Of a stretch of DNA of 64,000 nucleotides, positions 1 to 64,000 are shown piece by piece (the stretch's first letter is position 1; each line of letters opens with the position of its first letter). This stretch comes from Flammulina velutipes (taxonomy: Eukaryota; Basidiomycota; Agaricomycetes; Agaricales; Physalacriaceae): positions 2,046,001 to 2,110,000 of the forward strand of contig CM022373.1 of the NCBI GenBank assembly GCA_011800155.1, in the 5' to 3' direction. A program made the translations under genes and the position numbers. Under the pieces are notes generated by a model. It searched no databases. It was not told the origin of the DNA and was given only the letters and a program-made list of their open reading frames with translations.

Positions 1-207
1 AACCTGACATATATATACACGTTTACTATCGTTGATGAAGTACAGCAAGTCTACCAGGCCTGGAAGTATGAATTTTATAAAAGTCCAATATAAATCCCAT
101 AAATGGATTCGACAAACAGGAATCATTACGCTTTTAGGTTCAGACTTCTCGCACTTTTTGGTTTCTCACCTCTGCGTCGAACTTCATAGATCAAATACGC
201 TACGGTA

Positions 208-944
208 ATGGGGCGCAAACGACTCTATCATACCCAGGAAGAGAAAGAGGAAGCACGACGCCGCAACCGTATGACTTGGTATGACCGGCATGTATCTTTC
301 ACTTGTAAAGACGACAGCAAGTAACTTAATTATCAAATCAGGAATCGCAAGAAGATCTTAAAAGCATACAAAATTCGTAAACTCAACCAGGCAGTAGCTT
401 CCTCATCTACCAGTGTCTCGCGCGGGGGTTCGACCAGTGTGGCGCACATCAATGAAACGGAGACGGCCGTCCCAAGCGACATGGCGCTGGAGTACAGGCA
501 AGAAAGGTAAGATTGAATTTGTTGCCTAAACGCTATTGTCTAACTCTATCTATAAGCCCGAAGAACGCCCCAAGGCATGATGTGGCGCCACAGATACTAT
601 TAGGTCGTGTTCACAAGCAACACAGATTGCTTCGGGATTTCATGGGATCAGATGACGTTACATTTTCACTGCGCGTCGCCGCCGAAGTCCAGCTGGTGGA
701 ATCAAGTCTCCAGCTCAAGGCTATATGCAATTACATGGATAATGTTGCTGCCTTCATTGATGGGGCGCGCCCCCATATCTCACTCTTGTGGCAGAACTTC
801 GGAGCGGTCCCGGAATGGAAAGAAGCGAGGACACTTCAGAACAGCATGATGTCTGTCATCCAATATCTGGATGAAATTCATCATCGTGTTGAAGGCGGGG
901 ATTTGGTTGACGCCTTGGCACTCAATTTACTTTCATTTCAGTAG
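208..944 (+). CDS. Hypothetical basic N-terminal protein, three putative exons
   Basis: The ATG at 208 opens a basic segment (begins MGRKRLYHTQEEKEEARRRN) like small Agaricomycete proteins with a basic, bZIP-like start. Reading resumes at 342 (NRKKILKAYKIRKLN), then an intron at 507-556 with GTAAGA and AAG ends leads into the last exon 557-944 in the right phase. The junction between the first two parts is not settled: a donor at 321 keeps the frame but leaves only 21 nt, and a donor at 292 gives a stop. The last exon is hydrophilic and helical, with no domain that I recognise. Its stop (942-944) directly abuts the stop of the convergent gene at 945. The function is unknown. Confidence 0.4.
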
Positions 945-2759
945 CTAGGGCATTGGAATAATGCATATGTGGTTGTCCCGTATTGCCTGCTTATACTTGT
1001 CCCTCGCCACTGTCAAAGAACTAAAACCTTCATGGAGTGATGCAGGTACCCCGACAGAGGAAAGGTGCGCCTCAATTCTATTTCACCAGTAAGCCCGGGG
1101 CAATCGGGAGGCGATAACGGAATATCACTCACGTGGATGTGTAGATGCCCGGATGCTGTCCACGATAGACACAATAGAAACGTCGTGATTCCTCGCTGGG
1201 ACAGAGTGGCGTCATTGGGGGCAATGCGACACCACGCAGATCCAGAGGAACAGGAAGAATATGTGGCGTTGGTGGATCTCCATCAGCGTTACTAACCCAG
1301 CCTCGTTCCTGGGCATAATTCCATGCGTCGCGCGCCTCCTCCAGTGTGGCGTACCCTTTGACACAGCTCTGCCTGACACCTTCAAAAGCCGGTTTCGTCA
1401 GTCTCCAGCTAGTATAGACACCAGGAGGGCGTCCAATGAAGACGACGTAGAACGAGTGTCTAAGCCGGGCCTTCTTGCGTTTCCTTTCTGCAACAACTTC
1501 CGCCCCTCCGATCTGAGCGGTTCCTGCAGTCGCCCTACCTCTTGTCAGCTCGCAAGGTGATACCGAAACGACGCACATACCAATGCGCGGTGCCTGTGCC
1601 CCCCCTCTGGGAGCCAATCCGATACGAAGTGGTATCTGCAGCCGCTCTTTTCCTCTCTTGAATTGCCATTAGACCACGACCATGAGGCGCTTCATGAAAC
1701 GTACCAGCTTCATCGGCAGCTTGATTCTCCGCAAGAGTCAGAGCGATGATGAGGGGTGTAATGTCATCCCGGTCTGAAATTTCCAGATCGATGCTGTCTT
1801 CCGCGCAGGTGGCATACTCGCTGGAGGGCTCTTCAGATGATGAGACCCAAATGACTGGGCGAGCGTCAGAGTCACTCATGGATGTCGACGACAGAGGAAC
1901 AAATAAGTGTGATTGGCAGACATAGATCCGACGATAGAGGCACGATTCTTCTTATTTCAAACTAAGTATATGTACCGAACTGACAGGCTGCGATGCGCAC
2001 ACGATTCAGACTGTGTCCGGGCGGCTGTGGAACAATCAGCACTTGAACATCCTGGAGCTGGCGTTACAAGACTTACGAGCAGATTCGCATCCACCCAGAG
2101 GCGCGGGCGGCATTAAAGTGGTCCACTGCGTCGCGCAGGCTATCCTCCCTCTTGCCGTGCGCGGACGACACTTTCCGTGTGGCCTGATCAACGAGGAAGC
2201 TAGTGGGGTCATGAGTTAATACACAGTGACAAAGGTCAAGTCAACTTACGAGTACTTGAAAACCCCGACAAAGAGACCACGTGTCACGACGTACCACTCC
2301 CGCGCCTGCTCGTCAGCAGCGAGATAGACCATATCGGCAGTGGGGACAGTCGCATATTGAATGCCATGGACTACGACAGCATTGACGACAGCTGGGGTGG
2401 CGATGGCAGGATTGACGACGACGGGATTGACGACGACGGGATTGACGACCACGGGATTGACGACCACGGGATTGGCGAGTACGGGATTGACGACCACGGG
2501 ATTGGCAAGTACGGGATTGACGACGACGGGATTGAGATCAACAGAGGTAGCCTGGGCTAGAGACTGGTTAGAGGCTGCAAAATGACTGCACAGTGAACAA
2601 CGTACTGATAATGCTAAAGTCGCTAATGCTGTCATCGTCATCACTGTCCTCGGCGGAACGGTCGTAAGAGACAGTGGCTGGTTGAATGTCGGTACGCGAC
2701 GACAGCGAGCAGCTAAGAGGCTGTTCGCTGGCGTCGGCTGGCTCCTGAGGTTGCGACAT
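945..2759 (-). CDS. Protein with three viroplasmin-like (RNase H1 N-terminal) domains and a pentapeptide repeat
   Basis: Minus-strand gene. An acidic start (MSQPQEPADA, DSDDDDSISDF) leads to a run of NPVVV/NPVLA pentapeptides, then the first domain (EWYVVTRGLFVGVF, exon to 2250; intron 2200-2249; exon 2077-2199 ending in FNAARASGWMRIC). A Ser/Asp-rich linker exon follows (ends 1564; intron 1524-1563). The second domain lies in the exon 1523-1133 (FYVVFIGRPPGVYTSW to EEARDAWNYAQERGW). A third half-domain (FYCVYRGQHPGIYTS) continues across intron 1078-1132 into the last exon 1077-945. The Y/F-x-V-x-x-G-x-x-x-G-V/I-Y/F pattern matches the viroplasmin/RNase H1 N-terminal fold, which binds RNA-DNA hybrid or dsRNA in RNase H1; no catalytic RNase H domain is visible. 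The start is uncertain: ATG 2759 needs a 31-nt intron near 2575-2605, and ATG 2641 is the alternative. The linker splice near 1880-2076 is unresolved. Confidence 0.55.
2409..2536 (-). repeat. 15-nt tandem repeat coding for NPVVV/NPVLA units
   Basis: About eight to nine units of a 15-bp motif (plus strand GGGATTGACGACSAC with GGCRAGT variants) lie inside the gene at 945-2759. Each unit encodes one pentapeptide, so copy number can change without a frameshift. It is probably length-polymorphic (inference). Confidence 0.8.
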
Positions 2760-2967
2760 CTGTAAAGAGATTGGGGGATTGGAATATGGCTGGCGAATCA
2801 TACTGACCTGACTGATATTTAAGGGGATTCCAGAAGGCGACGGTAGTTGCTCCGATTCGTCCGCATTTGGAGTCGTTTGTGGCCATGCGTGATGTTTGAA
2901 CGATTGCAAATATGTGGCGGAGGAACCGCAGAAACACCCGAAATGTGACCGGCTTATTCTCCCAACA

Positions 2968-5613
2968 ATGCCTCCAAAGTCCAGAAAGAAGGCTAAGGCC
3001 CAACGCACGACGAACAAAGGGTGGGCGGAAGGCGCTCGAGAAGATTTGTTGAATGAGTATGTTCATGAATTTGCTAATTCAATGGGCAAGGGCGTGGCCG
3101 CCGAGGATGAGGTTCTACGCGCCGTTTACCGTCGATACTTCTTTCACTTCGACTTAGACGATAACATCGAACCGGACCTTCCCCTAAAGCCTTTCGACGA
3201 AGCATGGGTACCACCGTCCGACGAGGGTCAACTGGAGGAGCTGCGCGCAAAGAGAGAACTTAGACAGAGAAAAAAAATAGTGAGTGCTCGCGTGTCGACT
3301 GTGGACAAGGATGCTTACCCATTAATTTAGGCTATACGAGCATGGTTGATGTATCGTGCTTTGAAAGTGAGCTCCATCCGCGCCACCGTTCGCCGGCGTA
3401 TGCTCAGTGACGCCTACCTCGCCCTGCTCAATAAGGTGGGCAAACTGGGCAAGCGCCCTCCCAAGGCTCGGTCCGCGTTCCAGGAGTGGCAGGCGCGCAA
3501 CAAAGGGGAGGCGACTCGGATCGTGCAGGAACTCTGGGACCAGGAGCTGAACGCCGGACGACAGAAGACACCAAAAAGGGGCGGTATCTGCCCCAAATTC
3601 CGCCAGGCGACAGTTAAGGCTCACTTCCTCTCATTCGACGTGGAGACACAGAAGCTGTGGGCGGCGAAGGCTACGTCGTATGCGAGCGAGAGGAGGAAGG
3701 AGTGGGATGAGGTCTTCAATGGTGAACCCTCTACGAGTGCTGAAGATCGTGCAGCGTCAGTCGTCAGGATTGCCTCAATTGATGTTGACACTAACCTCTT
3801 CTTTTAGTTGCGTCAAAAATCTGCCGACTTTCTTGCAGCCTGTTGCGGAGGGCATTATGAATCTTACCGGGTTGATGACCGTTGTGCACGTTGTTGGTCC
3901 TCTGGGTGTACTGAATGGCGAGATAGGCGTTATTACGTGAGTGAATTCAAGCAACGAGAACCATATTAGTGCTCACCTCAGGTTTCCAGTGTTTGCTCTG
4001 GCAAAAATTTAGATCCAGTTCCAGTGTCGGTGGCGAAGTGGGAACCAAAGGCGTACGAGGGATGGCGCGAGCACCTCGTTAAATTTGCCGACAGCGCTTA
4101 CACGCAGGCTGACAAGGAAGCCGCCAGACTGTCTACGCAGCCTCAGCTCCCTGCAGACTTCCAGGGTGAGGTCTTCGACGACGATAGTCTGGACAAGGTC
4201 GTCCAAGCGATTGACGCCAACGTCGCAGCGAAAGACTCGGGCGAACTGGGCGCGACTGACGATGAAGATTCGGAAGATTCGGGGGAAGAAGATGACGAAC
4301 GCAAGCGTCCCGCAGCCTCCTCCTCTTCTGCGAGGAAGCGCCGGACTGCGACAGACAACGAGGATTCGGAGGATTCGGATGGAGAGGGCAACGAACTGAA
4401 GCGCCCAGTGGCCTCGTCCTCTTCTTCTGCGAGGAAGCGCCAGAGGACAGCTGACGATGCAGAAAAGAGCAAGAAGGGGAAGGTGGTAAAGGTGGATGGG
4501 GTGTGGAAGTCTGAGTACGAGATACAGAGAGACGCGAATATGAAAAGGAATCGTGCTCTTCTGGATGCGCTAGAGGTGAACACGGGTGCGCTGTTCAACT
4601 CGTCAGCGAAAAAGGCACCTCGCGCTGCAAAGCAGAGGTCAGAGACAGCTCCGGAGGACGGAGTACGACGGCAATCCAGCCGGTTGAACGTCCAGGGAGC
4701 GGCAGATCCTAGGTCTGGGAAGGAGGCAGAGTCTCAGCCCATGGACGTCGATCAACCAATAGAAGACAGCGCACCTATGAGGCCCTCCGAGACCTCCAAT
4801 ACTGTCATGGTCGACCCGGTTTTGTCTGTGATCCCTCTGGCTGTGACCCATGTTCCCCACCTGCCTGATGTCCCCCTCCTTCGCGCCTCACCTGCCAGCC
4901 AGGCGCCTTCGGCCGATGCATCCGCTCGCCCTCCCGTGTCGCCTACCGACGGCGCTGGTAATCAGTCGCTGGCGCTCAATGCGGAAACTCCTACGGAAAG
5001 CAGAGCGATGCAGGAAGCCAACGATGCAACGACTGCACTGGGTTCAGGGGGCATGGTCACTGGTATGCAACTCGACGATGAAGTACGAGAGCTGGCATTA
5101 GAAGCGCCAGACTGGTTCTCTGTGCCGTTTCGTGTGTTTGCCAGTCCTGATTGGGGTGATGAATGGAGGGCGTTGCTGGAGGCGTTTGTGAAGTTGGAAT
5201 CGTCCGCGGACTTCGGTGGCGAAGTGTTGCTGCCCAGAGCTGGGAGGCCAGATATCCTGTCCGATTGGATTGCGGATGGACGTCTCAAACCGAAGAAGAC
5301 GGGGGCGCCTGCAAGACGAATGTTGGTGCTAAAGGCGAAGGATGTTCCTGCTTTTCAGGCAAGGTTCTGTTCGTGGTGGGATGGGATGCAGCCGTCATGG
5401 AGAAAGCAAGATGAGTCAGGGAAGTGGATTCAAAAGCGCCATGGACGTGATTTCGGGGAGTTGGACGCTTGGGGACCGAATGGATGGCTTTCTGTCGTGG
5501 CATGCCTATATTGGTGGGGAGAGGTGGAGAAGGATGTGAGCGCGAGAGACGTCTGGGGGGAATACGTAAACGATGCCGCGTGGATGATGGATGGGTTGAG
5601 GGTTCGGGGTTAG
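2968..5613 (+). CDS. Large uncharacterised Agaricomycete protein, 829 aa
   Basis: Four exons: 2968-3279, 3331-3755, 3808-3936 and 3990-5613. The introns are 51, 52 and 53 nt and the phases agree throughout (2490 nt, 830 codons). The second donor is the less usual GTCAGT. The N-terminus is basic (MPPKSRKKAKAQRTTNKGW), followed by a helical region and a segment (KNLPTFLQPVAEGI, SGKNLDPVPVSVAKWEP) of a type that I recall from many mushroom hypothetical proteins. The middle is an acidic and Ser-rich stretch with two similar KRPxASSSS-ARKR-type blocks (about 4290-4450), probably disordered and carrying nuclear-localisation-like basic clusters. The C-terminal 170 residues are Trp-rich (WFSVPFRVFASPDW, WDGMQPSWRK, WLSVVACLYWWGE) and look folded. 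The biochemical role is unknown; the family is often lineage-expanded. Confidence 0.75.
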
Positions 5614-6635
5614 TGAATTATTAGTCGAAGTCGAATAACTAGAAAGAGCGGCAGAGGGGAACGATCCTGTCAGAAACTAATGTACTTATAGAATGAAGAG
5701 TTGTTGGATTAGACAGTAACGGAGTTACCCGTATGATGTCATCAGACTGGACTTCGGATTTTTGAACAATTGATACTTGGAAAGTAAGAGCTCATACATT
5801 ATAGCGACGTCGACATTGATCTACACCGTGTATGATTCCTATAGTCTTTTCTATGGTGTGTGGTGTACCCATACACAATAGTCATATGTTGTACATACTG
5901 ATCCTACCTACAGCGGGGGAACATGTAGAGTACATTCGCTTTATATGCTGTGTCATTTGAATTCAATATTATTAAATGACCCCGCGGTAAGGGTGGAGAT
6001 GTGTGCGCCACATTCATGACATGTTGGATATAACCGGGGGTGGCGAGGGAGGTGACGGTCACAACATGTCGTTTGTCCGACTCTCCCACCGACACTATTA
6101 TTCCAAACGTGGAGGTGCGGGTACGGCACCCCCACCGGCCTGCGCCACAATTATGGGAATGTGATCGAGGGCAGTGGCGACGGACGTGACAGTGCGATAG
6201 ATGTATGTAATGTGTCGCTTAACGATTGTACCGATATGCAGTGGGTCCCGTGAGAGCGATTCCCCCGCATGCGCGAGATTTATTGTATGGGATTCAACGG
6301 TTGAGGTGAGGTTCGGGACCGGGGCACGTGCAATTGTTTGCTCACTGCGTATAAAGCTATCAAATGCAGTGAATAAACAGCCTGAAGCTGCCAGGCCGAA
6401 AGTGCGCCACACACCGGGGAGCGGCAACGGCCGTGATTCGGTCCTAAATAAATGGAACGGGATTCCCTGATGAGCGGGATGATGACAAAGCTGAGCGGGA
6501 GATGATGACAAACCCGAATGGCGGGGCACCACATTGATACCACACACCCAAGCCTAGTAGGGATAGATCCCTGGAAATATCATTTGCCAGTGGGGATAAA
6601 CCCCCCAACTTTTGGCTCCACAGTACAGCTATGGC
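5614..6635. other. No recognised gene
   Basis: This is about 1 kb between the large gene and the small minus-strand gene. Only short frames without recognisable content occur on either strand. I see no repeat, tRNA-like fold or transposon end. Confidence 0.5.
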
Positions 6636-6992
6636 TCATCTTCCCTCGTGTTCCTTGACCTCCTCCCCTGACATTTTGGCCAGCGCGATGCTCTGCTTCG
6701 CCTCCCAGGCCTGTATGGTCTCGTCGCTAGGATTTTCCGGAGTCTCTTCTAGGTCCTCGTCGGGTCCGAGGTGGGAGAAAAGAATCATATAGCATACGGC
6801 CATCGTGCGGGACCATTTGCTGAGTTGTTTCTGACCTGCCCGGTGCGCAGACACCCAGGCGTCATGGTTGTTGTCCATAAATTTTCGGCGCGCTCCCCAG
6901 AGCCAACTTTTAGGACCCCGTCGTTGAGGCTCGCCCTTGCCGCTGGAGCGCTTGCGTCGCTTTGGCTTTGACTTGTTTGACGTGGTTGCCAT
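6636..6992 (-). CDS. Small hypothetical basic protein, 118 aa
   Basis: The chosen ATG (6992-6990) starts a Lys/Arg/Ser-rich leader (MATTSNKSKPKRRKRSSGKG). A segment (KSWLWGARRKFMDNN, QLSKWSRTMAVCYMILFSHL, GPDEDLEETPENPSD) follows that resembles the WVxGTK...DDEDLxxDxPDP region of a family of mushroom hypothetical proteins. An in-frame ATG at 7088 lies immediately beside the stop of the next gene and is less likely. It could be the first exon of a longer gene, although a stop at 6636 follows. The function is unknown. Confidence 0.45.
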   Translation of the reverse strand: MATTSNKSKPKRRKRSSGKGEPQRRGPKSWLWGARRKFMDNNHDAWVSAHRAGQKQLSKWSRTMAVCYMILFSHLGPDEDLEETPENPSDETIQAWEAKQSIALAKMSGEEVKEHEGR

Positions 6993-7088
6993 AGTCTCGG
7001 ACAGAGTTTTGCCACGCGGAATAAAGCATGAGTAAACTGGTGACATAAGAAAAACTACTAAACAACACCGCAATATAGCGTGCATCAT

Positions 7089-8154
7089 CTAAACAACACT
7101 CTGGACAGAGTAGCCAGATTTGAGGACAGCTTCCTTTCCCGCCTCAATAGCTGAGACAAACGCAGTCTGAGCTGTCTCTCTGTAACATGTTAGTCAAAAT
7201 AACAGATAAGGATAACAAGCACTCACGCGTCCATAAAAGTGCTCGTTGCCTCGTCCTTGATATGAAGGCCAAAGAACATCTTTGGAAGGTCTTCATCAGA
7301 CCAATCGTCACTATCCCAGGTGTCAGACGGCATGTTCTTCGAAGGCACGGGTCCTCCAGTCGGGCGAGAGGATGAGGTCGTTGATGCCGCCGAGCGAGAG
7401 GATGAGGATACGGACACCGTAGGGCGAGAGAATGAGGATGTGGGTGCCGTTGAGCGAGACGACGACGATGTAGGTGGCGGTGTGGATGGCAAAGACGACA
7501 TGGTGGAAAAAGAATACGAAGAGAAAGACGACGATGATTTTGTAGGTGAAGCGGACCTGGTTGAAGATGGGGTTGATGGCTTGAATTTTCCCTTCGAAGG
7601 AGAGGGAGACGCCGTCACAGTGCGGACATGGATAGGGGAATCACTACCTAGAGTTTCCGACTTGAAGATCCTCGTAGTGACTGGAGTACGCGGCGCTCCA
7701 CTACGGGCGGGCGGCGGGACAGGCGTCGAAGGAGGAGAAGGAGGAGGCAAGGGAGGAGACGCCTGTGGGGTCTGAGGTGTCGTAGCATCGAGGGCTCGCC
7801 CACATTCGTGATATCCAAGGTTGCCCGCAAGACACGCCTTATCCCAATCAGCGACCGCCAGCTTCCAAGTACGCCATAATTTGTATGAGGAGCCTGAGTA
7901 GCCATCGACTTGAAGTTGGGCCGTATCCCTATATAGAGCTATACGCTGAGCCTAGTGATAAAAAAGAAGAAATGAACCGACCATGAACTATATCCACCAC
8001 ACACGACACCTCGCTTCACCAGATAGATCCCTTTGCCCCCTCCCCTCTCACGAAAGTGTTCATGACCTTCATCAGGTATCCAACAAGGCTGGCACGGATA
8101 CACGGAGAGATTGAGGATAGCATCGACGAGTTCGGCATATTGGTCTGAGGACAT
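7089..8154 (-). CDS. Viroplasmin-like domain protein with Ser/Pro/Thr-rich tail, 321 aa
   Basis: Three exons on minus: 8154-7982, 7928-7227 and 7179-7089, with introns of 53 and 47 nt in correct phase (966 nt). Splicing joins KGIYLVKRGVVCGGYSSW to DTAQLQVDGYSGSSYKLW, giving a full RNase H1 N-terminal/viroplasmin pattern (YxVxxG...GxYxxW...VxGYxGxxYK...A). The motif near ACLAGNLGYHECGRAL follows. The next 130 residues are Pro- then Ser/Thr-rich and look disordered, ending in an acidic DSDDWSDEDLPK segment and a short helix (ETAQTAFVSAIEAGKEAV). No RNase H catalytic domain is present. A 5' exon reaching to an ATG at 8413 is possible (donor GTGGGT near 8215, acceptor near 8146). It shares its domain type with the gene at 945-2759, so this block carries two members. 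Confidence 0.65.
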
Positions 8155-8453
8155 GATGGAAGGAAGGCAAGGAATCTCGCAGGTCACGGTCACTGATAAA
8201 TCTTACCCACGTCCAACCAACGTGCCCGAGATATGGTCCAGCTGACTTCTGGCTGACTGTAGCATTGCGTTCAGATTACGTCTGAGTGTTCTTTCGAAAC
8301 GATTTTTGTTGGATAGATGCATGGCTGCCATGAGGAAAGACGATAAATGAGTACGTTCGCAGATATCGATTGATCGATTGACCGTTTTGGTTTGACTTTG
8401 CCCACCACCAGTCATATATACTTCGGTGACCCCATTTTCCTCCGCATCTTAGC

Positions 8454-11400
8454 ATGTCTTCTAGTCATAAGAAGAAGCGCACTAATGCTGAGCTGTATCA
8501 GGCTACTCCACATGTTGCGACACAGACAGAAATGTCTGTTGATAATCGACGTCTCAAAATCAAGACCACGCACTTCTCCTCTCAAATGGTTCCGGACCTC
8601 CCTCCCCCTCCGCCATCCGTACATGCACAAGGCTCCGTAGGCTCTGCGCCTGCCTCTACTGAGGCTCCAGCTGCGCCAAACCTCGACGATTATTTGCTAG
8701 GCGACTCAATCGATGATAGCCTCACGGAAGGTCCATTCAATAATGACGGCTCACAAGATGGGGTACGTGTCGTTCTCAAGAAGCGATACCAGAACAGCGT
8801 GAGTGATAAATCTTCCGTGTACTCCATCATACTCACGCGTATTCGACAGAACAACTCAATGGCCACTTGGACACGGTTTCGTGAAGATTATCTTCGTGTT
8901 ATGCTTCTCGCTGAGGGACGTCGCAACGCCAGCAACATCTGCGCTCTCTGCGAAGGACAACACCCCGCTCTGTTTCGCTGCTGAGATGAGGAATGTGTTG
9001 GACGCGGCCTGACCTGCGAAGCTTGTTGTACAGCCGCGCATGCACATCTTCCTTTGCACTGGATTGAGGTATGTATGTTGTATTTCCTGCAAGGATGCGT
9101 ACTTAGACTTTACAGCGGTGGAATGATACCTATTTCGAGCACGTCAACCTGTCCGAGCTAGGCGTATCAGTCCACCTCATGCATCCTGGAACACGATGCC
9201 CGTTTCCCCAAATCACCACGCCCTCCTTTACAATCCTGCACACAAACGGTGTCCACAACGTTTCTGTCTTATTCTGCGGCTGCTCGACTGCCCCGCCGTA
9301 CTACGAGCAGTTGTTGCATCATATGTGGTACCCCGCCACACCCCTTCAACCTCAAACTGCGACAACATTCTCCCTCCTCAAGTTTTTCCACCATCTCAAT
9401 ACCATTGGGAAACTGCCTACCTATGACCTATGGAAAGCCCTGGAGACGATGACTGAAAACAATACTGGTATTTGCCCTCCTGACCGTTACGGTGTCCTGC
9501 GTCGCTCTATCCGGCAATTCCGCCACCTCCGTATGGCCAAGCGCGCTGGACGTGGGCACGATGATGCTGGCATCAGCGGGACATCGCGAGGTGGCCTCGC
9601 CATCCAATGTCCTGCATGTCCTCATCCTGGATTGAATATGGATAAGCTCCCTGAAGGGGAAAAACAGTGTGTTATCTTTTTCTAAGTATGAATCGGTTCT
9701 GATGTCCTTCAAGCTGGCTCGGTCGTCTCTTTCTCGCAGTCGATGGCAACTTTCGCACTCGCAACGTCATGGTCTCCTCAGTTGAGAGAGATCCCCCTCT
9801 GGCTGACGGAAAGTGTTTTTTCATTGAGCAAGAGCCCTACATGAATTTTGTCAAGAGTCATGCATCCGAGGAGGACATCGAGACCTGCTCCGGGTTTCGT
9901 GCCACGCAACTGGCTGATCTCAAGAACGCCAAGGGTCTTCGGACGACAGGCGTCGTTGGCGTTACTTGCTCACGTCATGGGTTATGGAGAGCGAATGGAA
10001 TGGGTAATTTGCAGCGCGGGGAAAGGTACTTACTTTAGTTACACTTGTATATTCTTTTATTCAATGTATGTATCCTAGGTTCTGCAATATCGATCCCGTC
10101 TTGTCAAGTGCAACGCTCAGCCACAATGACATGGACATTATCCTGACCTATGACATTGCGTGCATCTATGACAAGAACTTTTGGGCACGCATGAAAGCTT
10201 TGCCCGTTGAGTGGCGCATGCAGCGGTCCGAGAACTCCCTCCTTATCTTTATTCCCAAGATGCATATCTTCGGTCACAAGGCAAAGAAGCATGCAAAGTA
10301 CTCTCTGAATTACGGCGTCGGCGTCGGCAGGACCCACGGAGAGACGATTGAAGAAAACTGGTCAGTTAGTAATAGGGCCGCCGCCCAGACCAAGATGATG
10401 GGACCGGGGGCACGTCAAGATACACTTGAAGATATATGGAACCACCACAACTGGCGTACTATGTTGGCATTCGGTCAGAATTTCTAGCTATTTTGCAGTG
10501 GTAGTATTGATTTATTGTGTTCTAGTCCGTACTCTACCGCAGCGCCTGGTTGACGCAATCAAACAAGCGCGGATACACATCAATGATTTTGATAAATTCA
10601 ACCAGGGTCTCGTTAACTACATCGGCCAAGATGTCGTGGATGTATGGTTGTCCGACATCGTCGCATGGGAGAATGATAACGAGAAGCCGTGCCCGTATGA
10701 GCCGACGGAGCAAATTCACGAAAGCCTTAACGAGGTCAAGCTACAGCTTCTGAAGGATGAACAAGAACTGGCCTTGAGAACAATAGGTGTTGCACACGAG
10801 TCGAGCATGGCCTTGCTCCTCAACCTTGGCCTCGAAATAGAGACGATGCAGTGAGTCTGAAAGTCGCGTATTCGTTATCAGATTTCTGATCGTCAATCTA
10901 TTGTTCTAGGCGCTCCCTCGCATGGGAGGTGAAGGCGCGCAGCCAGGGAACAACCTATCAGGAACTCAACGTACAGAAGCAAAGGACTGACATCACAAAA
11001 AAAATCATCAAACTCCATGGCCTCCAACGCGTCTTCATGCCTCATCTCGGGGAATACCTTGACACTCAGCATCTTTCCCATTTCGATATGAACACCCAGA
11101 TTCCAGCTGAGGAACGCAAGCTTCTTCTGCCTTCAGAGCTCGAAGCGGCCCATCGTACTATGGAGCGGGCATGTAATCAAGCCCTGGTGCAGGGTGAGGA
11201 ACGCCTCCGAGAAGCAGAAGCAAGAGAGGCACTCGATGGGCTACGTAACACCCTTCGCATGCGGTCCGCGGCACATGCATTCACTGTTCGCAATGTTACC
11301 GGGCAGAACCCCACCACTCGAGCTGAAGGTATTCAGCGAAAAGTCCAGATTTCAATTCAGCTACACAAACTACACTACAAGTATGCTCGGGCTGCGCTCC

Positions 11401-12123
11401 TCCGTCTACGGGGTCCGGGAAAATGGGTAGACGAGTTACAGGAACTGAAGGATGTTGATGTGCGTGGGATCAATGAACGCCTCTTGTCGGCGGAGGAAGC
11501 GGCTGAGCGGGAACGCCTTCATCATCTTGGCATTATTGATGAGAGTGCTGATGGGCTTCCAGACTCGACAGCTGTGATCTCTCAAGGTGAAGGGCGCCGT
11601 CAGATTTCCTGGATTTGGTACACCTACGGGCCTAACCCTGCACGTTCCGACGCCACAAATCCCGATGCAGCGCAAGTGCATGAAGGTATGTCGTTTTGTT
11701 ACATGCAAGAGAGATGACATGAACCTGCTTGTTCCAGCATTCAAGATTGAATGGTGCAAAGCTCGGGCGCGGAGAGACCGTTGGAGCGAAGAGACGGAGT
11801 TGCTGGTCGAGGAGATGAGCCGCGTCATACGTTACTGGAAATTTAGGGCCACATGGTGGCGCAATCAGAAAGGTGTCAGATCCGACACGACCCCTGAGCT
11901 CCAAGAGGGTCTTGTTGCATATGCCGAAGAGAATGCCGTGCGCTGCGAGCAGAGAGCGGAAGACTTGAACGAACGGTGGGCACCACTGATGGACATTGGT
12001 AGGCAAGTCATGGCAGGAGCGCCAGTGTCGAATATCATTGATTTTGTCATCGAGGAGGAGGAGGTGGACGAAGGTGATGATGATAAGCCTGAGGTCGCAG
12101 ACGAGAACACAATGGAGGAGTAA
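8454..12123 (+). pseudogene. KDZ (Kyakuja-Dileera-Zisupton) transposase, one in-frame TGA
   Basis: Eight exons: 8454-8798, 8850-9068, 9116-9666, 9714-10025, 10079-10473, 10526-10850, 10910-11685 and 11738-12123. All introns are 46-59 nt and all phases agree. A Cys/His cluster (ICALCEGQHP... to GLTCEACCTAAHAHLPLHW) precedes the KDZ core: an LFLAVDGNFRTR acidic motif, TCSRHGLWRANGMGNLQRGER, ILTYDIAC, IPKMHIFGHKAKKHAKYSLN, GVGVGRTHGETIEENW and DTLEDIWNHHNWR. These are the hallmarks of KDZ transposases. A TGA at 8982-8984 interrupts the Cys cluster; reading resumes in the same frame directly after it, so this is a single nonsense change rather than a frame loss. The C-terminal half is helical and charged and ends in a Glu/Asp tail. 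I could not find terminal inverted repeats or a target duplication, so element ends are undefined. Otherwise little decayed. Confidence 0.85.
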
Positions 12124-13609
12124 ATCACATATATTGTAGAAATAAAGCGATCCACACTCTAGTTCATGCGTGTCGTAAGTGTAAGAAAATGTTGTTATAT
12201 TCCATAGGTAACGCATGTCGTAGGCGTTAGCGAAAAGCGGTGATTGACACTATACGCGTTGGGGAGGAAGTAAAAAAGAGATGGGAGGTCGGACGTGGGC
12301 GCAATATCTAAAGCAGTACACCGGATGTCTGTTAGTCAAAGGAATGGCCGCGAGACCTTGCTAACGCACTGAAGATATCGCCTCAACTATAAATCCCTGA
12401 TGATGACACGACTAACACAGACAAGGATTGGATGGAAATTGTGGCTACAAAAGTGTCAGGACAGGAATGAGGAAGATGGTGTAGCCCACACGAAGGTACG
12501 ATTGCGACGCAAGAGGCTGCGAAGACGAAAGAGAACAGTGATGGTAAAGGAGAAGTCAACGCGGAACTCCGGTCCGATCAATTTGCCTTTCGCCCTCATC
12601 GTCACAATGCAGACCTGGAGCCTGAGCCACTGGCTGCTCGTTGGTTGCTCTGGCGTCCGAGTCTCCTAATGTCGAAATCACTACTTTGCGCCAGAACAGC
12701 AGTGAGTCGTTGTCGTTCATGCGTAATTTCTGCTGGGGACCGCGTCCCCATCCGTTTCCTACGGTGTTGGTGCCGCTGCGCCGAATTCTCTGCCGCTACG
12801 TTTAGCGAGCGCGTATCTCTCACCATTTGGCGCCCACACCTGCCCGCTTCCATCTGTTTCGCCCATCTGCTCCCATTTCACCCGCCCGCGCCCATTTCGC
12901 GCTTTCTCGCATCCTGAGAGCCACACCACACTCAAGCGAGCCGCAAGTGCTACGGAGACTACCCAAACGATGCTGGAGCGGACCCTCCATGTCGTCTGGG
13001 CCCTATTTCCCCAAACGATTTTTCGCGCCGCCACATTTCGCTATACCCCATTATCCCCTACCCACACCTCGTACCGCCTGCTTTTCACTTTGTTCATAAC
13101 GTTTATCATGACGCCTGTCTATTCAGATGCTTCCTCCCCGTTTTCTGCCCTGGAATCCCATTTTTATTTTCGTGCCGCCACCATCCATTTTCGTCCCATT
13201 CCTCTATCGCTCTACAACGTTTTGGCGACCACTCATGCTTATAGCATAGTATTACTATTACCTGCTCGTCCCCTACTATTCTGACCCATTTCTAGCAGCG
13301 CACGCACAGAACCATTCAGGCTGCACGGTGTGGCGCATATCACGGATCGCGGCACGCTTGGGATCCGGGATCAGAGCGATAACGTGCGGGATTAGGGTTA
13401 CGGATCATCGGGAGGGTTTAGATATGGATTCGGCTGTTTCCGGGGCGCGCGCTGGAGCTGCTGGCGGGCGGGCGGGGCCTACTGAGGCGGCAACTAGTTG
13501 TCGACCTCACCTTACAGTACTTGTAATTAGAGGTAGACAATTGAATACTACCCCCTCATGCTATGGTACCACATCTAGTTATACCTACTTCCTAGGGTGC
13601 GAGCTCGAC
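12124..13609. other. No recognised gene; pyrimidine-rich tract
   Basis: About 1.5 kb. From roughly 12660 to 13280 the plus strand is rich in C and T with many CCCATTT/CGCCCAT-like words. A short telomere-like TTAGGGTTA word occurs near 13393 but is not repeated. Frames here have no recognisable protein content. Confidence 0.45.
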
Positions 13610-15222
13610 ATGACAGAAATCGATGCACCTGCCGAAATACTGGAACGTTGTGGACGTTTCATCGTCTTGCTTTCTGACGACGCCGGAGAGAACGATCTTC
13701 ATCCTGTGACACCTGAAGCTCCCCCTTCTTTACCATCTACTCCCTCCCCTGTTGAAACCCCCCCGGTACCCCTTTCGAAACGACAGCGAAAGAAGGCGCA
13801 GAGAGCTACCTTCTTAGAGCCAAGTTCTCTGTCGCTACCAAAGACTTTGACTAGGAAAGAGAAGGCGAGGGTGAAGCAGACTCGAAAGAAAGAAAGACAG
13901 GCTGCTAAAAACCCTTCGACCACAGCTGGCACATCCACGGCCACCTGGCCACAGACCATCCAGCAGGACGATCATGCCTACATCAATGTTAGGACCTCAC
14001 TTGGCTCAGAAGAAATTAAAGGTCGTCATCGTATTGTAAGATTCTTTGTTTATGCTTCCTTTATATTCTAACGCTGCTCTTTATAGATTGATTGGGGTAT
14101 GTTTGGAGCTTTTCACTCCGATATTCAAGACATCATGATCGCTCATGAGGAGCTTGTCGAAAGTCAGTTCTTTGATTCTGCTAACCTGTCTGATACTAAT
14201 ATTATTCTTGTTTAGGCATGTGCGCTATCGATCGTGGTTCACAATTCCAGTTCTTTACGGAAAGAAATACTATGTTTGCGATGGGACCTCGCCAGCCCAA
14301 GGGTGGTGCACCTGGTGATGCGTTCGGATTCTACGCTATTTTTGAGGTGGAATCTGTTATGGGCCTACTTCGTGCCTTTGATTACGCAGAGGTGAGTAGC
14401 TTTGAACTATTATAGAAGTGTTATTAACTCTTCACAGGATGATATGTTCTTACTGGAGGTTGTACGCTTCGTATGCCCTTCTATGGCTGAAGGCATGAAC
14501 GCCGACGCTCAGGATGCGGACCGACTCGGCCTGACTGGACATACACTGTTTCGTTGCCGAAACTACCTTTCCGCTCAGCATGTGGACAATGATAGCGGGC
14601 GTGGTCTCTGCTGCCAGAACCGATGGTGGGGAAACCGCGAGACTAGAGACTTTGCTTTCTGTCAACCGTCATGGGGTTACTTTTGGCGCACTCGCCCCAA
14701 CTTTGCCTGGTATGTTTCTTTAACTCTTTTAGTTTCATCTTATAGAGTTTATTCCCTTCTAGGTCGTTTTCTTCTGCCGATTTACATGGTACCATGCTAC
14801 CAGGCTTTGGGGACTTTCCGAAACCTTTGGAGTTCATCGATTCACGGGGAACGCTACCTGGCGCACAAGCTCCACGTCCGGCTCAACCTGCACGCTACGC
14901 AGATAACAATATGAATCACTTTCATCCTTTATTACCTGGACAAGCCTTTGGAGAGGAGCTAGAGGAAGAGAGAGAACAAGCAGCAGATGGTGCTGGACCG
15001 CCTGCTGATGGTGCTGGAGTGCCAATTATTCCACCACCCGTAGCGCCACCTGCTATACCACCTCCATTACCACCAGGCCCACTGGTTCCAGGAGGAACTA
15101 GAACATCCACTGGAGAACATCGGACTCGACCAAGGCGTAATGCTGAAGCTGCAAGAAGAGTTCATGACGCTGTTCATACTAGAAGTATGACTAGAGCTTA
15201 TTGGAGAAATCGTATTGCTTAA
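13610..15222 (+). CDS. Putative 2-oxoglutarate/Fe(II) dioxygenase-like protein, 469 aa
   Basis: Five exons: 13610-14035, 14087-14162, 14216-14391, 14438-14709 and 14763-15222. Introns are 46-53 nt and phases agree (1410 nt). The N-terminus is Pro-rich then strongly basic (KRQRKKAQRA, RKEKARVKQTRKKERQ). The central region holds HTLFRCRNYLSAQHVDND and, about 50 residues on, NFAWSFSSADLHGTMLPG. The HVD plus distal LHG arrangement, with an intervening WGYFWRT strand, fits the HxD...H metal site of 2OG-Fe(II) dioxygenases, the superfamily that includes TET/JBP enzymes. The C-terminus is a Gly/Pro-rich, probably disordered tail. In mushrooms TET/JBP-type genes are known to associate with KDZ transposons, and this gene lies 1.5 kb after one; membership in that group is inference. 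ATG 13424 in the same frame is an alternative start. Confidence 0.45.
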
Positions 15223-15344
15223 TATATTTAAATAATTGACCACAATGTAAGAGTTGTCAAATATTCTATCTGCCAAAGTGGCGCATGACGTGTTCGGATT
15301 TGTGGTAATTACGTCTCAAACCTCTTACTCTCAAACCACCACCA

Positions 15345-15349
15345 CTACC
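15345..15349. repeat. Target-site duplication CTACC (left)
   Basis: CTACC directly precedes the left LTR and is repeated at 22036-22040 directly after the right LTR. A 5-bp duplication is typical of Ty3/gypsy integration. Confidence 0.9.
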
Positions 15350-15785
15350 TGTCAAGGACGGAGTCCGGCGTGAACCAAACAACCACCCAAGTCGCAATCG
15401 GACAGAGGACGAGTGAGAGAGAAGCAGAGAATGAAGCGTAAATTGAGTATGAGAGAGCCTAGCTCGATACAGTGCTGGGATATCCGAACAGTGTAGAGAC
15501 GAAGAGGACAAACTAAGGAAATATCTAGAAAGGCCGTGTATATAAATATAAAGTCCGTGGCTGCTACGATGAGCCATGATGATGCAATGATGAGTGAGGC
15601 AATGGTGCAACGATTGCATCATTGCATAACTTTTTACAGTTTGTAAAAAGTTACAGGAGCATGTGATTCCTGGTTAGGGTTACCATATCCGGACCGGTAA
15701 ACACGTGATGATGGAAGAGCGTGGCGAGCTCTCGGGGATGTCGGGGAGCGTAAGGGAGGGAGCAAAATAGAGGCGATTCGTGACA
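15350..15785 (-). repeat. 3' LTR (minus orientation)
   Basis: 436 bp with TGTCA and TGACA ends, the same as 21600-22035. It contains the tail of the pol frame (to 15634) and a TATATTTATATA-like box near 15538-15550 on the minus strand. Confidence 0.95.
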
Positions 15786-18700
15786 ATACCCCCTCTTTAG
15801 GATGCGCTTGCGCCCGGAGCGCAGAAGTACCGGACCAGATGTCTTGCACGGTAAGACCAAGGTTACGAATCGTGGGACGGGGTTTTGAAAACGCCTTGGG
15901 GTACCGGCGATGGAAGTCCTCTATCAACGCCAACACCTTCTCGTTCGTCAACGCTGAACTGGGCTCCCATGTGTTCTCCGATTCCGAATAATCTAACCAT
16001 TTGACCAAATACTGCACACCTCGCTTGTTCCGGGTAGGGCGTGAGTCTAAGATGGCCTCGACATCATAGTCTTCGTCGTCATCTAGAAGCTCGGGTGGCG
16101 CACCCGGGAAGTTGGGTCCATGCGCATCGGTCTCCTTGAATGGGACAAGTAGGGATGCATGGAATACGGGATGAATGCGCCATTTTGGCGGGAGTTTGAG
16201 CCGATAGGTGACTGGACCGAGAACGTCAGTGATTTCGAAGGGACCATGTCGTTTGTTGGCGAGCTTAGCTTTTGGCCGTGTGGTCTTAAGGTTCTTGCCG
16301 TCGAGCAAGACCTTATCGCCAACCTTAAATATCACTCCTTTCCTCGTATCATCACCATTGTTTCTCTTCATCAACTCGGCGGCAGTGGTTAGACTGGCCT
16401 GAACCTCCTCGCGCAGGAGCTGCAGGTTCGCGAGGCGGTCTTCGACCGACGGGATCTTTGAAGTCGGGTTAAGCGAGGGGTAGAAGCGGGGTTGGAAACC
16501 ATGGAGGAGTTCGAAGGGTGACTTGCCCGTCGCGGCGTGGACACGGATGTTGTGGGAGAACTCCGCGTATGGGAGGTACTTCACCCAATCGTCTTGTCGG
16601 TAGTTGCAGAAGACGCGTAAGAACTGTTCAAGCTCTTGGTTGAAGCGTTCGGTCTCGCCATCTGTCTGGGGGTGATACGCGGTACTAAGGGCAGAGGTGA
16701 TACCTAACTTAGCGTGAATAGCCTGCATGACTTTGCTGGCGAACTGGGGTCCCCGGTCGGAGATCATCTTGTCCCAGAGACCGTAGCGTCTGAACGTGTT
16801 GTCAATGAGAATGTCGACGGTCCCATCCGAGTCAATAGTTTTCTTGCACGGAGTGACAATAACGGTCTTGGTGAGACGATCGACGACACAGTGAATGGAG
16901 TCGTAGCCGTCAACTTCTGGGAGGTCGGTGATGAAATCGGTAGTAATCGTGCCAAAAGGACGGTCAGGGATTTCATTGGGGACAAGAGGGACATGGGCGG
17001 GGTGATTATTCGGTTTTGTCAGCTGGCAAGTGGCGCAGCCATCGACATAGTCACGGACAAAGACCGACATGCCCGGCCACCAGAATTCGCGACTCAGTAG
17101 TTCATAGGTTTTGAATCGTCCGGGATGGCCTGGCCCTACAAGGTCGTGGTGCATCTTGACGACGTCTCGACGGAGTTCGAGGTCAGCGGGGACATACACC
17201 TTGCCACGGAAGAGAACGATTCCATCTTCGTAATTCCATTCCTGTAGGTTTTTGACCAGCGAACGCGGACCATTGCGAAGGATAACGTCTAACGCACCGA
17301 CAACCTCAGCGTCCTTCTTTGGACATTCTCGAATACGACGTCTCAACTCAGCATCACCGATCGCCACCACCTCTCCTGGTCTAGTTGCTCGAATTCGGAA
17401 GAACTTGGGGTCTAGGAGTACACGATCGGTGTTGTCGTCCTCGACCCCCTCTTTATGGTCCGCGCGGCGGGATAGTGGGTCACTACGGTTCGAAGTACCA
17501 GGTTTGTGCGTCAACGTAAAGTCAAATCGGGTGAGGAAAAGGGCCCATCGGGCTTGTCGGCGACTCAGCTTTTGCGCATTGGTAAAGTACTCGAGGTTCT
17601 TGTGGTCGGTGATGATATCGACCGGGTGCGTGGCTCCTTCCAAGTAGTGCCGCCAAGCTTCGAGTGCACGGATGATTGCCAATAGCTCCTTGTCATGGAT
17701 GTCGTAGTTGCGCTCGGGTTCTGACAGGGACTTGGACAGAAAGGCGACTGGATGCCACTGCCCGTCCTCGCCGACCTGAGACAGAATGCCTCCGGTGGCG
17801 TAGTCTGAGGCGTCTACTTCAACGCGATACGGCTTTTCAGCATCGGGCATAATAAGGACAGGAGACGAGGTGAACGCATCTTTGAGAGCCTCGAAGGCCG
17901 CTTGACATTCTGGAGACCATACCCAAGGTTGATCCTTCTTGGTGAGATCGAACAGTGGTCGCGCCAACTTGGAGAATCCTTCGATGAACCGTCGGTAGAA
18001 GTTGCCAAAACCCAAAAAGGACTGCACGTCCTTCACGTGCCGTGGGGTTGGCCACTGAACTACGCCGGCGACTTTGACTGGGTCCATGCGGAGAGCGTTG
18101 TGAGAGATGATGAGACCCAGGAATTCGATGGACTCAGCTTCAAACACACATTTCTCCGGCTTAGCATAAAGATCGTGGTCTCGAAGTCGTTTGAGGACCT
18201 GACGTACGAGCTCGCGGTGTTCTTCCAGAGTTTCGGTGAAGATCAGGATATCGTCCATGTAGACGACAACTTTTCCGGAGTCGATAAGATCCTTGAGAAT
18301 GGTATTCATCATTGCTTGAAACGTGGCGGGGGAATTCATAAGACCAAAGAACATCACCAGGGGTTCAAACAGGCCACGGTTCGTTTTGAACGCGCCTTTC
18401 CACTCGTCTCCCTCCTTTATCCGAACATTATTGTAGCCCCAACGTAGGTCGATCTTGGAGAAGACTTTGGCGCCTTTCAGCTTGTCGATAAGCTCGGGAA
18501 TGAGCGGCAGCGGGTACTCGTTCTTGACGGTGCCTTTGTTCAGGTCGCGATAATCCTGTACGGGGCGTAGCTTTCCATCCTTTTTCTTAACAAAGAAGAA
18601 CGGACTTGCCATTGGGGACTTAGATGGGCGAATATAGCCCTTGGCCAGGTTTTCGTCGAGAAAGGCATCGAGTTCCTTCTGTTCTGCAGGCGACAATGGA

Positions 18701-19848
18701 TACGTCTTGCAGGGTTTCGGTTCGAAGCCTGGTTTCAGGTCTATGGCATGGTCCCAAGGACTGCGAGCGGGGAGACGTTCTGAAGTGGTTTTGTCGAACA
18801 CCGTGAGATAGGCATGATAAGGGGAGGGGATGCGTTCAGCGAGTGGTCGAGTGTCGGCTGGCTTTTGGCTAGCCTCAGCGAGCTCTTGGGCTCTGGTGAA
18901 ACCAGCGCGAACGTGAACGAAAGGACTGTCTGAAGAATGTGGATCGCGCACCGGGCGGGGATAATCATCCCGGAATAGCTCTTCAAATACCTCCTCCTCC
19001 CACTCTCTAGGGACTTCTTCTTCATCATCGTCGTTCTCTGTGAAGAGGACAACAGGAATTTGGACTCGGGTGAATGCGCGGACTGCGCGTCGGCGTCCAG
19101 CGACTCGGTGAACAGGTACAGGTTTGAGATTACCCTCTCGATCCTTCCACTGGACCTGGTAGTCTCGGTGGTGAGCGCGAGGGTCATGCGGGGTTCGGGT
19201 CTGGTTAACGAGTGCAGGTGTGCGTTTAGCGTGAGCACGTACATCGGTCACCGGTGGGTTCTTAAGGGTACAGGTATCGGGGCATCGAGTGAAGTCGACA
19301 CGAGTGCCGGCCCAGTCGATCTCGGGGTTGTGTTCGTCAAGCCAATCCGTGCCTAAGATGACATCGTGGTCACCAATATCGGTGACGTAGAGCTCGATGA
19401 GTTCCTCGTGGTAGGATTGGCCATCACGAGAGTAGATGCGCACAAGTTGAACGGTATAGTGGCGCACCCAACCCATGACGTTCTCAGAGCCGTCAACGTT
19501 GCGGACAGGGAATGGTGATGAAAGGGGAATGAGGGTAAAGTGGTGCGCGTTTGCGTACCGGGCATTAATAATGATGCCTTCAGCACCACTATCAACGAGA
19601 GCTTGTGCAACGATTCTTTTGCCAGTAAGTTTGCCAATAAATTCGAGTTCCAGCGTGATTGAGGGTGTCTGTCGGTTGCGGGTGACTGCCGACATCCGAA
19701 GCTCAAAGGGATGAACACGCTCACGAGGATGGGGTGATAATACAGCGAATCGATTGGGTGAACATATGGCAAAATTTCGTACGGCTCCGCCTAACGTTGC
19801 AGTAGGGGAGCACTTTAAAAATCCAATCCAGCAACATCTCTCAAACAC
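15634..19848 (-). CDS. pol: Retrotransposon pol polyprotein with chromodomain
   Basis: The frame is uninterrupted for about 1400 codons. Counting from 19848: aspartic protease with DSG at 86-88; reverse transcriptase about 365-600 with YMDD at 530-533; RNase H about 675-790 (VDASDYATGG, ITDHKNLEYF); integrase zinc finger H-H-C-C about 900-941; integrase core D971, D1031 and E1067 (DD35E spacing); chromodomain about 1260-1312 (YDVEAILDSR ... YLVKWLDYSESENTWEP). The tail runs into the 3' LTR. The frame begins with GTG and overlaps the end of gag by 34 nt, one base back (-1), so it is most likely translated as a gag-pol fusion by frameshifting. All catalytic residues that I checked are present. 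Confidence 0.95.
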   Translation of the reverse strand: MFERCCWIGFLKCSPTATLGGAVRNFAICSPNRFAVLSPHPRERVHPFELRMSAVTRNRQTPSITLELEFIGKLTGKRIVAQALVDSGAEGIIINARYANAHHFTLIPLSSPFPVRNVDGSENVMGWVRHYTVQLVRIYSRDGQSYHEELIELYVTDIGDHDVILGTDWLDEHNPEIDWAGTRVDFTRCPDTCTLKNPPVTDVRAHAKRTPALVNQTRTPHDPRAHHRDYQVQWKDREGNLKPVPVHRVAGRRRAVRAFTRVQIPVVLFTENDDDEEEVPREWEEEVFEELFRDDYPRPVRDPHSSDSPFVHVRAGFTRAQELAEASQKPADTRPLAERIPSPYHAYLTVFDKTTSERLPARSPWDHAIDLKPGFEPKPCKTYPLSPAEQKELDAFLDENLAKGYIRPSKSPMASPFFFVKKKDGKLRPVQDYRDLNKGTVKNEYPLPLIPELIDKLKGAKVFSKIDLRWGYNNVRIKEGDEWKGAFKTNRGLFEPLVMFFGLMNSPATFQAMMNTILKDLIDSGKVVVYMDDILIFTETLEEHRELVRQVLKRLRDHDLYAKPEKCVFEAESIEFLGLIISHNALRMDPVKVAGVVQWPTPRHVKDVQSFLGFGNFYRRFIEGFSKLARPLFDLTKKDQPWVWSPECQAAFEALKDAFTSSPVLIMPDAEKPYRVEVDASDYATGGILSQVGEDGQWHPVAFLSKSLSEPERNYDIHDKELLAIIRALEAWRHYLEGATHPVDIITDHKNLEYFTNAQKLSRRQARWALFLTRFDFTLTHKPGTSNRSDPLSRRADHKEGVEDDNTDRVLLDPKFFRIRATRPGEVVAIGDAELRRRIRECPKKDAEVVGALDVILRNGPRSLVKNLQEWNYEDGIVLFRGKVYVPADLELRRDVVKMHHDLVGPGHPGRFKTYELLSREFWWPGMSVFVRDYVDGCATCQLTKPNNHPAHVPLVPNEIPDRPFGTITTDFITDLPEVDGYDSIHCVVDRLTKTVIVTPCKKTIDSDGTVDILIDNTFRRYGLWDKMISDRGPQFASKVMQAIHAKLGITSALSTAYHPQTDGETERFNQELEQFLRVFCNYRQDDWVKYLPYAEFSHNIRVHAATGKSPFELLHGFQPRFYPSLNPTSKIPSVEDRLANLQLLREEVQASLTTAAELMKRNNGDDTRKGVIFKVGDKVLLDGKNLKTTRPKAKLANKRHGPFEITDVLGPVTYRLKLPPKWRIHPVFHASLLVPFKETDAHGPNFPGAPPELLDDDEDYDVEAILDSRPTRNKRGVQYLVKWLDYSESENTWEPSSALTNEKVLALIEDFHRRYPKAFSKPRPTIRNLGLTVQDIWSGTSALRAQAHPKEGVLSRIASILLPPLRSPTSPRARHALPSSRVYRSGYGNPNQESHAPVTFYKL
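15788..15798 (-). other. Polypurine tract
   Basis: On the minus strand AAAGAGGGGG lies just upstream of the 3' LTR start. This is the expected place and composition for plus-strand DNA priming. Confidence 0.7.
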
Positions 19849-20855
19849 GCGACTGCCTGCTCCTTATCCTCTCCCTGCAGTCCACGAAGAAGGTTAGCCA
19901 CCGCACTGATCTGGGCGATGGCGTTGGTGGAGTCAGTGACGGGGGCGGTGGTGTCAGTGGACGGAGATGACGTGGCCACATCAGTGGCGCGAATGTTGCG
20001 AGTGGATTGAGGGGTTCCAGGAGTGGTACGCGTGGGGCAGTTGCGGGAGATATGCCCGGGGCGGCGACACTTGAAGCAGGCGCCCTGTTGACGAAGGATC
20101 TCGCGGTCCATAGGAGTCAGTCTCGGAACGTGAGGAAAGTTCAAGGATGCACCTGGGCGTCTAGACGCGTCAACGTCCATGGGAACTCCCATATCTGCAG
20201 CCGGGGCTCTAGGGGCGGCAGGAGCGCGGGGAGCGGGAACGTAACCAGGACCTCTCCAATTATTCTTCTCAGCCTTCCGGTTCTCCCATGCATGCTGCAT
20301 CTCGACTGCGCGGGCCTTGTAGTCGTCGAGAGTAGCGGGAGGGGGGTAAGACAGAGCGATGCGATCAACGAGGGAGCTATTGAGGCCCTTCTTGAGGAAA
20401 TAGAGGAGCGAGCTCTCATCGAACTCAGAGTCGTCAGCGTACGAATTGAACTCGGTGAGGAACTTATCAATATCTGAAAACTCCTTCTCTTGACGAAGGG
20501 TCTCAATGGCCGTGCGTGCCACAGTGATGGGGTCAATGGCGGCGAAGTCAGCCTTGAACTTGGCAATAACGCTGGCCAGGGTAGTCCACCTCTTGTTGGC
20601 AGCGAGAATAGTAGTGTCGTCCTGGTCGGCGTCAAATTCCTTCATGCGGCGCTCAGCCCATTTACCACCGAGGTTTCCCCTGAAGCAAGAGAAGAACAGG
20701 GCAACCCGTTCGGAGTCGGTGGGGTATCGGGTGTCGTTGAGGCGCAAGTGATTCCGGAATTGAGCCAGCCATCTAGAGGCAGAGTTACGATCACCGTGGA
20801 ACTCTTCGAGTTTAGCGCCACGTTCGCTTGGGATAGGGGCAGGTGCGTTGGACAT
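19815..20855 (-). CDS. gag: Retrotransposon gag (ATG-initiated part), 346 aa
   Basis: Starts MSNAPAPIPSERGAKLEEF. The capsid-like helical region spans about 15-190 (WLAQFRNHLRLN, FFSCFRGNLGGKWAERR), followed by Pro/Ala linkers and a CCHC zinc knuckle at C260, C263, H268 and C273. It ends at 19815 in a T-rich run (GATTTTTAAA on minus), where a -1 slip would enter pol. The same frame stays open upstream of this ATG to about 21372, without another ATG, and encodes a gag-like segment (GAEVYQSAAWILDPSGEW, DDDRWFIRDNNNVPIYP) and a Ser/Glu/Pro linker. The original gag was therefore probably longer at its N-terminus. Confidence 0.9.
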   Translation of the reverse strand: MSNAPAPIPSERGAKLEEFHGDRNSASRWLAQFRNHLRLNDTRYPTDSERVALFFSCFRGNLGGKWAERRMKEFDADQDDTTILAANKRWTTLASVIAKFKADFAAIDPITVARTAIETLRQEKEFSDIDKFLTEFNSYADDSEFDESSLLYFLKKGLNSSLVDRIALSYPPPATLDDYKARAVEMQHAWENRKAEKNNWRGPGYVPAPRAPAAPRAPAADMGVPMDVDASRRPGASLNFPHVPRLTPMDREILRQQGACFKCRRPGHISRNCPTRTTPGTPQSTRNIRATDVATSSPSTDTTAPVTDSTNAIAQISAVANLLRGLQGEDKEQAVACLRDVAGLDF

Positions 20856-21562
20856 GATGGGGATAGCAGGAATACCAGGGGAAGGTGGACCAGAAGAGGA
20901 AGAAGACGAGGAAGAGGATGAAGATGAGGAGCTGGGAGGTTCTTCGGCCGGTGAAGAGGTTGGTAGCGGTTCCGGGAGACTGGGTTCTGGGGGAAGCTGG
21001 GGTTCGTCCGAGTGATGAGACGATACGGGGGATGCAGGAGCTGGTTCTTGAGTCTGAATGGACTCGGGTTCTTGGGGTTCTGGTGAGGGTACGACTGGTT
21101 CTGGATCTAATGATGACTCAGCTCTTTGCCGTTCTTCAGCGTGTTGACGATCGAGGTATCGATCAAGGCGTCTTTGAGCTTCTGTGAAGTCGAGGGAAGT
21201 GGGATAGATAGGGACGTTGTTATTGTCTCGGATGAACCAGCGATCGTCGTCGTCAAAGAAGAGTTCTCGCCACTCGCCACTGGGGTCGAGGATCCAAGCT
21301 GCGCTTTGATAAACTTCGGCGCCGGGAGGTAACGGAGGGGAGTCTGCGTCGGCTGAGAAGCGCGCGATGGTGCCGGCTTATCAGTGCGTGGGCGAAGCTC
21401 ACGCGGGTAACGGCGACGACGGATTTTGAGATCGGGAGGCAGTAAGCTGAAGTTAACTTCGTCAACTGTTAACGCACGAGGGGAGCTGGTTTTCTTGAGT
21501 CTCAGGCGCGTGGCCCGAGGAGTAAGATCTGGCTTGGTTGTAGAGGTACGGTCGGCGGGCAT
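20856..21562 (-). pseudogene. Gag N-terminal extension, apparently frame-broken
   Basis: An ATG at 21562 opens MPADRTSTTKPDLTP and continues to TDKPAPSRASQP. At about 21370-21380 the gag-like content changes frame, to ARFSADADSPPLPPGAEV, which then stays open into the gag frame at 20855. Related mushroom elements, as I remember them, have these parts in one protein. Either a one-base indel broke the N-terminus or the upstream frame is a separate leader peptide. No splice pair that repairs it was obvious. Confidence 0.5.
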
Positions 21563-21599
21563 GCGCCAAGCGAGGTGGGTGTAGGAGAGTTTGTCCTAG

Positions 21600-22035
21600 T
21601 GTCAAGGACGGAGTCCGGCGTGAACCAAACAACCACCCAAGTCGCAATCGGACAGAGGACGAGTGAGAGAGAAGCAGAGAATGAAGCGTAAATTGAGTAT
21701 GAGAGAGCCTAGCTCGATACAGTGCTGGGATATCCGAACAGTGTAGAGACGAAGAGGACAAACTAAGGAAATATCTAGAAAGGCCGTGTATATAAATATA
21801 AAGTCCGTGGCTGCTACGATGAGCCATGATGATGCAATGATGAGTGAGGCAATGGTGCAACGATTGCATCATTGCATAACTTTTTACAGTTTGTAAAAAG
21901 TTACAGGAGCATGTGATTCCTGGTTAGGGTTACCATATCCGGACCGGTAAACACGTGATGATGGAAGAGCGTGGCGAGCTCTCGGGGATGTCGGGGAGCG
22001 TAAGGGAGGGAGCAAAATAGAGGCGATTCGTGACA
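21600..22035 (-). repeat. 5' LTR (minus orientation)
   Basis: 436 bp, no difference to the 15350-15785 copy by eye. The element's transcript would start here and run away from the gene at 22079. Confidence 0.95.
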
Positions 22036-22040
22036 CTACC
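22036..22040. repeat. Target-site duplication CTACC (right)
   Basis: Matches 15345-15349. Removing the element rejoins a sequence ACCACTACCACTATC that leads into the ATG at 22079. Confidence 0.9.
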
Positions 22041-22078
22041 ACTATCATCAACTTATCCCCTCGTATTTCTCTACTTCA

Positions 22079-23855
22079 ATGGCTCGACAGTATACTCTGA
22101 AAGGAAAGTGAAAGGCTTCACGGTCTCCCAGTCCTTCTTCCGATTCCTCTCGTGCTGCCAGCCCAAGTCCTGTCATTGGCCGCAACCGTAAACGGTCGAA
22201 GACATATCATGGTATGTTTTACATTGGTCTTGATGCTAGTTATTTTGATTTAACATCCTGTATAGAGGATGACTTTGACAATGATGAACCAGTTGGCAAA
22301 GATTCGAACTTCGACTCCGAACATTCAGCCCCTAGTCCCGAACCCAGTCCCGGCCCCAGCCGCAAGGCTTCCAGCGGTACACAACGCTCTATTTCGCACA
22401 AGGAGAAGGCCACGCTAGAACTGGTCCGTGCTGTCAAGGAAAGTGCAAGTTGTCGAACCGGTTCGCAACATGGTGCTGGATCACGGGTGTATACCATGGC
22501 TGAGCAGGATGTCAAGGGGAACTTGACCAAGAAGGTGTGTTCTTCACCACTCTATGATTATTATTATTAATTCTCTCTTAGGATAAAGGCAAGGGCAAGG
22601 CTCAACCTCCGTTACTGGACAAAGGCAAAGGCAAAGGCAAGGCTCTTGGACTATCGCAGCCTCGTCCCAAGGTTAAGGCTCCACGCAAGGTCCGGACCTT
22701 TGGCGTTAGTTCGATTGTATTCCTGACTGGTGGAATCAGACTGGTAAGCGTCTTTAACCTCATATTGACTAGAGACTTACTAGTGTTAAAGGCTACTGAA
22801 GAAGAGAGACAGGTCAATCCTAAACACCCAGATCTGAAAGCCGACTACCTTCCAAGAAGGTCATATATTCCTAATTCCAATAGCTCGCTACGGGTCCTGG
22901 AGCGTCGCAAGGTTGCAGCTATCAGCCAACCTGGAGTATTCTTGGGCCCTTTTAGCATCAACCAGACCAAGGAAGAAGTCGCCGCCGTTCTTGCGAAAAT
23001 CTTTCCCGAACTCTTTGAATACCTAGAGGAAACCGAGCAGGACTTTGTTCTTTGTCATCGACATCGCTCCACCGTCTATGTCGTGCCCACAATTGAGAAA
23101 GAACTCGGACCTACCGGACAGGATATTGCTGATGTTCGCACCAATCGCCAGGCTGCCTCCACTGTCCAGCTCATATTTGGTGAGTAACTTCTTATTGTTC
23201 ATGCTTCACCGCCTAATATTTATTTTGAAGCTACGAGAAATAGAGTGCGTAGACACATCCGCCGCATGTGGTGTGACTTGGACGATCTCTCAGCGGGGGA
23301 AAGCTCTGATTCATCCAATGACCAGCCTTCTAAACCCAGTAAGGTGGTCACTTCCCGAAAGAGATCTGGGACGCGCCGTGCCAAGGAGGTGTCCTCTTCT
23401 GATGAGGACATTGTCATGGTCTCTGACGACCAGGAGGAGGATGAAGACTTCAGTGATGAAGAGCCTGCTGAGGCTCCACCTGTCACTTCCAGTAGTAGGC
23501 GCACTATAGTGGCTACACGCTCTCGGAGGAAGGCCTTGGTTCTGGCACCGTCATCTTCTGACCTGGAACGTATGTGTCGTCGTGAATATCTTTGAACTCT
23601 GTCTGACACTTTGGTGTAGTAGAACCTTCCATTTCAATCAAGACGGGAACTACCTTAGGCAAGGCTCCCTCTCTTGACGTCGATCCGGTTATAGAGGACA
23701 ACTCTGGGATCCTTACATATGAGCCTATGGAGCCGTCGTCACCAGTGCGGCCCACAGCTGAGGCCCTTTCTCAGCAGCTCTCACGCAATCTATCTCTGGA
23801 GAGCCCTATAGTCAGAGACAGCTCCTCATTCAAGAATCGCCGCTTCAATTTTTAA
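22079..23855 (+). pseudogene. Uncharacterised Agaricomycete gene with early in-frame TGA, 508 codons
   Basis: Six exons: 22079-22211, 22266-22534, 22582-22743, 22792-23179, 23231-23569 and 23620-23855. Introns are 47-54 nt and all phases agree (1527 nt). Codon 11 is TGA (22109-22111) inside a basic stretch (ARQYTLKGK, then KASRSPSPSSDSSRAASP); the frame is open on both sides. The middle contains repeated DKGKGK units, then a folded-looking part (FLGPFSINQTKEEVAAVLAK, LFPELF-like, TVYVVPTIEKELGP). The C-terminal half is acidic and Ser-rich, probably disordered. If the TGA is real, translation would have to begin downstream. The LTR element sits 38 bp before the ATG, inside the likely leader or promoter. 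The function is unknown. Confidence 0.6.
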
Positions 23856-24107
23856 ATTATTGCAAGTCCTTTACCTTTAGTCTACAGCTTCTATCTCCGG
23901 TTCCACTCGCATATCACACCTCTCTTTACTCTATATCTGCTTAATCTTACTCTCTATCTAACTCACGCTCGTTCTACTTAGCTTAAACTATCGTAGATAC
24001 TCTTTTACTTGAATATAGTTCCCTTTCTTGTACCTCTGTGTGAAAGACTATGTTGGCGGTATAAGAAATGGAGAAGTCAGCCTGACTTGTGAATTTGATA
24101 CAAGTTA

Positions 24108-24250
24108 TACACGAATTGTTGGTCTGGCGTGAAATATGTGTGACCGCGTTCACTACACGAATACACGTATGCCTTGGTACTTGCACGAATTTACACTGAT
24201 ATACACGAATCTATATGAATATACACGAATTACCAGACTATACACGAATA
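24108..24250 (+). repeat. Dispersed ACACGAAT repeats
   Basis: At least six copies of ACACGAAT or a close variant occur in about 140 bp (near 24109, 24153, 24202, 24222 and 24242, plus a degenerate GCACGAAT at 24183). The spacing is irregular. They lie just upstream of the kinase-like gene. Confidence 0.6.
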
Positions 24251-24289
24251 ACATATTAAATGCTAGTTACGACATGAAATTGATTTTTT

Positions 24290-25679
24290 GTGCACTTTGA
24301 CCAGCATACTCTGACCTTCGTTCTCACTACCGCATTGCAACTCGTTCCTCATGGAAACGAAAGACCCTACCAGATTTTCGTTTCAGACGAATTGCACTCC
24401 ATGCTCCTATTCATAACGCGTATGCCCACATACACTCATGTACGCGCCTACATCTGTCCGGAAGAACTCTCACTTAGGGCGTGCATCTTGTCTCTCGTCA
24501 TGGATCACGCATGCACCATGCGCGCGAGGATCGGGATACATGACCATTACAACGGCATCGCTGGTGTACGCTTAGAGGATCCAGTGGAGACACTATCTGC
24601 TCTGACCCCCAAGTGCATGCTCGACTTTGATATGTACAGCGTGCAACGCGACAAAACCCAGACATTATGGAAAGTTTTCCTCGACTGGAAAGAAGCCGGC
24701 GAGCGAGAAGCATTGCAGACTCATCAGCTTGTCGTTGGACACGAGCTCGGCCTTCCCGCGCCATCCGGTAGTTTCCTGCGAAGACACATCCCTTACAGAT
24801 CCTTTCCCTCAGCGCCGCCTTAGCCCTCCCGACCTTAGCCTCCTAACACCTTTCCCCCGACTCTAAAGACCCCATAGCAGCTCTACTCCTCCACGAAGGA
24901 CACGACCTCATCTTCCACCCCGAGGAGGCCATCAAGACAGGCGCCAACAAGTATTCTCAGACATATTTCGGGCACGCGACTGTCGGAGGAAACAGCTCAG
25001 AACGACTTTGCATCAAACTCTTCGACGAGCGTTTATTCTCTTGTGCGCGCTGGGATGTGGAGAATTGGCTTGGGCGGAAGGTGCCTCTGCGCCTTAGGAC
25101 TGCGACTTTGAGGAGATGGCGAGGCGGGAAGAGGCGGCGTATACCGCCCTAGAGTACCTTCAAGGGACTTTGTTGCCGTATTCTTATGGATTTCATTATG
25201 TGCGTGGCCGCGTTTCCTCTAACCTCCATACTTCCTCGTATCTATCCCCCAATAGTTTCTCCTCCCAGACGGCCATGAATGTCTAGGATTCGTAATGGAG
25301 GCTGTAACAGGTGTTCATCTCGACCTGGATGATGCCCTGTCTCTCTGGTCAGAGGAACGTCAGATCGACTTTGTGAGTACTCTGTCACCCAGTGATATTC
25401 AACCCTCATCCTCTTTAGATCAACCTCGTTCGAACGGCGTTTAGGGCAATAGCATACGCTGGCATCAACCAGACAGATTGGCACGGTGGACAAATCCTGA
25501 TGCTACCGAACGATACGCTAGTATTCATTGACTTTGCGTTTGCCTTGCAATATCCCTGTCTCTGCCACGCGCCTGTTCGCGACGACTGGTTTAGACTGAT
25601 GCTCGTATTGAAGCACAGTGCCATAAGAAAAGACCTCTTAGATCGGCATTGGGTAGAAAGGGACGAGTTTGAGTATTAA
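24290..25679 (+). pseudogene. Fungal protein-kinase-like gene, probable frameshift
   Basis: Exons read: about 24290-24800 (LHSMLLFITRMPTYTHVRAY ... KEAGEREALQTHQLVVGHEL), about 24868-25200, about 25256-25373 and 25419-25679. The second exon has SERLCIKLFDERLF and, in another frame, EEMARREEAAYTALEYLQGT. The later exons have LPDGHECLGFVMEAVTG and TDWHGGQILMLPNDTLVFID, where DWHGGQI and FIDFA correspond to the HxDxxxxN and DFG-like loops of kinase-like proteins. Between RLRTA and DFEEM near 25105-25112 the reading frame changes without a plausible intron, which suggests a one-base indel. The first residues are unclear: the frame starts without a good ATG. Substrate unknown. Confidence 0.6.
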
Positions 25680-25775
25680 CCATCCGTCTTATAATTACCA
25701 TACTACTATACAAGGGTAAAGATGCCACCAACAGCCTCTCTACATAACATATACATAAAGCAAGGAGTCCATGGT

Positions 25776-28700
25776 CTACATATCAGGAAAATCCACGTCC
25801 GAATCATCCTCGATGATGTCGTCGAAGTCCATCGGTTCCGACTGCACAACCACTTCGGTCTCTTCCTCGGGCACAAGCACTTTGTCTTCCGAACTTCTCT
25901 CAAACAAGAAAGATACGCTTCCCCCCGGAAGGTCGCGTACAGTCCGTATCCCTCCCAGCGCTGCGATATTGTCCAGATCCAGAGCATCCAACAAACTGAT
26001 TTCCTTTCCTTTTGTCGTCTTCTTATCCGGCGCAAAGAGGATTTCGCGCAGAACATCGTCGCGAACATCCGCGTGCTTGGCCGACAGCAAACAATTGATA
26101 TGCTTCCACTTTCCGAGAGATGCCAGTGCTTCTTTCTTCTTCCGGAGGTACTGAGAATATCTCAACGACTATCCGCGTTGCTGGTAACGATAAAGCTCAC
26201 CTCTTTGTCCTGCTTGCTCATCTTCTTGGGGTTCACCTGAGAGGCGACGACGAAGCCAGCCTGCTCTGAATCTGAGTCGTCTGAGCCTTCATCATCTGCC
26301 ACGCGTTGAGATTGAGCCTGTGCTCTATCGCAAGGGCACTCGAGGATCTCGTGGGTATTACAGGCAGTATCAGATTGTATCCGGAAGATATCTCGTAGCT
26401 AAGTTGACGTCAGTCAGAGTGACTTTAGGGTGCAGAAAACGCACGTCTTTACGCGTGAAGGCGTCACTCTTGGAAGTTTGATTCCCCTAGAAGACAGTGT
26501 TAGACAAGCTCTTCAGAACACTGTCATCATCTTACAGATCCCATGAGTGCTAGGCATATTATCAGCCACCAAGACAGCTAGAGGAACAATCTGACTTACA
26601 GTCACTGAGCCCAAGCTTCGTCACCTGGCGTTGAAAGATTTTCTCTGTTGGAGTGTAAGTAAAGGCTACCATCGTTCCCGATATAAACGTACCATCGATC
26701 GTCCCAGCGGTCAGGAATCGATAGATATAAACTGGTCGTTTTTGTCCATCGCTAAGCATAAATTAGCAATAATTTAGTTCGGACATTCAATAGCACTGAC
26801 CGATGACATCTAGCCATTGCTTGGAGATCGTGACTAGGATTCCAGTCTGAGTCAATGAGGCATAATCTTGAGCCACCTTGTAGAGGTTGAACAAAGGTGA
26901 TTCCAATAGCGTCTTGAACGAACCTATAAGGTTTATTCCCACACCGCCTGCCTTGGAGCTCAAGAGGAAAATGACTATAAGAGGATGAGCGCTTGTTGAA
27001 GGACAATTCGTCATCCGTACATGTACTGGTCTGCGAGGTCTTGTTGAAGAGATTAACGTATTCCTGGCGTTTAGCTGGAGGGGTGGACCTTACCAGAGAA
27101 ACGTCAACAGGCGGACATAGAGTCAAGACGTAACGTACCCGTCCAATCGACAGTAGCTATACCGCTGCTTCTTGCAGAAAGCCTCCAAGATATTCAGGGT
27201 TGAGGTATAGTTCGAGACGAGGACACATTTCTCTTCGGTGGTCTAGTAAAGAACAAATTCAACAACAGGACCAGAGAACAATCAAGTGTCGTCACCTCCT
27301 TGATATGCGCCAATAAGCGTGATAGTGCTCTCAATTTGCCTGCAAACGTTGAACATTGAGGGTCCCTTCCATCACACGATATGACTTACCACTAAGCGAC
27401 ATGTCCTCCACTCGTGCACCTTCAGGAATAAGGCTTGTGGCCTCGCGAATGGTCGTATTCTTCATGCTTTCTTTGCCTTCAGCATTCGCCTTGTCCACAA
27501 CAGCTTTCAACAGGATCGGGCTATTGCTGACTTTCGTCAAGAGATTAATCAGTGCGAGGGAGTCGGCTGTAGACCCGTGCACAAGGTCATCGAGCTTGTC
27601 CGCTTGCAAAATCTTGCTGAAGATATTCAGTTGAAGTGTTGTCGGTGTAATAAACACGACATATTCATCTAGATAACAACGTCAGAACACGATGCAAAAG
27701 TATCAAGAGGCTTACGCTTAGGAGGTAGATAGTTCCCTAGAATAGTCGCCTCCCGACGTAGAACGAAGCTTTTGGCTACAGCCGTCAGCTACCTCGAAGT
27801 TAGCCAAACATACATTACCAGCAAGGGACGAAGCGGTACCTGAGCAGAACGAGATTCTCCTAAATCAGTCTCTTTCTTTGAGCATCCCGGCTCTCTGCTT
27901 TTGAGGATTGGGTTTTCATAGACTCGCTTGAACACGTTATACTCGTCTGGAGAACAGCTAAACCTAATGAGCTACGGGAATGCAATCTAAGACTCACCTA
28001 GCAATCCAGGATTACAGAAATCGGCCTGCAACAGTTCACCCATTAGTACGAGACAGGCAAAAGCGGTTCACTGTACTCGCCATGGCATGAAACTCCCCCA
28101 AATCGTTCTGGATGGGCGTGCCAGACAGGATAATGCGGCGCGGAGTCCGCAAAGCATTGAACATTGCAGTCGTCTTGTTATTTCCCGACTTCAGTCGATG
28201 ACCTGGAGGGGCTTGAACTCGGAACATCAATAGAAGTCGATTTAACATACCTTCGTCACATACAATTAGACCAATTGGGGGCCTAGTAGTAACGCGTGAG
28301 CATGCTGATTTCGCTCTCTAAGATGAACGATTTACACGCAAGATGTTAATGTCTTGCTACGGAAGACCATCATGTTAGCAAAGTCGCGATGCAAAAAGGG
28401 GAATTCTCTTACATGACAGTCCGGAGTCGTTCGTAGCCTATGATCAGGACTTTCTGCATCCTCCTGGAATATGGGTCAGTATCCGTCCAACTATAGAAGC
28501 ATCACTCACGAGTTCATAAAGACATTGACTGCGTTCTTGTCTTTATCACAGACGGTGACGCCAACACGATCCCTTCCAAGCCATTTGTGGAATTCTGCTT
28601 TCCAGTTCTAAAGATTGTCAACGTTAGTCGAAATGAGTCACGCGGGACCAACGTACATTTATCAAGGAGACCGGGCATACAATGAGAATTTTCTCAACGG

Positions 28701-30364
28701 TCGGTCCCGCACCTTCGTAAGGATTTTGTTCTGTAGCTAGGTCAAGATGGCTTCAATTTGTCGGAGATAGACTTACTGAGTAGTGTCCATATGAGACATA
28801 TAGTCTGTCAGGACGTTGATAGAGTGAAGGACAAACGATGGAGTGAAAATCACCTGCAAAGTTTTACCCAGTCCCCTAGGATAGTGTTAGATGTAAATGA
28901 GAATGGAACAGATGGAGACCCACATCTCGTCGGCCAGAATACAACCTTGTCCTTCATGCTTCCTCAGACTCATTACGCACTCGTACATAAACTTGACACC
29001 TGTTCAAACGTTTAACATGATACAAGGCGAAATGCGCACGACACACCTTCTATCTGATGCGGCCGAAGCTTCTGGGCAATAATGGGATCCAAAACGACGG
29101 GAATGACAGCTCGATTGCGTTTGTTAAATCTTCGCAAATGTTCATCTGTAGGAGCCTTCATTACGATGGCACCTTCGGCATTTGGGTCGTGTCTACATGA
29201 TGTCAATGGGTGTGGCAAACGGAGAATGGAGATGATACGAACAGTGGGCCAGCCTTCTTGGCAGTACCGTAGAACGAGGCCGGAGTTATGCCAGTGACCG
29301 GTGGGACAAACTTCTTGGATAAGGACGCGTCTTTCGAGTCAGCATCAGGTGGTATGTCTTCCTGAGGAGGATCATCTTCGCCTGCATCCATCGGCAGGTC
29401 GGAGGGTTTGACTTGCTGGAGTAACCTTACTTCCTTGCTTCCAAAGTAGAGTACTACGTCGCTGACGGCACCAGAGGACTTTGGAGGACATGTCGACAAA
29501 CTAAGATGCAATGTAAATGGAATGTACGAGGAGGGAGCAAAGGACGACATACATCCTGCCTTTCTCAGAGACTAAGGTTGCCTTTTTGTCATCGTGGATG
29601 ACGAAGGCATCCCCGTCCCATGCACCTTTTCCTTTTTTGCTTGCGCTTCGCCTGGGGTTGCATGTTATCACGACGTAGGTTTACGAGAACGCAAACATAC
29701 CAATTTGCAGCCCAATAAGTCTTGACGTTGATGATCTCCTTGATCTGGGAGCTGCTGGGCAGCGACTCTGAGAGCAAGTTGACCTCTTGCAATGGGATGC
29801 CCTTGCGTGCACTGAAGGTGGGCGGTCTATACGCAGAAGAAGGTCCTGTGCCAGCTTTGAGGGAGTTGAAAGGCCTGACAGGAGTGGATATGACGACAGG
29901 AACTATGGATGTTGTTGCGTGGCCAAAGCATCTGCCAGAAGAAAACTCTTGCCTGGTCGTCTCGCAGTCGACGCCAATATCTTTACCCGCAAATGAGCAT
30001 TCGACGCCATCTTCAATCGGCATGGGTGGCGATCCTGAGCCCAGCCTAAGGACAGTGAGCAACATCACGTCAGGAAGAGCGACGCGCATACACTCTGCCA
30101 TCCGAGTCGTAGAGCGTTCCCTTTCCGCCGTCAACGACAAGCACGCCGTCTCCTTCCCAGGTCTTGTGTTTCTTCGTCTGATGATTACGCCTGGGCAAAT
30201 AATAGTCAGTCGCCTCGTCGTCTTCACAAATCAACGAGCACGCACCATTGTACCATCCAATACCTTCCGTTACCAGTCTCAACAGCCTGTTTCTTTCGAC
30301 TATCAAACTCGTTGACTTCCGACTTTCTCTTCCCCGTAACTGAGGGCGTTTGAAATCCAGGCAT
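25776..30364 (-). CDS. Rdh54/Rad54B-type SNF2 DNA translocase
   Basis: Many short exons on minus, start MPGFQTPSVTGKRK. The N-terminal region has two similar motifs (KKHKTWEGDGVLVV and KGKGAWDGDAFVI) typical of the Rad54B/Rdh54 N-terminus. A block with AIVMKAP and RPHQIEGV leads into the helicase core: GCILADEM joined to GLGKTLQ (Walker A), LIVCDEGHRLKSG (DEGH box), RRIILSGTPIQNDLGEFHAM (motif III), and later exons with QGRRCG-like motif V and SDWNPSHDLQAMARCHR (motif VI, frame-dependent). The C-terminal exon ends in a highly acidic tail (IIEDDSDVDFPDM). Rdh54/Rad54B works with Rad51/Dmc1 in homologous recombination, moving along dsDNA. Exact exon ends were not all resolved; no broken exon was noticed. 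An upstream in-frame ATG at 30460 is possible. Confidence 0.8.
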
Positions 30365-30461
30365 GACGGTAACAGACGAAGCCTCAATCGCGAAGACTTG
30401 GCAAAGACGCGGTGTGATGTTCCGCCACGTGATATGACACAAATGCGCATTGTCACGCATT

Positions 30462-32127
30462 TTATTGTAGTTTCAGCCATTTCTGCTTCGCCGCATCCGC
30501 GCTCCTGAACAAACTACCCTCCCTCTGATCTTCCTGCCCAGCCTCATATCTCATCTGTCCCGCAATAGCTAAATGCATAGTCGCCTCTGGCCCCGACCTC
30601 CTCGTCATATTCCCGATACCCGAATATACGGGATTGTACCACCCCATCTGGTTCATGAACCTTATCGACTCTTCCATCCGCGCGTTCTGCGCGTCCCACC
30701 GCTGCTGGAGCGTCTGCCATTCCACGTAGGCATCCCACCGCTCTCGCAACCCCGTCGCCAACACTTTTATATCGTCGTTTGCACACGCAGTAGCGTAGAG
30801 GGAACGCATCCGAGGTGAGTAAAAGTCACAAATAACGTTGCCGGGTGCTAGCTGCGCAGTGGCCGAAAAATGGTGGTAGAGGGTAGTCTTCGCAATGGCC
30901 TGACGGTGGCAGTCTTCGCAGACAGTGCACTGTGAGGTATCTTCAGATGTCCCGGTATACCAGCGTCTGTTGGCTACCTGCTCGGCGCCGACGCAGGTTG
31001 GTATCACGGACAGCTGGCGAATAAAATCGGTGAACATGTCTGGGTCCTTGACCGTGTAAGAGACAAGTAACTGGGTCTGTATCTCCCAATAGCGCGACGA
31101 GACGCTGGTCAGATCGCAGGAGAATGTCCCTTCGGCCCCTGCACCGAGTTCATTCCGTCGAACAATGTCTTTGACATGTGGATAGGCAAGGAGGGTAACG
31201 CGGAAGCAGACTTCGCAAAAGTCGAAATTTGGGACAGAGGGAAAGTTGTAGTAGACGGTTGGCATAGCCGTCGGTTGGAGTCCAGGACACTTGGGTGCTG
31301 TTGGGTTACAGTAGTAAGCCGCCCATTTGTAGATATCCAGAAAGTGTGAAATATCCCGTCTATCGGATGCGATGAAAAACGCAAAGCTCAGCGCGCCACC
31401 CACGGGAGCCAGGATGGATAAGGAGCATGGTGCGACGGCCGTTTTCTCCCTCTTCACAAAATGGCGTTCAAACGCCGATCCAGAGACATGGCGGTGATAG
31501 CATCGCCTACAAAGCCCAAAAGCATTGTCAGCGATAGGAATAGATGAGACTTCGCCCAGTGAAGGAGAGAATTCGTATCGTATCCCCGAAGATGAATCCG
31601 TGCTAGGACAATCTGGAAGCTGGAGAGATGTCAAGTACTCGATGACAGGCTCCAACGACCTGGTCTGCCTGACTGCGTTCCAGTGTGATTCCAACGTTGG
31701 ATGTGAGAAATCGCATTGCCACAGCGGGGTGGAATTCACTACTCAAAATGTCGGTCGATTGGGTGCAGCGGCCCGGATTGACATGATACGACGTACGGGA
31801 TGACTGCACAAACTCTTCTTCCAGACCCAATGGAACGAAGAATGACTTGAAGCATTCCGTGCAGACACCAGCTGACTCTCCGACGACAGCATCCCATGCT
31901 AACGCGAGCCGCCCATTACTATGTGGTCGGAAGATAGTAGTCGACGTCGTCGATGACTCAGAGCTACGCGTCAGATTGGAAAATGGGAAAGCGCATTGCG
32001 CAAATAGACCACCAGTAGTTTCTAGAAGCTGTCCAGGGAACGGTGGGGGTGGTGGTGGTGGTGGCCTCCTCTTCAAGAGGTGAGAGACATCTGGACGACG
32101 AGGAGGCAATGGTGGTGGTTGAGACAT
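30462..32127 (-). CDS. Cys-rich conserved fungal protein, 535 aa
   Basis: Two exons: 32127-31797 and 31738-30462, intron 58 nt, phase 1, 1608 nt. The N-terminus is a Pro-rich run (PPRRPDVSHLLKRRPPPPPP). Four CxxC-type pairs follow (CTECFKSFF, GLCRRCYHRH, FCEVCFRVT and CTVCEDCHRQ), suggesting zinc or other metal binding. A weakly hydrophobic stretch near VGGALSFAFFIASD is too short to be sure of a membrane segment. The C-terminal part is helical (RERWDAYVEWQTLQQRWDAQ, MNQMGWYNPVYSG). I know similar proteins only as conserved hypotheticals. It ends about 100 bp before the start of the Rdh54-like gene, on the same strand. Confidence 0.75.
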
Positions 32128-32367
32128 GACATACGAGTTCGTCGGCGAGCCACTGAGATAATCACGGAACTGTCAAGAATGTCATGCTTGCAGTAGTAAG
32201 AATGATGGATTCATTGCCAATGATGGTGAGGAAGAAGTGCCGTGGGCAATTGTGTCAAGCATGCTTCAAAAACAACAGACATTAGTACACCCCCACCGAC
32301 AACCAGCACTCTGTCTACATAATGTATATCTATCACCCAGGCGACAAATGGACAACAACGCGCGGCA

Positions 32368-35055
<2,688 letters not shown>

Positions 35056-35290
35056 CTTGGATGCTGTTATAGACAGCGAGTCGTCGAGGCGGTAGATGGT
35101 GGAGGAAGTTTAAAAGTACTGAGAGCCAAACAACAGCAAATAAGACTGCCTTCCTCAGCGCCACTGATCCAACTTATCCAACTGGTGCAGGATGTGTTAG
35201 TATGACCAGGCCAGATTCCTCAACTTTAATTCTCCCATGTCATGCGAGCAAAATCTTATTCGAGAATATGGTATAATCTGTTGTAAGCTG

Positions 35291-36244
35291 TTAAGAGTTG
35301 AAAGCGGGATAGCCTTCAGAGTCCTCAGCGTCGTACATTGTGCTGTACAACAGTGCTGTGACAGAAGGCGGGATATCAGGCCCCATGAATTCCTCCATAA
35401 ACTGTTGTCCCTCAGACATCGACGGCGGGGAAAATCGTCTCAGACGACGCCCAGGTCCTGAGTGCCTCTGAAGCAAGTATGCGAACATAAGCAGATACAC
35501 TTCCGTCGGGTAGTGATAGTTGAGATAGTCGAAAATCATATCAAAGTGTCCAGCGGCAGGCTGAGCGCGTCGTGCGAACCAGTCGATGTCCTTTTGGGGG
35601 GGCAAAGGGAAAGTATCTGTGTACCACGGCCTCTTGACAGCGCTTTGTACGAGAAGACGGTCCACTATACAGATATCAGCATTCGGTGGGACTGATCTGT
35701 GTTGGAGAAACATACAGAACACGTCTGCGTGCTCCGCCTGCCTAGCCATCTCGAGCATGTTTTTGAGGTTGGCGTCGCGGGTAAGGATGCCGGTCAAAGC
35801 TGTCGATACCCAACGTTACAATGATATCATTGGAAGGGCTGTAAATGCTCACCGAACACCAGGTGTTTCCCAGTCTCGAATCTTTTTCCAAGACGTTCAC
35901 CTTCTGCTTCTCGAGACAGATGCAACTGTACACGGTCAAGTCGTTCTGATATTGACATCCGCTCGGGGTTGAATGCCTCGGCATCCAACCTCTATAATCA
36001 CAGAGTAATTAGAACCTATCTACATATAGTATAATGAACGTACATCCTGACGTGAAATATCATCTTCAGGAAACGCAAAGTTGTTTGGATCCATGCTTTG
36101 AGGGGGTGAAGAGAGGGGTGATATCGAGGCATCCAGTGATCGAGGTTCATTAGAAGCTACTTGTATTTTTTCTGCCAGTGGTATGCAATGGCGGTCGTAG
36201 GGAGGGTATGCTTCAACAACATTAAGAGTAGAGGATTTGTTCAT
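35291..36244 (-). CDS. Small-family protein A (FDYL-type), uncharacterised
   Basis: Four putative exons with introns of about 50 nt: from MNKSSTLNVVEAYPP through RLDAEAFNPERMSISERLD, ALTGILTRDANLKNMLEMAR and LDRLLVQSAVKRPWYTD to the stop at 35291. The last exon has the signature IFDYLNYHYPTEVYLLMFAY, which recurs in the genes at 57296 and 62035. No known domain. Further 5' exons may lie at 36296-36551, where LQYKLASAKLDLYLQTFYIN is readable before a GTAAGC donor, but I could not connect the phases. Confidence 0.6.
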
Positions 36245-36295
36245 TAGTGCTGATATGTCATCCGATCAGCTTACATCCCATTTTCTGAACGGCAT

Positions 36296-36551
36296 TGGCG
36301 GTCCGGTCCTTGCCAGTTTATGTAGAATGTCTGGAGATATAAATCAAGTTTTGCTGAAGCCAACTTGTACTGCAGCTTCCCTGTATAGTTATATTAGCTC
36401 TATATAGTAGAATTTGATTCCACCTATCTATGTATGCTATATCTGGATCTTTCACAATTGCTGCTAACAGCTGTTTAGTAGGAGTTCGACAGGGCCGGAC
36501 CGCGGCGAACCTCGTGTTTGGATATACAAGATGAAAATCCCCACGCTTCAA
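36296..36551 (-). other. Candidate upstream exon(s)
   Basis: Two readable pieces on minus: MKRGDFHLVYPNTRFAAVRP (from 36551) and LQYKLASAKLDLYLQTFYIN (ending in NWQGPDRQCRSENGM before a GTAAGC donor near 36275). They may be 5' exons of the gene at 35291 or remnants of a separate gene; the phases that I tried do not join them. Confidence 0.3.
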
Positions 36552-36554
36552 TAA

Positions 36555-36990
36555 CTATACAGAGTGCTTGCTCTCATCGTCCCAACCATGCGGGAACTTG
36601 GTAGCGAACAGATGGGGCAGCCTCAAGACGATCCAACACCCCACAGTGGGGAACGGCAACCCCAAGTATGATTTCAGCCATATGAACTGCTCCGAGTCAG
36701 AATCGTTTTATTTATTTAAAAAAAGCTATGTTGCAGCGACACACCTTCGGAAGGGCCTGGTAGACTCGTACACTTGAAGCACCATATCATGAGCGTCACC
36801 AAGTTGATTTTCTTGAGTCTTTCAACTAATTCCTCCTCCTCAACGCGCTTGGGTATCAGGAATAGGGCGACGAGGTGGACGATTTGGACAATGAGGTCGA
36901 GTTCTTGGACGACAATGAACGACGTGTATAGTATTTTGTCCAGTGCGAAAATTGTTGTCAAGCCATTAAAAAACTGGTCTAAGTACGACG
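36555..36990 (-). pseudogene. Decayed tandem copy of the membrane protein at 37037
   Basis: The copy matches the neighbour over ILYT-FI-Q-LDLI-QI-HLVAL, then EEEELVERLKKINLVTLMIW and CFKCTSLPGPSEG, the following intron and the last exon down to a stop at 36555. The first third of the protein is missing. In the last exon one extra base (VPHCG instead of VPIAG) shifts the frame, so the C-terminus is lost. Confidence 0.75.
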
Positions 36991-37036
36991 TCACAAAGAT
37001 ACCGTATGTACAAGAGTAGTTCCGTCTCCACGATGA

Positions 37037-37555
37037 CTAGACAGAATGCTTGCTGTCCTCATCCCAACCGTTCGGGTACTTGGTGGCGAACAGATGTGGC
37101 AGCCTCAAAACGATCCAACAGCCCGCAATGGGAACGGCACACCCGACGATGATTTCAGCTATGTGAACTGCTCCGAGTCAGTATAAAAATAATCTATGTC
37201 GCAAGCGACACACACCTTCGGGAGGGCCTGGAAGATTGGTACATTTGAAACACCATATCATCAGCGTCACCAAGTTGAATTTCTTGAGTCTTTCGACTAT
37301 TTCCTCCTCTTCCTCTCGCTTGGGTAACAGGGCGACGAGATGGGCAATTTGGAGAATGAGGTCGATTGCTTGGATGAAAATGAACGCCGTGTACAGTATC
37401 CCATACCATTCTGTCCCACCCACTATCAGGGGCATGGCGATGAAGAACGCCATGACGGGGACCAGAAAGGAAGAGGATAGAATAGTGACAAAGGCAATGA
37501 CTCGTTTGCGTGAAAATGGCTGGTCCACGGGCTCCTTGTAAACGGTAAGTGCCAT
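37037..37555 (-). CDS. Small multi-pass membrane protein, 156 aa
   Basis: Two exons: 37555-37216 and 37167-37037, intron 48 nt, phase 1, 471 nt. Hydrophobic stretches at about residues 17-45 (VIAFVTILSSSFLVPVMAFF), 50-80 (WYGILYTAFIFIQAIDLILQ), about 96-105 (NLVTLMIWCF) and 115-137 (HIAEIIVGCAVPIAGCWIVL) suggest three or four membrane passes, with a charged KREEEEEIVERLKK loop. The last residues are LFATKYPNGWDEDSKHSV. No family recognised. A partial tandem copy lies directly downstream. Confidence 0.7.
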
Positions 37556-38038
37556 GGTGGTGATTGGTCGAGCAGAGATGATTATGTCATCATATTTATG
37601 CATGGCAAGTTGTGGTATATATGCTATTCTCAGGTCTCTCATCGTACACCAGCCGCACTTCGTTTCCATACCCACAAGTCTTCGACCACATGACTTCATC
37701 GCCTCACGGCGCGTACACTATTTTAGGCTTACCGCCTATGGTAGTGGTTTTGAAAACCTGATACTCGCTCCTCATCACCCAGGACATGGACCAAACGTAG
37801 AGGGGGGAACGGACGACAGGGGAGATGGGCTCAGTTGGCCCGAGAAGTAGGTACTACAAGCACATTGTTGCGTAGAGCCGGTTAGCTATGGTTACCCTGG
37901 TAGGTGGTGTTCTGTGCCCGGGCTAGTATGTAGGCCGAATGTCAATGCAAACTTGAATACCTACATGTACGCATCGACCAATTTTGTCGAAACACACAGC
38001 GCTAGCATGAGACAAACAAAAAATGAAGGGAAGGGAGT
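37556..38038. other. Intergenic, no recognised feature
   Basis: About 480 bp between the membrane protein start and the RIO1 stop. Only short unsupported frames. Confidence 0.5.
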
Positions 38039-39955
38039 CTATCTTCTGCCTTTCTTGATACTGCTTTTCTTTTCTGCTTTCGGCATTTTGTGTTTTCGTT
38101 TTTCCCGCGCTTCTGCCTTTGTCGCTTTCTTCCGTTCCTAAGGACATGTCAGTCACTTTCGCAGTACACTAAAAAGGCACAAACAAACCTTCTTGACGTC
38201 TTTGTCCTCATGCCGATGACCGCGCAGCTGTCGCTCCTTGAAGTCAGTGTCGTTCTCAGATATGTCTTCTTCACCTGATCCGCCCTCCTCATCCTCGTCC
38301 CCATCTTCCTCCGACCCATCCTCGACAGTACCATCGAAATGCACCGCCTTCGATGACGAGGTTGTCTCCTTCTTGTCCTCCTCCACAAGTCCAATCGTAT
38401 CAGCATAGATCAACTTGCTCCCTTCGCCTCTCTTCACCGCAGCAACATCGCGTTCTGGGTCATACAGATCGTTCAGTGACCGAGGAATGTATGACTGCCT
38501 GAACACTTCCTCCTCATGCGTCTTTTTCTCGTGGCTCCCTTCTTCCTCGTTGATGTCAGCACCATCTGTTTCTGCCCTCCACCGCGTCAATAGCTCTGCG
38601 ACGTCCTCCTTGGGGTCCAGTTCGCGAGTGACAAAGTCAAAGGCACTTCGGAGGCCCAGGCATTTGGCTCCCCGTCGACCAAAGAAGTCTTCGACATTAC
38701 GGAGGTCGTTGCGGAGAAAGTCAAAGGCCGCTGGATGGTCGTGTTCGACACTTTGCGATACATCGATAATCCAAAGGTGGCCCTCGTGGAAGAGAACATT
38801 GTACTCGGACAAATCGGCGTGGACGAGTCGACACTGGTGGAACATAGTTCGTACGTTGATAAGCAGCTCAGCATAGAGGTCCTCGCACTGATCTCGCGTC
38901 ACCTCCGCATCCTTAAGCCGTGGAGAAGCCCATCCATCGCTATCGCCAACAAAATCCATAACGAGGACGTTGTCGCGCACTTCGATGGCCTCCGGGGCAC
39001 GTATGCCTGCTGCAGTGAGACGCTTGAGGTTACGCATCTCTTTCTCGGCCCATAATCTCACCATTTTCCGGGGATTGCGACGCGAGTACCCTCTACGGAA
39101 ACGGTGCTCCCCAGAGACATACTTGTCACGGTCCTTGAATACGAGGATAGATGTCTTATAGATTTTGAGGGCGACATGTCGATTAGGGATGGCAGAAGCG
39201 AGCGTAGGCGTTGGGGGTGTCAGAGCATGGTAAACATTGGCCTAACACGCTGGTAAATCTCAGATTATTGGGCACGAGCAAGTACGATACCTCTTTTCCG
39301 GTACTTATGCATCCATTGACTTCATGCACAAGCCCTCGCCCGATCATTTTGAATAGAATAAGTCTCGTTCGTGGATCCAACACTTGCTCGTTTGTTGCTC
39401 TGTCCGACTTGTCCTTCAAATTTGCGGTGGCACTGGGACCTTTCCTGTTGACACTGACTCCCATCTGCGCAATCCTCGATGAATATTTAGCCAGCGCTGC
39501 CAGCTGGTCTGTCGTCTGATCCTTGGCCTGGACGTGGGGGATGTGGGCTTGCTGCTGCTGCTTCTGGCGGGATTGTGGGTGGTTCACGGCAGGTAGAACG
39601 GCGAGTGTAGACTTTTGATTAAGAGAAGAGGCGATACCCTGCGCATTTCCCGAACGAACCGCTACATGTTGGCGCAGGCGATTGTACTGTTTTGTAAAAT
39701 CTAGGACGCGGATTAGACGATACAGTTCAGTTATCTTGAGCTAGCCGCACCTTTCTCAGATATTTCCCAGTCTTCGTCTTCAACCCTGCAATCCAAGAAG
39801 TCATCGAATTCATCTGAATAGACGGCATCTTCGTCGTCGTCGTCGGTACTGGAATCGCCCGATATGTCGATGTAAGCGTTCTCTAACGGCCTTGACACGA
39901 CTTGTTCAACGTCCTCGGAAGCATCGTCGAATTGTCCAGGTTCAATTGACGCCAT
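38039..39955 (-). CDS. RIO1: Serine/threonine protein kinase RIO1
   Basis: Starts [18 protein letters not shown], with an acidic N-terminus. The RIO domain shows [19 protein letters not shown] (flexible-loop/P-loop equivalent, split by an intron), [20 protein letters not shown] (catalytic Lys), [40 protein letters not shown] (catalytic Asp, Asn) and [19 protein letters not shown] (metal-binding Asp). The C-terminus is acidic ([19 protein letters not shown]), then basic ([19 protein letters not shown]), as usual for RIO1. It acts in late cytoplasmic maturation of the 40S ribosomal subunit. It consists of at least four exons. Together with Prp43 this gives two ribosome-biogenesis genes within 8 kb, probably coincidental. 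Confidence 0.9.
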
Positions 39956-40297
39956 GACAGATGGTGGTGGAAAATAAAAGAGCAATGTCACGTGATATGA
40001 TTCTTACTGAGCGCTGACTGTTGCGCACTTAAGAACTACTTGTCTACGTAGTGTAGCTAATTTAGTTATGCCTGTGCTCGAGACTCTGATATCTTCATTC
40101 GTTCCGTGCTCCTGAGGTATGTCTGAATCCTGACCCAGATTCTTCATTCCCGCCTCAACGGCAGTCTAATGCTTTGACAATGAAATAGGGAACGATCAAA
40201 AGAGTATTTACATTCAACCTTGAATATTAGTTCGGAACATGTGTGTGCCTTGCAGCGGGAGAAAGCGAAGCATGGGCAAGGGTTTGTCGCTGTCCGT

Positions 40298-40473
40298 TGC
40301 CTCACAAAGTCGCATCGAAACAAGATGAACGCGTTCCGAGGGCGCGGGACATGCGTGGCAGAGCGTTTCCGGGCGTGAGATTTCTTTGGTGGCGATGAGC
40401 TATCCGACGACAGAGAGAGTAAAGACGGGATAGGGAGGCGGCCAGTGAATGGGGGCGCCGGTCTGTCTTTCAT
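40298..40473 (-). pseudogene. 5' fragment of HMG-box gene
   Basis: Starts MKDRPAPPFTGRLPIPSLLS and runs to RPRNAFILFRCDFVRQ with near identity to the gene at 49447. It then leaves homology at the arm end, in the first helix of the HMG box, so most of the DNA-binding domain is missing. Confidence 0.85.
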
Positions 40474-41523
40474 CACCGCCGAAGGAAACTATAACACAAG
40501 TCGAGAACGAAAGAGAGGAAAAGTCCAAGTCTTTCCTCGTAGTCGTGATTGTGTCTATATAACACGTCGGGATCCAAACATCCAGCTCTTAAGGAAAAGA
40601 CAGAACATGCGGCGGATCAAGGGAAGCCCATGAAAGAGCTTTGAAGCGAGTCGATCACCTCTCCGGCAGATACAAAGACATTGCAGTCACATTTACGGAA
40701 AGGCCAGACGCCGTCACCGAGGATGTCAAGATGTCCAAGCTGTAGCTAGCATCAAGTCAAAGCTCAACGTGTACCAGTGAGTGAACGTTGACAGTGCATA
40801 GGGACAATGCAAGCCATAGCCCATGGCTGTCTGCGCCTCCGGTGCGCCTCGTGGGTAACATGCACTGCCATTCTTCCTTTGTGTGATTTTTGGATGTGAA
40901 TAGTAACAGGGATACGATCCACGAGGTGAATACAGCGAGGGTGCGTTCAGGAGATGGCTGTATATCAAGAGCGTTCTTTGATGACGCTTGTGGCGTATAG
41001 AACGTAATGATAGCCGCAGAGTGAAGTTTCCGGTTTTCAAAGACGAATGTGGCGCACAGAAGAGTCAACGCCAATAGTCAAGCTGTGAATCATGAGTGAC
41101 TGTCTGGATATACCGACCACGACTTGGCATTGAGCATTGCGCGCGGCATGATCTGAAAGAGAGTTATCAGCTTACGCTCTGTTAGAATCGATGCTTCCTT
41201 TTGGAGTGCCTTGGGTTGGTCGCGGAGAACTGGCTTTATGAATGATCGTCGGCGACAGCTTTGTCACTTTGTTGGTGGTATGCGCAAGACTATCTCGTAG
41301 ACACATTCCTATAAATTACTGGGCTGAATGAGCGAGCTGAGCTCGTGGTAATTGTTAGGAAGACGCACGGTGGAAATCTAGGAGCTGTTCGATTTGGCCA
41401 TAGTCTGAAGCTTGACGTATGTATGAACTTGAACTGGTAGCAATCAATGTATAGAGCTCGAGGATTCGTTGAAGTAGGAATGGTGGTGGTGGGAAACAAG
41501 CTACCGGCCCGCCATTCCGCTTC

Positions 41524-42387
41524 ATGACCACCAACGTCCTTCTGCTTCGTGGTCCCGGCGGCTCTCCAGACAAATACGAGGCTGCATTCTCTGAAAAACA
41601 ATATGAACCAGTGTCAATCCCAGTTCTGGAGACGGTCCTTACCAACGTTGCCCAGCTTTCCAAGTTGATTCGCACAGAGTCTGCTCGCTTTGCTGGCATT
41701 GTTATCACCAGTGCGCGTGCCTGCGAAGCGCTCGGGAAGGCTTTCGATGGAGATTTTCCAAGTTGGAAGTCACCTTTCTACGTTGTCGGCAAAGGAACTG
41801 CTGCTGCACTGCGTCAGGTCTTTCCAGATGCGGACATTCGTGGAGAAGACTCTGGAAATGCAGTACCGCTTGGCCGGTTCATCCTGGATGACTTGGGCAC
41901 CTCACTCAACAGAAATCTACTCTATCTGACTGGAGACAAAAACCGCGACACCCTTCCTTCCATCCTCACCCCATCCTTCACATTGACGTCTCTGCAAGTT
42001 TACAAAACAACCGGTTCTCCGGAATTCCCCCACCAACTGGAAGCGTTGAAATCCACAGGTGAAAAAAGTCTTATTCTTGTCCAATACATCTAATGATCAA
42101 ATAGGTAAATGGTGGATCGTCTTTTTTGCACCCTCTGCTGCCGATTTCGTCTGGCCATATCTGCAAGCACACTTTCAGACAGAGCTCACGTCGATAGCAG
42201 CAATAGGGCCCACAACGGCCGACTTTCTGGCAGCCAACCTCGGCCTGCATGTTCATGTAACTGCGCCGAAACCCACTCCTCGGGATTTGGTAGAAGCCAT
42301 AGTGCAGTTTGAGGTAAGGCTATACTGTCTGCAAATCCCCCACTAATGTGCGACCAGAATAATGGCCATCGACATGAGCACGTGTAA
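41524..42387 (+). CDS. HEM4: Uroporphyrinogen-III synthase (left copy), 257 aa
   Basis: Exons 41524-42058, 42105-42313 and 42358-42387; introns of 46 and 44 nt with correct phases (774 nt). Family pattern: VLLLRGPGG at the start, SIPVLETVLTNVAQL, GIVITSARACEALGKAF, YVVGKGTAAALR, LLYLTGDKNRDTLPSIL, VYKTTGSPEF, WWIVFFAPSAADFVWPYLQ and IAAIGPTTADFLAANLGL. The enzyme closes and isomerises hydroxymethylbilane to uroporphyrinogen III in heme synthesis (cytosol). The last exon adds only NNGHRHEHV, and its stop overlaps the possible start of the kinase gene at 42362. A second complete copy is at 47515-48378. Both seem translatable. Confidence 0.85.
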
Positions 42388-44601
42388 AAGTGGTTTATTG
42401 TTGTCCTGGATTCAAAAGCACAATGCCACCTGGTCTTGTTTTCTCCCTTTCACCATGTTCGACGGTGCCCCAAGGTGGACAGATCATGCTCGCAACTTTA
42501 CAAAGAAACTGCGAGGCTATCAGGTCGATATCAATCCTCCAGAATTCATTTCTCTCGTCTTAGGCGCGCCTCCCGATTGGGAAACCACCTGGAGCCAAGA
42601 AATTTCCCTCATTCGCGAGGACCCAGAGTTCGCAGACCTCGTCGGCATGTGCCAACGCTTCGACAAGGTTGACTATGACGGAACCAACGAGGACGACAGA
42701 TGCGCCTTCAATTATCTTCTCAACACAATGTTTGGCCGGGTTCGACAACTCGATCACAGAAAGGGAAAGGTGGATCCGCAGGCCGTGAGGGGAATCCTGC
42801 ATGGGTTGAAACGGGGACGTGGAAGAGATAACGTGGAGACACCCAAAACCAAAAGGCGTCGAACGACATCTACACCAACGAGCCCCGACGCGCCGAATCG
42901 ACAATCCACTTCTCTCCATCTGCCTTCCGCCCATTCATCGGTCCCTCTTGATCCTATTTTCCGCTCTGTGTGGGATGGTATCGAACGCGCCGTCGATCCT
43001 TTGCGCTCTCACCACACCTGGATTTGCGTCTTCCCCTGCTTCCTTCGCCTCATCTATCAAGACCATTCTGTCCAGCTCACATCGCGATCTTTCAGCCTCA
43101 ATTTCGGCAGGACAGATGGGTCGGACCTAGACGTCTTCATCGCCGCATTAATCGCCTTCCACCGACGCCCACCTACGCTGAATGGACTGCTATCCCTCAT
43201 TGATCACAAACAATGCAAACAGGTTTTGGCTGGGCAATTCTCCGTTATGCAGGATGATCATTCCGATGCTGTTGAAGGCCTGAGATTGCATCTCACGAAG
43301 GGTGGAAAGCCGTTGATAGTGACGCTGGGCAAGTCGATTTACCGTGATACCCAGCCAGTAGGACGCTCGACGTGCGTCGTGCACGCAACCTCGTCGGAAT
43401 GGCCGAATAGGCCCATCGCCGTCAAGATACAGTTCACGCCGAAGAACGCACCACACACGGAAAACGCGTTTATCGATACTGCAAGACGGAAAGCGAAGGA
43501 AACGGGGTCGACATGGGTCCTCGATCATTTGCCTAATATTCTACATGTGCAGGAGGTGGGGAGGAACGACGAGACGGAGCGCAGAGTTGCGGAGTATATC
43601 GAGGCGTGGGCTGAGAATGGATTTGCGCATCCCAAGAGCCAGGCTGTACAACCGATGGTCATGAAGGTGCTGATCGAAGAGGTGTTATTTCCGATAGAGA
43701 CAGTTCCGAGCCTGCGGCAGTTGGGGCAGGTGTTTGTGGACATCTTTGAATGTTAGTCTTTATGTGATTCTCTGTGAACTGTTCACTTAACATATCTTCT
43801 ACAGGCCATAGGTGGCTGTACAAAGAAGCCGGCATCCTGCATCGAGATATCAGCCCCGAGAACATCATGTATCGCATCAATGCGGACGGCGAGGTCTGCG
43901 GTGTCATGAACGATTTTGACGTCGCCTGCTTTCTTCGAGACATGGACGACGGCATCATTGTACCCTCATACCTGGCATTCGCTGGCGCGCCCCTCTATGT
44001 CGCTTTGGAACGAACGGAACCTCGAGACGAGGACTGTCACCTCTACCGACACGATTTGGAATCCCTGCTCTTTGTGATGCACCTCTTCATGGCCGAACAC
44101 AGGTTCATGGCTGACGGCGAGTGTGATATGTTGATATTGGGTCTGCCACAACGATTCGTACCAGTGGATGTTACACCGTTTTGGGAGTGGCATAGGACCG
44201 AAGATGACGAAGAGTTGAAGGGGATGTATCATAAGAGCCGCGCGAGCTCGATTCACGACTTTTCAGATACATTTCGTCTTGATCCTGGTTATGCTGAGTG
44301 GGTCGATGGGTGGCGGAGGCTCTTTTCGGACGGGATTGAGGAGCGGAGGAAATGGCATCGATGGTTAGAAATAAAGGAAAGGATGCAGACTATACGTGAG
44401 GAATGTCTTGCATTGGAGGGATGGCCCAGGCGAGTCTATCCGAGAACCTTGGAAGAAGTGGATGGCATTCTGGCGGCGGTTAATAGGGAGGAGATGGACT
44501 TCGATGAGGAGACGCTTAACGGACATATTACTTTTGATCGCTTTTTGTGGGTTATTCAGAACCTCGATGGTGACCTTAAGGAATTGAAGACAAGAATGTG
44601 A
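42362..44601 (+). CDS. FunK1-type fungal protein kinase, 697-728 aa
   Basis: Exons from 42362 (or ATG 42455, MFDGAPRWTDHARNF, better context) to 43751, and 43805-44601; intron 53 nt, phase 1. The N-terminal half has a helical region, a basic KTKRRRTTS linker and an N-lobe-like part (RPIAVKIQFTPK). After the intron, AGILHRDISPENIMY (HRD loop), VMNDFDVACFL (DFD in place of DFG), GAPLYVALE and HLYRHDLESLLFVM match the FunK1 family, which is expanded in multicellular basidiomycetes. The first 350 bp lie inside the inverted duplication, so the right arm holds a fragment of this gene. Substrates of FunK1 kinases are unknown. Confidence 0.85.
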
Positions 44602-44755
44602 ATCCGACCACTCTGTTACTTATATATATTGAATCCTATACGGATGTTCGGCCTACGTTGCTTAGTATCATTGAGAAAACATATATCTCATCGTAGCTAC
44701 AGCGAGGCGAACACAAACAAGACTTGAAAATTGATAGTAATACATGGGTACTGGT

Positions 44756-45989
44756 TTAATTCATATGCGAGTACTGTGCATGCCATTCCCTGTGGCATTT
44801 ACCGCTGATACACAGCCCCGTCTTAAAACGTTTGAACCTGTCTGACATGAAGTCAATACTCATAGACGGAGTCGTGAAATTGATCGCGTTAAGATTAGCA
44901 CCAGGGCGATATCTGAGGAAGTTAAACATCGACGGTTGTCGTTTGTAAGATGGATCGAAGACGCCATTTCCGTTTCGAAACATGTCCAGGAATGCTTTGG
45001 GATCAACTAGAAGAGTTCAACACATGTACAATCGAGGTGTTCTAGTACTCACTGATATCATAATCTGGCACAGTCGAGCTTGTCAATGAGGTTCAGATTG
45101 TACGCGTTCGTGATGGGGTTAATGACATCTCCCCAGAGAATAGCCTCTGCGATATACCCAGACTCTCCACTTCCAGTCTGTTCATAGTGACCCATGGTTT
45201 TAAGGTACTGTTTATTCTCAGGTGTGAGGTGACCTGCGTGTCTACGGGCCGAAATGACATGAGAAAGCTCATGGTAGATCGTACTGAGGAAAAGAAGGGC
45301 CGGGTAGTAGACTGAGGGCGCTTGGTTGCCGTGATATTGGAAGATATCCACAGAAGCTTCTACCTGGTCGGCCAAATTAAAGCTGTCGGAATCCAGATAA
45401 CATCACTTTCTTCTGGCAAAGATTGAAAGCATAGCACGAATCCTACACCTCCTACAGTGCTGATATTACCGTTGAAGAGACATATGGTAGGGAATGGAGA
45501 TAGTAAGAGTCTTCGGATCTCGTCATCCTCAAGCGAAGAAAGGGATGGACCGGTCTGGGAACTGACAGCGTGATCGATAAGCGCTGCTACGGGCGCGCGG
45601 TTGGTACCAGAACCATCAACGAGGTTGATCTTGTAGATCCTTCGCATCATAGGGGAATCTCTGAGACCATCATGGATCATGAGAATGATCCTGGCTAGCC
45701 GGACGTATTGTCTCCTTGTATATGCAGGTGCAGGTCGTCTAGTCTGGGAAGCATAAGCGGAGGACATTGAAGGGCCTGGCTGTGGTATCCCTTGGTGGCT
45801 GTGAGAGGCACTTGCTGCTGTTGTGCATGGTTCATCGGAGGTTAAAACGATAGATAAATTTGACTGACCTGTCCCAGGAAACTGATCATATACATGCAGC
45901 GTCCAGTCGAGTCTGAGTCTATCAATGAAGCTTGGAATTGGTTGATGATGAGAGGGATTGTTCAAAGGGAAGTGAGGGGGAAATGCCAT
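44756..45989 (-). pseudogene. HELSH-motif (metallopeptidase-like) gene, frame-broken
   Basis: Start MAFPPHFPLNNPSHHQPIP. The first long exon ends PLPEESDVIWI near 45385; the homologous-looking content continues in another frame (DSFNLADQVEASVDIFQYHG) without room for an intron. LSTIYHELSHVISARRHAG contains HExxH, the zinc site of many metallopeptidases. After GESGYIAEAILWGDVINP a second frame change is needed near 45080 to reach the last exon (FLDMFRNGNGVFDPSYKRQP ... HREWHAQYSHMN). Two breaks suggest a pseudogene. It is probably related to the convergent gene at 46252, which has HDTGH at the same relative place. Confidence 0.5.
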
Positions 45990-46251
45990 GCTGTGAGTGA
46001 GGTGCCAACATCTCTTGCTAGGCTGTTAAATCGTTTCTTGGGTTAACAGCTATTTCGAACAGTGATACTCATCATATAACGAAGGCTGTACGCATGAGAG
46101 AACATGTCAACGTTCTTCGTGCTGTAGCTATTGTACATCTTGAGACGGAGCCGAGGCTTGATTCTTGATTCTCCTAAACAAGTAGTATTCTCACGCTCAT
46201 CTGACTGCGGTTCTCATCAGTCCCGGGTAATTAACTGTGGCTAGTACAGTC

Positions 46252-47144
46252 ATGTCCTCTCCAGATTGGCCGTCAGATTTGAACACAGCACTCTTCATCT
46301 ACCGGGAACTGTGCGTTCTCTTCACCGAAATGCGCTACCTTCCCCCAAATCTCGAGGGATTAGCTCCGGAAGGCAGCCCGCCAAACATCGTGGCAAGATA
46401 CTTCACGTCGAAATGCTTTCCTTGGTTCAATACATGTCCTCCAATCATCTACCGGGAGGATATCGCTCTGAGAGGTGCTCCCTACATTGCTCTTATCGAT
46501 CGCTACCTCGTCAATCTTGCCTTCGACCCTGCAAGCCTCAGAGAGTCCCCAACGAATGGGACCTACCTACTCCTCGTTATTTTGATGGTACATGATACCG
46601 GACACGTCGCTAGCGCACAGCTACTTCCCGCGGACGAGTGTGCTCCGAGAGCATTCAAATGCCCTGCGGATCTACCTGGAGACGATCCGGGAGATATCAT
46701 GGAGAGGTCGTTTTTTGGTGGCGTTATGTCCGTCGTCTGCCGAGATGAAGCTGATGTGCAGCATCTGACGAGAGCTGACATACTTCACTTCATAATGACT
46801 ACAAGAGAAGGCCAGCGCTATCACATCGGTATGGTGCTTTCTCTCGCCTACGATTAATGCTCACTTTATTAGGTCATGATGTGGCGAGACGCTGGATTTT
46901 AGAGGGCGACTATAAGCCGATTCCCTTGGATTGGTTATCTCCCGCCGAAGGGGATGTACCTCTTCCAAACGAGTATCCGTGTGCAAGGTTTAACAGCTCT
47001 GTTTACTCAACCGATCGGTTCAAATTGCCACAGTGCCCGATTGGTGCTCCGACTTGGAGACACGTAAACAGGAAGCATATCCTTGTGTGTGGTAGGTCCG
47101 GTCTCTTGGAGGCGCTATCATCCGACTCCTTTGCGCCAGCCTAG
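46252..47144 (+). CDS. Hypothetical protein with degenerate HExxH (HDTGH), 282 aa
   Basis: Exons 46252-46828 and 46873-47144, intron 44 nt, phase 1, 849 nt. Start MSSPDWPSDLNTALF. A hydrophobic strand and helix LLLVILMVHDTGHVASAQLL resembles the LSTIYHELSHVISARR helix of the gene at 44756, but the catalytic Glu is replaced by Asp, so peptidase activity is doubtful. The C-terminal part (MERSFFGGVMSVVC, DYKPIPLDWLSPAEGDVPLP) matches nothing I know. No signal peptide seen. It lies in the spacer of the inverted duplication and ends 58 bp before the right arm. Confidence 0.6.
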
Positions 47145-47201
47145 CTGACGTGCTAGCATAATAACACGTGTATTGATTAACTATGTACATGTTCTTGAGA
47201 G

Positions 47202-47540
47202 TCTATCATCCTCGTTGGTTCCGTCATAGTCAACCTTGTCGAAGCGTTGGCACATGCCGACGAGGTCTGCGAACTCTGGGTCCTCGCGAATGAGGGAAAT
47301 TTCTTGGCTCCAGGTGGTTTCCCAATCGGGAGGCGCGCCTAAGACGAGAGAGATGAATTCTGGTGGATTGATATCGACCTGATAGCCTCGCAGTTTCTTT
47401 GTAAAGTTGCGAGCATGATCTGTCCACCTTGGGGCACCGTCGAACATGGTGAAAGGGAGAAAACAAGACCAGGTGGCATTGTGCTTTTGAATCCAGGACA
47501 ACAATAAACCACTTTTACACGTGCTCATGTCGATGGCCAT
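47202..47540 (-). pseudogene. 5' fragment of the FunK1 kinase
   Basis: Matches the first ~110 codons of the gene at 42362 almost perfectly (MFDGAPRWTDHARNF to KVDYDGTNEDDR) and then stops at the arm end. No kinase domain. Confidence 0.85.
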
Positions 47541-48378
47541 TATTCTGGTCGCACATTAGTGGGGGATCTGCAGACAGTATAGCCTTACCTCAAACTGCAC
47601 TATGGCTTCTACCAAATCCCGAGGAGTGGGTTTCGGCGCAGTTACATGAACATGCAGGCCGAGGTTGGCTGCCAGAAAGTCGGCCGTTGTGGGCCCTATT
47701 GCTGCTATCGACGTGAGCTCTGTCTGAAAGTGTGCTTGCAGATATGGCCAGACGAAATCGGCAGCAGAGGGTGCAAAAAAGACGATCCACCATTTACCTA
47801 TTTGATCATTAGATGTATTGGACAAGAATAAGACTTTTTTCACCTGTGGATTTCAACGCTTCCAGTTGGTGGGGGAATTCCGGAGAACCGGTTGTTTTGT
47901 AAACTTGCAGAGACGTCAATGTGAAGGATGGGGTGAGGATGGAAGGAAGGGTGTCGCGGTTTTTGTCTCCAGTCAGATAGAGTAGATTTCTGTTGAGTGA
48001 GGTGCCCAAGTCGTCCAGGATGAACTGGCCAAGCGGCACTGCGTTCCCAGAATCCTCTCCACGAACAACCGCATCCGGGAAGACGTGGCGCAACGCAGCA
48101 GCTGTTCCTTTGCCGACAACGTAGAAAGGTGACTTCCAAGTTGGAAAATGTCCTTCGAAAGCCTTCCCGAGCGCTTCGCAGGCACGCGCACTGGTGATAA
48201 CAATGCCAGCAAAGCGAGCAGACTCTGTACGAATCAACTTGGAAAGCTGGGCAACGTTGGTAAGGACAGTCTCCAGCACTGGTATTGACACTGGTGCATA
48301 TTTGTTTCCAGAGAATGCAGCCTCGTATTTGTCTGGAGAGCCGCCGGGACCACGAAGCAGAAGGATGTTGGTGGTCAT
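47515..48378 (-). CDS. HEM4: Uroporphyrinogen-III synthase (right copy), 257 aa
   Basis: Exons 48378-47844, 47797-47589 and 47544-47515, the exact mirror of the left copy, again 774 nt without breaks. Differences from the left copy are concentrated in the first ~125 residues (for example SGNKYAP for SEKQYEP, DAVVRGED for DADIRGED); from FILDDLGTSLNRN onward the two proteins are the same. It is divergent from the intact HMG-box gene. With both copies open, selection seems to have kept the two frames (inference). Confidence 0.85.
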
Positions 48379-48696
48379 GAAGCGGAATGGCGGGCCGGTA
48401 GCTTGTTTCCCACCACCACCATTCCTACTTCAACGAATCCTCGAGCTCTATACATTGATTGCTACCAGTTCAAGTTCATACATACGTCAAGCTTCAGACT
48501 ATGGCCAAATCGAACAGCTCCTAGATTTCCACCGTGCGTCTTCCTAACAACTACTACGAGCTCAGCTCATTCATTCGGCCCAGTAATTTTATGTGAATGC
48601 GTCTGGTGACGAGATAGTCTTGCGCAAACCACCAACCCAGTGCCGAAGCTGTCGCCGATGATCATTCATTAACCCAGTTCTCCGCGAGCAACCTAA

Positions 48697-49159
48697 ATGG
48701 CGCTCCAAAAGGAAGCATCGGCTCTGACAGATCTAAATGTAAGTTGATTATTCTCTCTTTCTGACCAGGCCGCGCGCAGTGCTCAATGCCAAGTCGTGGC
48801 TGCCATATCCAGACAGTCACTCATGATTCACAGCTTGACTGTTGGTGTCGACTCTTCTGTGCGCCACGCTCGACTTTGGATCCCGAAAATTTCACCATGA
48901 AGGCATCATTACGTTGTCTACGCCACAAGAGTTATCGAAGACCGCTCTTGATATACAGCCATCTCCTGAACGCACCCTCGCTGTATTCACCTCGTGGATC
49001 GTATCCCTGACACCATTCACATCCAAAAAACACACAAAGGAAGGACGGCAGTGCATGTTACCCACGAGGCGCACCGGAGGCGCAGACAGCCATGGGCTAT
49101 GGCTTGCATTGTCCCTATGCACTGTCAACGTTCACTCACTGATACACGTTGAGCTTTGA
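48697..49159 (+). other. Conserved non-annotated stretch in both arms
   Basis: Between the UROS and HMG genes both arms keep readable stretches, for example ALDIQPSPERTLAVFTSWIV and QCMLPTRRTGGADSHGLWLA. An ATG at 48697 with a nearby GTAAGT...CAG intron is also present. No single exon chain could be made, and the left arm has changes at the first ATG. It may be an unrecognised gene or shared promoter DNA. Confidence 0.3.
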
Positions 49160-49446
49160 CTTGATGCTAGCTGCAGCTTGGACATCTTGACATCCTCGGT
49201 GACGGCGTCTGGCCATTCCGTCAACGTGACTGCGATGTCTTTGTGCTCGGGGAGATTCTATCCACTCGCTTCAAAGCTCTTTCATGTTCATGGTTGCCCT
49301 GATCCGCATGTTCTGCATTTTCCTTATATCAGAGCTGTATGCTTGGATCCCGACGTGTTATATACGCACAATCACGGCCACGAGGACAAACTTGGACTTT
49401 TCCTCTCTTTCGTTCTCGACTTGTGTTATAGTTTCCTTCGGCGGTG

Positions 49447-50438
49447 ATGAAAGACAGACCGGTGCCCCCATTCACTGGCCGCCTCCCTATCCCGTCTTTA
49501 CTCTCTCTGTCGTCGGATAGCTCATCGCCACCAAAGAAATCTCATGCCCGGAAACGCTCTGCCACGCATGTCCCGCGTCCTCGGAACGCGTTCATCTTGT
49601 TTCGATGCGACTTTGTGAGGCAGCAGATGGTGCCAAGGGAGGTGGAGAAAGATCATAGGAATCTGAGTCGGATTGCGGGCATAGTGTGGAAAGAGATGAG
49701 TCCGGAGCAGAGGGCGCCGTGGGTGATGATGGCTCAAAGGGAGAAGAGGGAGCATGCTGAGAGGTATCCCACATATCGCTACAAGCCGGATCCGCTACTC
49801 GACGAGGGTGTCGAGAGGGTTGCGAGGGGCAGGGAGAAGAGGCGCAAAGAAGCGCGGGAGGGCGTCGTAGGAGAAAGGACTCCACCACCGCACAGTTCCC
49901 TCACCTACACCCTACCTGGCCGTCGATCTTCTTCCTGTCCGCCACCCGGCTCTGCCCCAGTAGTCGACCCCGCCCCCGCCATCCACGATCTTAGCTTCGA
50001 GCTTCCGCGACGCCCAAGCAGTGTCATGTTCTTTCATTCAATTCAACCAGAATCATCGGTTTTCCATTCCAGTAACGAGGCATGGACGTGGAATCAGCCA
50101 GCGACCGACGCTAGTCAGTGGACGTGGAATCAGAGCCAGCCGTTGACGTATGATCACTGGAGTTTGCCTGCGTCTGTACCTGCCTTCGTACCGTATCCCT
50201 ACTCGCCTGTAGAGCCTCAAAGCCAATATGCTCCCAGGGTACGCTCTCTTCTTTTCTTTCCATTCTAGTAACTGATTGATTGCAGGCGCTTACTGGACTC
50301 CCATATCCTGAGACATGGTACGATGCGTCGCCGTCGTCAGTTCTTGAGAAACCTGCCTTTGTCAATCCGTTCTCGACACCCAGCATGGGGGATGGGTACA
50401 ACAGTGTGCCAAGTGTCTCGCCATTGGAGAGGTTTTAG
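49447..50438 (+). CDS. HMG-box DNA-binding protein, 314 aa
   Basis: Exons 49447-50238 and 50286-50438, intron 47 nt, phase 0, 945 nt. HMG box (MATA/SOX type) at about residues 43-115: RPRNAFILFRCDFVR, then HRNLSRIAGIVWKEMSPEQR and APWVMMAQREKREHAERYP, with the expected N-terminal PRPxNAFILFR core and Tyr-Lys-Pro end. Basic KRRKEAREG follows, and the rest is Pro/Ser/Trp-rich (WTWNQPATDASQWTWNQSQP), likely activation or disordered. Such proteins are sequence-specific minor-groove binders; in basidiomycetes they regulate mating and fruiting among other things. The 5' end is duplicated at 40298-40473. Confidence 0.85.
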
Positions 50439-50713
50439 TTTGTAGATGTGTGTAGATGTGTAGATACGAGAAAGGATCCAGGCGAAGGCGATCTTGAACG
50501 TTGACTTTTGAGATAGTTGATTGTATGTACTCGCGATCGCGTACTTAGCTGCATGTTGTTCGGAAGATGACCGGCGTCCGGCTACTTGGCACTCTCCATC
50601 ATCTTGTCCTCTTTGCGAACAACAAATTGGCAGGTAGAAGTGAGCTCGTACTGCTCACCGTCCTTGTTTATAACCAATTCAGTCGATGTGACGGGTCATG
50701 AAGACCTTGACTT

Positions 50714-51670
50714 TTAGACTGATATTGCCACAGGTGCGTCGAATCGTTTGTACATCACGCTCATGCTGTATCCAGGAACTCCCTTGGTACCCTCAATATA
50801 CTCTGCGCCAGCGAGGATATAGCCCCAGTGACGATACAAAGCAATCTAAAAAACTCACAATCAGTAGGCCTACGACACAACCAAAATTATTAACACACGT
50901 TGTTCTCATTGTCAGCCTCGAAGGTCACGCAACGCCCTTCAGCTGCAGCCTTTAAATCTTTCAGTGACCTTTCCGATGATACTGAAGCAGATTCACGGAC
51001 TTTGTCTTCCCCGACCTTCAAGAGTCTGCGGGCGATACCACGACCCCGCCAAGCCGGTAGAGTTGTCAAAGAATAGATGTTCCAATTGTCCATCTTGAAG
51101 TTGGAACCCTTCTTTCCTGTTCCCAGAAGTTTCTCAGTGACGCCGCTGCATTTTGGCAGGAACTGCCGAAATTGTGTGAGTGGGTTTGTTTAGATCGTTG
51201 GAAAATTGACTAACGACGTTCATCCACCAGGTATAGAGGTCGGGTTCTTCCTTTTTTAAGGTTTCGAATAGCTTTGCTGAGCCTTGGGCACGTTGCTCGT
51301 CGCTGTGGACGTTTATTGGTGGTGCAGCCACCAGATTAAAGGACGTGCTTACTCGGAGAGAAAATCACTTCCTGGGGGATACCAACAAGCTGTCCCAACG
51401 ACGCTATCTTTCTCGTCGACGGCTACGTACATCTGGCCACCTACGATGCCCGCCTGCACGAGTGCATCATATGTGATCCTGCGAAGGTCTTCCCTTCCCG
51501 CCACAAGACAATTACTGACGAGGTCTGCGGTCACTTGAGCTCAACTCGTCTCATATCCGGTGGAACTCACCATCCTTGAACCCTTCATAGAGGACCTCTT
51601 TAGCTTGGTCGGCCTTTGGATCTGTGGCGGCATGGATATTAATGCGTTCTTCATTCGTCTTGCTTACCAT
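50714..51670 (-). CDS. GNAT-family N-acetyltransferase
   Basis: Several short exons from MVSKTNEERINIHAATDPKA (51670) through VTADLVSNCLVAGREDLRR, GGQMYVAVDEKDSVVGTACW, WNIYSLTTLPAWRGRGIARR and AAAEGRCVTFEADNENN to IALYRHWGYILAGAEYIEG and the stop at 50714. The acetyl-CoA binding motif A is LPAWRGRGIARRLL (R/Q-x-x-G-x-G/A). The final LYRHWGY resembles motif B (xYxxxGF). Substrate unknown; small-molecule acetylation is likely. Introns are short; the third junction, near the WWMN residues, is less sure. Confidence 0.75.
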
Positions 51671-52057
51671 CTAGCTGCGTTATCTGGATGATTCGTATTG
51701 TGTCGAGGGGAAACGTCGTGGACATTGACATGGTGGGTTTCGTATTCATCTAGCATCCCGCTGTATTTAAATCCAGAATGCAACAAGATCGGTCGATTTG
51801 AATTTCTGTCAAGTGGGGTCTCAGATATACAACGAACAAACCTAGTATATTAATGGGTCTCGGAACTTGTAGGACCCAAGAGGACAGGAAACTCGCGATT
51901 GCCAACAACCTCAAGACATATTCGAAATTCAGTGTCAAGTGCCCATGGCAAACGTAAGAGCGCACGAGTTCTCAGTTCGGAAATATAATATAAAGTGACG
52001 GGACGGTAGTACGCGCTACTGTCCCGGCCTTATAATCGCCCTTTCCTCCGAACGACC

Positions 52058-53079
52058 ATGCTTGCTAGACAATTACTATCTGTTACCAGACGGCTTCCCG
52101 CTTTTGCTAGATATGCGTCAACGACGACCTCGGTAGCAAGACGCAGTGCCATCGTGACGGGATCTGCGCAAGGAATGTAAGCGGACATTCAGCCCGATCC
52201 CGACTCCGAACCCCCGATGACAAGCCTCTTCTCTCCCACAGCGGACGTGCGATTGCTCTGCGCTTAGCTCACGACGGATTCGATGTGTGCGTTAACGACC
52301 TCAAGGTCCACGAGAAGCTGCTCGGTGGGGTACGTGTTTGACGCGCTTTTTTGAACACTATCACTGAATCCCAGTACCGTAGGTTGTCGAAGAAATCCAG
52401 GCGCTGGGAAGGCGATCCGTAGCCGCATTTGCCGACGTTTCTAAACTCAAAGATGTCGAGGCTTTGGTTTCGACTTCAGTGGATGCCCTAGGACCCTTAT
52501 CGCTCATGGTCGCCAACGCCGGGATCGCCCACGCTAAACCCATCTTGGATATCACAGAACAGGATCTGCAGAGAATACTGGATATCAATATTGGAGGCGT
52601 ATTCCATTGTAACTCCACGGCTGCGAAGCAGTTCATTAAACAAGGCACAGGAGGCAAGATTTTAAACGCCGCGAGGTCAGCACTGCGCCACACATCATTA
52701 TGTATCATCAGATGACCATGGTCCTTTCAGTGGAACATCGTTCCGCACGGATCCTTTACTGGCGCATTATAGTGCTACCAAGGCGGCTGTTCGTAGCTTG
52801 ACACAATCATTCGCCATCACCCTAGGCCCTCACGGCATTACCGTGAATGCCTATGCACCAGGCATCGTGGATACTGGTATGTGGGAGGAAATCGATTCCG
52901 GAATGGCCGAGGTGAATGGAATGAAGAAGGGGGAGAACTTCAACAAGTTCGATATACCTCTGGGACGAACAAGCGTCCCACAGGACCCGGCGAAGTTGGT
53001 ATCATGGCTTGCGAGTCCTGAAGCTGATTACATTACGGGGCAGACAATAATCATCGATGGGGGACTAGTATTTGCTTGA
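52058..53079 (+). CDS. Short-chain dehydrogenase/reductase (acetoin/diacetyl reductase-like)
   Basis: Starts MLARQLLSVTRRLPAFARYA, an amphipathic Arg-rich leader of the mitochondrial type, so import is possible. Splicing at 52176-52241 creates the cofactor motif TGSAQGIGRAIA (TGxxxGxG). Later: VANAGIAHAKPI (NAG), DINIGGVFHC, HYSATKAAVRSLTQ (catalytic YxxxK), NAYAPGIVDTGMW and TGQTIIIDGGLVF. These are classical NAD(P)(H)-dependent SDR motifs. The Ser of the catalytic triad should lie at the exon junction after GGKILNAA, which I could not resolve. The closest family that I recall is acetoin/diacetyl reductase (butanediol dehydrogenase). Stop at 53077-53079. Confidence 0.8.
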
Positions 53080-53204
53080 TAAGTACATCATACGTAGGAG
53101 GCGAACGTCAAATTTGAAGATATCTGGCATAGCATGAATAGAAATACAAAAATGTCATAAAACTACAGCTTGAGCTTGAGGCCTTAAGGTCTTCTCATGG
53201 GCCA

Positions 53205-55002
53205 CTATCTGTTCTTGGTATGAGTGATCTTGTGTCGCGTCAACTGATCCGGTCGGGCGAAAGTTTTGCTACAGCCTGGTTCTGTACAGGGATACGGACG
53301 CGCTCCTGTATGAGTGCGTAGCTGCCAAAGGACATGAGTTCGGATGATACCATTAGACGAAGTTGTCAGACGTACATGCTTGGATAAATTGGACGACTCC
53401 GTGAATGCTCGTTCGCAATATGTACACTTGAAAGGCTTCTCCCCATTATGGATGCGTTTGTGTATGGTCAGTGCGCCAGCGATGGCGAATTTTTTCTCGC
53501 ATCCCGGATGGTCACAAGCATAAGGTTCTGGACAGGTCTTAGGAAAGGTGTGGAGGTTGAACGGGGGTGACTCACTCTCGAGCGTGTGCCTGCGCATGTG
53601 CTGTTGCAGCGTCGCTGCTTCGGAAAAGTGTTGTTTGCATATCCTGCACTGAAACGGACGATGTCCAGTATGGGACTATGGTTATGTGAGTTGAAAGCAG
53701 CATTTGTCAAAGGAGTAAGTATACCTGCAGATGTCGACATATCTTCTGTTTGCTGGCGAAGCCATGGTTGCCATTCCGGTTGCATTCTTTCCAGTGGCAG
53801 TCGTAATGTGCTTTCCCAGCCCCGACATGGGCAACAGTAAGATGAGTCGTTAGATCACTGCAGGTTACGAATGCTTGGTCGCAATCCTTCCAGTGGCAAA
53901 CGTGGGTGCCAGAGCACGGAGTATGAACATGAGGAGGAGTTGGGACAGATTCGGATTCTGATGATGGGAGACTGTAGTCGAGAATGGGTGTTGAGGGATG
54001 GGAATGTACGGGCCACTGAGAATTCAGGTGGTCATTGAGCAGATGGTTCGCCATCATCTGTGACAACGCATGGCCGTAGGCCTGTGGCGTAACAGGCAGG
54101 CTCTGGTGACAGTCACCCCATAGACACGGAAGTGTGTTAGACTGCGGAATAGAGACGGACGGGGACGATGGAAGGAGGAAGTGGACCTCGTTTACGTGTT
54201 TGATTAGCTGGTCCGAATCCTCGAATTGCTGGCCACAGTTGCCCCAAAGACACGCTTGGGGGCCATGGGGCTGCTGGAAGACATGGGGATGTAGAGGTTG
54301 CTGGTGAGAGAAGCGATTCATGTCGGGAAGATGTGGGTCGGGAAAATGAGATGAAGATGATGATAGAGGGAGTTCCTCCGGCTCGTCGCAACTCCTACAG
54401 ATAGAGGATGGGTCCCAATGAAATGTTGGATGGAAAATTGAGTGCTTCTCTGGGAAGGAGTGATGAAAATCGGGTTCGCAGCATTTTTCAAACTGCAAAA
54501 GTAGCTGAATTAAATGTGGCGAAAGAAAAAGGAACAAACGTACAAAGTCATCGAGAGGGTGACATCCTCGACAAGGGTCCAAATCACAGAGAAAATCACA
54601 GGGATCTGGCGCGCATCCCGCCGCATCGATGTGGTGGGAGCTGTCCTCGCAGGCAATGACAACACACTTGTCGGTGCAATGTTCGGTGACCTCTGCATCT
54701 CCGTCAGGGCAGACAGCGCCAGTGCAGCAGTCTGAGCAGTCGGCGTCGTCCTCTGCGGTAAAAGATTTTTTCTTCGGGAGCGAACGGTGTATATCCATGT
54801 CGAAGGACGCCACGTTGAAATAGCTGGCGTTCATGGTGGGTTTGCAGCAGGCGTGCAGGGATTGCGGACAGTCGACGTCGGAGCAGGGAGTACACGGACT
54901 TTCTGAGCGGCGCGTCGATCTGGTTGAACAGCAAGCGGCTGTATGCATCTTTCCGTCCGCGAAGCAATCGGTTCTTGACTGGGAGGGTACTTGATCCATC
55001 AT
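53205..55002 (-). CDS. C2H2 zinc-finger transcription factor, Zap1-like
   Basis: Start MMDQVPSQSR (55002; an in-frame ATG at 55026 exists). The N-terminal half is Cys/His-rich (CTDKCVVIACEDSSHH, CAPDPCDFLCDLDPCRGC). Two CxWxxC fingers (ACLWGNCGQQFEDSDQLIKH, LPCLWGDCHQS...), then CHWKDCDQAFVTCSDLTTHL and CHWKECNRNGNHGFASKQKI, lead to four or more standard fingers ending PCTEPGCSKTFARPDQLTRH. The order of paired CxWxxC fingers followed by a C-terminal array, and the Cys-rich region, resembles the zinc-responsive activator Zap1/ZafA. Introns interrupt the finger array (for example after SSNLSKH). It would control zinc uptake genes if the assignment holds. Divergent from the M20 peptidase gene. 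Confidence 0.65.
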
Positions 55003-55038
55003 GTAAGCTCGGCCCGTAGTAAACATTTAGCCGCCGGC

Positions 55039-57159
55039 ATGGCAATTCAACATGATCGTTCCTTCGCAGCGCATCTCATGTCGAAACCAAGACCAGCACG
55101 ATCCTCAACCGCGCGCTTACTTTCTTGGGGTATTCTAATCTTTGCTGCTTTTCTGGTCTGGAAATATGATGTTTGTAACACTGTTTTGGAATCTGATACC
55201 CAAGAAATCGAAGAGATACTCCCTCTGTCGCCACATACAGCATTGGACAATCCGGGGTGTCCCCAGGTCGCCCCACTTTCCCCCATCACGCATGTTAATC
55301 TAGACGCATCTTTGGACCGAATCTACGCCACGGATGGCTTTCGCCACGAGACTTACCAAAAGCTTGGGGCTGCCATTCGGATTCCGTCGGTCATCTTTAC
55401 TGGTCGGCTTTAACTATCTCACACTGGCGTAGAACAGAGTCGTACGACGACTTCCTACCAGTCGGAGAAGACGACCGATGGGACATTTTCAAGGAATTCC
55501 ATGAATACTTGGAGACTACATTCTCCTTCGTGTGAGTTCCATGTCTTTTACCTCTTATGAGGCCCATCCAACCCAAAAAGTTATCGACACTTGGAAGTGA
55601 CAAAAATCAATACATATGACCTTATATTCCACTGGCAAGGAATCAATGGACATCTCAAACCAATACTGTTCACCGCACATCAAGGTTAGTGCATCATAGG
55701 ACCGATGCCAATGAATAAGCTCTCACAGATCATAGACGTCGTACCAGTTGACCCGTCTACGGCTACCCAATGGATCCACCCTCCGTACTCTGGTCATTTC
55801 GATGGTATGATACTACCCTTGTTTCGTAGGATCTCCCGTGACGAAGCATAGGCACTTGGATATGGGGACGAGGAAGCGCCGATGACAAAGCTGATCTCAT
55901 CTCTCAACTGTACGATTTCATTGACGAGAAGGGTGTACTACTGACAGAACTGTACAGGATTGCGGTAGAACGACTCCTCAAGGCCGGGTTCAAACCACAG
56001 CGCACCATAATCTTTGCATATGGCATCGACGAGGAAGCAGCTGGAACCGAGGGCGCGGGTGAACTGGCCATATACCTCCAATCTATCTACGGTCGAGACT
56101 TCTTCGCGATGATTGTCGACGAAGGAGAAGGTCACGGTGCCAATATCCAGGACGACATCATTTTCGCCCAGCCAGGCATCTCGGAAAAAGGCTACCTTGA
56201 CATCCGAATAGAAGTATCCGCACCTGGAGGCCACTCGAGCGATCCTCCAGATCACACTAGTATAGGCTTACTGTCCATGCTCGTCGTCGAACTCGAAAAG
56301 AATGCCCATTCACCCACGCTTTTGCGTACCGGGGCTGGGTTTGCGAACGCGCAATGCAATGTCCTGTTTGATTCCCGATATCCTTCAAGTCTGCGCGCGC
56401 TGGCGAGGGAGGCTCTTCACGATGACCAGGCGCTCGAGAAATTCAAAGGAGACCTTGTAGCATTTGACAAGTCCTTTGGTGTCCTCTTGAAGACAACCCA
56501 GGCAGTGGACATCATCAGCGGTGGTGTCAAAATCAACGCTCTTCCGGAAGTCGCAGCTGCAGTTGTCAACCATCGAATCGCAGAACACACATCCTCTGAT
56601 GAGGTACGGGAACGTCTGACGGCCATTGCGTTGCCCATCGTGAAAGAGTTCAATCTCAGTATGGATGCATTTGGGGAACTGTTCGATTTCGGGAGTGAAG
56701 GGCGCGTTCTCTTGCAGGATGCATTTTATTCGGCGCTTGAGCCTTCACCAGTCTCTCCTGTAGGGAACGATGGCCCATTCGGAGTGCTCGCTGGGACGAT
56801 CAAATCCACGTTGAAATCATCGTCTCGGTATCGAGCGGCTGGTGTTGTGGTCAGTCCATCATTGGGTCTAGGAAACACTGGTCAGTGGTGAACGCCATAG
56901 AAACGAAACTTGACTGATCTCGTCGTCGCAGACACGCGTTTCTACTGGAACCTCAGCCAACACATATTCAGATATTCTCACCGAGGCGCTGATGATCTAT
57001 TCAACGGCCTCCATACAGTGAACGAAGGTAAGAAATAAACAGCTATTTCCCGCGTCTACGACTCACGTCTGTCAAGCTGTGCGGGGAGAGTCTATCATTG
57101 AACAGATTCGTTTCTTCACCAAGCTCATTTTGAATGTAGATGAAACGAGAAAGATGTAA
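55039..57159 (+). CDS. Gly-X carboxypeptidase-like M20 metallopeptidase
   Basis: Multi-exon. The N-terminus has a membrane anchor (LLSWGILIFAAFLVWKYDVC). Motifs: ILFTAHQ joined to DVVPVDPST (first metal His and Asp), TWIWGRGSADDKADLISQL (metal Asp), IIFAYGIDEEAAGTEGA (catalytic and metal Glu), DEGEGHGANIQDD and SAPGGHSSDPPDHTSIG (dimerisation part), and a final exon with LNVDETRKM at the stop 57157-57159. This is the yeast Cps1 (vacuolar Gly-X carboxypeptidase) type of M20 peptidase, which releases C-terminal residues from small peptides. The start may be 55039 or 55078; the former leaves only 36 bp (12 bp if the longer regulator start is used) to the divergent Zap1-like gene. Confidence 0.8.
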
Positions 57160-57295
57160 AGTGTGTATGTGTAGTGTATGTATACTCGATGTAGTGTAAA
57201 ACAGATACGAAAGTTGTTGTAAATCAATTTGAGAAAGCAGCGTATCCATGGGGAGTCTTCAGCATCCTGTAATACTATCCCAAACTTTATTCTTG

Positions 57296-57951
57296 TCAAT
57301 TGTAGGATCTAGCTAGCTGGCAACCCCAGTGCCTCTTGATGGAATACGAACAAATGAAGAGATATAGGTCCGCTTGACGGTGATCATAGAGGTAGTCGTA
57401 GATCTCGTCGGCGTAATTCATGGCAGAGGAGCCACTGACAGGCCTGGTTTCTTGGATGTCTTTCACAAGGAGCGAGGCGAACTCATCTTTGAAGTGATGG
57501 CGCTGCAGAAGAGAAATTCTGGCACTAATTAGACGTGAGTCCACTTGGTACCGCAGAATTCTCGGGGAGGACAGAATGTACAAGCCACTTCCGATGAATG
57601 TTCTTCGAGTTGAGCCTTTGCGAGAAGGTCACGGACGTGAACGTGGCCGGTGAAGGCCTTAGTCAAATCTGTCAGAGTGAGACGCGGTGAACAATTGGAA
57701 GATTAGAACCCTCATTATGTACGAGTATAATAGAGCGACGATCGTCTACCTTGTCCTTCTGTAATTGTGCCACGCACTCTTCCAATCGGTCCAGCCTCTC
57801 TTTGAATTGCTTTGTAGTATTTGTCCCACCACTATAGGCGTTATAGATCCAGATCTGTAGTGAACATACGTACATTGTGTTTGGAGGCACCTTCTTCAAG
57901 TGCTATAATGCGCTTCCTTATCGTCGACGTCGTGGCGCCGTTCGAGAACAT
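57296..57951 (-). CDS. Small-family protein B (YDYL-type), uncharacterised
   Basis: Start MFSNGATTSTIRKRIIALEE. A coiled-coil-like segment (KQFKERLDRLEECVAQLQKD) is followed by LTKAFTGHVHVRDLLAKAQ, RHHFKDEFASLLVKDIQETR and IYDYLYDHRQADLYLFICSY. The order of elements is the same as in the gene at 62035, and the last one matches the gene at 35291. Introns of about 40-60 nt are likely near 57650 and 57850; junctions are provisional. The role is unknown. Confidence 0.5.
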
Positions 57952-59039
57952 TGGTCAGTATCAATTGCCTCCTGCAGCTGTCGATGTGACATAGCGTCCG
58001 GAATGATTTTATGGCTGGCATGGAGAGGATTATGTTTGGTAGGAGTAGATTGAACCATTCAGCTCAAGTGGCGCTGATGGGTCGGGCCGATATACCGACA
58101 TTTTCCGTACTGTGTTTCTCTTCCTCCTCCGACCATCATGAGCAAAGCCTCGTCGAACGACTGCTACACTGGATTGTATCTTTTTAGGCGACATTCAATC
58201 AAGTATCGTTATATTCAGCGGCCGCTCAACGACAACTTAACCGACTAAATCACTGCTCAATTGGCGCGAATGAATCCGACAGGGCTTTGACGCTGGATAT
58301 GAAGCTGGTCAACTATGCCAGACGCCACGTCTTGCCGAGACGAACTCGTCCCTAGAGTGGAGCATGCATTTTAGGGAGAGAACATGTAGAGCCTAACTGC
58401 AATGTCAGCGCGCGAAACAAACCCAGGTGCGTACCCATCCATCACTCTGACACATACTCAGACTGACGCATACAGTACATGAGCTTGTCCTAGCTCGACG
58501 ATGCCCTTCACTTGCCAACCGAGATCATCCCTTGAAAATCTGCCCTGCTTCTATCTGTGTAACTCTGAAATCCCTAGCCGTTTACGCGTCTGCCACGAAT
58601 TCGCGACTGCCCTCATTATCGCATCAAGTCCTCCAGAGCATATACACTCCAGGACGGCACAATGCGTTGCCGATTTGCAACGGTGCTAAACCGGGGGGAA
58701 ATCAGAAGTAGCAGAAGATAGCCAGGTCAGTCGTGGTTGGCTGCGGAGGCCATGAGACGTTAATTGACATTTTTCATAGCGGAGAAGATAGTCGATGAGT
58801 TAGAACACGCTGTACCGAATAGCAAGCACGCCAATGAACCTATCGCGAAAGCTAATTTGGCAACAAAGTGGCGTCAGAACCGGCAGCTCACAATCAGGGA
58901 CGCATCTCTAAGATTCCGTCAAAGACCCAAGGTCATTGCTAACGGCATCGACGTACGCTATCAGCTTCTATGTCCTAGCCTGATGCACCGAGTTATTAAT
59001 ACATTTGGACGCAGGTATAAAGACTCTGAGCTTGACGTG
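57952..59039. other. Intergenic, no recognised gene
   Basis: About 1.1 kb. A 62-codon frame at 58501-58689 and the 5' part of the frame before 59040 have no supporting pattern. Promoter of the phosphoesterase gene is expected in the last few hundred bases. Confidence 0.45.
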
Positions 59040-61806
59040 ATGGACCTGGTGCTTTCTGCGATCATGATGCTCGTATGCTCCCTGCTTACCGTCTTTTCAG
59101 TCTTTGCAAGTCTCGTTCTGGGATGTACTGAGGGCAATGGACACGATCACGGGCATAGTAACCTGAAGAGATTTGTACCTCCGTTACCTCTGACACCACC
59201 TTCGCGACCTTTGGAATGGGGAGATATCAACATCCTTCATACTACGGATACGCATGGGTGGCTCCTTGGACACCAGAAGAGTTCCTTCCCAGAACCTAAC
59301 TATAGGTTCGTTGCCTACAATATCGTCCTTCTTAACGCTGACTCGATCCTCTTCAATAGTGGTGACTTGGGAGACTTTGCTTCCTTCGTGGCTCACATGA
59401 AGCAGATAGCTTTGGTACGAGACCTATCTCCAAATGGTGCCTCGGGCTTCATCGCCGTTCTCACTAGGAAAAAGACGTAGACCTGCTTCTAGTTGATTCT
59501 GGCGACTTGCATGACGGTTGGCAGCTTTTTGTTGCGTTGTAGAATCTGATCTAACGTGGACCAGGAACGGGGCTTTCAGACGGATATCCACCAGGTGGTG
59601 TGGATGCGCACGAGGTGGGAGATGCACTCCCGCATATAATCCCAAGTCACCTAACTTTGCCGATATAAGTCGAATCAATTCCTCAGGCAGATTCCGTACG
59701 ACGTTATGGCCATTGGCAAGTCAGTCTCGACACCACCCATAATTTTGCATGCACCCGATTGACCATTTACGTAGCCATGAACTGTATATCTACGAAAACA
59801 CGTTGGACATGTCAGTAATTGACTGACTCGATGATCCGTGCGGCCTTGACATACTTGCTCTAGGCATCAAAACTTTGCCCCCGCTCTCAATGGCAGATAT
59901 CTCTCTTCAAACGTCAACATCAACTACGCTGATGCGAGCAATATCACCCGTAATGTCCCCGTTGGAAGTTAGTGCCACCTTCATGTTCTACAAAGTACCT
60001 ACCATTGACGAACATTGCAGGTCGTTTTGCCAAATTCAAGACACGGAAGGGACGTCGTGTCACGGCGTTCGGTGTGCTCTTTGACTTTGCTGGGAACGAC
60101 GACAACACAACTGTACAAAAAGTGGCGGATATGGTTAAGGAGACCTGGGTGAGTATGTCTCGAAGGATTTTGTTCATTGGCTAATTTGAAGATGATCAGT
60201 TCTTGAATGCGATTCGGGAGGAGCCAGATTTATTTTTGCTTGCTGGGTGAGTTTCATGTTTCGCTATCTTGAATGTTGGGGCCTGAACCATGAGAAAGAC
60301 ATATGCCGGTGGTCCGGGACAAGTGCAAGTGCAATCTCCAACCAGCGGCAACTAGCTAAATAGTTTGTAGGGCCTTTGGTGTTCGACGCGATTCGTGCTA
60401 TCCACCCGAATACCCCGATTACGATTCTTGGAGGTAGTCTCGTTCGCTGGTGTCTGCAAGCGATGTGCTGATCGAGAATACTTAGGACATAGCCACATTC
60501 GAGATTGTGTTCAACTTGACCAGAGATCCATGTCATTGGAGAGTGGGAGATATATGGAGACTATCGGCTGGATGAGTAAGTGCATGCACGTCCATTATGC
60601 AGGGTATGCTGAGATAGTTCTAGGTCTCAAATTCAACGGGCATCCTCGGTCACATGAGAATCTCACATTTAGCAGAAGATATCTTGACGCCAATAGAGTT
60701 ACATATGAGGTATGTGTGTTACTTGCGAGCATCTCCAGTGTTTGAATGATCTGGCAGTACCATACCGGCCGTGGACCATCGGCGTTTGACACAGAGCAAG
60801 GAGTAACGATAACTCAAGGTCTGCACGATCTTGCTGCTCGGTTCGACTTGAACTTCACGTATGGGATCGCACCACGGGACTACACGCTCTCACAGTGAAC
60901 TAAGATACTCTAATTTCTAATAACACCCTAACTCTGTTTGTGTTTAGGTCCCCGTATCCTTCTAATGGCTCACTCTTAACGCTAGTCATAGAGGAGGTTA
61001 GTTTCTTCCAACCATCCAAGTCGTGTCGTCGTAATTCAACTCTGACCATGAACGAAGGCTGCCCCATACGCGTTGTCAATTGGCAATCCTCGCTTGTCAA
61101 CGCCTAATATCACGATTATCAGCTCTGGTAACCAACGATTTAACATCTTCACTGGGCCATTCACGAAGAACGATCAGGTGTGTCTTCATGTTATATATAC
61201 CTTTTCGGTTGGCTGACTCGTTTGGTAGCTCACTGCCTCGCCTTTCAAGAATTCTTTTGGCTACATCCAGGACGTACCGTTAGGCACCGTGCTGAAGGCT
61301 CTTCAAGCGTTGAATGGTGGTGAAAATGCGGCAAAACGAAGTGCGGAGCGTGAGGAGGCGATGTATAGGATGGGCGACGTGCGAACGCGATATCTTAATT
61401 GGTTGGAGGACATGGATAGACGATATGGGGTCGAACGTCGGGAGGCTATGGACAACTTGACTTTGGGATATGTGACAAGCGACGTACGTCTTCCCCGCTT
61501 TTTGACGGAGGACCTGGGGATTGATTATTCTGGTAGTCGTGTCCAGGTGTGGGGGATGATATCGTTCACACGCCCTTGCCTTTTTTCCCGACGCCGGATT
61601 TTGTAGCGTCTAGGACGCCTGATGTGTCTAACGACACGGCGGTGGATTTCGTGTTTCTGGATTTCAATACGGATGACGCTGTTGAGGCGCTGAATGGTGT
61701 GCAGACGAACAAGGTGTACTCTGAGGAAGTGGATGTGCAGTTGTATAGTGAGAACGTGAGGACGAATAACTTGCTGGGGATTTACGCACAGGCATTTTGG
61801 AATTGA
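59040..61806 (+). CDS. Secreted 5'-nucleotidase/calcineurin-like metallophosphoesterase
   Basis: Start [20 protein letters not shown], a signal peptide or anchor (to LVLGC). Multi-exon (more than ten). Metal and substrate motifs: [11 protein letters not shown] (DxH), [12 protein letters not shown] (GDxxD type, split by an intron), YDVMAIGN joined to [12 protein letters not shown] (GNHE), and ITILGG joined to HSHIRDC (GHxH). The C-terminal part (QFxxxxP-type nucleotide-binding domain) includes [20 protein letters not shown] and ends GIYAQAFWN. Splicing restores frame at every junction that I tested, although some exons look broken when read unspliced. It would hydrolyse extracellular nucleotides or related phosphate esters. 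Confidence 0.75.
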
Positions 61807-62034
61807 AATTTGTCCACAACGAGATAAACTTGCTGCGGTCGTTGACTTAAGATGAAGGCCTAGGCTGTATTTATGGGATAGTATGCTGCAGTGGTAGGCG
61901 CACTTCAACATTACAAGTTGAACCTCAAGCGGTAAGGATGAATCATTTGGGGTAGTATATGATGTGTAGGATAGTAGATAGTGAATAGTATAGTGAATAG
62001 TACAGTACATAGATAGAATATACATGGTTTTGGG

Positions 62035-62971
62035 TTACTCTGAGAGATCTAGTTGTTCGCACAATGAGTCACTAACCATCCACATCATGAATGGACCCAC
62101 AGCCCCATCTATGGTGTCCCAAGCTTCAATATAGGTTGGTGTGGGGTGCTGGAGTGTGTGAAGTCCACTGGCCAGTCGCTTCTGTATGATATATGAGCAG
62201 ATAAGGAGGTAGAGGTCTGCTTGACAGGTAGTATCAAGATAGTCGTATATCTTTCCTGCACAGGACAAAATGGAGTGGCTGATATCTGCGCTCTGCAACC
62301 CCACCTCATCTTCCTTGATGGGCGAGGGAAAGATGTCCTTGAATGACGGCATCTTCATCGCATGATCCAATATAAGGCGGGGCACTACATAGATGTAAGT
62401 CTAACATGGTCAGGAGTGAACAGACGCACAGTAGATCTGTTGCCAGGTTTCTCGTTGAGCATTAGTCAGGAGCTCATTGACATAGGCGTGGCCCGTGAAT
62501 GTCCTGTTCAAGCCTTTTGATAACACTTGGTTTGAGACACTGCAAGCAATCCGGAGGTAGGAGTGCTCACTGCACACAAGGCGATGTGCCGTTTCATAGC
62601 CCACAAGGAGACGTCGATTGTCCGCCATCTCCTTTGATAGCGTCGACACTGACGCTTCCAGTTCGAAAACAGACGCTTCCAATTTGGCCATTCGGGATTC
62701 CATGTCGTATTTCGACCTCTATAGATCAGTTAAATGAGCATGTATTCAAGCATTTAATAAATTTACATACTTGAACTCGTTTGCAGAGGTCTTCTCTATG
62801 TCGAAGGGTCAGAATGCCCCTTTTGCGCTTCGTTATGACATAACGGTTGGGAGCTGGAGAGAGAAGCGACGCTCCAAGTTGTTCGCCGTCAGGGAGTATT
62901 ATATCGCTGGGAATCACAAGGTTGCTGGCATGGCGGGGATAGGTTTTTTGGAGGAGAGTTATAGTAGACAT
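62035..62971 (-). CDS. Small-family protein C (YDYL-type), uncharacterised
   Basis: Start MSTITLLQKTYPRHASNLVI; exon to VQ, then an intron of about 55 nt to RSKYDMESRMAKLEASVFEL (coiled coil with heptad-like A/L/V), another intron to LNRTFTGHAYVNELLTNAQR, and a last exon with IYDYLDTTCQADLYLLICSY and a unique tail (AVGPFMMWMVSDSLCEQLDL). Stop at 62035. It shares order and motifs with the gene at 57296. No known domain. It lies beyond the phosphoesterase gene, so the two paralogues flank it. Confidence 0.55.
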
Positions 62972-63259
62972 GATGGTGGTGGAGGAATCGGACCGATTTT
63001 GATGGTGTCTCCATATATCATTGTAAACAAGTTTTGCGAGGCCCAAGGAAGTCCCAGACTCTCAGGAGAGCTATCGCTACTGTGTTGTTATAATAAGTAC
63101 ATTAGTACAACGTACTTCTAGATGGTTTTTGACCGGTGCGAGTTCGGTTATGGTAGGCCCACGGGATGGTTTTGATAGGGGCCGGTTGGCCCGTTCGGTC
63201 CGACGTGCACTATTAATGCAACGAAGAGGATGAATGGTTGCGATTCTTTCCTAAACGCC

Positions 63260-64000
63260 ATGCCTGCAGCGACTTTCAAAGCGAAATCTCTCACTGAACT
63301 CTTAAGCATTCGCGCGCGCGATCAGCCTGACGATCCGTTCGTTTACACGGCAGACGCGACCGCTGGCTCTGATATTGTGCTCAATTCGCTCACGTATGTC
63401 CGATTATTCGATGTTTACAGAGTAGAAGTTAACTTGGTGGCTTAGGTACAAGCAAACTGAGGCAGCCGTTGACCGCTTGGCGTGGCACTATGCTGGCCTC
63501 AACATCACTCCCAAAGTTGAGCCAGGCCAGCTGCCTCCCGTTCAAGTCATCGCTGTGCTCACCAGCACCGCCATCGACGAATCTCTGCTCGAGATGGCTC
63601 TGGCCAAGCTTGGTTTGAGTGCTCTACTGCTTTCTGTCAACAACTCTGTCGCAGCCGTGGCGCACTTGACCAAACTCACAAAGGCCACCCACCTTATCTA
63701 CGGAACAAAGTTCGTCGAACACGCGAAGGAGGCCCAGGAAGTGCTCAGAGCACAGGGTTACAACATCGGTGTCATTCCAGATCAGCGATTCCCTTTGTGG
63801 GGTCCCGAAGGAGTCGCAAACTCTACCATCAAGCCGTTCAAGCCTGTCTTGACGCCTGACCAGGAAGTGTCCCGCCCCGCTGTCATCTTGCACTCCTCTG
63901 GATCGGTGTGTATCTCGCGGAACTGCTTGGAAAAGGAACTAAATATCTGCAGACCGGGTTCCCCAAGCCTGTCCATATCACTCACTACGGTCTTATTGCT
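63260..64000 (+). CDS. AMP-binding (NRPS-like adenylating) enzyme, 5' part only
   Basis: Start MPAATFKAKSLTELLSIRAR (an ATG ten codons upstream, 63230, is in frame). Introns 63394-63445 and 63906-63952, phases agree. The second exon gives an acyl-CoA-synthetase-like N-terminal domain (VQVIAVLTSTAIDESLLEMA, GLSALLLSVNNSVAAVAHL); splicing of the third joins SRPAVILHSSGS to TGFPKPVHITHYGLIA, the A3 core (SGSTGxPK) of adenylate-forming enzymes. The position of the core and the start resemble fungal A-T-reductase (NRPS-like) proteins. The rest lies beyond the window, so reductase or thioesterase identity cannot be judged. Confidence 0.75.

Follow-up and report, generated by a model that had tools for sequence, protein, structure and literature searches.

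How could a rearrangement cut two neighbouring genes and yet leave a whole copy of each at the same locus? This question is raised by a large inverted repeat in the window, that is, the whole stretch of 64,000 nucleotides that was analysed. The anatomy of the repeat, the distribution of the differences between its arms and the public proteins that match its junctions have to be considered together in order to answer it.

Arms, flanks and genes of the inverted repeat

It had been proposed that two arms of about 2.4 kb face each other across 4.5 kb, and repeat finding, a DNA search of the own genome and a self-BLAST of the window all agree on this arrangement:

40298..42700, plus strand: left arm, with the 5' part of an HMG-box gene (on the minus strand), the shared upstream region of the HMG and uroporphyrinogen-III synthase (UROS) genes, the complete UROS gene and the 5' part of a kinase gene
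42701..47201: spacer of 4,501 bp, with the remainder of the complete kinase gene and two more predicted genes
47202..49622, minus strand: right arm, an inverted copy of the left arm

By self-BLAST the window contains a single inverted pair, namely the two arms (40298-42700 against 49622-47202, 93.6% identity, E=0); the other three of the four pairs at E≤1e-3 are direct. Global alignment of the arms from end to end gave 94.6% identity over 2,399 aligned positions with 26 gap columns, and the mismatches consist of 79 transitions and 51 transversions. The arm ends of this alignment agree with the ends first noted and with those of the self-BLAST. The repeat finder resolves the inverted repeat into four collinear blocks, the outermost of which extends 14 bases further (40284/49636), an extension that is unsupported by the alignment. 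In the genome searched (38,124,235 bases on 23 contigs) the arm sequence is found at two places, with 100% and 94% identity. The rearrangement is genuine: the arms are related, yet they differ at 130 sites.

To the left of the left arm lies a gene for a RIO-domain kinase on the minus strand, whose predicted start codon is 343 bp away from the arm. These 343 bp as well as the 2,378 bp to the right of the right arm have only self-matches in the genome, and the spacer also matches only itself genome-wide except for ∼150 bp of the kinase, which are 72% identical to two other kinases. The flanks and the spacer look single-copy, a result that is not absolute as the DNA search skips very common words. 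These matches bear out the view that the borders carry no visible transposon ends. An inverted duplication mediated by a transposon was rejected since no repeated sequence was found in the arms, the spacer or the flanks.

The two further genes of the spacer (45058-45989, minus strand; 46237-46857, plus strand) are diverging and have no Pfam match at E≤0.1. In one of them the sequence HELSH is similar, on visual inspection, to a metallopeptidase motif. Compared with each other, the two spacer proteins gave a best E of 0.24, which is not significant, and a minus-strand self-comparison of the spacer, which would reveal an older inverted structure inside it, gave no match at E≤1.

Other repeated sequences were observed elsewhere in the window. 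Positions 15350-22040 hold an LTR retrotransposon, by eye of the Ty3/gypsy type, with direct terminal repeats of 441 bp that are 99.8% identical and with minus-strand open reading frames of 1,404 and 346 aa, which we read as pol-like and gag-like; the element looks young. By self-BLAST, adjacent direct copies of ∼380 bp (81% identical) lie at 36551-37399 and short tandem copies of ∼95 bp (76% identical) at 4252-4444.

The genes within and at the ends of the arms are as follows, with introns predicted from the sequence:

40144..40473, minus strand: truncated HMG-box gene, 60 HMG residues followed by a chimeric tail from the left flank
41524..42387, plus strand: UROS copy L, 257 aa, introns 42059-42104 and 42314-42357
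42458..44601, plus strand: complete FunK1-type kinase gene, intron 43752-43804, 5' end in the arm and the rest in the spacer
47181..47444, minus strand: truncated kinase gene, the arm part followed by a short tail of spacer sequence
47515..48378, minus strand: UROS copy R, 257 aa, 12 amino-acid differences to copy L
49447..50438, plus strand: complete HMG-box gene, one intron 50239-50285

The original prediction had placed the left end of the repeat within an HMG box and the inner end within a kinase gene, and both placements proved correct. In the right HMG protein the Pfam HMG_box domain occupies residues 44-112, and the left copy departs from this reading after residue 60, that is, within the box; the 110-aa chimeric open reading frame of the left copy has no Pfam match at E≤0.01. 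At the inner end, the left kinase comprises 697 aa with the intron removed and matches Pkinase_fungal with 73 bits, whereas the frame of the right copy exits the kinase at the arm end and reaches a stop 7 codons on. The HMG gene is intact on the right only, where it runs complete into the right flank, and the kinase gene is intact on the left only. The truncations are thus opposite: each arm leads into the intact rest of a different gene, and each has one gene complete that is a fragment in the other arm, as had been suggested.

UROS is the only gene that is complete in both arms. Both copies match HEM4 over its length, with 116 bits (L) and 110 bits (R), and genome-wide UROS was found at these two places only. 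For codons 1-122 a comparison of L with R yields dN 0.045 and dS 0.207 (NG86), values which, for a short stretch, would be consistent with constraint on both copies. In an alignment of 16 sequences copy R deviates at one nearly invariant column (I105V). Among the best 120 of 343 matches, the best named relative is the protein of Cylindrobasidium torrendii with 58% identity, followed by UROS of Armillaria and Pleurotus with ∼50%, which suggests that the genome belongs near the mushroom-forming Agaricales. When viral contigs were scanned with the UROS alignment, 34 pattern matches were obtained and none was confirmed.

Divergence of the arms and sequences at the junctions

The identical stretches between the arms are longer than expected from a uniform distribution of the differences. 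In 20,000 shuffles of the 139 differences the longest identical run reached a maximum of 235 bp, compared to the 444 bp observed, and the observed runs of 444, 203, 184, 143, and 95 bp were each equalled in none of the uniform shuffles; the sixth-longest run was equalled in one of the 20,000. Successive segments diverge by 1.3% (40298-40530), 16.3%, 4.4%, 12.8%, 0.4% (41352-41593), 9.5%, and 0.4% (41890-42693), where the limits of segments and tracts were set after inspecting the data. Two tracts are nearly identical:

41890..42693, plus strand: near-identical tract, 3 of 804 positions differ; spans introns, intergenic sequence and synonymous sites; candidate gene-conversion tract
41352..41593, plus strand: second near-identical tract, 1 of 242 positions differs; mainly the UROS upstream region

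The reduction in divergence is local and concerns sites free of coding constraint. Noncoding differences amount to 93 of 871 positions in 40477-41351 versus 1 of 331 further in, and the UROS copies have 16 synonymous differences per 93 sites in codons 1-122 versus 0 per 101 sites in codons 123-257. We rejected the idea that coding constraint produced the identical tracts, as the identity extends to introns, intergenic sequence and synonymous sites. The truncated pieces of the HMG and kinase genes also sit in low-divergence segments, and as each of these genes is fragmentary in one of the arms, this likewise speaks against constraint. Gene conversion between the arms appears to be the simplest reading of this mosaic, and we infer conversion here as opposed to allelic recombination.

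According to the alignment, inspected by eye, a single base (T) is shared at the outer junction and no base at the inner one. Such a near absence of shared bases is expected for end joining without long homology. As a protein probe for the inner junction we used the open reading frame that ends the right-arm kinase fragment, which gave two matches. The protein P0130 (117 aa, ENA source, encoded on a contig of 2,061 bases) is 94% identical to the kinase fragment over its first 90 residues; then three residues are missing and the frame changes. Over the next 27 residues 20 are identical to the right-arm frame versus 12 to the left-arm frame. Its last 7 residues are past the junction, in spacer sequence, where all seven are identical, and the stop is at the same point. 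Another public sequence therefore appears to carry the same junction of arm and spacer within a decaying gene fragment, and this would argue for sharing of the junction with another strain or species. The junction in P0130 is compatible with either orientation of the spacer. At the left outer junction a protein probe had 8 matches, HMG-box proteins that cover at most 52% of the query and none of which spans the junction, so that independent support exists for just one of the two new junctions. The protein P0129 matches the start of the kinase (window 47286-47540) over 85 residues with 99% identity; its last 14 residues have no convincing match in the window.

Another public protein bears on the age of the duplication. 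P0001 has 2 differences to UROS copy L and 12 to copy R (counted by eye). As P0001 is closer to L than R is, the split between L and R seems to predate that between L and P0001.

Origin of the arrangement

We suggest with moderate confidence that a single inversion of the spacer together with an arm, with duplication of a breakpoint, was followed by patchy gene conversion; we infer both the ancestral order and the single event. The anatomy itself implies that an inversion took place and that duplication alone does not suffice, since the arms are cut at opposite ends. A simple inserted copy without a flip was rejected: it predicts a copy cut at both ends together with a whole donor, and here each arm has one cut. 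In fact, reversing an inversion of spacer plus arm yields an order in which both genes are whole, and this is the only such single-copy order that was found.

The ancestral order would have been the RIO-family kinase, the two spacer genes, the FunK1 kinase, UROS and HMG, with the spacer in the orientation opposite to that of today. A first break would have separated the RIO gene from the spacer. The second would have been spread across 2.4 kb, from inside the kinase gene to inside the HMG gene, either by staggered breaks on the two strands or sister chromatids or because the template was switched twice during repair. When the ends were rejoined around the reversed spacer, the 2.4 kb would have remained at each end of the inverted segment. 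With this stretch present twice, the HMG gene and the kinase gene would each have kept one intact copy, and UROS alone would have been doubled. Afterwards the arms would have exchanged sequence patchwise by gene conversion.

Inversions with duplicated breakpoints were reportedly described by Ranz et al. in 2007. In the available parts of the literature on such duplications (PMC7584159, PMC12368964), as at our locus with its presumed reversal, single-copy DNA is duplicated in inverted orientation beside a reversed segment without a transposon, and the duplicate keeps the genes at the breakpoint intact. Following the same excerpts, the two models of staggering are not distinguishable from the pattern of duplication. 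These inversions are, in the excerpts, known from Drosophila and other animals; in contrast, the segment here is only ∼7 kb long, a third of it is duplicated and its inversion is presumed.

An inserted copy truncated at both ends would, after a flip, lead to the same end state, and so would template switching. This genome has a large family of such kinases (116 matches), and we compared 30 loci with each other, 28 of the 30 given kinase loci and two 10-kb stretches. Six non-overlapping pairs on the same contig share stretches of more than 300 bp with an identity of at least 80%; three of these pairs are inverted and three direct. As half of these kinase duplications are inverted, local inverted duplication arises in this genome without evidence of inversion. 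One inverted pair of FunK1-type kinases is found on contig C5 at ∼570.7-574.6 kb and 640.8-644.6 kb (L040, L041); its arms of ∼3.9 kb are 93.6% identical and lie ∼70 kb apart, with weaker collinear pieces in addition. Thus, inverted duplication is not unique to the locus in the window, and what sets the pair described here apart is only the small size of its spacer and the fact that its truncations are opposite.

A close rival to the single inversion is a history in two steps, which we regard as possible with some reservation: a 2.4-kb copy cut at both ends would have been inserted in inverted orientation 4.5 kb away, and a crossover between the arms would then have flipped the spacer. The end state would be identical, with the truncations distributed to opposite arms; the mosaic makes the arms look mutually recombining; and other kinases of the genome show inverted local duplications. 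A fungal precedent has also been published, as in the MAT locus of Sclerotinia sclerotiorum, according to the available part of the report (PMC3574095), a partial gene copy in inverse orientation forms repeats of 250 bp which mediate a 3.6-kb inversion and for which a history of this kind was proposed. At both fungal loci part of a gene gave rise to an inverted repeat without transposon sequence, the segment between the repeats is of similar size and the rearrangement truncates a gene. The excerpt also states that the 250-bp repeats are identical and that both orientations segregate in each generation, whereas the arms here measure 2.4 kb with 94.6% identity, the locus is as far as tested not a mating locus and a single orientation is known. 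On the other side, two events are required instead of one, and no second orientation is seen in the one assembly, the junction in P0130 fitting either.

It is unlikely that the arms are still active and that recombination would repeatedly flip the 4.5-kb spacer as in Sclerotinia. Inverted repeats do flank an invertible segment, but the arms are not fully homogenised and near-identical tracts are present in parts only.

The mosaic itself might have formed without conversion between the arms if the duplication were recent and the divergent patches had entered one arm by recombination with a divergent allele. Mushroom-forming fungi have high allelic diversity, which favours this reading, and allelic recombination would likewise give abrupt transitions between ∼0.4% and ∼13-16% divergence. 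Nevertheless, we consider such a history rather improbable, as P0001 groups with L and not with R in the divergent patch and as P0130 carries the junction plus an in-frame deletion and a frame change, so that the structure does not look recent. We retain inter-arm conversion after a single inversion as our preferred reading.

Finally, an assembly artefact, for example, a fold-back chimera or misjoined haplotypes, is very improbable, as the arms are separated by 130 substitutions and several indels, their two sides continue into different unique sequence and P0130, which stems from a separate source, crosses the inner junction; the structure originally predicted withstands this objection.

Relation to known systems and meaning

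The locus is a fresh example of an already known type of event. It resembles the inverted segmental duplications of the Anopheles gambiae inversion 2Rj, for which the available part of the report (PMC1952172) describes arms of several kb around a spacer of ∼4 kb and ascribes the similarity of the arms to gene conversion or recency. There the arms are more than 99% identical and repetitive in the genome, whereas here only two copies were found. A literature search for inverted duplication together with breakpoints in mushrooms gave work on mitochondrial genomes only, which is no proof of absence.

By itself, the locus leaves established views unchanged. It offers a compact case in which a small inversion would have cut two genes and lost neither, because the broken stretch was copied on both sides. 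As gene-sized inverted arms seem to be overwritten patchwise, the divergence between such copies is a poor clock. If the spacer were indeed flipped repeatedly, strains or meiotic products would differ in the UROS copy that lies upstream of the intact kinase, with the genes whole either way, and the locus would be a cryptic and nearly cost-free genomic switch outside a mating locus. Arms that still recombine would also make the locus a natural assay of how inversion and conversion proceed in a mushroom-forming fungus.
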